64,000 nucleotides of DNA from Dryococelus australis. Its lineage: Eukaryota; Arthropoda; Insecta; Phasmatodea; Phasmatidae. Position 1 is the first letter of the stretch. Each line of letters opens with the position of its first letter. The translations under genes were made by a program, and so were the position numbers. This document shows positions 1 through 64,000 of the stretch, piece by piece. The stretch is taken from positions 297,352,466-297,416,465 of the forward strand of contig CM057009.1 of NCBI GenBank assembly GCA_029891345.1. The letters are read 5' to 3'. Below the pieces are notes generated by a model that was not told the DNA's origin, did not search any database, and saw nothing but the letters and a program-made list of their open reading frames with translations.

Positions 1-574
1 CCTTTACCCCGTACAGGCAGGGGAAAGGCGGGTAGAACTCAGTTCTGGAAACAGATCCTAGGCGCTACCCTGGGAATCCTATACAATAATGTCTGCCCCG
101 CAGCTTAAAATATTTTTTTTGTTGGCATTAGAGGGGGGAGGATGTTATCTTCTCCTTTCCTCCACAGCTAAAATTATAACCGTCTGGGTGGCCAAGGTCC
201 CTCACAAGGGATCGATCCACCCCTGTGCTGAGGGATGTAAAATGGCGGTCCTGATCGCCAGTTCTTCTCAGTACTCGATCGCTTCTTGAGCTCTCACCGC
301 CCCAGTTACTGGTGCCAATACTCTAATCTCTACTCAGCTTCATCACTCTCTTCATAGGGCTGAAGTTCCTCTCCAGTGGAATCCTAAGGAAGACCCAGCG
401 GGCGCCAAGAAGTTAAATTTAGACAAATTCTGTCCCTTACGGACAGTCACCTCAGAGTATAGCTCGCCTCGAGGAAACCCGCATTAAGCAACTGTCTAAT
501 CCACCGAGCTTTGAACAGGGCTCCTTCCCCTGTTTAACGATAGGGTGTTTAACCTTCCGTATACTTTGTCATCA

Positions 575-603
575 GTGTTTATTTCACTTCGGTAAATAAA
601 CAC
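575..603 (+). promoter_or_regulatory. Poly(A) signal held in a perfect hairpin
   Basis: GTGTTTATTT (575-584) pairs with AAATAAACAC (594-603) over 10 bp around a nine-base loop, placing AATAAA (595-600) in the 3' arm. The second LTR has the same arrangement with an 8-bp stem (TTTATTTC/GAAATAAA). Retroviral LTRs are known to carry comparable poly(A) hairpins; function here is inferred. Confidence 0.6.
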
Positions 604-730
604 CGTTCTTACCAGTCATCTCAGCTTTCACTCCAAGCTCCTTCCTGTGTCACATCGGGGCTGCAAGACTTGGCAGGAGACCGGGTTTTGATACTGCCGA
701 ACGCACACTGCAAAACAGAACAAGTACATC

Positions 731-1112
731 CTTGGAAGGCCACCCGTTCCTTGTAAGGCATAGGAGTAACGGTAGAGCCACGACATTAGGATACCGTCCT
801 GTGGAAATTGGCTTGTCAGCTCTAAATCGCCCCTTCCTCATAGCTCCCTCTGTGGTGCCGGGGAGGGGTCCTTCTTTGAGTTCGGGGAGACCAGTGACCC
901 CGGGACCCTCACCACACCATCATTGGAAGGCCACCCGTTTCTTGCACCACGTGGAAGGAACGATAGAGCCACGACTTTAGGTACACTCCCGGTGGATTGG
1001 ACTTGCCAACAAACTCTCATCGCTCCCCTAGTGGTGCCGAGAAGACTGCAGTCTGGCGTAGGGAAGTCTACTACCACGGGAAACCCGTACACTGTTAAAC
1101 ACTGACACGTCA
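731..1112 (+). repeat. 191-bp tandem duplication inside the LTR
   Basis: TTGGAAGGCCACCCGTT occurs at about 731 and again at about 923, and the sequence after each copy runs in parallel (AGCCACGAC, then TTGGACTTG/TTGGCTTG, then GTGGTGCCG). The second LTR (from about 21152) carries the module only once. This copy has therefore been duplicated, or the other has lost one unit. Confidence 0.7.
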
Positions 1113-1147
1113 ACTGCCCAACTCCTTCTGCTCTTATCCATACCTCA

Positions 1148-1453
1148 TGCCGTACACTCATGGGGGTGGAGTTGAGAGACGGGCCAGAAAGGCGAGGGCA
1201 ATTGCTAAGCTTTCCCAGGGAGTATCCTTCCAAGCGGGTCCGGGTTACTCAGTTCACGGGAACAAGTTGCGCTTCAACGACGCCCCAGGATAACAGTTCT
1301 AGACATCGTTCCCGTCGGATTGTTCGAGCCACCCACCAGGGTCGCGGAGGGATACCATTCGGTAATGCAGGAGGCACTCTTTTTCATCAGACAGCCAGAC
1401 GACCCCGAACCACAGCCAGACGCACCCGTACCGGAGAAGATCACTCCCCAGTG
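1148..1453 (+). pseudogene. LTR-embedded ORF, broken copy
   Basis: This is the counterpart of the open frame at 21386-21817 in the other LTR. Both start MPYTH and share VERRARKA and IAKL near the N-terminus. Here the frame shifts near residue 28 and returns near 1290, where LFEPPTRVAEGYH corresponds to LFEPPTMVAEGYH in the intact copy. It ends at a TGA near 1453. Several differences are conservative (Val/Ile, Asp/Glu), as expected if the frame was once translated. No known domain was recognised; the C-terminal half is rich in Pro, Glu and Gln. Confidence 0.45.
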
Positions 1454-1741
1454 AAGCAAACACCAGTCAGTGCTAATACACGGGTACCCGCCAACCCCAC
1501 GCCACCTCGCCGAACTTATGCGCCACTACCCAAGCCGGTACCTCGTAGGGAGGTCAAGGTTGTAGGGCCTGACTTCGTGCCCAGCCGTCGACCCACGAGT
1601 CCCGTCTGTACACCAGGCGGGCACTTGCGCCCCAGACCGAATAAAGTAGATTAGATGCGACTCGCCTAGCGTCGCCCAAGTTACGTAGAGGCGGGGGCAG
1701 TCTGACAGCTGGGACTGTCACGCATCAAGAAGGGTACTTTT

Positions 1742-1759
1742 TGGCACCCAACGTGGGGC
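1742..1759 (+). promoter_or_regulatory. Primer binding site, tRNA-Lys type
   Basis: TGGCACCCAACGTGGGGC differs at one base from the primer binding site complementary to the 3' end of tRNA-Lys used by several retroviruses and retrotransposons. It lies 14 bases after the inferred LTR end, as expected for the start of minus-strand synthesis. Confidence 0.75.
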
Positions 1760-1801
1760 GCCCGTCGAATTTGTAAACAAATTAGGCCGGACCAGGCCAG
1801 C

Positions 1802-2210
1802 ATGACCCCGAGGCGAGAGAACTAGCCGGATCAATAGAAACCCAGACTTCGGGGAGTCTGAAAACACCCAGTGGCGCTCAAGAAAACGCAAAATGTAGGG
1901 AACCCAGGAAGTAGTGCGGGAACACCCGGGGGAACACTCTCGAACGCTGATGTGCCCAGCCAGAGTGCACCTGCACCGGCGAAGGCATTCGTTGTATTGA
2001 AAGCGCACACTGCCAGCGCCAGTTTCATTACGCCTGTTTAGGCTGGGATGACATCTTCTGCCACACCAACGGCCTTGAATACCGGTGTGAAGACTGCCGA
2101 ATACGACATACGGCGTACTGTAGCTCGGCGACCTGCCAGGGGCAGGGACAATACACATTAAGATGCATTATTTGCAGTGAGTCGTTCTACCATGTCTGTA
2201 TAGATTGGTC
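1802..2210 (+). pseudogene. Gag-like leader ORF with PHD-type zinc finger, broken
   Basis: The first ATG after the primer site (1802) hits a TAG within eight codons. From about 1981 another frame is open and encodes a Cys/His-rich stretch. It contains CIESAHCQRQFHYACLGW, then YRCEDC, then further Cys pairs (YCSSATC, RCIICS) and a second FYHVC. The pattern C-x4-H-C-x3-F-H-x2-C followed by W and C-x2-C is that of a PHD-type zinc finger, and a second related finger appears to start. PHD-like fingers are known from some retrotransposon gag/ORF1 proteins, where they may act in chromatin or nucleic-acid binding. The similarity ends near 2210 with no protease, reverse transcriptase or integrase after it, so the element is truncated or interrupted. 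Confidence 0.5.
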
Positions 2211-2620
2211 AGATGTTGTAAATACCCTTAGAATCCATAATGGCAGTCGAGCACATGTGAGTAATTAGCCAACAGGAAAACATTTGATTGAACAAATGTG
2301 AGTAATTGGGTTGCATGCGACTAATTGGTCGAACAAAGGCGAGAGAGAAGTAAATTACAGTAGTCGAATGCAGGTAAGAAGCAAATACCCTTTGATATAT
2401 GCCAATGGTCTTAGGCAAGAGTTGATTTTCATATGGCGATGATGTGTAATTAATCTCATTGCACAAGTATACACATAAAATGTAAGTATCGTGAATGGGA
2501 AACTAACCTGGTACCAATCTGACCATTGGTCTTCAGAGTCCGAAGGTTATAAAAATTAAATAAGTAGGCCCTACCGTATTTGAGAACCTAGCCTTGTGGC
2601 AATCAAAAAAAAATGCTAAG
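2211..2620. other. Unassigned, short internal repeats
   Basis: ATGTGAGTAATT occurs twice (about 2254 and 2297), with a degenerate third form GCGACTAATTGG. No coding signal or recognised element was seen. Confidence 0.4.
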
Positions 2621-2624
2621 TTCT

Positions 2625-3890
2625 CTGTTCGGGAAACGAACTGAGTAGCATTTTAAAAATAAAAGAAAAATTAAGTACTCTATTCATGAATCGAACTGAG
2701 TAGCGATCCATCCACCGGCCATCAAGGCCCGAGGGTTAGGGGGGAAAAAATGTATATCTTTTGTCAGAGATCAAACTCAGTAACAGTTCGGTCACCAGTT
2801 GCTAGAGCTATCCACTCTGGCATGTCTCCAAGCAACGATGCTCGCCAGTATGACTCCTGAGATCTCCCTTAGGTTCTCAGGATGTACAGTGAACAAGGGA
2901 GGGGAAGGGAAGGTAGGTGAATGTGCATCCCCCCCCCCCAACAACTACTCAGTTGTGATGCAGTCGCTTATGCGGTGAAATGTGAGTCGCTGTTCAGCTG
3001 TCGGAGCATTGACATGTGTGGTTGCGCAATATCTCAGTTTCCCTCTGACAAGTCTATATGAATGATTGTGTAAGTAAATGGATTTCCCCCTCGAATTGTT
3101 CTTAATTGTGAATCGGCATTTCCCAGAAATTCTCAAACTTCTCAAAAATTGTCCAAATTAAAAAAAAAATCAACTTCATTGTCTTGTGTAGGGATCAAAC
3201 TCAAAACAAAATTCCTTAAAATTGTCCTAACCAGTAATCCAAAAATAAAATTTCCTACATTTCCAAGTACAAAAATTTTATAAATTTTCCAAAATTATAC
3301 CTACTTGGAATTCAAACCTGGCAGTCAAAAATCTACAAAAAGAATTAATATATATATATATTAAATGAAATTCTTGGATGTTGAACTCAAAACAGTAATT
3401 TTATAAAAAAATCCTACATTTTCCGAAATTGCTCTGTCTGGGAATCGAATCCGGTAATCAAACATTTCTAAGACCAAAAATTATTACGTGACCTTAATGG
3501 CAATCGTACACAAAATTTCCCAAGATCAAAAAAATTATTAGAATTTCCAAAATTGCCACTGTCCTGTAACCAACACTGGAATTCCAAAATCCAAAATAAT
3601 CATTTACAAAGAGAAAATTCAAAGTTTTCCTTGCAGGAATAAACCCAGAAACCTTAACATAAAATTTCAAAAATTGCACTCACCGGGCATCGAACCGGAA
3701 GTTCAGTGCACCAGAAGTGCAAGTGACAAAAAAAATATTTCCAAGAATTACACTCGTCGTGCATCGAACTCAAAATAAAAAATATCCCAAATCAAAAAAT
3801 TATAAAAAAATTTAGTGCCCTGTCCGGTAATCGAACCAGTAATCCAAAAATAAATTATTGCACATGCCGAGCATCTAACCGGAAGTGCTT
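2625..3890 (-). repeat. Degenerate tandem array with tRNA B-box-like motif
   Basis: At least a dozen imperfect units carry a core like GGGAATCGAATCCGG, the reverse complement of a pol III B box (GGTTCGATTCC). Examples begin near 2631, 2686, 2767, 3191, 3305, 3440, 3684, 3757, 3820 and 3867. Many cores are preceded by AAAATTGC-CTGTC and followed by GTAATCAAAAA. Spacing in the denser part is about 50-75 bases, roughly tRNA length. It looks like an old tandem array derived from a tRNA-like or SINE head on the minus strand. No A box is preserved well enough to claim transcription. Confidence 0.45.
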
Positions 3891-4017
3891 GTACCAGAAG
3901 TTCACAAGGAAATGCATGTGCAAAATTCTGCAACCAGAAGTGCATGGGCAAAAATTTCGCTAATGTAGGTCACACTGTGCTAAAAATAGAAAAGTATACC
4001 GAAATTGCCTTCAAAAG

Positions 4018-4090
4018 TAGGTTAGTAGGTCAAAGGTGCATCCATAAGTAGGTCACTGGTGCAGCCATAAGTAGGTCACTGGCCAAAAGT
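4018..4090 (+). repeat. Short tandem repeat, ~25-bp unit
   Basis: TAAGTAGGTCACTGG and its variants (GTTAGTAGGTCAAAGG, TAAGTAGGTCACTGG twice) recur three times, each followed by TGCAKCCA or similar. Confidence 0.6.
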
Positions 4091-5564
4091 CAAAGTAGCC
4101 AGAGCCGGGTCGTCCCTACTACTCGTTGCAATGGCAACCAATAGCTGGCAACACTGATTATGTTGCGCACTACACTTTTTTTCAAATAAAATAGTTATAT
4201 AATTATTTGTTTTTACGTTTTTGGAATATTACGGATAAAAAGTCGAGCTATATTGGATTTTCTCGATGCAGGACCAGGAAGGGTAGATATGGTCTACCCT
4301 GAGAGGAATTTTATTTTATTCTTAAAATTATTTTACAGGTACGGCTTTGAATACAGTCTGCTCGATGTGACACAAGATGTGCCATGGTTTTGACAAGTTG
4401 ATCTGTATGGGCCACAGCTGCAAATTTGTTTTATTTTAGTTATTTGTGACTCAACGCGTGAATATGTTATTTAATGTCTAAGCCTTTATAAGGCAGTTAA
4501 GACCTGAGAGCCCTATTTAGAAAAGAATATAAGTAAAGAAAAAAGGTTCAAGAAATTATATTTGTTTTTTTTTTCACTTAGCTTCGTGAGAAGCTACGGA
4601 GATCACCAATTTACATCGGCTTTATAATTTATGCCTGTTAAGTGAGAAAACGAGTCGAGGAGTGTTTGAGCTACTTCATTTGCATATTAATTTCTCAGTG
4701 ACATAATAGTTTTTGACAGAAAAGCCCAGAGACATAAGTTTTCCTTGACTTTACCTATGAAATACTCCGCCAATTTTCAATGTGAACTTATTAAAATTCA
4801 GTTTATAAAAATTTTGAGCTAACCGAGTTAATGTTTCCAACTATAGCTGATAAACTCAACGTATTGGTATGAAATATTGCTATTGGCAACTTATTTGCAT
4901 ATTAGTGAATAACTAATACTTTCAGTCATATTACACAGAAATGCTATTCTTCTTTTAATTAAATATGACTGAAGTCCTCTCTACTCTATTTATAATAAGG
5001 TAGTCTCAGTAATTATTTATTATGTGAGTTGGCCTATGTCCTCACTTTCCAATTGTGATCTGTGCTATCAAAAATGAGAGTTTGGCTTCCTACCATTATC
5101 TCTGGTTACAGCAATATATTTTAATGTGCGTGTTTGTGATATTTCAATTATTATGAAGTAAGGCAATACAATAATATACATGCACGTCACAATATTACAA
5201 GAGCTTTAATTTTTTCATACTAACAGCAAATGTAATTTATTATAAAAAACATTTTAAAGAAACAAAACATTTAAATAAATGAATATTTCCAGTGTTTGGC
5301 ATATTTTACTCACCTGTCCGCCATCTCATGGGTACGCACAACGAATTTTAATTAAGTCACGCTTCCCTTATCAGATTTCTATAATATTTACTACAGTCAA
5401 TATTTATAGATGAAATATTTTCCGTACTATCTCGCACAAAATAGAAATAAATAAATGACATAACGTTTTTTAAAATAGCAGCTGGAGTGGAGGCTAGTAT
5501 TGCCCCAATTACCAACCACGATATGCCTGTATACCTCAGTACCTGTAATAACATAAATTCCAAT
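4091..5564. other. AT-rich intergenic sequence, nothing recognised
   Basis: No ORF with a recognisable domain and no repeat of the other families was found. A small perfect hairpin TAGCTTC-GTGA-GAAGCTA lies at 4579-4596; its meaning is unknown. Confidence 0.4.
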
Positions 5565-5838
5565 ATTTTAGGCTAAAATTAGCACAACCTGAGTACAAAT
5601 AAGCGACGAATTTTTATTGTGATAGGATTTGTTGAGCAGGGGTGGCAGGGTTAGCATGTCCCCAGCCCCTGTGCATAGATATGCTAATATGTCAGCAACT
5701 AGACAAGCACAAACTACAATATTTGCGGTACAAATTAGCACAAACTGAACTAAAACAAACCACAAATTTGTATCCTGTTCGATGAAATTGGTGGAGAGGG
5801 GACTAACATGTCCCCAGCTCCCACCTCGACTTGCTAAT
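5565..5838 (+). repeat. ~156-bp satellite, left part, interrupted by the Polinton
   Basis: Units contain ATTAGCACAAACTGAGCACA, ATTGTGAT, TAGCATGTCCCCAGC and ATGCTAATATCTCAG. ATTAGCAC anchors lie at 5578 and 5734 (156 bases apart). The array breaks at GCTAAT (5833-5838) and resumes in the same orientation and phase at 18838, showing that it was one array before insertion. Confidence 0.8.
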
Positions 5839-6880
5839 AGCTGTAAGAAAAAGTGGTTTGATTTGCAGGTGCGTGGTGTGTCGGAGCCGGAGCTGGTCGG
5901 CCACCATGTTGTTACGTCACCCGTCCGCTCTATTTTTCCCCCTTTTCTCTCACAATTTCCCTTTTTTGCCCTCAAAATCGACTCAAAATCCCATAAGATA
6001 TCCCGTTTTCCTTAAAAAAAAACTCCTCTTTTCCTCTAAAAAATTCATTAAAAATTCGAATTTTTCCTGGAGCAGGCGAGAGGGGTCAGTGACTCCGAGC
6101 CAGACAGGAGAATGGGATCAGAAACCCAGGTGTCAGGAGAGCAGGATGTATGACCTTTGACCTTGACCTATAATAATTGACCTAGACATAATATCTGACC
6201 TTAAAAATGAAAAAAAACTAAAAAATAACAAAAAATTCCAAAAAAAACCCAAAACATGCATTAGAAATTAATTATTAAAATAATTTAAAACATATTTTAA
6301 CAATTGTAAAAATTTTTCAAGAACTTACATTTCCGAAGGTCTCTCCAACACCACCAGTTACTGACCTCGTTCAACTCCAGCAGATGTCTGAATCCCTCAC
6401 CTCACTCCCCTCACCCTAACTCATTCCGCCATTTAAATTTTTTAATTCGTCATTTGTCTATACATTACTGGAAGCCACCATTTTGGTAGGTGATGACTAT
6501 CTTGGTAGGCTACCACCATTTTGGTAGGTGACCACAATCTTGGTATACATCATCCATCCACATTAGTGGAAGCCAATGACCATGATATTGACCCTATGAC
6601 CTTGAAAACAAAAAACTCGAGAAACAAACCATAAAATTCTATAAGCATATTATATTACTGACTACTAAGTTATAGTCTTGATTTCACTACCAAGCGAACT
6701 GTCGGCATATTATTTTATAGACCTAAAAAAACTACAATTTTCATCCCATTTTTTAAAAGATATTTTTTTCCAATCTATGGTAAAGCAACATGTATTATAC
6801 ATGGCTTTGACTATATGCTTAATTTATTATACACTAAAAATGCATATTTTTATTGAAAACTTAGGATTGGGATTGGGATG
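5839..6880 (+). repeat. Polinton left terminal inverted repeat
   Basis: Reading inward, this matches the reverse complement of 17085-18837 module by module. The order is the terminal AG segment, CCACCATGTTGTTACGTCACC, pyrimidine-rich TTTTCCC tracts, GGCGAGAGGGGTCAGTGACTC, TGACCTTTGACCTTGACC, an AT-rich block, copies of CCAYCTTGGTAGGYGAC, one unit of the ~120-bp repeat, TTACTGACTACT, GATTTCACTA.CAA, CTGTCGGYA, and finally AAACTTAGGATTGGGATTGGG. The final block marks the inner end. Confidence 0.8.
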
Positions 6881-7035
6881 GTGGTTCTGATTGTGATTGC
6901 AGTGTTATTTGCGGTGATGTTTGCGGTGCTGATTGTGAATGTGGTGCTAATTATGATTGCAGTGCTAGGTGTGGTGCTAAGTGAGGTGCTGATTGTAGTG
7001 CTTAGTGCTGTGCTAAGTGCGGTGTGTGTTGGTCA
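6881..7035 (+). repeat. GT-rich minisatellite inside the Polinton
   Basis: Degenerate short units built from GGTGCTGATTGTGATTGCAGTGC-like words (GCGGTGATG, GCGGTGCTG, GTGGTGCTA, GAGGTGCTG, GTGCTAAGTGCGGTG) fill this stretch directly inside the left TIR. Confidence 0.6.
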
Positions 7036-7257
7036 CAAGTTAAAATAAATTCGCTCTTATTTAAAATAAAATTATATAGTCCTACCTCCAAAAGCTGAAA
7101 GGTGAACATTTTTTAACTATCTCCCTATAAAAAACTTATATATCGATGTCTCTTGGTATACCTCATCACTTTCTGGGTAAACGGTATTTACACTTTGCAA
7201 TAAAAGTGCCCAGGACTACAGCAGGCACACACATCGCTTCGTCATTGGTAGCAGATA

Positions 7258-8125
7258 ATTAATGCGGATCACGGTGCAGCGCACTAAATTAGACGAAATT
7301 CAAGCAAATTAAAGGCAAAATCTAGTCATTTCTCATTTCATGTAAAATATTTCAAATTTTAGCTCAAAATAGAGAAAATTTAAGGCCAAAATCAAATAAA
7401 TTTCAACATGTTTCAAGCCCCTGTGAGCAGAGTTTTTAAATCCAAATCTTCAAGTTAAATCTTCATATTTTGATAAAAGTTCGGCACTATTTTTTCTTCC
7501 TCTTAATAAATTTTTCTCTTCATAAATCAAAATGGAAACCCTGCTCAGAAATTTAAGCTATTCATTTGAATTCACTAAACTACAAGTTCTCGAACAAAAT
7601 AAATGTGTTGCTGCTACAGATTTTCAAATTTATGAATCTAATTTCGGTAAAAAAATTATTATATTCTAGATGCATGATATAGAGTTCTCTTAAGAATCTC
7701 ATCATATTGTGTGATTTTTTTTTTGGCTGATTGATTTGGCTTGCATATTTGGATTAAATTTGGATTAAATTTGGATTAAAAAGTGAGCTGACAATTTTGT
7801 GATTGCAGATTTGGATTAAATTGAGGTTAAGAAGAGAGCTGCTCTTGCTCTCTCATTTAAGATCTACCAATCCTATCTTCAATTTAGATTAGATTTAACT
7901 GGAAAAAATCCTGCTCAGCAAGTTTTTTTAAATAAATTTGCTGTATTTAGATTGCAGATTTGGAATATATTATCTTGATTTCAGCTTTAATTTGCTTGAT
8001 TTTGATAATAAAATTGAAGAGATAAATGATGCTTGCAGAAAATTTGAAAAAGTCGCTTGATAATGTGAAATTTACTTCACTATTTAGTCCAATTATTGCG
8101 CTGTGCTTGGATCCGCATTACATAT
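7258..8125. mobile_element. Inverted-repeat-bounded segment nested in the Polinton
   Basis: TAATGCGGATC followed by GTGCAGCGCACTAAATTAGAC at 7259-7298 is mirrored by the reverse complement of 8083-8125 (TAATGCGGATCC, AGCACAGCGCAATAATTGGAC). Further inward both arms share AATCAAGCAAATTAAAG. This is either a nested foldback or MITE-like element of about 870 bp, or a locally duplicated and inverted part of the Polinton. No target duplication is clear. Confidence 0.45.
7532..7669 (+). CDS. Short unknown ORF, 45 residues
   Basis: An open frame starts METLLRNLSYSFEFTKL and ends at TAG. It is preceded by CTTAATAAATTTTTCTCTTCATAAATCAAA, very like the sequence before the ORFs at 8205 and 8699, so it may be a displaced Polinton gene start. 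It is too short to assign to a family and is probably a truncated remnant. It lies within the inverted-repeat-bounded segment 7258-8125. Confidence 0.25.
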   Translation: METLLRNLSYSFEFTKLQVLEQNKCVAATDFQIYESNFGKKIIIF

Positions 8126-8204
8126 CTACTGAATTAAAAAAATAATAATTTTAAGCATTAGTTACATTTTTTTTCTTAATAAATTCTTTTCTTTATAAAT
8201 AAAC

Positions 8205-8339
8205 ATGAGGTCGCATATCTTCCCCAGCAGCCTGACTAACATTTTAAAAGGTGGCAATGTTTCAAATACTCCTTCATATAGTTCAGATCCTACATATTTC
8301 GAGCTCAGAGAATTAGTTTTAAATTTCATGACAAAATAG
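8205..8339 (+). CDS. Short unknown ORF, 44 residues
   Basis: The frame begins MRSHIFPSSLTNILKGG and ends at TAG. It directly follows TTCTTAATAAATTCTTTTCTTTATAAATAAAC, the same AT-rich leader seen before 7532 and 8699. This suggests the start of a Polinton gene whose remainder has been lost to mutation. No family is recognised. Confidence 0.3.
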   Translation: MRSHIFPSSLTNILKGGNVSNTPSYSSDPTYFELRELVLNFMTK

Positions 8340-8698
8340 AGCTTCGAGAAATGGGTCTCAATATAGAGAAAATAAAATAATTGTTTAAAAGATAGTAGAT
8401 TATCGAATATAAACATGATAATTTTGTTTGTGTCATTTTTATTTGTGTCAAATTTAATTGCCTAGTCCCAAAACTACTTGAAAATATGCAAAATAACTGC
8501 AAAAAATATATATCGAAAATAGATACAGTCTAGAAAAACTTAGGCTCGTAAATTTTACCAGTTCTAAATTACAATGAACAAAATACTATTTATATCAATG
8601 AATCTGGTTTATATCAAATTTTTAGGAGTTTCTGACTGGTATTATTTTATTCTTTATATAAATTTCTCTCTTTATAATTAAAAATTGACTTTTATGAA

Positions 8699-8926
8699 AT
8701 GGAAAATAATAAAATATGTAAGCATTGTAAAAAATGCGGCGATGCATTAAACATAGCTAGTTTCCCATCACTTAAACAGACAAAAGATAACCATATTAAC
8801 ACCTGTAAAAATTGTTACAATGAATATTCTAGAAGTCGTTATAAGTTAAATATAGAGAAAGTACTACGCGAATGTGGAAAATATGTTTGTAAGGCATATC
8901 TCAAAAAGCATAAAAATACTAAATAA
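8699..8926 (+). CDS. Small Cys-rich zinc-finger protein (Polinton accessory ORF)
   Basis: This 75-residue frame is open. It contains C-x2-C-x2-C (ICKHCKKCGDAL), then a C-x2-C (TCKNCYNEYSRSRYK) that would close a zinc-binding module. Near the end, CGKYVCKAYLKKHKNTK looks like the first half of a C2H2-type finger. The TAA falls just before a CAC (His) codon, so the stop may cut through that second finger. It precedes the polymerase on the same strand and has the AT-rich leader TTATATAAATTTCTCTCTTTATAATT upstream. Small proteins of this kind are common in Polintons and large DNA viruses; the exact role is unknown. The start could also be a few codons upstream (an in-frame ATG at 8693-8695 was not established). 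Confidence 0.5.
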   Translation: MENNKICKHCKKCGDALNIASFPSLKQTKDNHINTCKNCYNEYSRSRYKLNIEKVLRECGKYVCKAYLKKHKNTK

Positions 8927-8979
8927 CACAATACAGCAATATATAATATAAATGAAATTCAACATGATAATTATTCGCC

Positions 8980-11900
8980 GACATTATAAATTTGATTATA
9001 TTTGATTATATTTAAATGACGCCGCGGCAGTGGAGCGTTATTGGTGAAGACTTAAAAAATTAAATATTGGTATAATTTAAGGAAAGCTGATTTAATTACA
9101 GCTCTTATACAAATAATTATAAATGAGTAAAGAAGAAGAAACTTTGCAAATTTACCTTCTTCAGGTCACAAAATAACCAGAAGAAATTAAAAAAGTATTA
9201 AAATAAATATTCCACTTTTCTACTAATGTATATGCAAACAAAATAAATAGAAGAACCAATAAAACTTACACAGTTGAATAACCTTTTAAATGTAGGTTAT
9301 CAACATATAGCATTGAAAATAATTTTAACTCTGTATTATTGGAGGAATTTTTTAACTTCAGTAAAACATAATGTATTAAAAATAATACACGATAAACGTA
9401 TGAAACTTAGAGCGGTGAAAATTAACATTAAACTTGTTATCTATTTTCTAAGCTGGAAACTGGTGAAATGCGACTATTTGAAGACATTCAATCACGCACT
9501 TTTACAATATTGACTGATGGATAAATTAAAAAGTCTTACAAAAAAAAAATACTCGCACAAATAGAAAATATTGAAAAAGTAAATCAGATTCTTCTTTATG
9601 TAGTATAGTCGGGATGCAATTAGCTATAAATATTTATAATCCATTAAATGGAGCATAATATATTGATAAACCAGAAGATATTATTAAAAATGCATGCATA
9701 AAATGTAAACAATGATGATCAAAAAAGTTTTCTTTGGACAATAGAGTCTGCTTTGTTTCCAGTAGAAAATCCCCAAAGAGTGACAAAATATAAAAACGTG
9801 TGTTTCAACATTGGTAATTAATATATAAAAATGAATATCCTATTAAAATAGACGAATTACCAAAAATATAAATTCAAATTGATACATCTATAAATGTATA
9901 CTCTTTTGATGATAAGAAGTTCAATGTCTATCCACTAAATGTTTCAAAACACAAGGAAAAACATATAAATTGACTTTATTTCAAAAATTATACAAGTTCG
10001 CATTACTGTTGGATAAAATATTTATCTAAATTGCTTTCAGCACAAAAAAATAAACATAAAAGTAAAATTTATATCTGTGATATGTGTATTCGATTTTTTA
10101 CTCTCAAGAAAAATTAAATAAACATGCAGAAGACTGCTCTAAAAATGAACCAGTAAATATCAGTTTACCTTTGGAAGGAGAGCAAATATTTTTCAAAAAC
10201 TACAAATATACAATTAAAGTTCCATTTATAATAGTAGCAGATTTCAAATCAATACTAAAGAAAATATCAACAACTAAACCAAATCAAATAGAAATCAAAA
10301 ATTTAAATTAATTAAAAAAATATTAAGTTTTAACAGAGGATTACATTGATAATGGCTTTTGTAAGGAGATACTTAAAGAAAGATATAAACTTACTAATGC
10401 AAAAATAAATACAATATATTTGAAGATGAATGATGAATCAAATACAATGAAATATAAGTTACATGAAGCTTCTGGTTTTTGTTATTATATTGTATCTAGT
10501 TACGGTGATTATAATCCAACAGTTGTACATGAGGTCCATTTGCACATACATTTTGTAGAAGTAATTGGAGAAATATATTCGCTAATTGAAGCAATGCATT
10601 CACTAACAAAAGAAAAAAAGTCCATATATAATAAATCTAAAAAATGTTCTGTATGCAAATGCGAATATACGAAAGTAAATAAAAAAGGAAGCCATCATGA
10701 TCATATAACTGGAAAATTCATTGACCCAGTATGTAATAATTGTAATATAATATTACAATTAACCGATTTTGTTCCGGTGTATTTTAATAACTTAGCTGGT
10801 CATGATGTTCATTTATTTATTAAAGAGCTAGGATATGGTGTCAAAAATATAGATTTACTTGCAAACAATGAAAAAGAAAAATTTATTACTCTTGGGAAAC
10901 AAAGAAAAAATTTAAAAATTTGGTTTACAGACAGAATTAAATTTATGGCCAGCAGTTTAGATAAATTAGCATATAATTTAACAAAAGAACAAGTGAAGTA
11001 TACACAAAAACATTTCCTGAAGATAAAATAGATTTTGTTACTAGAAAAGGAGTTTATCCATATGATTATATGGATAGTTTAAAAAATTTAAAAGAACTGA
11101 ACTTCCACCAAAGAGTGACCTTTACAATAAATTAAATGAATCTGACATAACTGATGATGAATATGAGCACACAAAATGTGCATGGAACCAATTTACTATG
11201 AAAAATCTTTTAGGCTTATCGCGATTTATATTTAAAAAGTGATGTATTATTGTTGACAGATATATTTGAAAACTTTAGAGATACAAGTATAAATGCAATA
11301 GATTTAGATCCAGAATGGTGTTTTACAGTGCCAGGATTATCATGGGATGTTAGATTTATTACACGATTATGATATCATTTTAATGGTATCAAAATAAGTC
11401 AGACACAATGTTGTAAGCAACATGTTAAAGAAAATAATAAATATTTAGAAGATTTAAATCCAAATCAAGAATCCAACTATTTAGTTTATCTCGATGCAAA
11501 TAATCTTTATGGATAGGGAATGTCTCAATATTTTCCATATGGAGGTTTCAAATGGTTTAGAAATACAGAATTTAAATATGAAGAACGATTTAATGCATGC
11601 TTACATATTAGAAGTTGATTTAGAATATCAACGATAATTGCATAAATTACATAAAGATCAACCATTTTGCACAGAAAATAAGACAATTATAAGAATAAAT
11701 GAATCTAAAATATCAACAACTTTACTTAACAAACAAAAGTATGTAATACATTATCATAGTTTGAAACAGTACCTAAATAATGTACTAAAACTTACTAAAA
11801 TACATAAAATATTGAAATTTAATCAGTCTGATTGTTTGAAAAATTATATAGATTTGAATACAGAGATGAGTACTAATGCTAAAAATAACTTAGAAAAAGA

Positions 11901-12673
11901 TTCTATAAACAGATAAATAATCCGTTGTTTGGTAAAACAATGGAAAATACCAGGGACAGCGTATATATAATACTGGTTTCATATGAAAAAGTTTACAAAA
12001 AAGTTATAGGAAAAGCAAATAAAAATAAAAGTACTTATTTAATGAGAATCTTGCTGCTATCCATATGGATAAAACAAGAGTATATTTTAATAAGTCTATT
12101 TATATGGGTTTGTAAAGTTTAGACATATCAAAAGAGTTAATGTATGATTTTCATTATAAAACTATGAAAGCAAAATATGGAAATAGAATAGAATTATGCT
12201 ATGAACATACTGATTCGTACTTTTTATAACATAAAAACGGAAGATTTTTAAGAAGATATGAAGACAATAATAGATAAATTTGACACACATGATTATCCAA
12301 AGGACAGTATATATAACATGCCTCAAATAAATGAGAATGTTTTAGGCAAAATGAAAGATCAGTAAAATGGGCAAATAATTAAAAAATTTGTTTGCTTAAG
12401 AGCTTAAATGTATACATATAGAGTTGATAAAGAAAACAAAAGATCAAAAGGTGTGAAAAAATGTGAAGTTAATTATTGAATTTCTTTTGACGATTACAAC
12501 AAATGTATGTTTGATGAGAAAATACAATATAGAAAAATGAATTTAATAAGGAGTGAAAAACATAAAATATATATAGTCGAAGTTAATAAAATAGCATTAA
12601 GTCTTTTTGACATTTAAAGGTGTATATTAGAAAATGAAATAGATACATTGCTAGACGAATATCGAAATGTATA
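8980..12673 (+). pseudogene. PolB: Protein-primed family B DNA polymerase (Polinton PolB), heavily mutated
   Basis: PolB copies the Polinton genome by protein priming. Fragments appear in collinear order over about 3.7 kb but in several frames. At 10084-10311 a Cys-rich segment is followed by VADFKSIL at the Exo I position, where the usual acidic partner is replaced by Lys. The 10420-11031 frame has a Cys/His cluster (CSVCKCEY, HHDHITGKF, VCNNCN), then FNNLAGHDVHLFIKELG at Exo II. Motif A appears as YLDANNLYG (11487-11513) and is followed at once by an in-frame TAG. Motif B appears near 11920-11960 (NNPLFGKTMENTR) across a frame change. Motif C is near 12190-12230 (YEHTDSYF), where the first Asp of the DTD signature is His. 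Stops and frameshifts occur throughout; no functional polymerase is encoded. Confidence 0.85.
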
Positions 12674-12689
12674 ATTTTAATTCATTATA

Positions 12690-13290
12690 ATTTAGACCTG
12701 TGAAATTTACAGAGCCTGTAATGTTTAAATGAATATTTTTAAAATCTTTAATTTCTAAAACAATAATAATAACAATGAAAATAATATAGTTTACCATTAT
12801 CATCTATACTGTCTAAAACAATATTATTAAACAGTTCATTACTAATTTTATAAAAGATTGGAGAAGCAGGTTCATAAATAATATAATCTCTAAAACCAAA
12901 CATTGTTTTTGTTGAAAAACATGCGGTTATATCTTTTTCTAATTAATAAGATTCATAATATCTTATAAACATTCCACATGCTCAATTACATTGATCATTA
13001 ATGTTTTTAAATACATTAAAAATATGGTAATATAGTACCTATAACTATTTTTTCTTTTTCAATACTCACATTTCTGTCAAAACCAAGATTATCAGATAGT
13101 TGATGATCAAATTTAATATCAAACTTAGATTTATTCGATATTATATTTTTGCATTGTCTGATGTTAGTTTAATATTATTAGATGAAAATTGTCCAAATTA
13201 ATATATAGTTCCTTTAAGGACTCAATATTGTATTGTCCTCTAGGTATATTTTCAACTCATTATTATTTATTAATGTTATAGTATTGTTGT
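12690..13290 (-). pseudogene. Possible Polinton minor capsid (penton-like) protein remnant
   Basis: On the minus strand, broken frames include IKFDHQLSDNLGFDRNVSI and, in another frame, MFGFRDYIIYEPASPIFYK. The short F-x-LS-x-LGF pattern and the position next to the packaging ATPase would suit the single-jelly-roll minor capsid protein, which Polintons keep near the ATPase. This rests on position and a weak local pattern only; a profile search would be decisive. Several stops interrupt the reading, so at most it is a pseudogene. Confidence 0.3.
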
Positions 13291-13538
13291 TTATATTTAA
13301 TGTTAGAAATTTTGTATGAAAACAAATCAATACTATAAATCAATCTTGATGGATGATTACATAGTGAAGTTTCTTCTTTAGTACCTAACTATTATTTGTT
13401 AACTTAAATACATCATTATTCATATATTAATCTTAATTGATGATATCACAGTGAAGTTTCTTCTTTAGTACAGAACTGTTAAATTAAATTATCATTATCC
13501 ATATACTACTCAAAAAGTATCTTATTTAATGAAGAACA

Positions 13539-14165
13539 ATGAATGGGTGTGTTGGTGTTTTAATTTCTGAAGGAAATGCTAAAAGTAAAGAATGGGACCC
13601 TTTTACCAGACACATAAGAGCCATTATTGTGGGGCCAAGCAATAGTGAAAAAGCTAATTTGATGATAAAATTTATTTAAAAGACAAGATGGTTAAATTTT
13701 AATAAATTATATGTTTGTTCAAAAATTTTAAATCAACCCAAAAATATTCAGTTACAAAATGATTTTTATGAGTTACCCAACAAGTTTAAAGATAAAATGC
13801 CATATTTTAAAAATAATAATAAAGAAATCACCTCCTTAGACCAATGTGAAAATAATTATCTGGTTGTATTTGGCGATGTCAATTTAGATAACTAAGATAT
13901 AATCCATTAATAAATTACTATGGGGAGACACAAGAATACAGATGTATTTTGTTTAGCACAAACTTATTCGAATGTGTCTTAACAACTTGCAAGAGATAAT
14001 ACAAATGTTCTGTGTATATTTACAAAAGATAACAATAATTTAAAACACATTTGTAATCACTTGGTTGGTAGAGACATGACTTATGAGAAATTTAGAGGGA
14101 TTTATGCAAACTAATGGAGTAAAGAATGTGGTTTTATTACATTAGATTTGAAAATTAAAGAATGA
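13539..14165 (+). pseudogene. FtsK/HerA-type DNA-packaging ATPase remnant
   Basis: The frame begins MNGCVGVLISEG and contains HIRAIIVGPSNSEKANLMI at the Walker A (P-loop) position, degraded from the usual GxxxxGK(T/S) pattern because Gly and the final Thr/Ser are replaced. It stops at a TAA (13677). Readable sequence continues beyond, including YLVVFGDVNLDN at the Walker B position, with further stops and frame changes to a TGA at 14163. In Polintons this ATPase drives genome packaging. Size and position (downstream of PolB) fit the family. The element has therefore lost a functional packaging motor. Confidence 0.65.
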
Positions 14166-14191
14166 TTGGAAGTCCAGAAATAAAAATAACA

Positions 14192-14192
<1 letters not shown>

Positions 14193-14242
<50 letters not shown>
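14193..14242. repeat. (TA)n microsatellite
   Basis: About 25 uninterrupted TA repeats lie just downstream of the ATPase remnant. Similar short TA runs occur at 18914-18961 and 23631-23651. Confidence 0.9.
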
Positions 14243-14243
<1 letters not shown>

Positions 14244-14423
14244 CGCCATCTAGTTCCTCTTATACATGAGATTTCTTTATATTTTTCTGCAACTTTACCT
14301 CAGTATACTCTTGCTGCTATAGGAGAAGCTCATCACAAATATGTTGCTCTCTAGTCACAGCACGTCAAAAACTACAAGAGTCGTCACATAAAGCTTTAAA
14401 ATTATATCTTCATGCATCTTGCA

Positions 14424-14500
14424 AAGTGGCTCAGTTGGCAGGATGCTCCACTTTAAAATCCAGGTTCCTGGGATCAAAACCCCGATCTGGGAGGATAATT
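14424..14500 (+). repeat. tRNA-like pol III head
   Basis: AAGTGGCTCAGTTGGCAGGATGC resembles a tRNA A-box region, and CTGGGATCAAAACCCCGATC, about 30 bases on, resembles a B box. It is not a convincing functional tRNA and is more likely a SINE head or tRNA pseudogene inserted in the Polinton. Confidence 0.4.
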
Positions 14501-14851
14501 TGTAGTGTTAAGATGAATGTGCCCATATTTACTATTCTTTTATTTTTTGTTTCCTTATTAAAGAAAAATACAAATAAAAATACTTTATATATTTACATAT
14601 TGCTAACAAGATGGCTGTGTCAATAGAAAAACAATTAGAGAACATAAAACTAGAATGTAATAATGATTGACTACATAATTTCATTTAGGTTATTTAATTT
14701 TTAATATTTAAAAAATTAAAAATTTGTCGGAAAGTAAAATAAACCTTAATTTAAAGGAAAGGATGCAGTTAATATATTAGATTATAAAGATACTAAAAAC
14801 AATTAGTAATAATATAGATGCTGATGTTACTAATATAGTACAAAATTTATT

Positions 14852-14870
14852 GGGGGACCAGCAGTCCCCC
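14852..14870 (+). promoter_or_regulatory. GC-rich perfect hairpin in AT-rich Polinton DNA
   Basis: GGGGGAC-CAGCA-GTCCCCC forms a 7-bp stem with a five-base loop, in a region that is otherwise almost all A/T. It sits between the ATPase and the GIY-YIG-like gene, directly upstream of AAAAAATACTATTTATATAAATGAATCTGG, a sequence repeated upstream of the zinc-finger ORF. A processing or regulatory role is inferred only. Confidence 0.45.
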
Positions 14871-14966
14871 GTTGGATATCATGAAAAAATACTATTTATA
14901 TAAATGAATCTGGCTTTTATTCTTTTATTCTTTCTTGTAAAGAAGAAGCTCATTTATTTTAAAAAA

Positions 14967-15830
14967 ATGGATTACAAAAGAATTTATTTCACCAATTAGA
15001 AAATATGGTTCTTATAAACTCAACTCAAAATTAAAATAAGAACAAATTAAGAACAACCAACTTGCTTTAGAAAAAAATCAACTGGCATTAGAATTTCAAG
15101 AAAAATTAAATTTAGAAGAAAAAGAACAATTGAAACCACATGAAGAAAATAAAGAAATAGAATTTATTAATATGAATATGAAACATTTTATAGATAAAGT
15201 CAAACAGAAAACAAAAAATGGTTATATATACATTTCAACAACTAAACAATATGATTCAATTAATAATTTTAAAGTTATAAAACAGATAGTTTATTTGCTA
15301 GAAAATCAAATTTCTATTCTTCACACAATAAACAACATAATTTATGTATTTTTTCCACGAGGAAGTTTATGATGTAAACAAAACAGAAAGATGAATTCAT
15401 GAGCTACTAGATGATTTTTGTGATAAAAAGAATACAGAAATATTTGTTTTACATTAAACTCCTTTACTTGATACTGTAAAATTAACATTAAAAACATAAA
15501 AGAGCCTTTTGATTACACCAACAATTTATCTGAAAATCATTTTGAGGAAATATATCCTTGAAACCAATTGTTGCAGAAGAAGCACTTTTAAGTAATGATG
15601 ATGAATTATTTGTAATCTGCAAACAAAATTTCTTAAATTATTAGATGACGACATTGTTAAAACAAATTAAAATATTGTGGAAAGATTTATTAGGCAGATT
15701 AGAACTAGGCACCATAATAAATACAAAATCTTGGAAAGAAATACAACATTATTAGATTGGGAAGACAGTAAAAAAATGGTTATTCATACAAATACAAAAA
15801 TTATAAATACGTATAATTAATTTTGGTTTT
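14967..15830 (+). pseudogene. GIY-YIG-like / T5orf172-like protein remnant
   Basis: A Lys/Glu/Gln-rich, coiled-coil-like N-terminal stretch (NNQLALEKNQLALEFQEKL) precedes an open part (15130-15372). This carries NGYIYISTTKQYDSINNFKV, the start of a T5orf172 (GIY-YIG-related) domain. The Gly-Lys that usually follows is replaced. After a frameshift near 15355, EVYDVNKTE and IHELLDDFCDKKNTEIFVLH continue the domain, with stops. Proteins of this type occur in insect DNA viruses and Polinton-like elements; their role is unclear (a nuclease fold without proven activity). The assignment is from the local pattern only. Confidence 0.5.
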
Positions 15831-15970
15831 GCAAAGTAAAGAAGTTTAAATTATTTGTTTAAATATTATAGATTTTTGCATGAAACACCCTGAAATTTTG
15901 TCTAAAACTAAAAAATATAAGTAGGGTACTATAGGGTAGCACCCCAACACATAATGCAAAAAACAATAAT

Positions 15971-16855
15971 TCACAAAACATCTGTTTTATTAATCCAAGT
16001 GTCACAAGAGGTGTCAAAACTTAACCATTTTACATACATTTTATCAATTTTAGTTTTTAAGACTTTTTTAACCAAATATTCATTGGGATGGTTAGTTTTC
16101 ATTATTTTGTATTCATAAAAACTACTTTTTATTCCTGCTCCATTGGTAACTTTTAGTTTGTAAGTTGGCACATCATAATTTAAAACGTCAAAAATAGCGA
16201 ATTATTCTGTGGTCCAATTAGGAGTATAACGCTTTTCAAAAGTTCGTTTATTTCTGCTAACACAGACAACTTTGCAAAACTTATATTTCGGTTTAGTAAA
16301 CATATTTGCAAAAGCTTGTCTAATTTTTTCTTTTTTTATTAACTTCAAATGGCTTCATACCAATAGTTCTATGTTTTGTATTGTTGTATTCTTTTACTAA
16401 ATCATCTAATATATACTTATTTATAATTGCCAGTTAAAGCAAATTTTTTCCTCAATATATTCTTCATTGTACGATCATATATCTCTACGATACTAGCTTT
16501 AAGTTTCCTGAATGTAGAATAATGTTTGATGTTATATTTTTGTATAAGTTCTTCAAATGTTTTATTAGAAAACTCTAAACCACCACTACTTTGAATATTA
16601 AGTGGTTTTATTTTTATCAATACACATTCCTAAGCATTCACTACATTTTTAGCTGTTTTATATTTTATAGGTAAAGCAAATGCATATTTTGAAAAAACAC
16701 TGATAATTGTCATATTATATTTGTATCCATTATTTATATGTGATATGCCTTTTAAATTACCAGTATTCATCTCAACAAGATCAACTTGCCAGAAATCTTC
16801 AGTTTCATATGTTATTTATTTTCTTTTTGGAAAATTTCATCATGCTGGTTTATAT
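15971..16855 (-). pseudogene. INT: Polinton integrase (RVE family) with C-terminal chromodomain, broken
   Basis: Reading on the minus strand, FWQVDLVEMNTGNLKGIS supplies the first catalytic Asp, and TIISVFSKYAFALPIKYKT follows as in RVE cores. SSGGLEFSN (near 16590) sits where the second Asp is expected but has Ser. KASIVEIYDRTMKNIL (near 16470) keeps the third acidic residue. After a decayed linker, the open segment 16171-15971 encodes a chromodomain-like end: YLVKKVLKTKIDKMYVKWL and then TWINKTDVL. Integrases of Polintons often carry a C-terminal chromodomain, thought to guide insertion. Stops near 16634 and 16420 and frame changes disable it. It lies next to the right TIR and is transcribed inward, typical for the group. 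Confidence 0.75.
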
Positions 16856-16882
16856 AATTAATTGATTAATCCTCCTCTTACT

Positions 16883-17029
16883 TCAATTTTCTTTAAAGAA
16901 TGTCGATTTATTCGAATGACATAGCGAACATTTACTTTTCTGAACAAACTGACGATTTTTTGTATTTTTAATTTTTACATTATTATTTCTAGTAACTTTC
17001 TTACAAATCAAACACCATGTATTCTCCAT
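16883..17029 (-). CDS. Small zinc-ribbon ORF, intact
   Basis: This 48-residue frame starts MENTWCLICKKVTRNNN and has a second pair KCSLCHSNKSTFFKE, i.e. C-x2-C ... C-x2-C with 24 residues between the pairs, followed by K-S/T-x-F. This is the pattern of small zinc-ribbon proteins of the DUF5679 type found in adenovirus/Polinton-like elements. It is uninterrupted although its neighbours are broken, but at this length that can be chance. It could alternatively be the separated N-terminal zinc-binding part of the integrase, which starts just downstream on the same strand. Confidence 0.5.
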   Translation of the reverse strand: MENTWCLICKKVTRNNNVKIKNTKNRQFVQKSKCSLCHSNKSTFFKEN

Positions 17030-17084
17030 TTAATAGTAAACAAATTCAGGTATATATTTATTCCTTATATTTCACGCAATCCAA

Positions 17085-18837
17085 ATCCCAATCATAATAC
17101 CAATACTAAGTTTTTAACAACAACCATATGTGTTTTAAAAATTTAATTTATTGAGGATGCAGTCAAAGTCATGCATCATGCACATAGATATACCAATGTT
17201 TGGAATTTTTTAAAAATAAATAGGATGGAAATTTATAGGTTTTTTGTCTGTAACATTATGTACCGACAGTTAGTTTGAAAGTGAAATCGAGACGATAAGG
17301 CAGTAGTCAGTAACAAAATATGGTTGTTAAAATTTATTTATTTTTGCTTGGATTTTTTGTTTTCAAGGTTATTCAAGGTCATATTGTCAAGTACAGGCAC
17401 ATATGCATATAATATCGTGGTAGAAATATGTAATGTATTATGCTTGTTGACTTTCAGGTATTTTTTAAAGTTTTTTGTTTTCAAGGTCATTCAATGTCAT
17501 GGGGTCAAGGTCGAGGTAGTGCATCTAACATGGTGATAGTTGTCTGTACTGTATTATGCTTGCTGACATTTATGCATTTTTCTCGAATTTTCGTTTTCAA
17601 GTTCATTCAATCTCATGGGGTCAAGGCCAAGGTAGTCTGCATTTAACATGGCGGCAGTAGTCAGTAATATATTGCGCTTGCAGACTTTCATGAATTTTTT
17701 CTCGAGTTTTGATTTTCAAGATAATTCAAGGTCATAGGGTCAAAGTCGAGGTAGTCTGCATCTACCATGGTGGTTGATAGTCTCTAATGCATTATGCTTG
17801 CTTACTTTTATGCATTTTTCTCGAAATTTGGATTTCAAGGACATTTAAGGTAATGGGGTCAATGTCATGGCAGATGGATGATGTATACCAAGATGGTGGT
17901 TGCCTGCCGAAATGGCGGTCGTCTACCAGTAAGGTCATCACCTACCAAGATGTCGACCGCCTGCCAAGATGGTGGCTTCCAGAAATGGATAAATAAATGA
18001 AGAACGAAAATTCAAGATGGCGGAATGATTTTATATGAGGAGAGTGGGGCTGAGGGAGACAGTAGTCTGCTGGAGTTTAACAGAGGAGAGTAATTTGTGG
18101 TGCTGGAGAGACCTTAGGAAATTTATGTTTTTCGTATAAAAATATTTCATAGGTTAAATTTTTTTTTTAGTAATTTTAATTAATCTATTTTTAACAATGT
18201 TTATTTCGTTTTTGGTACTTTATGTAAATTTTGTAATTTTTTTATTTTTTCATTTTTAAGGTCAAAGGTCAAGGTCGAGTTAGTCTGCATCTAATATGGC
18301 GAATGGGTGATATCAACCAGATGGTAGTCGTCTACAAAGATGGCATCATAAGTATGTGCTAGGGGTAACCTCTGGCAAATTTTAGTCTTTAAACTACTTT
18401 TTAAATGAATCTTAATAATAATTTCAAATAATTTATTAAAAAATTTGTAATAAATTTTTTGTGATTTTTTTCGGAAGTTTTTGAATTGTTTTGCATTTTT
18501 TGGAATAAAGATCAAGGTCAAAGGTCATAGGACTTTCCCTCCTGACTTCTGGGTCACTGATCCCGGCCTCCCCTCTGGCTCGGAGTCACTGATCTCCCTC
18601 GCCTGCTCTGGAAAAAATTGGAATATTTTTTGGGATTTTTTGGTGATAAAAGGGAAATTTTTCGGGAAAAGGGGAAAATGTTAGGGTATTTTGGTAGATT
18701 TTGAGGGGTAAAAAGTGAAATTTTGAGGGAACAATGGGAAAATAGATGGGTGAATGGTGACATAACAACATTGTGGACGGCCGTTTCGGCTCCAAAGCTC
18801 CACGCCTTTGCAACTAAAATCACATTTTACTACTACT
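17085..18837 (-). repeat. Polinton right terminal inverted repeat (expanded)
   Basis: This is the reverse complement of the left TIR in the same module order (see 5839-6880), about 0.7 kb longer. The extra length is mostly five units of a ~120-bp repeat at 17290-17870 and longer AT-rich blocks. The outer end is ...CATTTTACTACTACT followed by the duplicated GCTAAT. Confidence 0.8.
17290..17870 (-). repeat. ~120-bp tandem array within the right TIR
   Basis: GTCATGGGGTCAAGG-like anchors lie near 17369, 17494, 17613, 17733 and 17852, giving units of 119-125 bases. Each has TTATGCTTGCTGACTTT, TTTTTCTCGA and GTTTTCAAGGTCATTCAA. The same unit, reverse complemented, is repeated about seven times at 25060-25865 and occurs about once in the left TIR. 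Confidence 0.75.
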
Positions 18838-18911
18838 GCTAATATCTCAGTAACAAGATTAGCACAAAATCCAATATTTGCGGAACGAATTAGCACAAAA
18901 TGAACACAAAT

Positions 18912-18965
<54 letters not shown>

Positions 18966-19600
18966 GCTCGGAGCTTGAGGGGGGGTGCATACCCCCCCTA
19001 GTACTAATATCTCAGAAAATAGATTAGCACAAACTCCAATATTTGCGGCACAAATTAACACAAACTGATCACAAATAAACGACATATTTTTCTTGTGATC
19101 GGAAGGGGGGAGGGGGTTAGCACGTTCCCACCCCCCTAATCATGATATGATATATCTCAGAAACTAGATTAGCACCAACTCCAATATCTGGGGCACAAAT
19201 TAGCACAAACTGAGCACAAACAAACTACAATTTTTTAATGTGATCGGGTGTGGTGTGGAAGCTAGCATGTCCCCAGGCCCCACTCCCCCCACATTCATGA
19301 TATTCTAATACCTCAGAAACAAAATTAGCACAAACTCCAATATTTGCAGCACAAATTAGCACAAACTGAGCACAAATAAACCACAAATTTTTATTGTGAT
19401 CCTTTAGGTGCGGGTTGGGAGGGGGTGGGTGGAGGGGGGCTAGCATGTCCCCAGCACCATCACCTTGATATGCTAATATCTCAGAAACTAGATTAGCCAA
19501 ACTCCAATATTTGCGGCACAGATTAGTACAAACTGAGCACAAATAAACTACAAAATGTTATTGCGATCGGTGGTTTTTTTTGGGGGGGGAGGGGGATGCC
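18838..19600 (+). repeat. ~156-bp satellite, right part
   Basis: ATTAGCAC-type anchors lie near 18889, 19053, 19199, 19355 and 19522 (146-167 bases apart). A (TA)n expansion interrupts one unit at 18914-18961. Runs of G in the unit (for example GGGAGGGGG) vary in length. Orientation matches the left part at 5565-5838. Confidence 0.8.
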
Positions 19601-19957
19601 TTATGACATGCTCCTCCAAAGGCAGGGCCTAGACACTATTCCGCACCTGTCGGCCACAGAAGAAACACGCCTTGAGAGTGGGGGCGTTAGGGCACAATTT
19701 TTCTTTAAATTTAAAAAAAAAAATATTATTTAAATTTTTCTCCCAAGGGTCGAAAATTATTCAGTGTGCCGGCCAATATGTTTGGTTTATCTTTCCATTC
19801 TTAGGAATCATAATGTCAGTAACCAAGCTGTAATGCTGTAATGTAGGGCGGCACAATATAATCTGAAGGCCGCGCGTTATCACCTACACCGGATTCCCCA
19901 CGCGACACTGATACACTCCCCCTGGCCATCCACCGATTCAACCGGCCAACTACGACC
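19601..19957 (+). other. Unassigned; last ~100 bases may be the retroelement 3' internal end
   Basis: An AT-rich stretch with A and T runs is followed from about 19865 by GC-richer sequence leading into the purine tract. No coding frame of note was seen. Confidence 0.3.
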
Positions 19958-19981
19958 AGGAAGAAGGAGAGAGAAAGAAGA
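19958..19981 (+). promoter_or_regulatory. Candidate polypurine tract
   Basis: Twenty-four consecutive purines (AGGAAGAAGGAGAGAGAAAG...) end one base before a TG that could start an LTR. In LTR retroelements such a tract primes plus-strand synthesis next to the 3' LTR. Confidence 0.5.
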
Positions 19982-20619
19982 TTGGCTTGTGTGTGTGTGT
20001 GACACCGTGAGAGATGAGTTCATCTACCTGACTCTGTTACTGCAAGAGACACTACAGCCGGCACCTGCCTCGGATCGCCTGCTCGGACGCCTGCAAGTAG
20101 TGAGAACACGCCGCAACCAGCACAGAGACGACAAAGGGACAGCCGCCCAAATAGAGGGGAATATATTGCTGACATGAGGACGGTATTACAATCCCGAATA
20201 GGATGTTTTTTTCTCTTCTCACTTGTTGCCCAGATGAGGCTACGTCGCAAGGGAGAGGGGGCGAATTGACGCATGACGTCTCCTCAATCGTAATGAACGA
20301 CTGCTACTCATCAGTCAACTACACCACTGACAGATCGTCCACGATTCACGTCACTGCCACCAACGTCTGCAAGCCTGTATTACCTACCGGGCCGGTACAA
20401 GCATCCCATTGATAACTATTTCCCCCAATCATCCACCGTGACTATGCAAGAGGTCCGTGGCAAGTACCGAAGCATGATAGATGCTGCCACAGAAAAGAGA
20501 CATAGATCCTGGCGCTTTACACTACACCTCCCGCTCGGAGGATCCAGATTAGGGGCTCGCACCTGCTGTGCCCCCTCCCCAAATGCATTATGTCAGCAGA
20601 AAAAGGGATGGCCGAGAAG

Positions 20620-20658
20620 TATAAAAGGGCCGGCAGCCAAGCCTGCTAATCTTCAGTT
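20620..20658 (+). promoter_or_regulatory. LTR core promoter: TATA box and arthropod-type initiator
   Basis: TATAAAA starts at 20620 and CTTCAGTTC, with TCAGTT matching the arthropod initiator, starts at 20651. The likely start base is the A at 20655, slightly further from the TATA box than usual. This part is not conserved in the first LTR, whose upstream sequence differs. Confidence 0.55.
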
Positions 20659-21385
20659 CTTCTCAGTACTCGATCGCTTCCTGAGCTCTCACCACCCCTG
20701 TTACCAGTTCCGAGGCTCTAACCTATCCTAAGCTTCATCGCTCTCTTCGTACGGCTGAAGCTCCTCTTCAGCGGAATCCTAAGGAAGGCCCAGCGGCCGT
20801 CAAGAAGTTACAATTAGACACGTTCAGTCCCTTACGGGCAGTCACCTGAGAGTAGAGCTCGCCTTGAGGAAACATGCTTCAAGTAACTGCCTAATCCCCC
20901 CAGCTTTGCTCAGGGCGCCTTCCCCTGTTTAACAATAGGGTGTTTAACCTTCTGTATACTCCGTTGGGGAATTAGGAGTTAGCACCTCTGCCATAAGAGT
21001 TTATTTCACTTCGGGAAATAAACACTGTTCTCACCAGTCATCTTAGCTTTCACTCCGAGCTCCTTCCTGTGTCACATCGGGGGTGCACGACTTGGCAGGA
21101 GACTGGGTTTTGATACTGCCGAACGCACACTGCACAACAGAACAAGTACATCCTTGGAAGGCCACCCGTTCCTTGCACCACGTGGAAGGAACGGTAGAGC
21201 CACGACATTAGGTACGCTCCCGGTGGATTGGACTTGCCAACCAGGTGCCCAACTCTCATCGTTCCCCTAGTGGTGCAGAGAGGGCTGCAGTCTGGTGCAG
21301 GGAAGTCTACTCCCATGGGACACCCACATGCTGTTAAACACTGACACGCCAACTGCCCAACTCCTACTACTCTGATCTAAACCTC

Positions 21386-21817
21386 ATGCCATACACCCAC
21401 AGGGGTGAAGTTGAGAGACGGGCCAGAAAGGCTACGGAAATTGCTAAGCTTTTCCAGGGATTAAGTATCCTTTCTTGCAGGTTAGGGTTACTCACTTCAC
21501 TGGAACAAGCTGCACTTAAACGATGCCTTAGCATACCAGTTCTAGACATCGTTCCCATCGGATTGTTCGAGCCACCCACCATGGTCGCCGAGGGATACCA
21601 TCCGGTAGAACACAAGGTGCTCTATGGCATAAGACAGCCAGACGAACCCGAACCACAGCCAGAAGCACCCATACCGGAGCAGACTACACCCCAGTCATGC
21701 GAAACACCAGTCAGTGCGAATACACGGGTACCCGGCAACCCCACACCACCTTGCCGAACTACTGCTCCACTACCCAAGCCGGTACCTCGTAGAGGGGGTC
21801 AAGATCGCAGGGCCTGA
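21386..21817 (+). CDS. LTR-embedded ORF, 143 residues, unknown function
   Basis: An uninterrupted frame lies wholly inside the LTR, downstream of the hairpin poly(A) signal. The N-terminus is basic (VERRARKATEIAKLF). The middle contains VLDIVPIGLFEPP, and the C-terminal half is Pro/Glu/Gln-rich (RQPDEPEPQPEAPIPEQ), ending PLPKPVPRRGG. The homologous frame in the other LTR is broken but shows conservative changes, which suggests former translation. No domain was recognised. Coding ORFs inside LTRs are unusual (the mouse mammary tumour virus LTR is a known case), and chance is still possible. Another possibility is that this stretch is the start of gag and the LTR end has been misjudged. Confidence 0.35.
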   Translation: MPYTHRGEVERRARKATEIAKLFQGLSILSCRLGLLTSLEQAALKRCLSIPVLDIVPIGLFEPPTMVAEGYHPVEHKVLYGIRQPDEPEPQPEAPIPEQTTPQSCETPVSANTRVPGNPTPPCRTTAPLPKPVPRRGGQDRRA

Positions 21818-21973
21818 CTTCGTGCCCACCCGTTGATCCACAAGGTCAATACTGTACACCAGGTGGGCACCTGCGCCCCAGACTGAATAAAGTAGATTAG
21901 ACGCGACTCGCCTAGCATCGGCCAAGTTACCTAGGGGCAGGGACACTCTGACAGCCGGGACTGTCACGCGTCA

Positions 21974-24273
21974 ATATAAGTACGTACACTTCTCGTCACA
22001 CAAAATGAGCGATCTCGTGTAGCTAAAAATATTTCTAAGTCCCACTTCGGGTATGTTCGGCTGGCTGTCCCCCTCCCAAGTAACAGGCGCATGCCGCGGA
22101 GTGGGCATGGCTAACTGCTGCAGTGAACATGGCTTTGGAAGAAAAAGCATACAAAACACGAATAATTTTTCTTTCAGCTCAGTTTAGTCCGAATATATTC
22201 CAACACATTATATGTATTTCAGTTAAAGTAAATTAGTGGCGAAAACATTCGGAATTATGCAATAGCCTGTATCAGATCTGAGAAACAAATAGTAAATGAT
22301 AAATTTGAACAGACAACACTGAACCACTGGAAAAAACTACTTCCAAATCATGCATAGTTTTAAATTTGAAATGAGGTATTACGTTATAAATCCCCTTGTC
22401 AAACACACGAGATCATTGAAAAAATAAACTGATATTCACTAAATACATTAAACTATACATTATGTAAAATAATATTTTCATATGTAAGATAATTAGAGAC
22501 CATGAAATGTGTCGGAATCAACGGCCTGAAGTCTAGACTTCACAGTCCAATGAATACTCGATCAACTTCTGTATATTTGCTGCGTACTTCTCCTGTAAGT
22601 GGCCAATATTACTCCAAAACACACAGCACATGATCCCAAAAGTATTTTCTTGCAAATTTCGTATTTGCTTCACACATTCCTGAGTGAGCCTTGTTAGCTT
22701 TAATCCAATGCAAAGGTGGATTACGTCTATAAGTGTTTGAAGTTTAGTTTGTCCTGAAAATAATACGCACAGTTTTCCTGTTCCATGTGATGATAATGCG
22801 GAAAAGTTAAACAATTTTGTTCCATTCATAATGTAAAAGCCTATATACATGCACCGTGATGATTACTTGACATGTCTTAGCCAAATTTGGATTACAGGAA
22901 ATAGTTATTGATAATTAAAGTTTTTAAGACGAAATAACTACAATATTATCTGCGGGAATGATTATAGTCCCTTGAAAGATCTATGGTAATCTAAAAATAC
23001 TCAAAAATACACCTTTAAAAAAGTAATAACATAAATAGAATACACGCAGCGAGCTGCAGATATATTTCGAAGCAAAATATTCGCATTAAATAAAAGTTTT
23101 GGATTAAAGTGAGCACTTATTGATACCTCTTGCAATTTAATATAAGGATGTATGCACCAAAATTTCAATAAAGATTAAGTATTAAGTAGTAATTCAGTTC
23201 TAACTTTCAACTATGCACGAACTGAAGTTTAATAAAAGTGCTTGCATGTGTCATGTGTGTTTTATAGCACCATTACGAAAAGTGTAAAGAGCTCACTTTG
23301 GCGCGAATAGCCTATAGAACCATTACATCTAAGCTGGACAATTCAACTCGACGTATTACGTCATGATGTGGTTTCACACCCAACTGTCTCCATTGGCGAT
23401 TAGTGCTAGTAATGTTAAGTAACCCAATTTAAAACACTTGGTGGCTGGAAGATACCACACTGACCAGCCCCCCAACTGATTGGTGAATACATGTGTAAGT
23501 GTAACTTCTAACAATTGGTCTCTCAATGTTTGACGCCATGTAATGTTAATGCTAGCCACTGTGGCGTACACAACTACAATTTGTTTAGTAATATGTCACA
23601 TTGTGATTTCAAACATGATTGGCTAACATTATATATATATATATATATATAGTTATAAATCGTTGCCAATCCCACGACTACAAAATAAGCAAAATATATC
23701 CTAATTTGATACTTGTGTTATCTTGGACTGTCTTACACACGAAACATTTGCACATATAAACATTTACTAAATAAATGTTACTTCTAAGATCTACCTTCCT
23801 TGCGGGATAAAGTATAGTGATTTCTAAGTTTGAGTCCAAATTGGTTGACAACAAAAAACGAAAGTTTAACCGTCAGAAGACTGTATTCAGTGTCTGTAAG
23901 AAATACACAAATAGAGATAGAGAATTGAATTTTCTTTATAACACATCAAACCAAAATCTGACTTTCAAAACCGTAGAGGTTATAATGACGTAAAGGGTTG
24001 AGGAAGTGGAGGTACGTTATAAAGATTACTAATATGTCATGCAGTCAAATGAAATGATACTGAGCCAGAATTCCAAAATGTCGTACAGGGATGTCCATTC
24101 TGATCAACTCAATCGTCATTTCTCAGTGATTGTTTGGTAATATTTATTGATTTATCAACAATTTGTGGTACTTTCTAACCCTTTATTCTCCGTTTATTAT
24201 GTTTAATTGTGCATATCATAAAAGGAATAAATTTGCAATAACAATTTAATTTGTAATGTTGTGAGTACTATTT
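21974..24273. other. AT-rich intergenic DNA
   Basis: No recognised element was seen apart from the candidate ORF at 22533-22850 and a short (TA)n at 23631-23651. Confidence 0.4.
22533..22850 (-). CDS. Unidentified open frame, 105 residues, possible exon or remnant
   Basis: The frame starts MYIGFYIMNGTKLFNFSAL and later has helix-like sequence with regularly spaced hydrophobic residues (KLTRLTQECVKQIRNLQEN, HLQEKYAANIQKLIEY). Composition looks more protein-like than most random frames here. A minus-strand acceptor-like ...ATATAG lies just upstream of GCTTTTAC. No family is recognised, and it could be chance or part of an old gene. Confidence 0.2.
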   Translation of the reverse strand: MYIGFYIMNGTKLFNFSALSSHGTGKLCVLFSGQTKLQTLIDVIHLCIGLKLTRLTQECVKQIRNLQENTFGIMCCVFWSNIGHLQEKYAANIQKLIEYSLDCEV

Positions 24274-25866
24274 AGAAAAAGACATTGGCTGAAATGGAGG
24301 GGTGATAGGAGCGGAGGAACCACCCGCCGCCTTATTGGAATTTCCCTTTTGTCCAGTTTGCCCTCAAAATTTCCCTTTCTACCCTAATATCGATTAAATG
24401 TCCCTATATTTTTTCCTTTTCCTTAAAAGTTTCTCTTTTCCCCCCAACAAAATTCTTAGTTTCTCAAGCGTATCAGTAACCATGGGTGAGATCAGGGAGC
24501 TAGATCAGCGACCCAGGGTCAGGGATCATCGACGCAGGTGACCGGGATCCGAGACCCCGGGGTCAGGAGAGCAGGACTCGGGACCTTTGAACTTGACCTT
24601 TGACGGTTGACCCAAAAAATCCAAAAAATGAAACAATTGACAAAATTTCAAAACATAAAAAAAAAAAAAAAAATGAAAAAAGCTAAAAATCATATCACTA
24701 AAAGTATTAAAAATTATTTTAAAAATAAAAAAGGTATCTAAAAATTGTTATAAAATTTATTAATAATATGTATTATAATTTATTTAAAAACCATTAAAAA
24801 CGAATTAGAAAATGATTGATTCACATTGATTTAAAAATAGTTAAAAGTATATTAAAATTATTATGAAAAATTGTTAAATAAATATAAAAAGAATCGTTAA
24901 AAATGTTTTAAAAAATGAAATTTCCAGAAGTCATCTCTCACCCATACCCATTCCACCATCTTGGAATGTGCAAAAGACGACCATCGTGATAGGTGGCCAC
25001 CATCTTGGTAGGCGACCGCCATCTTAGTCGACATCACCTGTCCGTCATATTGGATGCAGGTAACAGTGACCTCAACCCCATGACCTTGAATGACTTTGAA
25101 AACAGAAACTCTAGAAAAAATGCATAAACGTCAGCAATCATAAATTCCACAATATTAGAAGCAGACGAAATTTAACCTTGACACTATGACCTTGAAGATA
25201 CATGCCCGAGAAAAAACACATAAAAGTCACCAAGGAAAATAGATTATTGACTACCACCGCCATATTCAATGCAGACTTTCTTGACCTTTACCCAATGACT
25301 TAGAATGACCTTGAAAACTAAAACTCGAGAAAAATACACAAAAGTGAGCAAGAGTAATACATTACTGACTACAACTGCCATATTGGATGCAGACTACATT
25401 GACCTCGACCACATGACCTGAAATGACCTTGAAACAAAAATGCAAGGAATAATACATAAAAGTCAGCAAGCGCAATACTTTACAAACTACCACCGCCATA
25501 TTGAATGCAGACTACTTTGACCTTGACCCTATGAAATTGACTGAACCAGAAAACAAAAGCTCGAGAAAAAATACATAAAAGTCAGCAAGCATAATACATT
25601 ACACACAACTACCACAATACTGGATACAGGTACCCTCGTCCTTGACCCGATGAACTTGAATTACCTTGAAAACAAAAACTCGAGAAAAAATACATAAAAG
25701 TCAACATGAATATTACATTACTAACTATTACCACCGTATTAGATGCAGGTGACCTGAAGCGTGACCCCATGACCTTGAATGACTGTGAAAACAAAACCTA
25801 GAAAAAAATACATAAAAGTCGGCAGGCATATTATATTACAGACTACTACCATCATATTTAATTATT
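24274..25866 (+). mobile_element. Isolated Polinton TIR-like segment
   Basis: The module order is the same as the left Polinton TIR: AGAAAAAGACATTGG at the start; pyrimidine-rich TTTCCCTTTT tracts; a GATCAGGGAGCTAGATCAG block; GGTCAGGAGAGCAGGACTC; TTTGAACTTGACC; an AT-rich block; CCATCTTGGTAGGCGACCGCC; then about seven ~115-120-bp units to about 25865. The Polinton-internal block (GATTTCAC...CTGTCGG) and genes do not follow, so this is a truncated or solo terminus. Confidence 0.6.
25060..25866 (+). repeat. ~115-120-bp tandem array (same unit as 17290-17870)
   Basis: Units contain CCATATTGGATGCAG, TTGACC, CATGACCTTGAATGACC, AACTCGAGAAAAAATACATA and AAAGTCAGCAAGCATAATAC. Anchors CCCATGACC or variants lie near 25076, 25190, 25299, 25400, 25526, 25648 and 25764. 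Confidence 0.8.
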
Positions 25867-27120
25867 CTAGCATGTTCAACGGCATTTATAATTTAGCAGG
25901 CGTAAGTAAAAGCCTATTCAAGAAGAAAATATTCATTTTATTCGAAGCACTCTGATAACAATTGTAAGCATTGTTGGCTGTCATTTTGGATTAGTTGATG
26001 TATTGACTACTTAATATATATCACATGTACTACTTTTGACCTATATCAAGGCAATATGGTCCTACATGCTTTAAAACTCTTGTATGAATAGTTGTATGCC
26101 GTTTACAATCCACTGAAGTTATAGCTGCCAAATTTATGACTTAGGTGCAACTTATATCCTCAAACAAGGCGATTTAGCCATTATGCTTTATGTCTTCTGG
26201 TAGACACAGTTGCCTACAATTTTCAATATGGTGAACCTATATATGCCATATTCATATGAAGTACTCATGATATCAAACATATGGACTACTGTAGAACAAA
26301 CCTTCATTAACCATTAACCACTGTTACTGATGCCAGAATAGTTGGTAATCCTTTCAGCTGCTTTGTTGATCGGTATGCCTTAACACTTATACCTATTAGT
26401 TTGGCAGTCACAACACTTACTCATAAGTTTTACTACTTCCCTTTCAATTCTATAAATAGCCCTCTTATATATTCCTAAACATTCACCGACATCTATTGAA
26501 ATCGAAATCAGCAGTTAAATTGCGTGTGGTGGAGTAATGTTTCTAGGTTGGATACTACAAAGCCAGAGCCACGTACGAAGTTGTTTCACCTCTCCCCAAC
26601 AAACCCCCGCACCCACTTTCATACAAGTGCCACAAGGTCTGGCGCAAACAGTAGCTTGCTTCTTGAACGCTGACCCGTACCTGGTCGAGCGAGCGTATAC
26701 ATATCTGCTCCGTAACTAGGTTAAACAATCCTCCTATAGGGAATTTGTAAAGCTTTCAGTCATTCTCGTACAAATATCCCTGCAACTGAGCGTGCAGTGT
26801 CATCTCTTTTAAAAATATTTTTAACGCGTAAAGTTTAGAGAATGTTTACCGGCATTATGTTCAGTTCATGGCATGGTAAAGTAATAGTTTCGTCTATTCT
26901 TTTATACTGGTTACATCAATTACATTGTTTTTTTTTTCCTGTTAATAAAATATTCTTTGAAGTGAGCACTTTTAGGCAGTCAGGCCCGTTTAAAACGTTG
27001 CGCTGATATTAATACACTTAAACACGCTTAGTTTTAGAGCGTTAGTACAGATTTGCTGTTACGACATCATTGTGTATATAAGTCATAACTATAATCCGAT
27101 AGTGAACATTAAGCATTCCT
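25867..27120. other. Unassigned intergenic sequence
   Basis: There is no clear element. A somewhat GC-richer patch at 26560-26720 shares GTCTGGCGC..ACAGTAG with 27900-27920, hinting at another dispersed repeat. Confidence 0.35.
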
Positions 27121-27360
27121 GAGGCCACGGTGGTGTAGTGGTTAGACTACTCTCCTCCCACCTAGGCGAACCGGGTTTGATTCCCGGCCAGACGCCCCCG
27201 CATTTTCACATGTGGGAATAGTGCAGGAAGGTACCGCTGGTCGGCGGGTATTCTCACTGATCTCCCATTTATCCCACCCTTGCATTCTGGCACTGCTCCA
27301 TATTCATCTTGCTTCACCCTCAAGGGCGCTCAAGACCTCGGTGTTAAGAGCCGCCCAAAT
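27121..27360 (+). mobile_element. tRNA-derived SINE, copy 1
   Basis: An A box (TGGTGTAGTGGTTAGACTAC, 27131-27150) and a B box (GGGTTTGATTCCCGG, 27173-27187) form a tRNA-like head. It is followed by a body with CATTTTCACATGTGGGAATAG, CACTGATCTCCCA and TTCACCCTCAAGGGCGCTCA, ending CGGTGTTAAGAGCCGCCC. Two further copies (28.7 and 50.6 kb) share head and body in order, establishing a family. Confidence 0.75.
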
Positions 27361-28727
27361 CTCTCCACTCGCTCATTAAGCATTCCGCCTACCAGGACGT
27401 ATTTTACCGAGTAGGGCGAGACGCTAAGGACTACCCAGGCACGCGCATCACATGCGTCATCGTCTCTATGTGAAAGATACTGAACACGTGTGCAGTATTT
27501 CCTTTAGAAACGTACTTCTGAGACCACTTTAAAACTAGGCATATTTCATAAAATATTTGTAACATTTTCTGACTACCAAACAATAAAGTAAAAATATATT
27601 TAGCTTCTAGTTCCTTGTCATGCATTTACATCGTAATCAATTATTTGTAAACTGAGCTTTCACCCATGCACGAAAACGGTAATGCTGAATATCTGTTTAC
27701 AGTTAGATAGCTTCGTTTAGCGTGATCGGTAAGAATGTAAGTTGAACCAGGCTTTAGTGTGAAATCATCCAACTGACACCCTGAAAAATGCTTTTAGTAA
27801 AGAATACAGATAACCGTGCCATTAGAAATCTCCGCCTGCTGCAGCTCCCGTCCGTGTCCAGCCCATTACTGACGGACGCTGGAGCTCAAGGGCCACGATG
27901 TCTGGCGCGGACAGTAGTGAGAGCTGCAAGCAGTGGAACCTCATACAGTCAGGCGGACTATGAATCGGTTGAATGGGAGAAACCACCTGACTGCTTGTCC
28001 GTTTTGTCTCGGCACTAGGTATACCTTGTACAAAAAAAGTCTACTAGGCTTATTTACTCAAACAAATTCGTACTTAAGAAATAAAATCGACTTAATTATT
28101 TGTTCGTGCAAAAATATCTTTGCAAAGCAAATTTAGGGTACAGACATGTTGAGATTGTTTTTAATAATGTATTTATTCATAGTTACACGTATACATTGTA
28201 TAAAGTTTTGACTAGGTAATGTAATACACTGCAAGTGCATTGTAATTTTTCCTGTATACTTTTTCATGTAATATTTGTTCTCTTTTACATTTTTGTTGTT
28301 TGTTTTAATTTTCTCACCAAACATTTACTTTAAGGGCTCGAAGTATTAACACTGAAAAGTGAAATGGCGTCTATGTAATAAAGACCACAAGATTAAAGTA
28401 GCTGAGTAATTGCGAGTTTCTTAAGAAAAAAAGTCTTCCACAAAGACTCATGGTTCCGAATATAGTCATAATTCACTCGGTAAGTTAAAACATAACAGGC
28501 ATAATAGGAAAGCTTTCGTACCGCACGTAAAAAACCAGTATTTCACGTCATGTCTAAGTGGCATCTGCAAGTAACATATGATATTTGATGGTTATAAAAT
28601 TAACATTAATTGAGAACGGAGATGTACAAAGTAATGTAATTCTTTGAATGATCAATGTAGATGTGAAATACTGCATGTAGGTGAAACACAGTCTTAAGTT
28701 AACACCAGTGACATGAGAGAGACATAA
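27361..28727. other. Unassigned intergenic sequence
   Basis: A GC-richer patch at 27830-28015 is open in two frames but shows no recognisable domain. Nothing else was recognised. Confidence 0.3.
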
Positions 28728-28942
28728 GGGGTGCTTAACAACTAAGGTCTTCAGAGCTGATAGTGGTGAAGAGAGTTATAGATGGAGCATCTACAGAAAA
28801 CTGAGTGTCGGGTGTACCCCGACACTACCCACTGGCCACTAGAAACACACGTCATGTTTCCTAGACATGAAAATACGGATTTGACCCCGGTTTGTCGTGG
28901 GGCGAGGTGAGTAGTATGACAGTTACAACACCACAGCACCTA
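28728..28942 (-). mobile_element. tRNA-derived SINE, copy 2
   Basis: Read on the minus strand: GGTGCTGTGGTGTTGTAACT at the A box, GGGGTCAAATCCG at the B box, then ATTTTCATGT and CTGAAGACCTTAGTTGTTAAGC, collinear with copy 1 (27121-27360). It contains a perfect 9-bp hairpin AGTGTCGGG-TGTAC-CCCGACACT at 28804-28826. Confidence 0.6.
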
Positions 28943-30200
28943 TAAACGAATAGATATTATAAAAATACATATCCCTTTTCTTGGCGAGCTGGTATTCCCA
29001 GAGGAATAACTTTTCCTTTTTTTCCTTTTTTTTGTAGAAGCGACAAGATAAAGGTCAAGCTCTACATTAATGTTATTTTACTTGTATTTTAGTGCTTCGT
29101 TAAGTTAGCAAGACAGACAAATAATCTTGCTTCCTTGAATACCGCCATGTAGAAGCAGAGGCCTTACTTCCATCCAAGCCAAATGTTGTAATGCCATTTT
29201 ATGTCAAATATTTTAATGCAGACTGCCGAATAAAGCTATGGTATTCAGATATACAGATTTATACTGCTATGTTAAACGAGTGAGGAGGTGACATTTCAGG
29301 TCGGAAATGCATGCAACAGCGAAACAAACGCTGCAACTCACATAATTATATTAGGGCTACAGTATCGTAGAAGGCCATATACAGTTCCTTCACCAACGTT
29401 ATTCAATTTCCTAGAGGGCCGTTCTTTGTAAAAGTTATCGTATAAAGCGAAGAAAATGTACACATTTAGGACGATTAAGTGAACTAGCTTATAAAGTTTT
29501 GAAATCTGGCACTTGTACTTGCCAAAGCAGTCAGAAAACAAGCGAGATGCCCTCGGGCATCTTAGTTGTACAATGTCTCTCATTGCAAAATTGTTGCCAA
29601 TTAAAGAAATTAATCCAGTTTTTAACAAACAGCTACAATATATTTTTCTTCATGGAAAATTGTGTAGAGAATAAAATGTTCTACAAAAAAGTTTTGATTT
29701 ATTGTGTCGACATTTTAATGGCTGAGAATGCGCACACAATTAAACTCTAAGAGACATATTTGCGCATATAAGTACCTACCTTATCATCGATAAAAAGAAT
29801 GGAAAGCAGAATGGCTTTGATAATTCCTGTATTATTTTATGTTAAACAACATTTAACTTACCAATATGGGCCCAGAAAGTAATTCTTCCAGATATTTTGT
29901 AATCTATAACATGTTTTGCATAAAGCGCTGATAAAGCCTCATTTCATTCGAATGTTTATTTGCAATGTGCTGTGTGATTTCGATCAAATTTCCGAATTTC
30001 CTATACCTTCACTAATACATGCGAAATATTTCAATATTTTATGACCCCCTACCCTCCCTCTCTTTGTTTTTTCGTTCCTTAGTTACACGGTTCCATGGTT
30101 ATAAATAAGTAATCAAAATGTTCGTATGGCCGCTATTTTAAAAATCAGTGACCGTGCCATGTAAAACATATATGTTTATTTGATCACCGTGGTGAATCTT
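28943..30200. other. Unassigned intergenic sequence
   Basis: Short frames at 29338-29628 (minus) and 29499-29750 (plus) overlap in opposite directions and show no domain. Nothing was recognised. Confidence 0.3.
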
Positions 30201-31330
30201 GTTTGCCAAACTAATTAGTACTAGTGTTATTGTTTCCCGACATTTGACACAATATACTGTAGTGTAGCTCTACCTTACAATATGGCAGACAAAAGAGACA
30301 ATGTACCAGCATGTTTAATGCCTGTAGGTGATACGTTCAATACACCAAGTTTGGTTGAAATTGGTCAAACAATATGGTACACAGTATACCAAATGAACCT
30401 AAAATATTTATATAGTCGCCATGTCGAAAACAAGTTTCTTACAGATTTAAATCGCATATGTTAACATGGCATACATAGTATTAGATACAATATACAAAGT
30501 TTGGTTGAAATTGGCTACATCGTTTCATAGACACAATATAGTTATCAGCATGTCTATATTGCCACCAATTTAAAAATAAATGCCTGATCCAATTAATTCA
30601 TATCAGCATACTTCTTGTTTGTCAAATTTGGTAGGAATATGTAGATTGTTTTCCGAGTTACGATACAATAATTTATTTTTTCGTGTTGCGCTATATTACA
30701 AAATGTTGAACGAAATTGGTTATTTCTTGGCATATTTGATATTTTTAGGCAATACGTTCTTCATATGAAATTTAATAGAATTAGATTATATGTATGTGTG
30801 TGGATATATAAACACAACACACACACACACACACATATATAATTTAAAAATAAGTATTTGGCACCGTTTTGAAAATATTGTAAGTTACACATTAATCTTA
30901 CATATATAACGTACCATGGTCTACTACAGACCTTAAATGTACTAATTACCTGCAAAATGCGGCAGGAATCTATTATGTAATTTCCAAGATATGATGTAAA
31001 ACACTTATTGTTTTCATGATGTGATACCTTCCGCAATGGCGAACCAATACAACGTACCTTCCTAGATTAAAGACGTACATGCTTAACCGTGAAAATACAA
31101 GATTTGGTATTGCCTAGTAAAGTAATTCCCCAGATATGAAATAGCGCCCTATTGTATTAAAATAGCAACCGTTTTGAAAATAAGCAAACGGCTTGGCAGA
31201 ACATTGTAAAATTGGATGTCCGTACTAAGTTATATGTGTACAGAATTTGGTGAAATAAGTTTCACGGGTTCGAATGTTATTATGAGCGGATACAGTACAT
31301 CACAGACAGACATTTGCGTGATTACGTAAG
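30201..31330 (+). repeat. Degenerate tandem repeat, ~75-150-bp spacing
   Basis: TTTGGTTGAAATTGG-like cores recur near 30350, 30498, 30620 (TTTGGTAGGAATATG), 30700 (TTGAACGAAATTGG) and 31245 (TTTGGTGAAATAAG). Each is preceded by CA-rich AATACACAAAG-like words. A (CA)n run lies at 30815-30834. Confidence 0.45.
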
Positions 31331-33284
31331 CCCATTTTCTCAAGAAAAGTAGCTTAAAGTCAAATTGAATTGAATGTTTGTAGTTAATCAAGGAAATATG
31401 GTGGATAATTCATTTATTTATAACTATTAAACAACCGTTAAATACAGCAGCACCACAATATTTTCCAAAATATATCTATTGTTTATGACAGTAAATGAAT
31501 TTCCCGTAAGAAAAAATAAATAAATGGATTAAATATTATAAGCTGAGTATAAATTTTTTTTTCTGTTAATGTTTAAATTTTGAAAGTTTTGTAGAACTCC
31601 TGGCGTACCCTGTTAGGTTTCCTCGCATATCTTGGTTTCACAGAATTCTTTGTGGCTGTCATTATTTTCGTTAGTACCTAAAGAATATAGCTTAATGATA
31701 TGTACTTAACATTTTCTTGGTTCAGCGATGCAATGAGATACCGTTTAATATAAAATATTCAGTTTGACTTCATGCTTCATACACTAACGCAGAAGAAAAC
31801 AATGAGAATTACAAGTCTGGCGGAAGAAAGTTTGCCTCCACTTGAGAGATAATTTAGGTAACGCCACACACAAAAATCTCAACTGGAATCACTCTCCAAA
31901 ATGTTGTGTTGCTTTTGTTGCCTTCTCTAAAACATGCGGTAATAAGTAATCTTCTTGCTTCCCAACCAGTATATCAAATATTTACTTATCTCTGGTATGG
32001 TGACAACATATTATGTAATCATGTTCGATTTCCTATGTAAGCCTGTATTCACGATGAATTCACACGTCACACTTTATGATTGTTTAGTTTTGTGTGGAGT
32101 GTACAAAGTCAGGAATGCGATTCCCTAACTTACAATATACAGGCTACGTAAAGAAACATACAGTATGTGCTGTCATGATAACGAGCGGTACACACAATGA
32201 CGTGTGCAGAGCTCAGGGCCGGTGCCAGTGCATATACAGTAGTTAGATGGCGGAGGCCAAGTTGGCCAGGCTGTTGTAGCAGCCTGCCTGTCTACGTTTC
32301 TCAGAGCTACAATTTTACTCACAGTTACCACTTCCGCAATATAGCAATTAGGTTAACATGCAGCAAGCAAATTCTTCTCAAGTTTTTTTAAATTAAGTCT
32401 TCGAATCGCAAAAGGTATAATCATCGTTGTCCTGCAAGACGATATTTGGAGATCACTGTTACATACATTTTAATGAATAAGTATATAATATACAAATAAC
32501 TAGTCATCAATTAAGCTTTCGCATGCAGCGTTCCGGATTTGTTGAATTATTCGTTGACTGCGCAATAAACAACTAATTCCAAGATGATGTCCATTGAACC
32601 GTAATTGTAAAGAGAGGGAAAGCTTTTTTTGTTATTTTTATTGATAAGCTTTGAACTCGATGTAGAATTGTTTGTTTCTTTAGAGTTTCCTTTAGAATTT
32701 AGAAGGTAAAAATGTATCAAGTCCAAGGTGACAAAATCCAGTAGATATGCCGGCTACATAACCAACATGACAGATTATCAGTAATATATAATTAGTAACT
32801 TATAGCCACCTTCGTAAATACTGTATTAAAATCGTCAAAACAAATATAATAAACGGGTAAATTAAATATGTATCATATGTTGTGTAACTGAAAACAACAT
32901 AATATGACAGGACTCGCACAGGACGCACATGTTAGGATGATATACAGCATGTACTTATATTTGAACCGGAAATGAAGGTAAAAGCAAATTTCTGTTCATA
33001 AAAATATTTTATGATATCCCTCCTTCCATGGTCTTCATGAAATTATCAGAACTAATTTATTTATTGTATGTATATACGACAGTTAAACTTCCATGTTTTC
33101 ACAATATCATCATGTAGGATTTGAGGCTGCTGCCTGATATTGACCCTTTGTTGATGTAAATATATTTGGATAAGTGATGTTCTGTTTTGGAAAAACGTGA
33201 AGATTGGATGCAACAATGTACTGTACCGTCGAACTAAAACGATAACAAGAAATTTATTTCCAATTCTTGAATTAAAATACCTGT
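31331..33284. other. AT-rich intergenic DNA, nothing recognised
   Basis: No ORF with a domain, repeat array or tRNA-like motif was found. Confidence 0.35.
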
Positions 33285-34085
33285 GTACACAATGAAGTTA
33301 CCGACTGACTGACTGACTCATTCACCAATATGCAGACAAAACGGCTAGATGCAAAGTTTGAAAATGTAGTGTTGGCTTTCCTTCTGGTTGCAGGAACCCA
33401 CTGAGAAAGGATTTCTCAAAATTTAATCACTAAGAGGGCGAAAAGAGGTAAATCCTGTTTTTGAGGACTTCTCCTCAATAGCTGATTAATCCGACGAGGT
33501 ATGATTGTGCTTTAAGCTTCAAAATTTACCCCATACATATACCACATAACTGATTTCAGGATTATTTGAAATTCAACAACTGAGAAGGTGAAAAGCGGTC
33601 AAATGTATGTTCGAGGATCCCTCAATATCTTATTAACCTAATGAGATATCGATATGCTCTTAACTTTAAACGATAACATATATAAATATTTTAAAATTTA
33701 ACCAATAAGGGGGTGAAAAGTGTTCAAATATGCTATCGACGTCTCCATAATCGCGCATTAAAGCGATAATATATCGATATTCTGTATATTTCAAAAGGCT
33801 ACCTATACAAATGCCTAAAAATTCATTGTAGGTTATATTTTAAAATTCATTACCTTTGGGGACGAAAAGAAGTAAAATTTGTTTTGGAAAACTCATCAAT
33901 AGCTCAGTAACTTGATAAGCTGTAGCCATGATCTTTGCTTTAAACGGTTGGTTGTATTAATACCTAAACACAATTCAGAAATTGCCTAAATTAAAATCCC
34001 TAAGAAAATGAAGAAGGTTCGAATGTATTCTCGATGATGTTTTGTGAACTTATGAAACGAAAAAGTATTGATAAAATTAACCTGT
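33285..34085 (+). repeat. Degenerate tandem repeat, ~145-bp unit
   Basis: The cores are AAGAGGGCGAAAAGAGGTAAA (33431), GAGAAGGTGAAAAGCGGTCAA (33582), AAGGGGGTGAAAAGTGTTCAA (33704), GGGGACGAAAAGAAGTAAA (33857) and AAGAAAATGAAGAAGGTTCGA (34002). Each is followed by TTCTCGA or similar, CTCMTCAATAGC and CGATAT. The first unit is preceded by (ACTG)n and AAAACGGCTAGATGCAAAGTTTG. Confidence 0.6.
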
Positions 34086-35776
34086 CTCACTGACAAAAAA
34101 AAAATGTTTCTTACATTCTCAACAAACATTTATTAAATCCGAACAGGTTCAATAATTAAATAGTCAGTGAGATATATCACGATAAGTTTTTTTCCTTATT
34201 AAGTTCCCTGTATGTACATAATGTGTTATTACACTTTATGACGCGGTTAATAATCTCACATGTCATTTTCAATGAAGTGTGAATTGGGATACGAAACCAA
34301 TTCCTTCGGCAAAGTAACCATCTTTGATTAGTAACATTTAATTGATTTCTTGGAAACAGAACTATCAGAAATATGAACTTGCGAATAATGTAGAGAACTG
34401 CTAAAATAACATGTTATAACAATGGCGAGGTCATTTTTTTATGTTTCGTTTCCCAACAAACCTGCGCTTTTATTCGCATTTGAAAATATTCCAGTAGCAT
34501 TACAATCATAAATGTTCAGACAACACAAATCAGTTTACACAAACTATATTCTGTGCTTTGGAAGTTAATCGAGAAATATTTGGCAATCGCCACAGAAAAC
34601 GATATTACGAGGGTTAAACAACAAATTAGACACAGTGTTAAAAATGGTTGAATGCAGTCCATTACTCCGAGGCATTCATGAACAGCTTCTACTCTTATTG
34701 ACTATAAGAACACAAGCTTCGTCTTACATTTGTTTGTCCTTTAAGCTTTAACATACAGAAAAAATGATCCCTGTTATTTTGATATTTGTATGAGATAACA
34801 ATTTGAATTCAACAACCCTGGCTAGATATGTACAACAAAAATAATAATTGTAATGAATTCGATATTTAATTTTTTTAATGTAACAAATGAAATTTATGTT
34901 TATGAAATATAAGTTATCCTAGAGACAAAAAAACAGAATATTAATTCAATGGGACAATTTTATAGCAATATACTACTAAAAATGCAGATTAAAAAAGTTG
35001 GTGAGAGCATACCTCTAATAGGATGCTCTGAATATTAAACATTGTGAACTCTGAATGTCACTGCAGCTGAACTGACGTCATAAATGTGGTCAGTGTATGC
35101 GAAGATATGGAGGGAAGAGTGTACAGAGAGTGGGAAACTCGCAGAGTTGCCAGGTGTACAGATCCGTTTGAGTCAACGTCTAGAACTTACAACAACCCAT
35201 TACTTAATGCTACGCGGCATGTGGCGAGTGGCAAGGCGTTTTAATTGCCCCTGACCACGTGGACAAGATATCAAGCAGATATCTGTCATAACAACTGCGA
35301 AAATACATTGCAAGTGAAGTGGCTCGAGTGTTCGTCGCAAAGAAAGCGGGAAATCAGTTCACGTATTGTTTATTTCTAGCATGCATGCCGACTTATGTAC
35401 ATATCTGCTAAAGGCTGTTCACAGTAAAGTGAGCACGTTTCAGGCATTAGTTACTATTTTTTTTAGCCTTTTTTAACCTATAACCAGCTTTTAAAATAAA
35501 TATGGCAATGTATGCAATAAACACAGTGTGTATATTCTACCGGACTCTGAAGTTAAAGTCTAAGGCTGATGTAATATATATTTATGACTATTATTCCAGA
35601 TAAAAGGGCTTCCAAAAACACTCAATTTACCATGAATGGCCTATAAAATTCAGGCAATCACGACGTAGACAGGAACACTCCAACTTACAAAACAAAATCT
35701 CTTGGCAAGGGGGTTTTTGCAGTTAAACTGAATGTATTATATCCCTGTGCATGTGAAGTGGGAGGTAGAAAAGACA
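34086..35776. other. Intergenic; a CpG-richer patch at 35080-35340
   Basis: It is mostly AT-rich. The patch at 35080-35340 has many CG dinucleotides (for example CTACGCGGCATGTGGCGAG) and may be an unmethylated or promoter region, but no gene was linked to it. Confidence 0.3.
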
Positions 35777-35778
35777 TA

Positions 35779-37235
35779 CAGTGCCGATCAATGATTTACA
35801 AAAACCCTGCTGTTCTGTATACACACTTCAGACATTTTGCAGGAAAGGTTTATAAACAAAAATCAAAGCAAATAAAACAAAGAGTATCAGTTCAGTAAAT
35901 TGTAGGTTTGAGAAACACATCGAGTCCATACATACATACCAAAATATAAAATAACGTCTTAAAAAAACAAACATTATTAAGTCCCAAATAATTCATACAA
36001 ACTGTTACAAGTAACAAGTATTTTCATACTCTCTAATGACTCCCGCAGTACTACCCATATAGGCAACTGTGCAATGTATCGTAAATAGTATAAAAGTACA
36101 AACATGTTGAGACAAACCGAGGAGTGGATGGCCAAACGTACTTTAGCGTAGAGAAGAAAGTTATATTGTGAAAAAAATTCGGCAGAGATCGTTTATCAGT
36201 CCATGCGCTATTACAAGAGACCTACGAAATACTTCAAAACTTTGGCCAATGACAATGAGAAGAGTACTCAACAACAGTGACTATAATGCTTAATGCAAGA
36301 ACATCACAGAAGTAATTGTATATAAAAATGGAATTATAAGAAGAGACTTAACTTCGCGAACGTATATTTACAGAACGATTAGTGGACTGGTGTAATATTT
36401 CCAGATGAGTGTAAATTCAAGTTTTTCGGTCATGACAGTCAGCGAAAAGTGTGGAGAAAATCCAATAAAGAGATACATCCCTAACATTCTCGTCCTGCCG
36501 TCAAGCATGGCGTGGGTTCAGTTGTGGTGTGAGGGTACATGAGTGCATGTGGCATAGGTGAACTGACGTTTATAGATTGATGATTGGATCAATAAAAATA
36601 TATACTGACTTGATTAAACTAATTTCCGACACAATGCAATACAACTAGATGTAGTAATGTAAATTTTACCAGGATAATGGTTCTAAGTGTGAATCCTGTG
36701 CAACACGAATATGGCTACTGTATAATTGTCCTCGTGTAATATAAACTGCACCCCAACCCTGAAACTTAAATTCAATAGAATATATTTGGGCATGCTTAAA
36801 CATAAAGCTACGAAAACATCATATTTTAAGCACGCGGCGGGACTTGAAGAAGATAAACCTTAATGAGTGGAACAATATCCCTCCCAGTGTCATACAAGCG
36901 GTAGTAAAGTCAATGCCAGCGCATCTGAGAAGCGTTCTGAAGCAAAAGTGAGGGCATGCTAAATATTAAATGGAGAAATCGTTTTGTTTATGTTCTACGA
37001 AAACATTTGTTCTTCGTACGAAGGTGTATGGACATTTCTGATTCGGAAAATGTGCATTTATTTACATTTGTGTAATATATTGCTTGTTTATTTTATAAGG
37101 AATGATTTTTATTTGTTGAATTTGATTAAATGGCATAAAAATTCAACTGGATGCATACGTGTATGTCAACACAATTGCTTATTGTACATACACCGTGAAA
37201 GGAACAGGACGTACGAATATTTGTGATCGTCACTG
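35779..37235 (+). mobile_element. Tc1-like transposon, complete ends, dead transposase
   Basis: The left end CAGTGCCGATCA (35779-35790) and right end TGATCGTCACTG (37224-37235) are inverted repeats, each flanked by TA (35777-35778 and 37236-37237), the Tc1/mariner target. Length 1457 bp is typical for Tc1-like elements. Confidence 0.75.
36085..36962 (+). pseudogene. Tc1-like transposase (DD34E) remnant
   Basis: This is the DDE transposase of the element 35779-37235. One frame can be followed for long stretches through several stops: ANDNEKSTQQ, then FPDECKFKFFGHDSQRKVWR (first Asp), VKHGVGSVVV and GYMSACGIGELTFID, FYQDNGSKCES (second Asp, 36673-36675), SIEYIWACLN (Glu, 36778-36780), then NLNEWNNIPPSVIQAVVKSM at the C-terminus. 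Exactly 34 residues separate the second Asp from Glu, the classical Tc1 spacing. The DNA-binding N-terminal part is poorly preserved. It ends near a TGA at 36950. At least six stops make it inactive. Confidence 0.8.
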
Positions 37236-37385
37236 TATATACACATTAGGGCTTTAACAATCCTCATTTTACCAATGATACTAAATCGAAAACAAATAGT
37301 ATACAATTCAAAGCTACATATTAAAAAAAAAAATAATAATACGTAGTATAGGTTCCCTCGCGACGTCAATATTCACTTGGTAACA

Positions 37386-37450
37386 CTGTTGGTAATATAA
37401 TGGTCTAAGTTGAATGATTTATGATCAAATCACGGACACCGCAAAATGTT
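37386..37450 (+). repeat. tRNA-like pol III head (degenerate)
   Basis: TTGGTAATATAATGGTCTAAGT is A-box-like and ATGATCAAATCACGG is B-box-like. It lies about 140 bases upstream of the TIR-element fragment at 37591-37727, the same relative arrangement as at 48826 versus 49040. Confidence 0.3.
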
Positions 37451-37590
37451 TGTTACTTCGGTATCGAAATTATGTAAAATTCCACAATATAAACAGCAAA
37501 TGTTGGAAATATGTTATGTTATTTTTCTTAATGACGTCATTAAATTCAATATAAACTATATTTAATTATAATGCATGCAGTTGGTTTTAA

Positions 37591-37727
37591 TGTATTCAAT
37601 CAGCGAAATTGTTTCACTGGAACAATAAGTGGTTTTCCACCGATTCTAAGTGGAAATACTTTCACTGATTGGAGCAGTTTAATTTCACTGCGAATCAGCG
37701 GTTTTCCACTAATACGAATTGAAAGTG
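37591..37727 (+). mobile_element. Fragment of the CACTCTAAA TIR element (right end)
   Basis: GCGAAATTGTTTCACTGG, GTGGTTTTCCACCGATTC, TTTCACTGCGAATCAGCGG and the terminal CACTAATACGAATTGAAAGTG|TA align with 49050-49209. The left end is not identified. Confidence 0.55.
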
Positions 37728-39122
37728 TACCTATATGTATGTTGCCACATTCTTTAAAAAATTGTATCCTAAGCATTATTCAATGCTGTATTGACAAAAC
37801 GTGTGGTCAATTTCCACATTCTTTTAAGAACATTATTATTACACGTCAATAATTTCAGCAAGCATGACGGACAATACAGATTACTGTATTCAAATTTTTT
37901 TAAAAATATTATTTAAGTTAATATTGCCATTTTAAGTTACGGAAATAATATTTACTTTTCGGACGATTTATATGCATTGTACACAGTATTATTTTATTCC
38001 AAAGCATAACATGTTTGTGGCGAGTTCTTTTGTTGGCAAAATATGCAGAACTTGGAGAAGCATCTTGGAGATGAAGGCAGCATCAGAAGATGAATAAAGT
38101 GTCATCAGAAAGCAGAATTTTATGTATGGAAATGCGTGTGTTAGTTTTATAAGCGATGCAAACTTGCCTAAGTGTTCATACTGGCATTCACACAGTACTC
38201 CTTCTAGAGTTTTAAGCTTGACAGAGTAGATGAAGATAATAAACAATTTCATGGCATTCTAATGTTAATTCTGGTTTACTTTTGAATCTTTTCTAGATAG
38301 TGTCGTGTATTTGTCTTTAGTTTAAATGTATGCAAAATCATTACTTGGTATAAAAGTTTTTCTCTAGATAATATATTTACATAATTTTGTAATGATGCGT
38401 GAGTGCACTAAGTTCCTATATACGAAAATGAAAAGCAGTACCGAGTTTTAGATCAGAGTAGGTTACTTTGGATTAAAATAAACCGCACTACAAAGAACAC
38501 CAATGTAGATTGTATATTGATTTTCTTCAAATGGATAAAACAAATGTTCTATTATTATTTTAATTCTTCTTCTGTACTGATATCTGAAATTGCGATTTGG
38601 CATTTCGTAGAAACTTGTATTGAAACTCATGATTCTCATACTGATTCTCATACATTTCAGCTGATTCAGTGATGTGATACATTAATCGAAATGATATATT
38701 CACAACTAAAAGACGGCATGTATATACAACAACGAGATACAAACTATGCACGACAGTGTACCCCATTTGATCGTGACAACTATGAAATGTATGAAAACTA
38801 TATGCAGGGAATATATTGCAAATATTCAAGCCCAAGTAATTCCCCAATGCAATCGTGCTCAGTTATAGATCAATCCTGTAGGCAATGAATTCTGTACAAC
38901 ATCGCGGTTGTACAGGCTAACAGCGTCAATTTTCAGGAACGTAATCAAACGAGAAAAAAAAACCTACCCTCTACGACAGTCGCTTTTATTCCAGACGAAT
39001 TTAGCAGCAGCAAGTACTTGTCGGATTGTAGGAGATACTTAGGGAAATCTAGTGTTTAAAAAAATCGGTGAATAAATTGTCTTATTTGTCACTAGTGAAT
39101 GGGATGATAACATTTGCCTTTC

Positions 39123-39162
<40 letters not shown>

Positions 39163-40245
39163 GCAAGAAAAAGGACTGTTAGGCTGACTTCCAGATACAG
39201 GATTACTATCGAAATGCACACAGGAAATACTACCATTTCATCGTATTCTTGAATGCAGACCTATTTGTGGGAGGTATAGAACATGACAATAAATTACAGG
39301 ATTAAATATTACATCCCCTAATACGTAAATTTGACTACTAATATACAGAATACATGGCGAGATCCCTCCATGACTAGGGTTAGAGAAATTAATTTAATTT
39401 CAGACGGTATAGACAAATAACGAATATAAAGGATCAATAGAGCTGCACATAGCTGTAAGTTTATAGCTATAGGCGAATAGCTAGCTTTTAACCTACATTT
39501 GGTAAGCAGATATCACTTTGGAACGAAATACACATAGAAGCTTATTTAGGAAGTTTATACATAGTAAAATTTTGTGAAAGTGTTTCACGGTATGTCGCCG
39601 GCATTAATTTTTAATCGTCGATTACTCAATACGCACATTTACTTAATGTATGTTTGTCCTAAACACTTTGTTTACAATATCTAAAATAGTAAGCATTTTA
39701 ATGGCGACAAATATATTATATTGACTGTTTATGGTACAGATTTTTCTGAACAAAAGGCTGTGCAGTTTTACATCACGCTTTTGTCAGATGTTAAATGTAG
39801 CCCTCAGTTTTACGTGTGTTATGTCATGGCATAAAAAACATAGATATCATTTCTTTTGCCCACTAGTGTTGTTAACATAAAACTGCAGAATATAATGTGT
39901 TCTTATTGCTGGTGGATACATTTGTCGTAGGCCTATTAAAAAATGTATGTTAAAAGTAACAATTGCAATTAAAATTAAGTTTCTCTAATAAATTTCCTTT
40001 TCTAACAAATCATTAATATTTTAAGCTTAAGATTTTAAAGTTTAATTTTACGATGTTTTTGATCTGGAATGAAAAGGGTTTACAATACTAATTTGCATTA
40101 TTATTTCAGTGGTTAATATGAAAAAATATTTCCCATCTGTATAAAGATTCAGAAATTTTAATTAATAATTTTATTCAAGGTAATTTTCCAAATTGACATA
40201 TATTTTATTAATGTCTTCTCTTTCTGTGGTTGTTCAGGAAGGAGA
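37728..40245. other. Intergenic; poly(A) run at 39127-39159
   Basis: About 33 A residues at 39127-39159 may be the tail of a retroposed sequence on the plus strand, but no body was recognised upstream. Words like GATTCTCATACTGATTC and CTGATTCAGTGATG near 38630-38675 resemble the subterminal motif of the TIR element at 48213-49209. Confidence 0.35.
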
Positions 40246-40390
40246 TGTGGTGGTTTAGTGGTAAGTGCACCAGCCAGTCCCACGGCATTGAATGTGAATC
40301 TCGAACACACAGGAACACGATTCGAATACTGGCATACGAAAACTGTGGTGGATATTGTAGATGGCGGGTGTGGTATTACAGGTAGCTCCG
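40246..40390 (+). repeat. tRNA-like pol III head (possible SINE)
   Basis: GGTGGTTTAGTGGTAAGTGCAC (40250-40271) is a good A box. A B box is less clear (GTGAATCTCGAAC near 40304). The following 80 bases do not match the SINE body of 27121-27360. Confidence 0.35.
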
Positions 40391-41490
40391 GTTCTCTGAA
40401 ATAATACAATATCAGTTTTTCTTTACGTATTTCACTTGTTGTTTATAGGTTAAACTTACATTGTATCCGATTGATTCTAAACAACGTTTAGATTCGTTGT
40501 GTCAAAATTTCACTAACCATTATTTTATTGTTCCAATGCTATACTTTAGAAGGTGGCTTTTACATTAAATTAAAATATGCTATTTTTGAAGGCACAGTAT
40601 TTACTCACACCACAAAAGATAGTCACAATGTTTATATGTGTCTATAATTTGATGACTTTCTGTTGTTGTGGCACTGTGTTATTATGGTTGTTAAAATTTA
40701 AAGAGCAGGAATAAATGGAGACCATAATAACTCACAGCAAAAGGTACTAATTTGATTATTGAACGTCGTAATTTCTTTTACAGGTTCTCACATTGCTTAG
40801 TTTTATTTTTTTACACTCCTATTCGAGATGGAAATAATTCTATGGCAGAAACATTCGTAGGAGACGCGACACTTGAGAACTATAGAAACAAAAGCAGAGG
40901 ACGATGTTAAACGTTAGACCCCCCCCCCCCCTTCCACAAACTGGCCATCTGTCAACGCGGCAATGTTGCACTACTAGCACTTCATAGCCGTGTCTTCTGC
41001 TGCGGTCGGCAGTGGCAATGAGTAGAGATATACCTAGAGTGGACTTCCCCAGGTTGAATTTTCTGACAACTCCAGCTGTAGTTCGAGGGATGAACACCAC
41101 GCCGCGCTAGTGTCCAGTTTCGCGGCGTGTGCGTGGGGAATGTAGTCGTCGTTGCCACATTGACATCTACCCTCTCTCTCACTCGTACTCCATCTCTGTC
41201 CCCCCAGTCCTAACGCCGCAACAGTAAAACGTGTTATGATGTCTGCTATACAGACAAGATGGCGGACACCCAGGTTCCTTTCTCACGTCGTATGTATCCG
41301 TTTACGAAAAGATTACAAGTTCTGCAAAACATATGAATAAAAGAATGATACATAATGTACGTATAAGTAACGGGAAACGTTGCATATTACGCATACGGTC
41401 ATAATAAAAGAATAAACACCACTTTATAAAATACGCGATAACTGTGTATTTATGTTCTATGTAATATTTTATCCTACCTGTGCACCGAAA
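40391..41490. other. Intergenic; CpG-rich patch with AAGATGGCGG
   Basis: From about 41080 to 41290 the DNA is CpG-rich and contains AAGATGGCGG (41256-41265), similar to the YY1/Pho binding core found near some promoters. A poly(C) run lies at 40918-40931. No transcript could be assigned. Confidence 0.3.
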
Positions 41491-41498
41491 GTGTTTGT

Positions 41499-41590
41499 GT
41501 AACTCAATGAGTTAGTGTGCAGGTCTGTGCCCTGTAAATGTAGGTTGTAGAGTTCGAATCCCCGACGGGTATCTAGTTTTTTTTTATTTG
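41499..41590 (+). repeat. tRNA-like pol III unit with T-run
   Basis: GTAACTCAATGAGTTAGTGTGC (41499-41520) is A-box-like and GAGTTCGAATCCCC (about 41550-41563) is a strong B box. A run of T at 41577-41587 would terminate pol III. It may be a tRNA pseudogene or a short SINE. Confidence 0.45.
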
Positions 41591-44395
41591 CACATTACGG
41601 CTGTTTATAACTTATTTTATTGTTAGAAAATGCTTATTTCTAGAATATCTTTGTCTAAAAGTAATAATACGCAAGTACCAGCACAGTACAGTCGACGAAC
41701 AGTGGATGTTTGATAATCACATAGATTGTTTTCTAAAGTAGATAATTTGAGCTGTATAGCGTGAGTAATATTAACAGGCACACATGAAAGCCTTAAGTTT
41801 AATATTGTAACAGTTCTGTCTTCTTTTCGCCGTATATCCGTAAAAGCGTGTTTAATTACGGAGAGCACAAGATTGATTACTATGCTCATTAAAGATACAC
41901 AATTAAAAACAGGGGCGTAGCCGGGATGGGGTATGATATATTGGGACATATCCCCCACCCCCTAATCGAAATGAAAATAAAATTACAAGTTTTATTATGT
42001 GTTAATTCAAGGCATATGTGATCTGCCTTGAACATGAAGAATGTTTATAGCATTGTATGGTTCCATATCTGTATATGAAGCCATTGATTATAAATAATTA
42101 TGTAACTATAAATTTGTAATAATACAGGTTTGGTTTTTTGTTCAAAAATAGACATAAGAAATCTCCCCGCCCCCCTCCGGTCAAGAGTGTATTCCTAGGT
42201 ACGCATTTGTTAAAATCATGTGCCAATGTTTTAATGAGTGGCATAAATGTCCTTCGTACATACATGTAAATACAGTACCTTGCTTTCCATACATAAGCAG
42301 TGCCGTTACTCATAGCATTTTCCATACATTTATAGTACTCGTACGTTAAAATCTAAACCAATGCAGTCTTCAGGGGAAACGAAATAACCGTCGTAACTTT
42401 TGGATGCACCACAAAGCACGTACAAATAACATTTGGTGACATTTATACCCCTGTCCCCTGCGAGTTGTTTGCCTGCCATTTACAAGTTTCTATTAGCACT
42501 TTAGATAACGTGTGGGTATGAACGGATGCGTTCTTTCTTCCCTTCTGCTATAGAAAGTTGTATGCTTTGTGTTGTGCCTAAGTGTATAACAGAAAGTAAC
42601 AGAAATTGGGCGTCGTGTAAGGCCGGCTTAAACGAATCACCTCTCTCGCAGAATTTAGGCGCCAGAAACTTTTAAAATTCTTTTTAAATATCGGAAGAAA
42701 AAAACTCTTTCGAAAATATGATACATTACATACATCTTGTTTTATACTTACATATTACAATTAACATTGTGAAGGGGTAGGGGAATGCTAGTAAAAAGGA
42801 GAAAATACCCACGATAAACGAATTGAATCTACTCTTGCTGTATGAATTAACACTCCTTGTTATGAAGACGATCGTCCATGTTATAAAAAATGTTTCGTTT
42901 GTGTAATATAATCATGCAAACAAAATGAGTGGTCGTTAACAAAAAAAAGTATTTATTCATTCAACAAAACATGGGGCACACATCACATAACATAACTACA
43001 TTAGGGAAAGTAAATTATAATGATGTAAATATGCCACAAAGTTAACACACAAGAATGCCCTACTGTCACAAATCATTCCAATATGTACATAGTGTTCGTA
43101 AATTGTTGTCCTTATCCATTTGTAGGCTAGGAGACGACACACATTCCAGAATACACTAAAAACGTTTGACAGTCAAGATATTTAATAATATTTCTGTTAG
43201 GCTTAGTAACAACTGTACGATATGAACAAAGAAATGTATCGATTAGACTGCTTTTATGCTCTCCTGCACACCTAATGCAGGGTAAGCTGAGACGTCTGAA
43301 GTAAAGCTGGATTTACAATATAAATATTTAAGCATTATATTATGCGTTAAGATGTGTGCAGAAAAAACTAATGTGGGTTCTCTTATGTTTTGGTTCCCAG
43401 TGGAACCTTACCAGGTCGTGTGCGTCGGTGGGATTTCCTTAAGCATTGATATAAATAGTTGTATTTAATATCTTTAGAAAAAATGTTGAAGCTACGACCA
43501 ATCAGTACAGAGCTGTCGGTGTTGTTGGTGGGAAACGGTTATTTACAGTAATGTAAGTATGGAACAATACGATAAAGGCGTGTATGTGCACATGTCGACG
43601 ATTATATTTGTTCACAAATAATAAGCTTTTCTAATAGCAAATGTCGGCTTTAAGTATGATCTGCTTCAATATGGTTATTTCTTACGAGATGGTGTTAGGA
43701 ACAAAGGTAAATATGACAGGCTTGCTGACGTTTAAATTCACTGGAATTAAGAATTAAATCACAAATAGAAAACTGCAAATACAGAAGACGTGTTTCTGTA
43801 TGACAGAAGCACCTACTGCGTTCTAAAATGCATTAAGTTTTGTATTGTAAACGTAGGCCGTGTCCGAAATGGCAGATTGTGTTCACAAAATGATCATCTG
43901 ACTCGATATTATATACAAACATTGTGACGTATTCGGTAAATTGATATTTCGTATCTTGTATATAGCGGATGTTAGCAAAAATACAAAATGACAAAATCCT
44001 CGCCAAGTGGTTTTTACATTCAAAACGCATGCGCGAATGGGTACTAAAATGTTTTTTATTTATTTTTTATTTTTTTAAACAAATAACAGTTCATAAAATA
44101 CACTAGATATTTTTTAAACAGCAAGCAAGTGTTGTGCTTTGTTTATATATTTCGCAACAATTTTTATTTTAAGTCGTTATTGAATATTATATTATTGTCT
44201 TGGTTATTAAATTATTCTCAGCCTTCCAGTAATGATCGTAGAAATATTACGTCCATTTTAAACATTTAATTCATATAAAACATATTTTCACTATTAATGT
44301 AAGAATGTGTTGCCACGAGTGCTAAACAAATGACTGTCGACAACGTCCGCATTGAAACCTACGAAATGACAATTACAAAATAACGAATTTGTCCT
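41591..44395. other. AT-rich intergenic DNA, nothing recognised
   Basis: Several short frames were examined and none shows a domain. No tandem array or TIR element was found. Confidence 0.35.
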
Positions 44396-44397
44396 TA

Positions 44398-44470
44398 CGA
44401 CACGGCCTTAGCTCGACTGTTAGTGATTGGCACCAAGCCATTGCATTCACCACATGTTAAGTGCAGAAAT
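44398..44470 (+). repeat. tRNA-like pol III head (degenerate)
   Basis: GGCCTTAGCTCGACTGTTAGTG is A-box-like; the B-box region is not preserved. Low confidence. Confidence 0.25.
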
Positions 44471-45020
44471 AGTTATATTTTGTAATGTATGTAATCTGAA
44501 GTAGAATATTGCTACTCGCTTTGTTATGTCTAGTTCTCATGCGTTCGTTACTGATAAATACTACAGTTTCAACGTTTTTCGCATTGTTATGAGTCGGAGG
44601 TTTCAGTGAACAATATACAATGGTGTGCTGTGTTACACTCGTGTAAATATAAACACACACAGCTGCCAACTTTTCAGACAATAACCACTTATGCACATCA
44701 TTATTGTAAATGTGAATCCTAGAGACGACTGTTGTATTGTCGCTTTAAAACAAACATCTGTTAGAGTTGAGCATTAAACGTCATCATTACTGTCCTTTTC
44801 CCGCAATGTGCAAAAGATCTTCTGCTTACTGAGATGCACGCTCATACAGCGTTCGCATTCGTCTACGCACGTAAATGTTTTACATATTTCGGGAAATGAC
44901 ATACGCACGTACGTGGGGAAACGAATGTGTGTACGTCTCGCGTCCTTACAGCCCATAAGCTACTATTTTGAAAATCGATATATACATGCAGTTCATAATT
45001 GTTATTCCTAATATTTATTT

Positions 45021-45398
45021 TTATACAGAGTGGAATGGAGGCATCACCTTTTGAGAAACGCCACTGAGCAACGTTCTTAACAATGTCTTCTCTTTAATCT
45101 TTAATGATATAGAAGAGGCGGGACAAATATAACCAGTTTTCGTCATGATTTGATATATACCGGGCCTGACTTTGAATTTATACTTAATATGCAGAGAAAT
45201 GAGAACACTGCCAATGATTTTGCAAGGCAAGGCATGCATGAGTGAAATACCTGACATTAAATTTTTATTAATACCAATATTAGTGTTAAAAGGAATTTTA
45301 CCTCTAATTGTTATCAGTTTTAATGATACATTATCGATAACTGCGTTTACTGACTCAAATATACATTCTTTCCTTTCTTGTAAAAAGTCGATGATTGG
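45021..45398 (-). pseudogene. Unidentified open frame, possible beta-sandwich domain
   Basis: A minus-strand frame is open for about 125 codons from near 45398 to the TAA at 45021. It has no clear start: a TAA lies just upstream and another frame continues upstream from there. The C-terminal half contains YKFKVRPGIYQIMTKTGYIC and PASSISLKIKEKT. The alternation, and the G-x-I-x-P-x-S-S-x-S-x-x-I pattern, recall MSP/ASH-type immunoglobulin-like domains. That is a tentative resemblance only. It may be a decayed host gene or an exon. Confidence 0.25.
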
Positions 45399-46295
45399 TT
45401 AATAGGAACACTTTCATTGTCATGTACTTTCCAGCTACAGCTTCTAATGGATTGATATTTCTAAAGCTATGCGCCTACGTTCCAGCACATATCCAGTAAG
45501 TGCTTCCATCTATCGGAATTGATCACGTAACGAGCCGAATGGAGTATGCCTATATACATAAGTGTATTCCAAGGTTTGGACACAGCCTTAATGACACTCG
45601 AATCGACATGCTGAACGTACTGATAAATTGTACGAACAGTCACCTATGTAGTAGATCACAACCCCAAACTGTAAACATTGTGTTCAATTGTAGACCGTCG
45701 TGGGTCTAACATATATTTCTCCATTATTGAACAATTATTTCCTATCCATTTTTTTTCACTCAAAAACGGAACGAAAAGTTTACCACGATGTATGGCATCA
45801 TTCATAATTAATATGACGTTTGCAATTGTAATTGCTAACAGTACTCGTATTTTATCGTGAACATCTAAACTACAGTTAAATAATAGATTGTAATTAAAAA
45901 CGGTGACCGTTTATATTTCTAGTTTTTTTTTCGCAGAGGTAAATAAAACCAAACTGTAGTTGATATCATTGCATATTTCCGCAAACGCATAACTATACGA
46001 CAGAAACGAAACACATGCAATGGTTGCCACTAGTACATAATGAGTTGGGTATTCACAGCTGCCACGAATGTTGGTAACTCGCGTGTGACAGGATAGCCTC
46101 TGGCAGACCTTGAACGAACACGTGGGTGAGCCGAGGCCAGGGTTATAACATACTTTTACCGTCTGCGGAATTGGCAACACCGCGCGGATAACGTCGTATC
46201 GAACACTAGCGCTCCTCTGGATCAACAGCGGAACTAACACATAAAACTGGTCAGACTTATTCCTAACCCATGGCCACACTAGTGTTTATCTGCAC

Positions 46296-46769
46296 TCAAT
46301 GGCAGTGGCGAGCGGCAGATTCTCTACACTGCCGCGCTGCCTGGGCATATTTAACTGGTACAGAAGCCATCCTGATGTTCTTTGGAGCTCCATTAATTTT
46401 ATAGGTTCTTCCTGATAAAGGGAGCACTTTTGAAACAACCTTAGAAAAAGTCACTGCTCTACCAGCATATATTTTAACGGGCGCCCTGAGTGACATGCGT
46501 CCAATAAAGTTGGTAACGATGAATGGAAACCCAACAAACACAACCTGTCGGCAAAGTGTCGGCAAATTGTCGGTAAAGTGTCGGCAAATTGTCGGCCCGA
46601 CACCTGTACGGTCGGCAACTGTCGCTTCAATGCCAGAAGATAGCCATCTGACAACGGCGTGATGTCTTTTATAAGACAGATTGCAAGCTGTTAGAAAAAA
46701 GACAATGGCCCTCTGCATTTTGTAGGATAACAGATGCATATCACCGAAAATATGTCGGCATGATATCAC
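46296..46769 (-). CDS. Unidentified open frame, 157 residues
   Basis: The longest single open frame in the non-LTR part of the window. It spans a minisatellite (GTCGGCAAANTGTCGGCAAA, 46545-46600), which gives its repetitive RHFTDNLPTLCRQ stretch. The C-terminal part (RAVTFSKVVSKVLPLSGRTY) looks less repetitive. No domain was recognised, and the CpG-rich surroundings (46080-46340) make long chance frames more likely. Confidence 0.2.
   Translation of the reverse strand: MISCRHIFGDMHLLSYKMQRAIVFFLTACNLSYKRHHAVVRWLSSGIEATVADRTGVGPTICRHFTDNLPTLCRQVVFVGFPFIVTNFIGRMSLRAPVKIYAGRAVTFSKVVSKVLPLSGRTYKINGAPKNIRMASVPVKYAQAARQCRESAARHCH
46545..46605 (+). repeat. Short minisatellite, ~17-bp unit
   Basis: GTCGGCAAAGT, GTCGGCAAATT, GTCGGTAAAGT and GTCGGCAAATT alternate in four consecutive units before GTCGGCCCGACACC. 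Related GTCGGC and ACCGGC words recur at 47650-47690 and 47840-47870. Confidence 0.65.
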
Positions 46770-47278
46770 AGAGCAAACATGTGCAAGTATCTTAAAAATG
46801 TTTCTGTTACGATTCCCCTAAAGCATCTTTGTATATTTCGGTGAGCTGACCATTATCTTATTTATTCCGGCCCGGTAACGTTTTCGAGACAAGGCTCTTG
46901 ATCACAATAAAGATACAAATATGGTATCTTTTTGCCGACAAACTTTTGGAAAGTGGCAAGATGTTAGCTAGCTGTTAATGTCATGATGTCTTTTTTGAGA
47001 CCTTGTGTTAACCGTAAGCATATATTTTTTCCTGATTATATATGTGCCATGTGGTAGCCCATGGCATTTGTTGAATTTGAAATTTTTTGAATTGGTAAAA
47101 CCAACCAACATATATATTAAAAACTCACAAAAACAATTTTGTTTGCAAGCCTCTGAAGAAATAGTTTCTAAATAATCTGCATTAAAAAAGTATTTGTTAT
47201 ATTATCATAAAATTTATACATTCCTATATAATAATTTGTTTCGTTATTTTAAATTACTGGAGAACATTAGCAACTAAC

Positions 47279-47350
47279 TCCGTGGTGTATAGGTTAGAAT
47301 GCTGGACTGTCACCTCAAGGGAATTAAGTTCGAATCCTGCACTCGGCTAG
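47279..47350 (+). repeat. tRNA-like pol III head
   Basis: GTGGTGTATAGGTTAGAATGC (47282-47302) is an A box and AAGTTCGAATCCTGC (47326-47340) a near-consensus B box. The downstream sequence does not match the SINE family at 27121. Confidence 0.45.
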
Positions 47351-47484
47351 CAAAATACTTTCATATTGTATAATGTGTTGACAAGTCAAAGAAATTAATA
47401 TACGTAAAGAAGAAATTGCTATTACTAAAATTTTAAATCGAAAATATAAGGTTTTTTCATTCTCATACTGCTCATTTGTGGACA

Positions 47485-47660
47485 TCATGCCGCTGCAGGC
47501 TCGGCATCGTAACGACATCCAGCCATCGCAGGCCCGGCATCGTAACGACATCCAGCCGTCGCAGGCCCGGCATTGTAGCAACATCTAGCTGCTGCAGGCT
47601 CGGAATCGTAACAACATCTAGCCATCGCAGGCCCGGTATCGTAGTGACATCCAGCTAGCT
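47485..47660 (+). repeat. 33-bp minisatellite, ~5 units
   Basis: The unit reads approximately GCCATCGCAGGCCCGGCATC followed by GTAACGACATCCA and repeats five times with few changes. It is GC-rich in an AT-rich neighbourhood. The next segment (TAGCTTTTACCGGCCCGATT) recurs at about 47850 as TAGCTTTTACCGGCTCAATT. Confidence 0.85.
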
Positions 47661-48212
47661 TTTACCGGCCCGATTCTGGCCCGTACTTTTCATGTATGTT
47701 GGGCCGGAATACATTTTGTATCTTGCCTTTAGCGGTACAGTGTATTTTTGACGCTGTCGGAAAACACTCAGCCACTAGTCGATATTAATATCGGGCTGCT
47801 TCCAGCATAAGACAGTGGACAGGTATCGGCTGGTCAGAATTTGTCGGCTAGCTTTTACCGGCTCAATTCAGGCCCGTATTTTCCATTTTTTCTGGGAAGT
47901 AATTTCATATCTTAACATCGAATAAAAAGTGTTAGGTAACCATTTGTGATCATTTAAATTATTTATTTTGGTTTCTGTTTTTTTTTAATGCATCGAAGTG
48001 TAAAAAAATGATCAGATTTGTTAAATGTATTTACATTTCAAATAATTTCAGTTTCACTTGACCGATGGATGAAAAAAGTGATGAGACCCATGACAATGTT
48101 AATATTACATAAAGCAGAAGAATACACAATGTGCATACAAGCGATCTTAAGAAGAGTATTGAGAAGTGCTCATTTTATCGTGAATAGCCTATACCACCAA
48201 AATGCTGCAATA

Positions 48213-49209
48213 CACTCTAAATCTGAATCAGGGAGAATGTCACTGTTACAATCAGTCATCAGTACCTGGCTGATTAAACAGTCACTTCAGTAAATTTAAC
48301 TGATGAATCAGTGAAAACATGCCAGATCTACCTCGCACATTGATTCAGTGATGTTTTCCACTGATTCATCAGTCTTTTTTTCACTGTTTTTAGTGGTTTG
48401 TTTTTGACTGATGGATTAGTTAAACAGCGTGTAAAAATGGCCGTCAAAAATGTTTGAAAATGCCAGTTCAACATTCTGTATCAAGTGAAATAACAACGAA
48501 TAAACTAATAAACCCAATACAAATTACTGTCTAGAATGTGTTTCTTCTTTCAAAACACCTTTTTACGAGGTAATATGGACTTTCAGCTTTCATTACATTT
48601 TGACCTCTTTCATTTCGTTTTCATGTAATCACCACAGCGCTCTGTTTGAAGGTTTCAATGACATATAATGTGGTGAAGAGCAAGCATTCATACATAGTAT
48701 TCGTTTTAACAATACCAACAGTATCAATAAAACCACATGCGAAAAGTAAGGGCATAAATTTCAAATCTTTATGATTTCGATAAGAAGTATGACATCTATT
48801 TTGCTCTTATTTTTAACTTAACCTGGTAACGCAGATGGTAAGGTAACGGCCTAAAAGCGAAATGGAAATGGTGTATGAGTTTAGTCCAGGCCCCATCCGA
48901 TATTGTTTTTACTTCTTTAAATTACGGCAAATCATGCAATAGAAATACTAAACTACTGTAAATATGTTTATTTTACGTACTGATTTTTTTTTGGCTAAAT
49001 TTAATAAAATCAATTTTAATTCGCCACTGCATTCGGCCGTCACTTATTCACTCAGTGAAATTGTTTCACGTCGTTACTTCAATAAGTGAAAGTATTCCAC
49101 TGAAATAATCAGTGGTTTTTCACTGATTTGAAGCGAAGCCGTTTGCACTGATTCGAGTGGTGAATTTCACTCCGAATCAATGGTTTACCACTGATCCGAA
49201 TTTAGAGTG
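48213..49209. mobile_element. Non-autonomous TIR element with TA target duplication
   Basis: CACTCTAAATCTGAATCAG (48213-48231) is inverted at 49191-49209 (CTGATCCGAATTTAGAGTG). TA flanks both ends (48211-48212, 49210-49211). Both ends are packed with variants of ATCAGTGAAAA / TTTTCCACTGATTC, as in elements whose transposase binds many subterminal sites. Inside are no coding frames, but a tRNA-like head lies at about 48826-48900. Length is 997 bp. Confidence 0.65.
48826..48900 (+). repeat. tRNA-like pol III head inside the TIR element
   Basis: TGGTAACGCAGATGGTAAGG is A-box-like and GAGTTTAGTCCAGGCCC B-box-like. It is either an insertion or a regular part of the TIR element; see the similar arrangement near 37386. 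Confidence 0.3.
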
Positions 49210-50620
49210 TAGCACTGGGTTCAAAGTGAAGGCTTGACCAAAAGATATAATCAAGACCACATCTTCGTGTTCATTTTCAGTTTCAGTTTTATGCCACTTC
49301 AAGTCAAATTTGTGTGGGGAATATTTTATTACTGTAGGAACAAACAATTATAATTACACTTCACAGATGTTAATGTACTGTATGTCATACAACCTTGTAG
49401 ATACATTACCATCATAAGTAAAACGTTCTACATTCGGTTATACTACTGGGTTCCTAAACTCAGTTTCTCAGTGCCCTTCGTTAATAGTTTTATTGCTCTT
49501 GTTGTTACTTGTTTTCCAAACTGTTCTTGCATATTCGCGGATAATCCGGAAGACGTAACTTTTGCATCTTTCTTGATCATTCTTGATCATCTTCATAGAG
49601 GTTTCCTACCAGACATCGATAATTTCATTTTAGTTTTCTCTTGTCACTAGGTGCAATTAAGTTTGCGTATTACTATACATTCGGAAGATCTCTTTCTATT
49701 GAACTGTGTTTCCAGTTAATGAAGGTGCTACAAGTAAAACTGCTATTATAAGTTCATTTTTGAGAACTTTTGTTAAATGCTTAGACAACTACACACTAAA
49801 TAGTATCCATTTACACCTCATTTCGTAGGGAATTGTAAGGGGAATCCAAGGAGTTATTGGTCATTGAAATTGGATTAATGATTCGCGAGTTATGAGTGTT
49901 TTAATTACATAGTACACAAATTCAAAGTGAAAAAAATCCATTTGCTGTGTTGCCCTGTCAGCCAGATTTTGTGGGTGGCCTAATCTTGATCGGTTTATTA
50001 AAGCTTTCTGTTCTCTAAATTACAAGATTACACGACTTTGTACAAGAATGTTTGATATTTCAGAGTACTATTTGTTTTTACAATGCAATGAAACAATGGT
50101 TTGTCTCGTTTACCAGAAGTTTCTTTCCTTTTGCGACCTTTTATCGTTCTGTTTATCGTTCACACCATTCAACACGTTTGAAGAGAATTATGCAGCTGTA
50201 TGCGACAGAATATATCAGTGAGTTAGTCTGTCCATTGTTTCTCTATTCAAAACAAAACCAAATTTATTTAAATTATAATTCAATAGGCATTGTTAGCATA
50301 ATGTTCTCATCACATTTGTTTTACACATTAGCACACTTCTAAATGAAAACAAATTAGTTCCATCGATACTAAATACTCGAAATGATAAATCTATTATATA
50401 TAATCAATGAACATATATAGTAAGTCTACATCATGTATGTATGCTGTCGAATAAATAAGAACATTTAAATCGGCTGGTAAGCACAGTTTTTCGAATTTGT
50501 ATACCCTGTGCCTATAAAACACATATGGTCGCCGGCTTGCGGGAATAATAGGTGAGTCACGACCATGGCTACCTTTCAAGGTTAAGAATGTTAAAAGTGG
50601 CCATTGTAGTTCAGTTGAGA
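49210..50620. other. Unassigned intergenic sequence
   Basis: The plus frame 50052-50342 is rich in Phe, Tyr and Leu and shows no domain. Nothing was recognised. Confidence 0.3.
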
Positions 50621-50626
50621 GATCTC

Positions 50627-50843
50627 GGCGGCTCTTAACATCGAGTTCTTGAGAAAAGACGAGGGCGAACTGAGGTGAGCATTGAGCAGCATCGGAATGC
50701 AAGGTGGGGGGACACGGGAGATCCCAGAGAAAACCAACTAGCATGATTCCTACAAACTAAAATCAAGTTACTCAGCCAGGGATTGAATCCAGTTCGCCTA
50801 GGTAGGAGGCGAGAAGTTTAACCGCTTAGTCCCCATGGTCGCT
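50627..50843 (-). mobile_element. tRNA-derived SINE, copy 3
   Basis: Read on the minus strand: GCGACCATGGGGACTAAGCG, ACCTAGGCGAACTGGATTCA (B-box region), then GGTTTTCTCTGGGATCTCCC, and finally TCGATGTTAAGAGCCGCC. All parts are collinear with copy 1 at 27121-27360. Confidence 0.7.
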
Positions 50844-50869
50844 GTATAAAGGAATTGATCAAACATGAG

Positions 50870-51560
50870 CCATGGTCAATTAACTCCGCGATCAAAATTC
50901 TTGAATCTTGAACCAGAACTTGTCATATATTTGTATGATTCTGTGAATATTAGCCGGCCTTTGATACTCAGATTAAAAATGTAGGAATGGAACAAAATAA
51001 AGAAGTACGAAATACAGTTCGAGATACAGTTCTTTAGCATTTCCTCTTTACTGAACTGGAAATGAAAAATGAAACAATATGTTAGTTCAAGTCAGGTCGT
51101 AAACATATATTGAAATTTTCCACTTCGAATTATAAATGTCGGTCTAGAATGACACAAGGAAGTACGAGATATAGTTAATTCATATTAAGGTTAAAAGAAC
51201 TAGAAATGAAACTGTGAACATAATTTTAGTTCAGGGTAGGCCGTGAAAATATCTTGGAATTTTCTACCTAGAATCGAAAATGTCGTACTATAATAACATA
51301 AGGAAGTACGAGATATAGTTCGAGAAACAGTTCTTTCATTTTTCCTCTGCAGTGAACTGGAAATGAAATCGCACATTTCCTCAAAGTTCAGAGCAATTCC
51401 AGATTTGAATTAGAATTTTATTAGTCAGACTGAGAATACCAGACTGAGCGAAATTGCGCAAAAAAGAATAACAGTTCGAGAAATATTTCAATGTTATTTC
51501 AATTCACCTGAAATGAAATACAGAAATGGACAAATAAATATCAGTAAAGGCCGGACTTGA
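50870..51560 (+). repeat. Degenerate tandem repeat, ~155-bp unit
   Basis: AAGAAGTACGAAATACAGTT (near 51000), AAGGAAGTACGAGATATAGT (51157 and 51299) and AAAAAAGAATAACAGTTCGAG (51460) mark four units. Each is preceded by GAATNAAAATGTC and followed by TTTCCTCT, GAACTGGAAATGAAA. Confidence 0.65.
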
Positions 51561-51834
51561 ACTTGAACCAGAAAAATATTATGTTGTCAGTCCATACTGC
51601 CAGCTGTCTGCTAATCGCAATGTGTGCATGATTGTCGAACTTGCCAAAAAAAATGGCATTTACCCTTCACACAATAACATTATGTTTCTGGAGTTTGACT
51701 TAGAATTTCATTCCTACTGGTTATATTATTTTGTTTCATTGTAATAAAAAATATTACAGTATCATGTAATGTATTTTATTTTTAAGCATATGTTTGCATA
51801 CATATGAAAAACACATGTAACAAAGACGGTCTCT

Positions 51835-51895
51835 CGTGTATGGTTCTGATGCCTTCTGTTTCGGGTTCGAAACCACCTGGTTCTTTTAGTTTGTA
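51835..51895 (+). repeat. tRNA-like B-box segment
   Basis: TTTCGGGTTCGAAACCACCTGG contains a strong B box (GGGTTCGAAAC). The A box is poor (CGTGTATGGTTCTGATG). Possibly a SINE or tRNA pseudogene fragment. Confidence 0.3.
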
Positions 51896-52087
51896 TGTCA
51901 ATGTGGTCATTATGCCACATGGTGTACCATTGGTTTTTGTGTCACATTTTTAACATGAGTTTTTATTTGCTCCTGCAAAGGGCCGATGTTGTAACATCAA
52001 TACGAGGACCAGTATCCCTCAATCTCAATCACCCATCGCAGTCGTCGTGCTATAGAGGTGACCAGAAAGTAGCATAGCTTTAACTAC

Positions 52088-52977
52088 TAGCTACTACATC
52101 CCATGCATTCACTACTAGCTCCCAGAGAGCATCTTTATTTGCTGGCTGTGGATCAGGCCAGTTTGCCATCATCATGCTCTTTGTCTCTGACCAAACATTC
52201 TCAATTGGATTTAAGCTGGCACTCTAAGGTCGCCAATCTATGAGCTCTAGTTGGTCTTGCTTTGCGAACCATTCTTGAACCTTCTGAGAAATGTGTATCG
52301 GAGAATGGTCCTGCTGGAAGTGCAGCACACCATTGGTATACAAAACTTGCTCGCCATTGAGACCTCGACAATCGGTTCTGTGCAACACACCTATCCTGAA
52401 TGCACTCAACCATCCCCAATACACAACAGATTCATGAACATATCGCGAGCACTCTGTCACATATTCTGGATTGTGTCGGGTTCCACGAAGTCTGAAGACA
52501 TGCATTGGCCATCATTAGCCGAGGAACACACACACACACTCGTCGGAGAAGACAACACCTGACCGGTCACGGTCAATGTTTTCCTCGGCAAACATGAGTC
52601 GATAAATTCTGTGCTCATCGGTGAGACTTTAGTTCCTTGAAACACACTGGTATTTCAGTTCCACAACCGTCAAGCACCTTAGAATAGGTACAAGAGCTAC
52701 CAGGAAAGTGCGTGGCCGATTTTAGCTGATTGGAACACTTGAAAGGAGTCAACTGTGCTTGGGTAATAAGACGATTTTCCTCGGCTGCAGTCGACACCCT
52801 CCATGAACCCGTTTCTCCAAGACACATCATGTCACCCGTGTCCCGGAACTGTCATACCCATCGACTCTCAGTGCTCTCTGGAACACCGTAATATCTGCCT
52901 GCTTCGGCGGCGGATAAACCTGCCACCTCAACAAGGCCTATGACTCTCTCCCAAACCTATTGGCTGTGGTGAGACAT
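52088..52977 (-). pseudogene. Tc1/mariner-type transposase (DD35E) remnant
   Basis: Reading on the minus strand from ATG 52977, an early stop interrupts the start. The frame VIGLVEVAGLSAAEAGRYYG then gives the helix-turn-helix region, followed by ESRWVWQFRDTGDMMC and EENRLITQAQL (in part in another frame). The catalytic core shows GVVFSDECVCVF (first Asp), YWGWLSAF, VLHFQQDHSPIHISQKVQEW (second Asp at 52308-52310) and NPIENVWSETKS (Glu at 52200-52202). A single TAG lies between the last two. The Asp-Glu spacing is 35 residues rather than the usual 34. Frameshifts occur near 52620 and 52530. A short start-region duplication lies at 52977-53040. TIRs were not found. Confidence 0.75.
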
Positions 52978-53540
52978 TGCTACAGAATGACTTTTTAATT
53001 CCTTGAACCTTCTGGCTCTGGCGAGACATCGTTTCACAATAATATGAATCAAATTGGTTGTATATGACTGTGACATAGAAGGTATGCATGCCCAGAGTCG
53101 AATGGGGACCCAAGGTTTGCGAAGTGTGCGTGTTGTCAGAGGACATCTGTTTAAAAAGGGAGTAGACCATAAGGCGTATCCGAAAATGCAATAAGTTTCT
53201 CAACTTATCACGCGACAAAGTCCAGGGTTACAAATACATAGGCAATAAGAAAAAAACTCTGTAGCATTGGAGATGCATGCTAAATATCCAAACTGACCGT
53301 CAAATCATCTTATGCTGTTTACTTTTGTTACCTATTGCATGACCGTGCAAACACAGAGGAGTATAAAAATGCGAATATGAACAGTAGACATGTTAATTTG
53401 TGTGAGAGGTACTCTTTTATTTGTCAATACATTAACATGTATTATATTTTGATTTATTATATGAGACACCAACAAGACAGCTTATAAATTTAGTGTTATT
53501 TGCTAAGAACTGAAAATAAACAAAGAAATTGATTTCCTAC
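52978..53540. other. 5' flank of the DD35E remnant and unassigned DNA
   Basis: The minus-strand frame 52928-53218 includes the duplicated transposase start (MSRQSQKVQGIKK) and upstream sequence that is probably the element's 5' region. No terminal repeat was identified. Confidence 0.35.
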
Positions 53541-56500
53541 AGATAATATCGACTGCCTACTACTTAGCCCTGTGACCCTTATCATTGTTAGGGGTGAGGC
53601 TTGATTTATGAATTTGACAGCTATATCTTACACAGTATGGCAGTAACAGCTAAATATACTTTTAAGTATACATATGGTATACTTGATCCAACTACCCTTC
53701 TTGTCGTCATGGATGATGCTTATGTTATAAATTTGGCAACTACATCTTAAATGGTTCGGAAATTACAGCTAACTATGCTTATAAGTAGACATGGGGCATA
53801 CTTTGCCCTGCGACCCTTCTCATAGTTGTGGATGATGTATATGTTATGAATTTAGCAACTATATATTATTTAGTTTGGAAATTACATCCTACTATGCTTA
53901 TTAGTAGAAATAGGGTATACTGTCCCTGTGACCCTTCTCACCATTGTGGATGATGTCTATGTTATGAATTAGGCAGCTATATCTTACATGGTTCGGAAAT
54001 TACAGCCAACTATGCTTATAAGTAGATATAGGATTTACCTGGCCCTGGAACTCTACTCACCATTATGGATGATGCCAATATTATGAATTTGTCAATTATA
54101 TCTTACATGTTTCGAAAATTACAGCCCACTATGCATATAAGTTGACAAGGGGTTTACTTAGCACTGCGACACTTCTCGTTAGTGGTGAGGCCTCTGCTAT
54201 GAATTAGACAATTTGATCTCATGTGGCTTGGAAATTAGAGCCAGCTATACTTATAAGTAGACATTGGGTATACTTGACTCTATGACACTTCTCATCAGCA
54301 TGGGTGATGGATATGTAATGAATTTGTCAACTATATATATTATGCAGTTTGGAACTGACAGACAACAATGATTATTAGTAGATATAGGGTTTAACTGACC
54401 CTGCGACCATTATCATCGTCAGGGGTGATGCACGTGTCATGCATTTGACCACTTTATCCTACATGGTTTGGAAGTTACAGGCAACTATGCTTATAAGTAT
54501 ACATAGTGTATACTTGACTCTGTGATCCTTTTTGTGATTGTGGATGATGCTTATGTTATGAATTTGGCAACTAAATCTTATGTGGTTCGGAACTTACAGC
54601 CAACTATGCATATACGTAGAAGTAGGTTATACTTGACCCTGCGACCATTCACTTTGTTGTGGATGATGTCTATGTTATGAATTTAGCAACTATATCTTAC
54701 GCTGTTCGGAATTACAGCCAACTATTCTTATAAGTAGACATATAGTATACTTGGCCCTGCGACCATACTTGTCATGTTGGATGATGTCTGTGTTATGAAT
54801 TTAGCAACTATATGTTGTGTTGTTTTGAAATTACAACGAACTATGCTCATAAGTTGACATAGAGTATACCTGGCCCTTTTGACCCTTCTTATAATTGTGG
54901 ATTATGCCTATGTAATGAATTAGGCAACTATATCTTACATGATTCGGAAATTACAGCCAACTATGCTTACAAGTAGACATGGGGTATATGTGTTACTGCA
55001 ACCCTTTTCATCATCTGGGTGTGAGGCCTGTGGTACATATTTGACAATTTCATCTTATGTGTTTCGAAAATTACAGCCAACTATACTTATAAGTAGACAG
55101 AGGTTATACTTGACTCATCGACACTTCTCATCATCGCGGATGATGCATATGAAATGAATTTTTCAACTATATATATTATGAAGTTCGGAACTTACAGACA
55201 CAATGCTTATAAGTAGATATAGGGTTTACTTGGGCTTACGACCCTTCTCATCATCAGTGGTGATGCCTATGTTATGAATATGACATCTATATCTTACACA
55301 GTTCGGAAGTTACAGCCAACTATGCTTATGAGTAGACATAGGGTATACTTGCCTTGCGACCCTTCTCATTATTGTGGAGTACGCCTGTGTTATGAATTTT
55401 GTATCTGTAACTTATATGGTTTGGAACATACAGCCAATTTTGCTTACAAGTAGAAATATGGTTATAATTTGCCTTGCGACCCATCTCTTCATTGGGGGTG
55501 ATACCTGTTTTGAATTTGACATCTAATATCTTATACATTTCGGTAATTACAGCTAATTCTGCTTATTAGTATACATATTGTATACTTGGCCCTACAACCC
55601 ATTCTCGTCATGGGATGATGTGTATGTTGTACTTGGGAACTATAATTTATGAGCTTTGGAAATTACAGCCAACTTTGTCAATAAAGAGACATACAGTTTA
55701 CTTGGCCCAGCAAACCTTCTTGTCATTGTATATGATTTGGTAAATATAACTTATGTGGTGTGGAAAATATAGCCAATTTAGCATATAATTAATCATAGGG
55801 TATGCTTGGTCCTGTGACCCTTCTTGTCATCGTGGATGATACCTATCTTATGAAATGCATTTCGGAAATTATTTCCGACTATACTTATTTGTAGACAAAT
55901 GGTATACTTGACCCTGTGACTCTTCTTCTTGTTGTGGGTGAAGTCCATGTTATTATTTTGGCAAACATATCTTACACAGCAGAAATTACAGCTGTTTATG
56001 CTTATAAATAGACAAAGGTATACTTGTACCTGCGAACCTCCTTGTCGTCGTGGATTGTACATATGTCATGAATTTGGCAACTATAATTTATGTGGTTTGG
56101 TACTTACATCCAATGATGCATATAGTTAAGCAAAGCATATACTTGGCCATTCGACACTTTTCACTGTCGGGGTCGAAGTCTATGTTTGAATTTCACAATA
56201 ATATCTTACATGTTATGGAAATTACAGCCCACGGGGCTTATAGATAGACATATGGTTATACTTGGCCCTTCGACAATTCTTGTGGTCGGGGTGATGCCTG
56301 TGTTTGAATTTGAAAACTATATCTTACATGTTATGGGAATTACAGGTACCTGTGCTATGTGTAGATACATGTTATGGGAATTACAGGTATCTGTGCTATG
56401 TGTAGACATATGGTTATACTTGGCCCTGCAGCCCTTCTTGTCGTAGTGAATAATGACTATGTTATGAATTTGGCAATTTTATCTTAGAGAGTTCAGAAAT

Positions 56501-57125
56501 TACAGCCTTCTATGCTTATAAGTAGATGCAGAGAATACTTGACCATGCGACCCTTCTTGTAGTCGTGGGTGATTCCTATGTTATGAATTTGGCAACTGCA
56601 TCTTGCATGTTTCTGAAATTACAGTCAACTATGCTTATAATTACACATGAGGAGTATATGGCCCTACGACACTTCTCATCGTCAGGGCTGATGCCTGCAT
56701 TACGAATTTGACTACTATATATTACACAGTTCCGATATTACAGCCAACTACTTATAAGTACACATATGTTATACTTGACTCTGTGACCCTTATTGTCGTC
56801 GTAAATGTTGCCCTTGTTATGAATTTGGCAACTATATCCTTTGTGGTTGGGATCTTACAGATTATTATGCTTGTATGTAGACATAGTTTATACTTGGCCC
56901 TGCGACCCTTCTCATCATCGTGGATGATACCAATGTAATGAATTTGGCAACTATATCTTACATGGTTGGGAAATCACAGCCAACTATGCTTATAAGTAGA
57001 CATGGTTTATACTTGGCCCTGCGACCTTTTTCATCATCGGTGGTACGGCCTGGTTTGTGACTTTTACAACTACGTCTTATGCGGTTCGGAAATTACAGTC
57101 AATTATGCTTATATGTGTGCTTAGG
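53540..57125 (+). repeat. ~118-bp satellite, about 30 units
   Basis: The consensus unit contains ATTACAGCCAACTATGCTTA, TAAGTAGACATAGGGTATAC, TTGGCCCTGCGACCCTTCTC, ATCATTGTGGATGATGCC, TATGTTATGAATTTGGCAAC and TATATCTTACATGGTTCGGA. Anchors recur about every 117-120 bases (53645, 53762, 53881, 54000, 54118 and so on) to about 57090. Units are diverged from each other. The many short open frames across it are a by-product of the repeat, not genes. Confidence 0.92.
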
Positions 57126-58915
57126 TCTGGCGAGCATGTAAGCCAATGCTGGTATTTGGCACCGCATTACGACGCTAGGTCGACAGATCCCGAAAAGATT
57201 GACAGAGCACGAGATTCGGCACCCACCAGGATACTAGATGAAAGGGTCCCAACACCCTGGCATCGAATTGACAGGGCAGGATGTTGGCATCCAAGATGGC
57301 CACCATGGGCGTGAAGGAAAATGAGAAATCTGTGGGGGGAAAAAGGAAATTTGGGGGGGGGGGGGGTAACGGGAGAAACGAGTAATTTTTCCATATGGGG
57401 TCAACAAAGATGGGGTCGCCTAGTTCCCTTGTGCGCAGCTTCAAACCCCTCTTAGATTGCCCATTTGTATACTACTATAAAGTCATTATATCGTTCGTAG
57501 CTTTACTTGAAGAAATGCATCAGAATTTAGTACTTAGTAGTTACTACATTAGAAATATAATTATATACAGGGTTTTGGCTTTCCCATTACTTTCACTGAT
57601 GCCCAATCTGTTCAACAATTTTTGAGAAATGCAATTTAAGTATTATGTTTGAGGTAGTGCTTGGCTACCAATATAGATTTATCTACTGGTACTGGCAAAT
57701 TTCTGTGCACCCAAGTTCCCTCTTACTCCCTAGATTACGGCTCGGCACGGTTCGGTGTCTAGCTAAGCTGCAAGACTGAGTCCCAGCAGTATTCGCGCGG
57801 ACATAAAAACATTCAGCAAATGCAATACTGGACATGGAAACTTTTTACTGGCGACAACAGGTAGCAGAGCTCTTGTGACAGTGTGTGCTACAGGATTTTT
57901 TTTGCCTGCTGCGTGTATTCTTCGACAGCATTCAATTGCTTTTATTTTAAATCGAGTCCAATTTTTCCGTTCAAATATTAAATAGTATCGAATTAAAATC
58001 AAGTTAGATAAAAGTAACAACAATGGAGATGGAAAACTTTCTGTGGTTTGATGCATCAACAGATTACTTGTTCCTTTTCCACATTTTCATCGCATCTTTC
58101 ACAATTAAAATGGGGATGAGTGGAGGATATAAATATTTGATCTGGAGGTTTGCAGCACGGCGTAATAAATATCTCAACGGGTATGCATTACTCAAGACAA
58201 AATTTGTTCACAAAATTTGCAAACATTGTGGGACTTGAGACAGCATAATGCTAAGCCAACTTGAACACATTTTACAGCATAGCAGATTTACTTTAAAAAA
58301 AAAATCATCATCATCATGCCAATAATAACACACAAATTCGTACAGAGCGGTCATCTATGTAGCCAATGCCAAACGTAATTTCGTAACATATCCATAGTTG
58401 TTGCCACGATATTTTTTATGACATAGAATTCTTGAATTGTGTCTCTGATCGAAATCATCAATTAGAATACGAAGCTGCGAATCAATTTATTCCAATAATG
58501 AATAATAAATTTAAAACATTTTTAACTATAGTAATGCTATATTAAATGATAAAGGAATATTTAGTACAATCACTGCTAGGCAATAACACAAAATAGAACT
58601 GAGAAAAGGATAAAGATGTATTTTTACTTTCATTTTTTATTCCAAATAAATGAGAGATGTATGAAGTTTAAACTAAACTTAAGATGTTTCAAAACAGTGT
58701 TCAAAACGTTGCTCGCAGTTTCTGCATTTAAGTTAGCGCAAATATAGGCAAGCGAATACCAACCAACGTGGCAATGAATTATAGGTATAATATGGAACAA
58801 TTAATTAATTACTTAAATTGTAACTTAGCAATTATCTCCATTGAAATAAGCTGCTTTTTGTTCACTTAAAATAAGTTCTTATAACCACTGGCAGTGTTCT
58901 GGTTGACCTGTTGAC
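57126..58915. other. Unassigned; GC-rich start with poly(G)
   Basis: From 57126 to 57440 the sequence is GC-richer, has a poly(G) run at 57353-57367, and includes CCAAGATGGCCACCATGGGC. That faintly recalls the CCATCTTGGTAGG blocks of the Polinton TIRs. After that nothing was recognised. Confidence 0.3.
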
Positions 58916-58919
58916 TGCC

Positions 58920-59010
58920 CACTGTGGCGCAGTCGGTTGAGTGTTGAGCGGGAGTAATCCCGGGTAGAGCAAGGGTGTGATTTATGCTTGTCCGTAGCAG
59001 TCAACCTTTC
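58920..59010 (+). repeat. tRNA-like pol III head (possible SINE)
   Basis: CTGTGGCGCAGTCGGTTGAG (58922-58941) is a very good A box. The B box is degenerate (GGGTGTGATTTATGC). A 90-base tail with TCTTGGGAGATGTCACTTCC may be part of a SINE body. Confidence 0.4.
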
Positions 59011-60940
59011 TTGGGAGATGTCACTTCCAATAGGAGAACTACGAGAAAAAAGTTGACACAGAACAAAAACGTTAGTGCTGTAAATCTGGAAATGCGTGTG
59101 CATTTTATGGCACTTTTACAAGTAAAACCTTGAAAACTAGCAACCAAAAGAATACTTGCCTTTTCTTGTAATGAATATATTATACCACTAAGTGGACTTG
59201 CAAATATATATATAACATTACAGTCAAACTTGTATTTCAGTCACATTTGTAAACTGAGAATCTAAATTAATATATAACATACTTTCAAATACACATTTAT
59301 TTATACCACAAACATAATAAAAATATTATATTTTTATTATACTTAAATAAATACATTACAAATAGAAATCGAACCTACAACTTCTTGAGTAAATACGTGA
59401 GGGCCTTAACTTCAACAACAACAAAACTAATTTTCTTATTACTATGACGATAGCATTAGTTTCTAATCTGTTTGTCTCATAATTCGACAGGCATATCATT
59501 TTAAACTGCTAATGTTTTAGTTTTTATTGCCTTTCAAATAGTATTACACATTTGCGCATTCTTTGTTTCATAATCAGGAAAATATTTTCTCTTAATGAAC
59601 ATTGCATTTGGAATATCATTTACTGGTATGAATTAATGACAAACGTTTATTATGGTCTGTTAAGTTAGTACAAATAACTTTATCATAAATGCTACTGCGA
59701 TATTTTTATACTGGATGCACCGTCTGCTGAAGCCAGCACTATTTGAAAAAAACATCTGTACTAGTGGCATTAATTTTTCACGTGAATCACAATTATAGAA
59801 ATAATACATAAACCGACAAGGTAATTAACATCTTTTAATATAATCACTAAATGGTTACTGCGATTTTTGTGAGCTTTTAAATTTGAACATGCAGGCGTAT
59901 GTAAACCACAATTTCCCATTAACTACCATTTAGCACGGCAAGAATGCTTACACGCAGGTTAATTGTGTGGAATTTGTGGAGTATATGAACATTATGCTGT
60001 AGACTATAATTCTATTATTTTATTTCTTGTTTTATATACTCTGCGTGTAGGCTATGAATTCTTTATAGTGCGGGTCAGCCTACTATGAGTATACCTTCAT
60101 TTCCGCGACTTTGTGCTAATAAAGATATGAAACTTTTTCTATAGTTTCAAAAGAAAATCACTGGTCTAAAATTACTGTTCGGTTATAATTTGATAAACTG
60201 TATGTATAAATTATTCATGCGAAACTGCACCGCGTGTTAAAAACAAAGAGTATTCCGGTTGTATAATATTTTTATGATATGTGCAATTGTGTAACATAGA
60301 GGATAAATTTCCTGTACCTCTGCGAACGTCCTTCGTCCTCCATTGCTTTACGTATACCTGAGCCCGTCGTAAATAATGTGTTTGAAATAACCGACGGTAC
60401 AGCCACACCTGCGTGCGCATCTCTTCCCCCCCCCCCCGATATTGTTCCAAATAACACTCTCCGCGCGCTCAGACGTACGCAGACGTCTGCCAGCTACAGT
60501 AGTTAATACCAAACCTACGCAAGGATTTGATATGGCAGCGTAGAAACTGGCCCGGTTAAATAGGACGCGAGTCTTTTCATGCAGACAACAGCTATTGCAA
60601 AAGAAACTTTCTTGATTTGGGCATACAATAATTGCATCTGTAACACGTGCCGATTGTTTCATTAATGTTCACTTGCTTTAGTTACTGACGAATAAAGGCA
60701 TATATCCTGCTAAAGTGTGATATTCGGTTTTTTCGCAAATGCGTACAACAGCAGGAAATTCATTTCTGTGTGTTGATAATAAAATACAAATATTATAACT
60801 ACTTAACATCTCATATAGAATAGGGTTTATTTTAATTATTAACAGAGGATTTATGCATTTCTCTTTTACAGTTATCTGTAATTATAGTCAGTTCACATAC
60901 GTTTACTGTTTCATTGTTTGAAGCATCGAATGTCGCGTAC
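59011..60940. other. AT-rich intergenic DNA with CpG-rich patch
   Basis: The patch at 60300-60580 is CpG-rich with poly(C) at 60427-60437; three overlapping minus frames there have no recognisable domain. Confidence 0.3.
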
Positions 60941-63900
60941 ATACCTCGAGACAAGCTATATTGCACAACACTGTAGCTCAGCTCGCATTTATGATTGATT
61001 TTCTTTTTGCTAAGTGTTACCTGATTGTACAACTCACGAACGTTTAGTGTGGAGATCGTGTGAGGTAGTCCCACTAAAATATTTCAAGACATGATATGTT
61101 GCACAACACTGTCGCTTGGAACGCATTTATGACTGGTTTTCTTTCCGCTGTCTGCTTGCGTATTTATTTTGGGACAAGCTAAAATTCAAAACATGTGCGT
61201 TCATATAACTTTAGCCATTGGCCCTATACATTGTTTGACACGTCCTGGAGAAAGGTGTCCAATTGTCGCCTTCCGCCGTGACAGTAGACAACCAATCTGC
61301 TGTTGATATCAGCATATTTGTACATAAGACTGAAGAGTCTAGCCTGCAGGTCATTGAACCGGCGAATTTTTCAAATCTCTACTCATTAGTTATATTAATA
61401 CACTGTTACAAATTTCTGCATATATACGGAACATTTTACGGAGATGTAGAGTTAATTTATGAAAGGCACTCCACAATGACAATTAACGGAAACCAGCACC
61501 ATAAATATAAAATACGGCATCACTCCGTATTCTTATGGCTTAGATTTTGAGTCACGAACAATGCCGATGATACTTGAAGTGTATAAAATCTCATATTCGC
61601 AACACAACTTCGTGGAAAATAGTAGTAGGTGAGTGGCGAACCATTCGTGGAGTGCCAATTCGTTGATTCTTGTTCAATTTGCGTTATAGGACAAAACTTT
61701 CTGTATACACGGTGAAACACGCACATATCGAAAATACAACAATTTTTTCGTAACCTCGTTTTACAAACCACAAATAAAACAAAATAGCAAGCGTTCTAAC
61801 GCGACTTGAAACTAAGTGAGGTGCGTTCGCCACTTTCATGTAAATTCCGTAATTACGAATTATTTTCCGTGGAAATGTGATAGGTGAGTGGGTCGAATTA
61901 GTAAATGTTAGTTTTTAGATTCGCGTTCTAGACCCACTACATGAAAAATTATATTCAAACTTTTTAAATTTCTCTTATATACACAGTGAAATACACCACG
62001 GAAAAAAATCGTAAATATTCTAACATTACTAAATATTAAGCGGTACATGAATGATTGTGTATAAATAAGGCCACCTGATTTTTGAGGAAAAGATTTCAGG
62101 ATAACATGTAATCCAAAACACTAGAGCTCAGATCCACTTTTGTAATTGGCTGAGTTTAATTGTCACGCGTTGTAGATGTCTGCCAGCGAATCACGGACAC
62201 TCAGTGTCCTAGTTACTGAATTCTGATTGGCCCAGTCAGGTAAGTAACTGTCTCCCCAACAAAGGCAAGTGACCAATAACCAAACGAAAACTGCACGTAT
62301 GCCGTAGGACACGGGAGTCTAGCCTTCGCGTGAATCTTTTCGCGAAAAACAGGTGGTCCTATGTATAAATCCGTATTTGCAACACGTGCTCGTGTTATGG
62401 CGTGATAGGTTAGTGGATAAAGTATCGGATTGTCAAAATTTTTTCCGAGTTAAAATCCCACCACCGGAAATTTTTTTAAATTCTATATAGTAATTTTTAT
62501 ACATAGTGAATCACCTCCATATCGAACGTAAAACTATTTTTATTACTCTATTTTTAAGAGCATATAAAAAAACGTGCACGTTTGTCGATACGTTTCGTGA
62601 ATTTTCGGAGATTAATGTGAAATTTACGCAAAGGACGTCATTGAAAAAAAACGTAGTGACGGTAATTCAACGCAGATGTCTGGATAATTGATATACGGTA
62701 TTTTCCGTAATTTTTTCTGACAGCGTAACTTAATGTCTGTGTTGGTCTCACAAAACTGCAAATTGTAATGAACATTTTAACTGTGATCACTTCACACACT
62801 GCGCACATTTATTGGCATCCAAGACACGTTATTATACGAAAGATATTTCTGTGGTCTTTAATTTTTCGCACTCACCACCACCCTATGTTCCGCGCAACAT
62901 TTTTACGCTTTCTACACTGCATAAAGTTTATTACTGGCTGACTCTCAGTCAATGTATTGTCGAGTTGATGGTATCATAGTGAAATTCCCTGTCAAATGTA
63001 ACTTGTACTAAATCTATAGTATTCGTTACAGTTGTTGTGAAAAATTGATTGCTACTTTTATTAACAACAACTAGTGGTGATGTGCTATAAAGGTGTTTTA
63101 AGATCCTGACAAATATTATTGAAACAAGCAAACTACATCCGTACGAATTTGGTTTATAGTGGCAGAGAAGTTTTCCTTTTAATTTCTGATATATATTTGC
63201 TAGGTTCTACTTTCAGTCAGACTGTTCCTCCGCTTCACGCAAGCAAAGATTGAGTCCTGTTAAATGCACCAAAAGTCGATGTGCTGCGCATTCGTGAGCA
63301 TCCAAATTAATAATATTCTTCACGACAACTATTTCTTACCAGGTATTACCAACGCACATATTTCCTTCCAATTTTTATTTGTATAGTTTATAAATGAAAT
63401 ATTGCAGTTTATAGATCATATATGACTAAAAGTTTAATTTAACAAAAAAAAAAATTGAATATTTTTGTGTTAACGGAAAGAAGAAAACGGTTATTATACG
63501 TGACGTATTTGGCAAACAACATAAACACATCGCACATAAAGTGATTTTTCAACGGTTTGATCCAAAAAGTGCGACGGCGCTAGAAACAGACTTTAGTGCT
63601 CTGAGTGTTAACCCATTCAGACCCAGTGTACATAATTGTGTGCTTTGCGTGCTTTGTGTAGGTATTATTTGATCTGTACTTCACACTACGGAGCTCAATG
63701 ACTAGAGGCTTGAAGAATTCATGGATTCATTTTGTGACAAGCTAGAATTCCAACCACGTGCGTTTATATAATTTTAGCCACTGGTCCACACGGTGTTTGA
63801 TCCCTCTTGGAGAACGGTGTCCAATTGTCGCCTTCCACTGTGACAGCAGACAGCCAATGTGCAGTTGATATCGGCATATTTGTACATAAAACTGTAGCGT

Positions 63901-63998
63901 CTATCCTGCAGATCATTGAACTCTCGAATTTTTCCCGTCTCTATCAATGGCCAATGACTAGTGACAACTGTTTGTCGCGAAAATATTTCAGGACAAGT
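60940..63998 (+). repeat. Region of related large direct repeats
   Basis: GTTGCACAACACTGTCGC... at 61095 repeats 60960 (TTGCACAACACTGTAGC), each followed by CGCATTTATGA-TG-TTTTCTTT. A ~220-bp block at 61165-61385 (ACAAGCTAAAATTC, GTCCAATTGTCGCCTTCC, CATATTTGTACATAA) recurs at 63735-63955. ATATTTCA(A/G)GACA occurs at 61079 and again at the window end (63984). The array clearly continues beyond the window. Confidence 0.7.
61590..62560 (+). repeat. Three copies of a tRNA-like-headed module
   Basis: Near 61620, 61872 and 62400 a module begins with a GTGATAGGTGAGTGG-like A box. It then runs to TATACACAGTGAAACAC-like sequence about 90-130 bases later (61708, 61979, 62498). The third has the best A box (TGATAGGTTAGTGGATAAAG) and a B-box-like GAGTTAAAATCCCACC. 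Confidence 0.45.
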
Positions 63999-64000
63999 TG

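Follow-up and report, generated by a model that had tools for sequence, protein, structure and literature searches.

A Polinton-type element of Dryococelus australis probably multiplied as cargo of a repeat-bearing DNA transposon

Introduction

Did a Polinton-type element of Dryococelus australis select the tandem repeat in which it now lies, or was it carried there? The 64-kb stretch of DNA analyzed here (the window) contains such an element inside an array of short tandem repeats, and a preliminary description, which took the repeat for a ~156-bp satellite and the element for the carrier of a chromodomain integrase, asked whether the insertion had been targeted to heterochromatin-like DNA. 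We address the question through the structure of the locus, the identity of the repeat, the junctions and trees of related copies across the genome, and the outer ends of the elements that contain them.

Results

The window element is bounded by AG...CT termini, starting with AGCTGTAAG at 5839 and finishing with CTACTACT at 18837, and a perfect GCTAAT stands on both sides of it (Table 1). Two repeat units lie to its left and five to its right, on the same strand; when the flanks are joined, the junction unit measures 150 bp and the remaining steps 145-168 bp. The preliminary description was thus right about the exact ends, the perfect duplication and the interrupted array, and also in stating that joining the flanks restores a normal unit in the same phase. 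Taken alone, the GCTAAT hexamer is weak evidence, because it occurs 14 times in the window and four times in the repeat flanks (both duplication copies counted); its weight lies in its coincidence with both ends of the terminal inverted repeats (TIRs) and with the repeat phase, and in the recurrence of the right junction at other places. There is support for a Polinton-type insertion whose ends are clean and whose empty site can be reconstructed.

Table 1. Features of the window, with coordinates, strand and supporting remarks.
Feature	Coordinates	Strand	Remarks
Part of X on the left of the Polinton, homologous with the flank of other X copies that bear it	2374..5838	+	
Inner part of X long terminal arm (LEFT)	4618..5527	+	inverted pairs, empty copies, tree
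Two ~150-bp repeat units, X arm, left of the Polinton	5531..5838	+	
GCTAAT, left copy of 6-bp target duplication	5833..5838	+	
Polinton-type element	5839..18837	.	12,999 bp, broken; ends, TIRs, duplication, frames
Left TIR end, genome query	5839..6200	+	matches inverted right end at ~75%
234-aa open fragment, Endonuclease_7 match	10327..11028	+	E=1.8e-6, above cut-off
Possible chromodomain (Chromo) fragment	15974..16201	-	E=0.05, below Pfam curated cut-off
Integrase core (rve) fragment	16633..16815	-	E=0.019, below Pfam curated cut-off
Right TIR end, genome query	18477..18837	-	reads AGTAGTAG inward
GCTAAT, right copy of 6-bp target duplication	18838..18843	+	
X arm repeat continued, five units	18838..19598	+	
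X right outer terminus, decayed	19595..19615	+	same terminus at many X copies

The terminal repeats of this copy, though inverted, are old: of the longest two matching pieces, one is 75% identical (5848-6172 versus 18828-18506) and the other 73% (6196-6558 versus 18264-17873). The copy is broken throughout, with a longest stop-to-stop frame of 234 codons. The region bearing the Endonuclease_7 match is, by its motifs, a candidate DNA polymerase B; Polinton fragments searched separately matched no polymerase model, Endonuclease_7 being the one match of this region. No Pfam match to a capsid, a protease or a packaging ATPase appeared in the Polinton fragments tried. Further searches returned no family in NCBIfam and a single match (E=0.66) among solved structures. 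Two stretches of viral contigs fitted a pattern for relatives of the polymerase-region fragment, and neither was confirmed. The rve and Chromo matches fall on separate minus-strand fragments and lend weak support to the chromodomain integrase proposed earlier.

The ~150-bp repeat is a component of the terminal arms of a DNA transposon, termed here X, that is dispersed in the genome, and the window array is no long stretch of satellite DNA. Each X arm consists of a terminus, an array of ~150-bp repeats and a ~0.9-kb inner arm (LEFT), which occurs as inverted pairs at Polinton-bearing copies and runs directly into the repeat array in nine empty copies. The arrays are short, hold up to a dozen units and lie on many contigs, and those examined end at the transposon terminus; the 130 best-scored repeat matches (from 40 of 257 candidates) fall in short dispersed arrays, with no long homogeneous tandem array of the satellite type among the matches scored. 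In the window, the array likewise ends with the X terminus at 19615, beyond which the flank begins CCAAAGGCA. On the other side, the X-derived flank is 85% identical to that of copy L031 over its full stretch, with shorter stretches matching in other copies; the left outer end of the window copy was not found, a search for the duplication-plus-end pattern giving no match. The earlier reading holds as regards a tandem repeat and fails as regards a satellite, and the question of targeting to heterochromatin-like DNA rests on a misread flank: the repeat forms part of transposon arms that are dispersed over the genome.

The architecture of X is foldback/Mutator-like: its terminus is precise, its inverted arms are long and its target duplications measure 9 bp. 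Target duplications of 8-11 bp and long TIRs with internal tandem repeats mark this type of element, and X has both. Among the eight X elements with both ends read, the outer duplications agree at six to nine of nine positions, and five of the eight are composites that contain the Polinton: C3:200933813-200947490 (9/9), C17:182801928-182820963 (8/9), C6:34400322-34416081 (8/9), C3:172503122-172527595 (7/9) and C2:201302456-201325784 (6/9 ungapped, with one extra base on one side). The three other X copies score 9/9, 8/9 and 7/9, whereas 56 crossed control pairs average 2.3/9 and reach at most 5. Judging from the 9-bp duplications and inverted arms, we rejected the idea that X is the end of a Helitron or a LINE.

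A protein assigned to X matches at 48 places in the genome, 20 of them no farther than 30 kb from a terminus or array on our list for X (under random placement, mean 0.05 and maximum 2), and no match was found within 30 kb of 25 composites. A 30.7-kb copy of X on C4 is a candidate autonomous element. A MULE-domain search of the genome yielded 13 places, none recognized as X. A PHD finger is typical of Rehavkus elements; a PHD-like frame in the window was considered as a link between X and Rehavkus and rejected, since it belongs to another very abundant repeat (150 scored of 12,521 first-look candidates in the genome). Set beside Rehavkus and Tetris, the X protein has no Pfam match, and the portions of X that were read showed no PHD finger. 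In other respects X is like both: Tetris, assigned to Mutator by the authors who described it, has internal tandem repeats of ~220 bp in its TIRs and target duplications of 8-10 bp (PMC4079207), while Rehavkus has a 9-bp target duplication and a minisatellite before its 3' TIR (PMC6446971), and X shares the repeat-bearing TIRs and the 9-bp duplication.

The left and right TIR queries matched the genome 41 and 42 times, respectively. Fifteen of the 16 close left ends adjoin the X repeat with the same sequence, and 18 of the 21 close right ends have the X repeat next to them, L039 keeping a remnant of it; the exceptions are L043, whose left junction is altered, and L033 and L066, whose right ends lack the repeat. 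A 25-base pattern for the right junction, allowing up to three mismatches, matched 20 places including that of the window, against one for the reversed control. An integrase that repeatedly chose one position of the repeat, either through its DNA sequence or through heterochromatin recognized by a chromodomain, would account for the same junction sequence at many copies and would suit the weak Chromo match. We consider such targeting very unlikely, as homology at the left junctions extends leftward beyond the repeat (0.7-3.5 kb at 79-90% identity), and the Polinton follows the second unit from the inner arm in 13 of 15 left copies and the only unit in the other two (L023 and L030), despite the longer arrays available elsewhere. 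In the other Polinton families of the same genome, none of 14 ends, which are 72-85% alike to the end queries, lies in this repeat.

The trees also speak against repeated targeting. Left TIRs (16 rows) form one clade and right TIRs (21 rows) another, both with 100/100 support; the two TIRs of a single copy are 72% identical (10 of 11 pairs measurable), while identity between copies is 0.88 for left TIRs and 0.867 for right TIRs. The 15 Polinton-bearing X arms form one clade with respect to nine empty arms, with a support of 93/98 that falls just under the threshold starred by the tool, and the nearest empty arm is L076. Because of these clades and identities, the copies probably reflect one old insertion multiplied within X and not many targeted ones, although the separate TIR clades would weigh less had the two TIRs of this Polinton lineage differed from the beginning. 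Across copies, the distances between left TIRs are correlated with those between right TIRs (r=0.39, p=0.010, n=11); the correlation of X-arm with left-TIR distances is weak and not significant (r=0.23, p=0.095, n=15), which is what a burst would give, but co-inheritance is not demonstrated by this test. Descent from a single insertion is the best explanation of the site that the copies have in common.

Since more than the Polinton is common to the copies, a segmental duplication, or some other amplification without a transposase of a region containing X and the Polinton, might also be invoked. We regard it as highly improbable, given that the right flanks change past the X terminus, that the five composites listed above have 9-bp duplications at their outer ends and that copies lie on many contigs. 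Besides the array, the right flanks compared have nothing in common except an unrelated 77% match of L035 with L037.

A different proposal would make the composite a truly fused mobile element: X would be helped by functions of the Polinton, through replication or a virus-like stage, in the way that herpesvirus genes help in Teratorn. In its favor, nine other composites retain the polymerase-like region as DNA that is 83-86% identical to that of the window copy. The state of the window copy, broken throughout, runs counter to it, as does the fact that spread at the ends of X, with duplications of the X type, can do without any Polinton function; the similar mean distances among composites of the X arm (0.104) and the left TIR (0.120) also count against it, though both are noncoding. 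We hold a fused element to be extremely unlikely. Counting against the reading as a composite, the polymerase region is further found at 85-86% identity at C2:306607245, C4:201704608 and C2:33337, with no known X end, and X and Polinton queries gave no match in small pieces beside two of these three places.

Discussion

The reading that very probably accounts for these results is that of a composite, in which the Polinton inserted once in an X arm and was then multiplied with X at many sites. The Polinton-type element would have entered the array of the right terminal arm of X, after its second unit, generating the 6-bp duplication; after an interval, the whole composite would have multiplied at many sites, with the X termini as its outer ends and the Polinton as passive cargo. 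The composites look non-autonomous, and they may have been moved by an X-encoded transposase supplied in trans, the X protein being a plausible candidate for a transposase of the Mutator/foldback kind. The surrounding repeat appears to be the vehicle of the Polinton and not its satellite target.

As a Polinton/Maverick, the window element is recognizable by its 6-bp duplication, its TIRs, its AGT-type right end and its size, the end motif in vertebrates being (AGT)2//(ACT)2 and the range of sizes given in the same source 12.7-24.6 kb (PMC8097293); its integrase fragments match weakly. It differs in that the TIRs of its family are only ~72% alike within a copy, in that its genes are broken and in that another transposon apparently carried its copies as they multiplied. 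A parallel is Teratorn, a piggyBac transposon joined to a herpesvirus (PMC6431247, PMC10175614) and alike in that a virus is carried by a cut-and-paste-type transposon. Here, by contrast, a Polinton is the cargo of a foldback-like X, the genes of the window copy are broken, and no X-protein match lies within 30 kb of 25 composites, whereas a Teratorn-like fusion would encode its transposase within the composite. In those parts of the literature that our search covered, we recognized no account of a Polinton spread inside a repeat-bearing transposon of the foldback/Mutator type.

A bolder version, which we think unlikely, is that the Polinton lineage switched from self-synthesizing transposition to life as an obligate passenger of a foldback/Mutator-type transposon. 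If this is true, there would be two independent kinds of virus-transposon composite, the piggyBac-herpesvirus one and this one, in which Polinton genes were possibly kept for a time while X provided mobility.

For surveys of Polinton targets, it matters that a repeat-bearing transposon can create the illusion of an insertion preference. Within a single genome, the locus presents an ordered history of insertion followed by amplification of a virus-like element by an unrelated transposon, and hence a route by which 13-20 kb of viral DNA can be moved without the enzymes of the virus itself.

The window Polinton and neighbouring repeats

A preliminary description of this region placed a Polinton with exact ends and a GCTAAT target duplication inside an interrupted array of ~156-bp units, the joined flanks restoring a normal unit, and all of this holds: two units of a ~150-bp repeat lie left of the element and five lie right of it on the same strand, and joining the flanks yields a 150-bp junction unit, the remaining steps being 145-168 bp. 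The left end is AGCTGTAAG, the right end, read inward, is AGTAGTAGT, and the terminal inverted repeats (TIRs) match piecewise at ~71-75% identity. The ends, duplication, TIRs and size are our main grounds for calling the element a Polinton. Its coding content is broken, with stop-to-stop frames of at most 234 codons. In Pfam searches a 234-aa fragment matched Endonuclease_7 (E=1.8e-6), and separate minus-strand fragments matched rve (E=0.019) and Chromo (E=0.05), both under their cut-offs; the remaining fragments searched gave no match bearing on Polinton genes, and the putative DNA polymerase is assigned from sequence motifs. With the 234-aa fragment (10327-11028) as query against the assembly (3.4 Gb, 646 contigs), all of the best 150 of 15,571 candidates matched, and the host genome appears to be very heavily loaded with Polinton-type elements. 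Counts from these genome searches are lower bounds, because only the best candidates are scored.

Other repeats are present in the window. The segment 24353-25862, probably the end of another Polinton, has repeats that resemble the left and the right Polinton TIR, among them a 119-bp tandem array similar to 17355-17866; window self-comparison revealed no partner end longer than 150 bp for it. Another dispersed repeat, probably a LINE by its features, is present in two copies (251-1728 and 20646-21974, 83-85% alike), and a PHD-like frame (1951-2265; 12,521 first-look genome candidates) lies beside the first; the stretch 251-2265, on the left side of the window, thus belongs to an abundant repeat other than X, the element described below. 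Tandem arrays also occur at 53561-57116 (3.5 kb, ~119-bp units ~70% alike) and 47481-47655 (33 bp, 5.3 copies).

The flanking repeat is part of a transposon arm

As far as examined, the ~150-bp repeat is not the satellite DNA that it had been taken for. Its best-scored matches form short arrays on many contigs (130 matches, from the best 40 of 257 candidates), and array ends, when lined up, show a precise terminus, CTGGTGACATGCACCT, after a G-run, beyond which the sequences diverge. The inverse terminus, with inverted repeat units, lies at the opposite element end (loci L070 and L043), and its exact 22-base pattern locates 33 genome termini (reversed control, 0). In eight elements with both ends read, the outer 9-bp duplications agree at 8, 8, 9, 7, 6, 9, 8 and 7 of 9 positions, the 6 of 9 case being CAATTGAAA against CAATTGGAAA, with one extra base; 56 crossed end pairs, used as control, average 2.3 matches (maximum 5). 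Moreover, the inner arm (window 4618-5527) is found elsewhere in the genome as inverted pairs. From the terminus, the duplications and these pairs, the element, here named X, is a DNA transposon whose long inverted arms carry tandem repeats and which has a 9-bp duplication.

Features of the window Polinton and of X (L, fetched genome locus; C, contig of the same assembly; composite, X copy carrying the Polinton)
Feature	Location	Remarks
Polinton-type element	window 5839-18837	12,999 bp
GCTAAT duplication copies	window 5833-5838 and 18838-18843	flank the element on both sides
Inner-arm inverted pair	C17:182802372 (-) with 182805216 (+)	
Inner-arm inverted pair	C2:201321693 (-) with 201324435 (+)	
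Composite with both outer ends	C3:200933813-200947490	
Composite with both outer ends	C17:182801928-182820963	
Composite with both outer ends	C6:34400322-34416081	
Composite with both outer ends	C3:172503122-172527595	
Composite with both outer ends	C2:201302456-201325784	
266-aa frame, X protein family, candidate transposase	L069	minus strand; no Pfam match

A single junction shared by many copies

Flanks of TIR matches were fetched for 38 regions, plus 11 further right ends. Fifteen of 16 close left ends adjoin the X repeat with an identical junction, the exception being L043, and two repeat units separate inner arm from Polinton in 13 of these 15 copies (one in L023 and L030). On the right, the array lies beside 18 of 21 close ends, with a remnant in L039; no X repeat adjoins L033 or L066, right ends of the same clade that may be independent insertions, truncated copies or rearrangements. 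The repeat was found in the fetched flanks of none of 14 ends of other Polinton families, which resemble the queries at 72-85% (L056, at 85%, over part of the TIR). Allowing up to 3 mismatches, a 25-base pattern of the right junction matches the genome 20 times (reversed control, 1). Left of the junction, homology extends for 0.7-3.5 kb at 79-90%, with inversions and gaps (3.5 kb is the fetch limit); right of the Polinton, compared copies have the array alone in common, except for a far-out 77% stretch in L035 and L037. Polymerase-region DNA is present at 83-86% identity in nine other composites, and at 85-86% without a known X end at C2:306607245, C4:201704608 and C2:33337.

Polinton TIRs are expected to be near-identical at insertion, and if the Polinton had replicated and integrated by itself to make each copy, left and right TIRs should be at least as alike within a copy as left ends are between copies. 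In a tree of 51 TIR ends, 16 left ends form one clade and 21 right ends another (both 100/100); left-right identity within copies is 0.72 (10 of 11 pairs measurable), as against 0.88 for left-left and 0.867 for right-right comparisons between copies. Likewise, 15 Polinton-bearing arms fall on one side of the inner-arm tree (24 rows; 93/98), the nearest arm without a Polinton being L076; identity is 0.896 among the Polinton-bearing arms, 0.870 with L076 and 0.782 with the other empty arms. Left and right TIR distances correlate across copies (r=0.39, p=0.010, n=11); for X arms against left TIRs the correlation is only weak (r=0.23, p=0.095, n=15), and we do not regard it as shown. The clades fit an amplification of X and Polinton as a unit, probably after a single insertion of the Polinton. 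As far as sequence can tell, the insertion studied here was not targeted to heterochromatic satellite.

X copies without Polinton, and proposed mobilisation in trans

The inner arm is directly continuous with the array in L002, L003, L005, L006, L007, L068, L069, L075 and L076; L004 and L071-L074 contain the repeat without the inner arm, and in L008 and L070 the arrays are inverted. Relatives of the L069 frame amount to 87 matching stretches at 48 places. Of these places 20, counting that of the query itself, are no more than 30 kb from a listed X terminus or array; random placement gives 0.05 on average and 2 at most. A piece from another X copy (L090:1-1077) extends the frame, and no part of the extended protein matches Pfam above chance; of the 13 places that the MULE model finds in the genome, we recognised none as belonging to X. 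Among X copies that contain such a frame between two located ends, sizes go up to 30.7 kb (C4:147754397-147785051). In architecture and in the size of its duplication, X fits foldback/Mutator-type elements as they are described in PMC4079207 and PMC6446971.

Nested transposons are known to spread together. Teratorn is a known virus-transposon composite (PMC6431247, PMC10175614); judged from listings, our literature searches surfaced no description of a Polinton as foldback-type cargo. The window copy has a decayed X terminus as its right outer end, at 19615, and no left outer end was matched beside the expected duplication at up to 3 mismatches. Both outer ends are present in five composites, and from these the boundaries of movement are the X termini. 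In the surroundings of 25 Polinton-bearing composites, out to 30 kb, there is no X-protein match. The copies share an insertion point, precise X ends and X-type duplications, and, because composites lack a recognisable X-protein copy, we infer that the X protein would mobilise them in trans.
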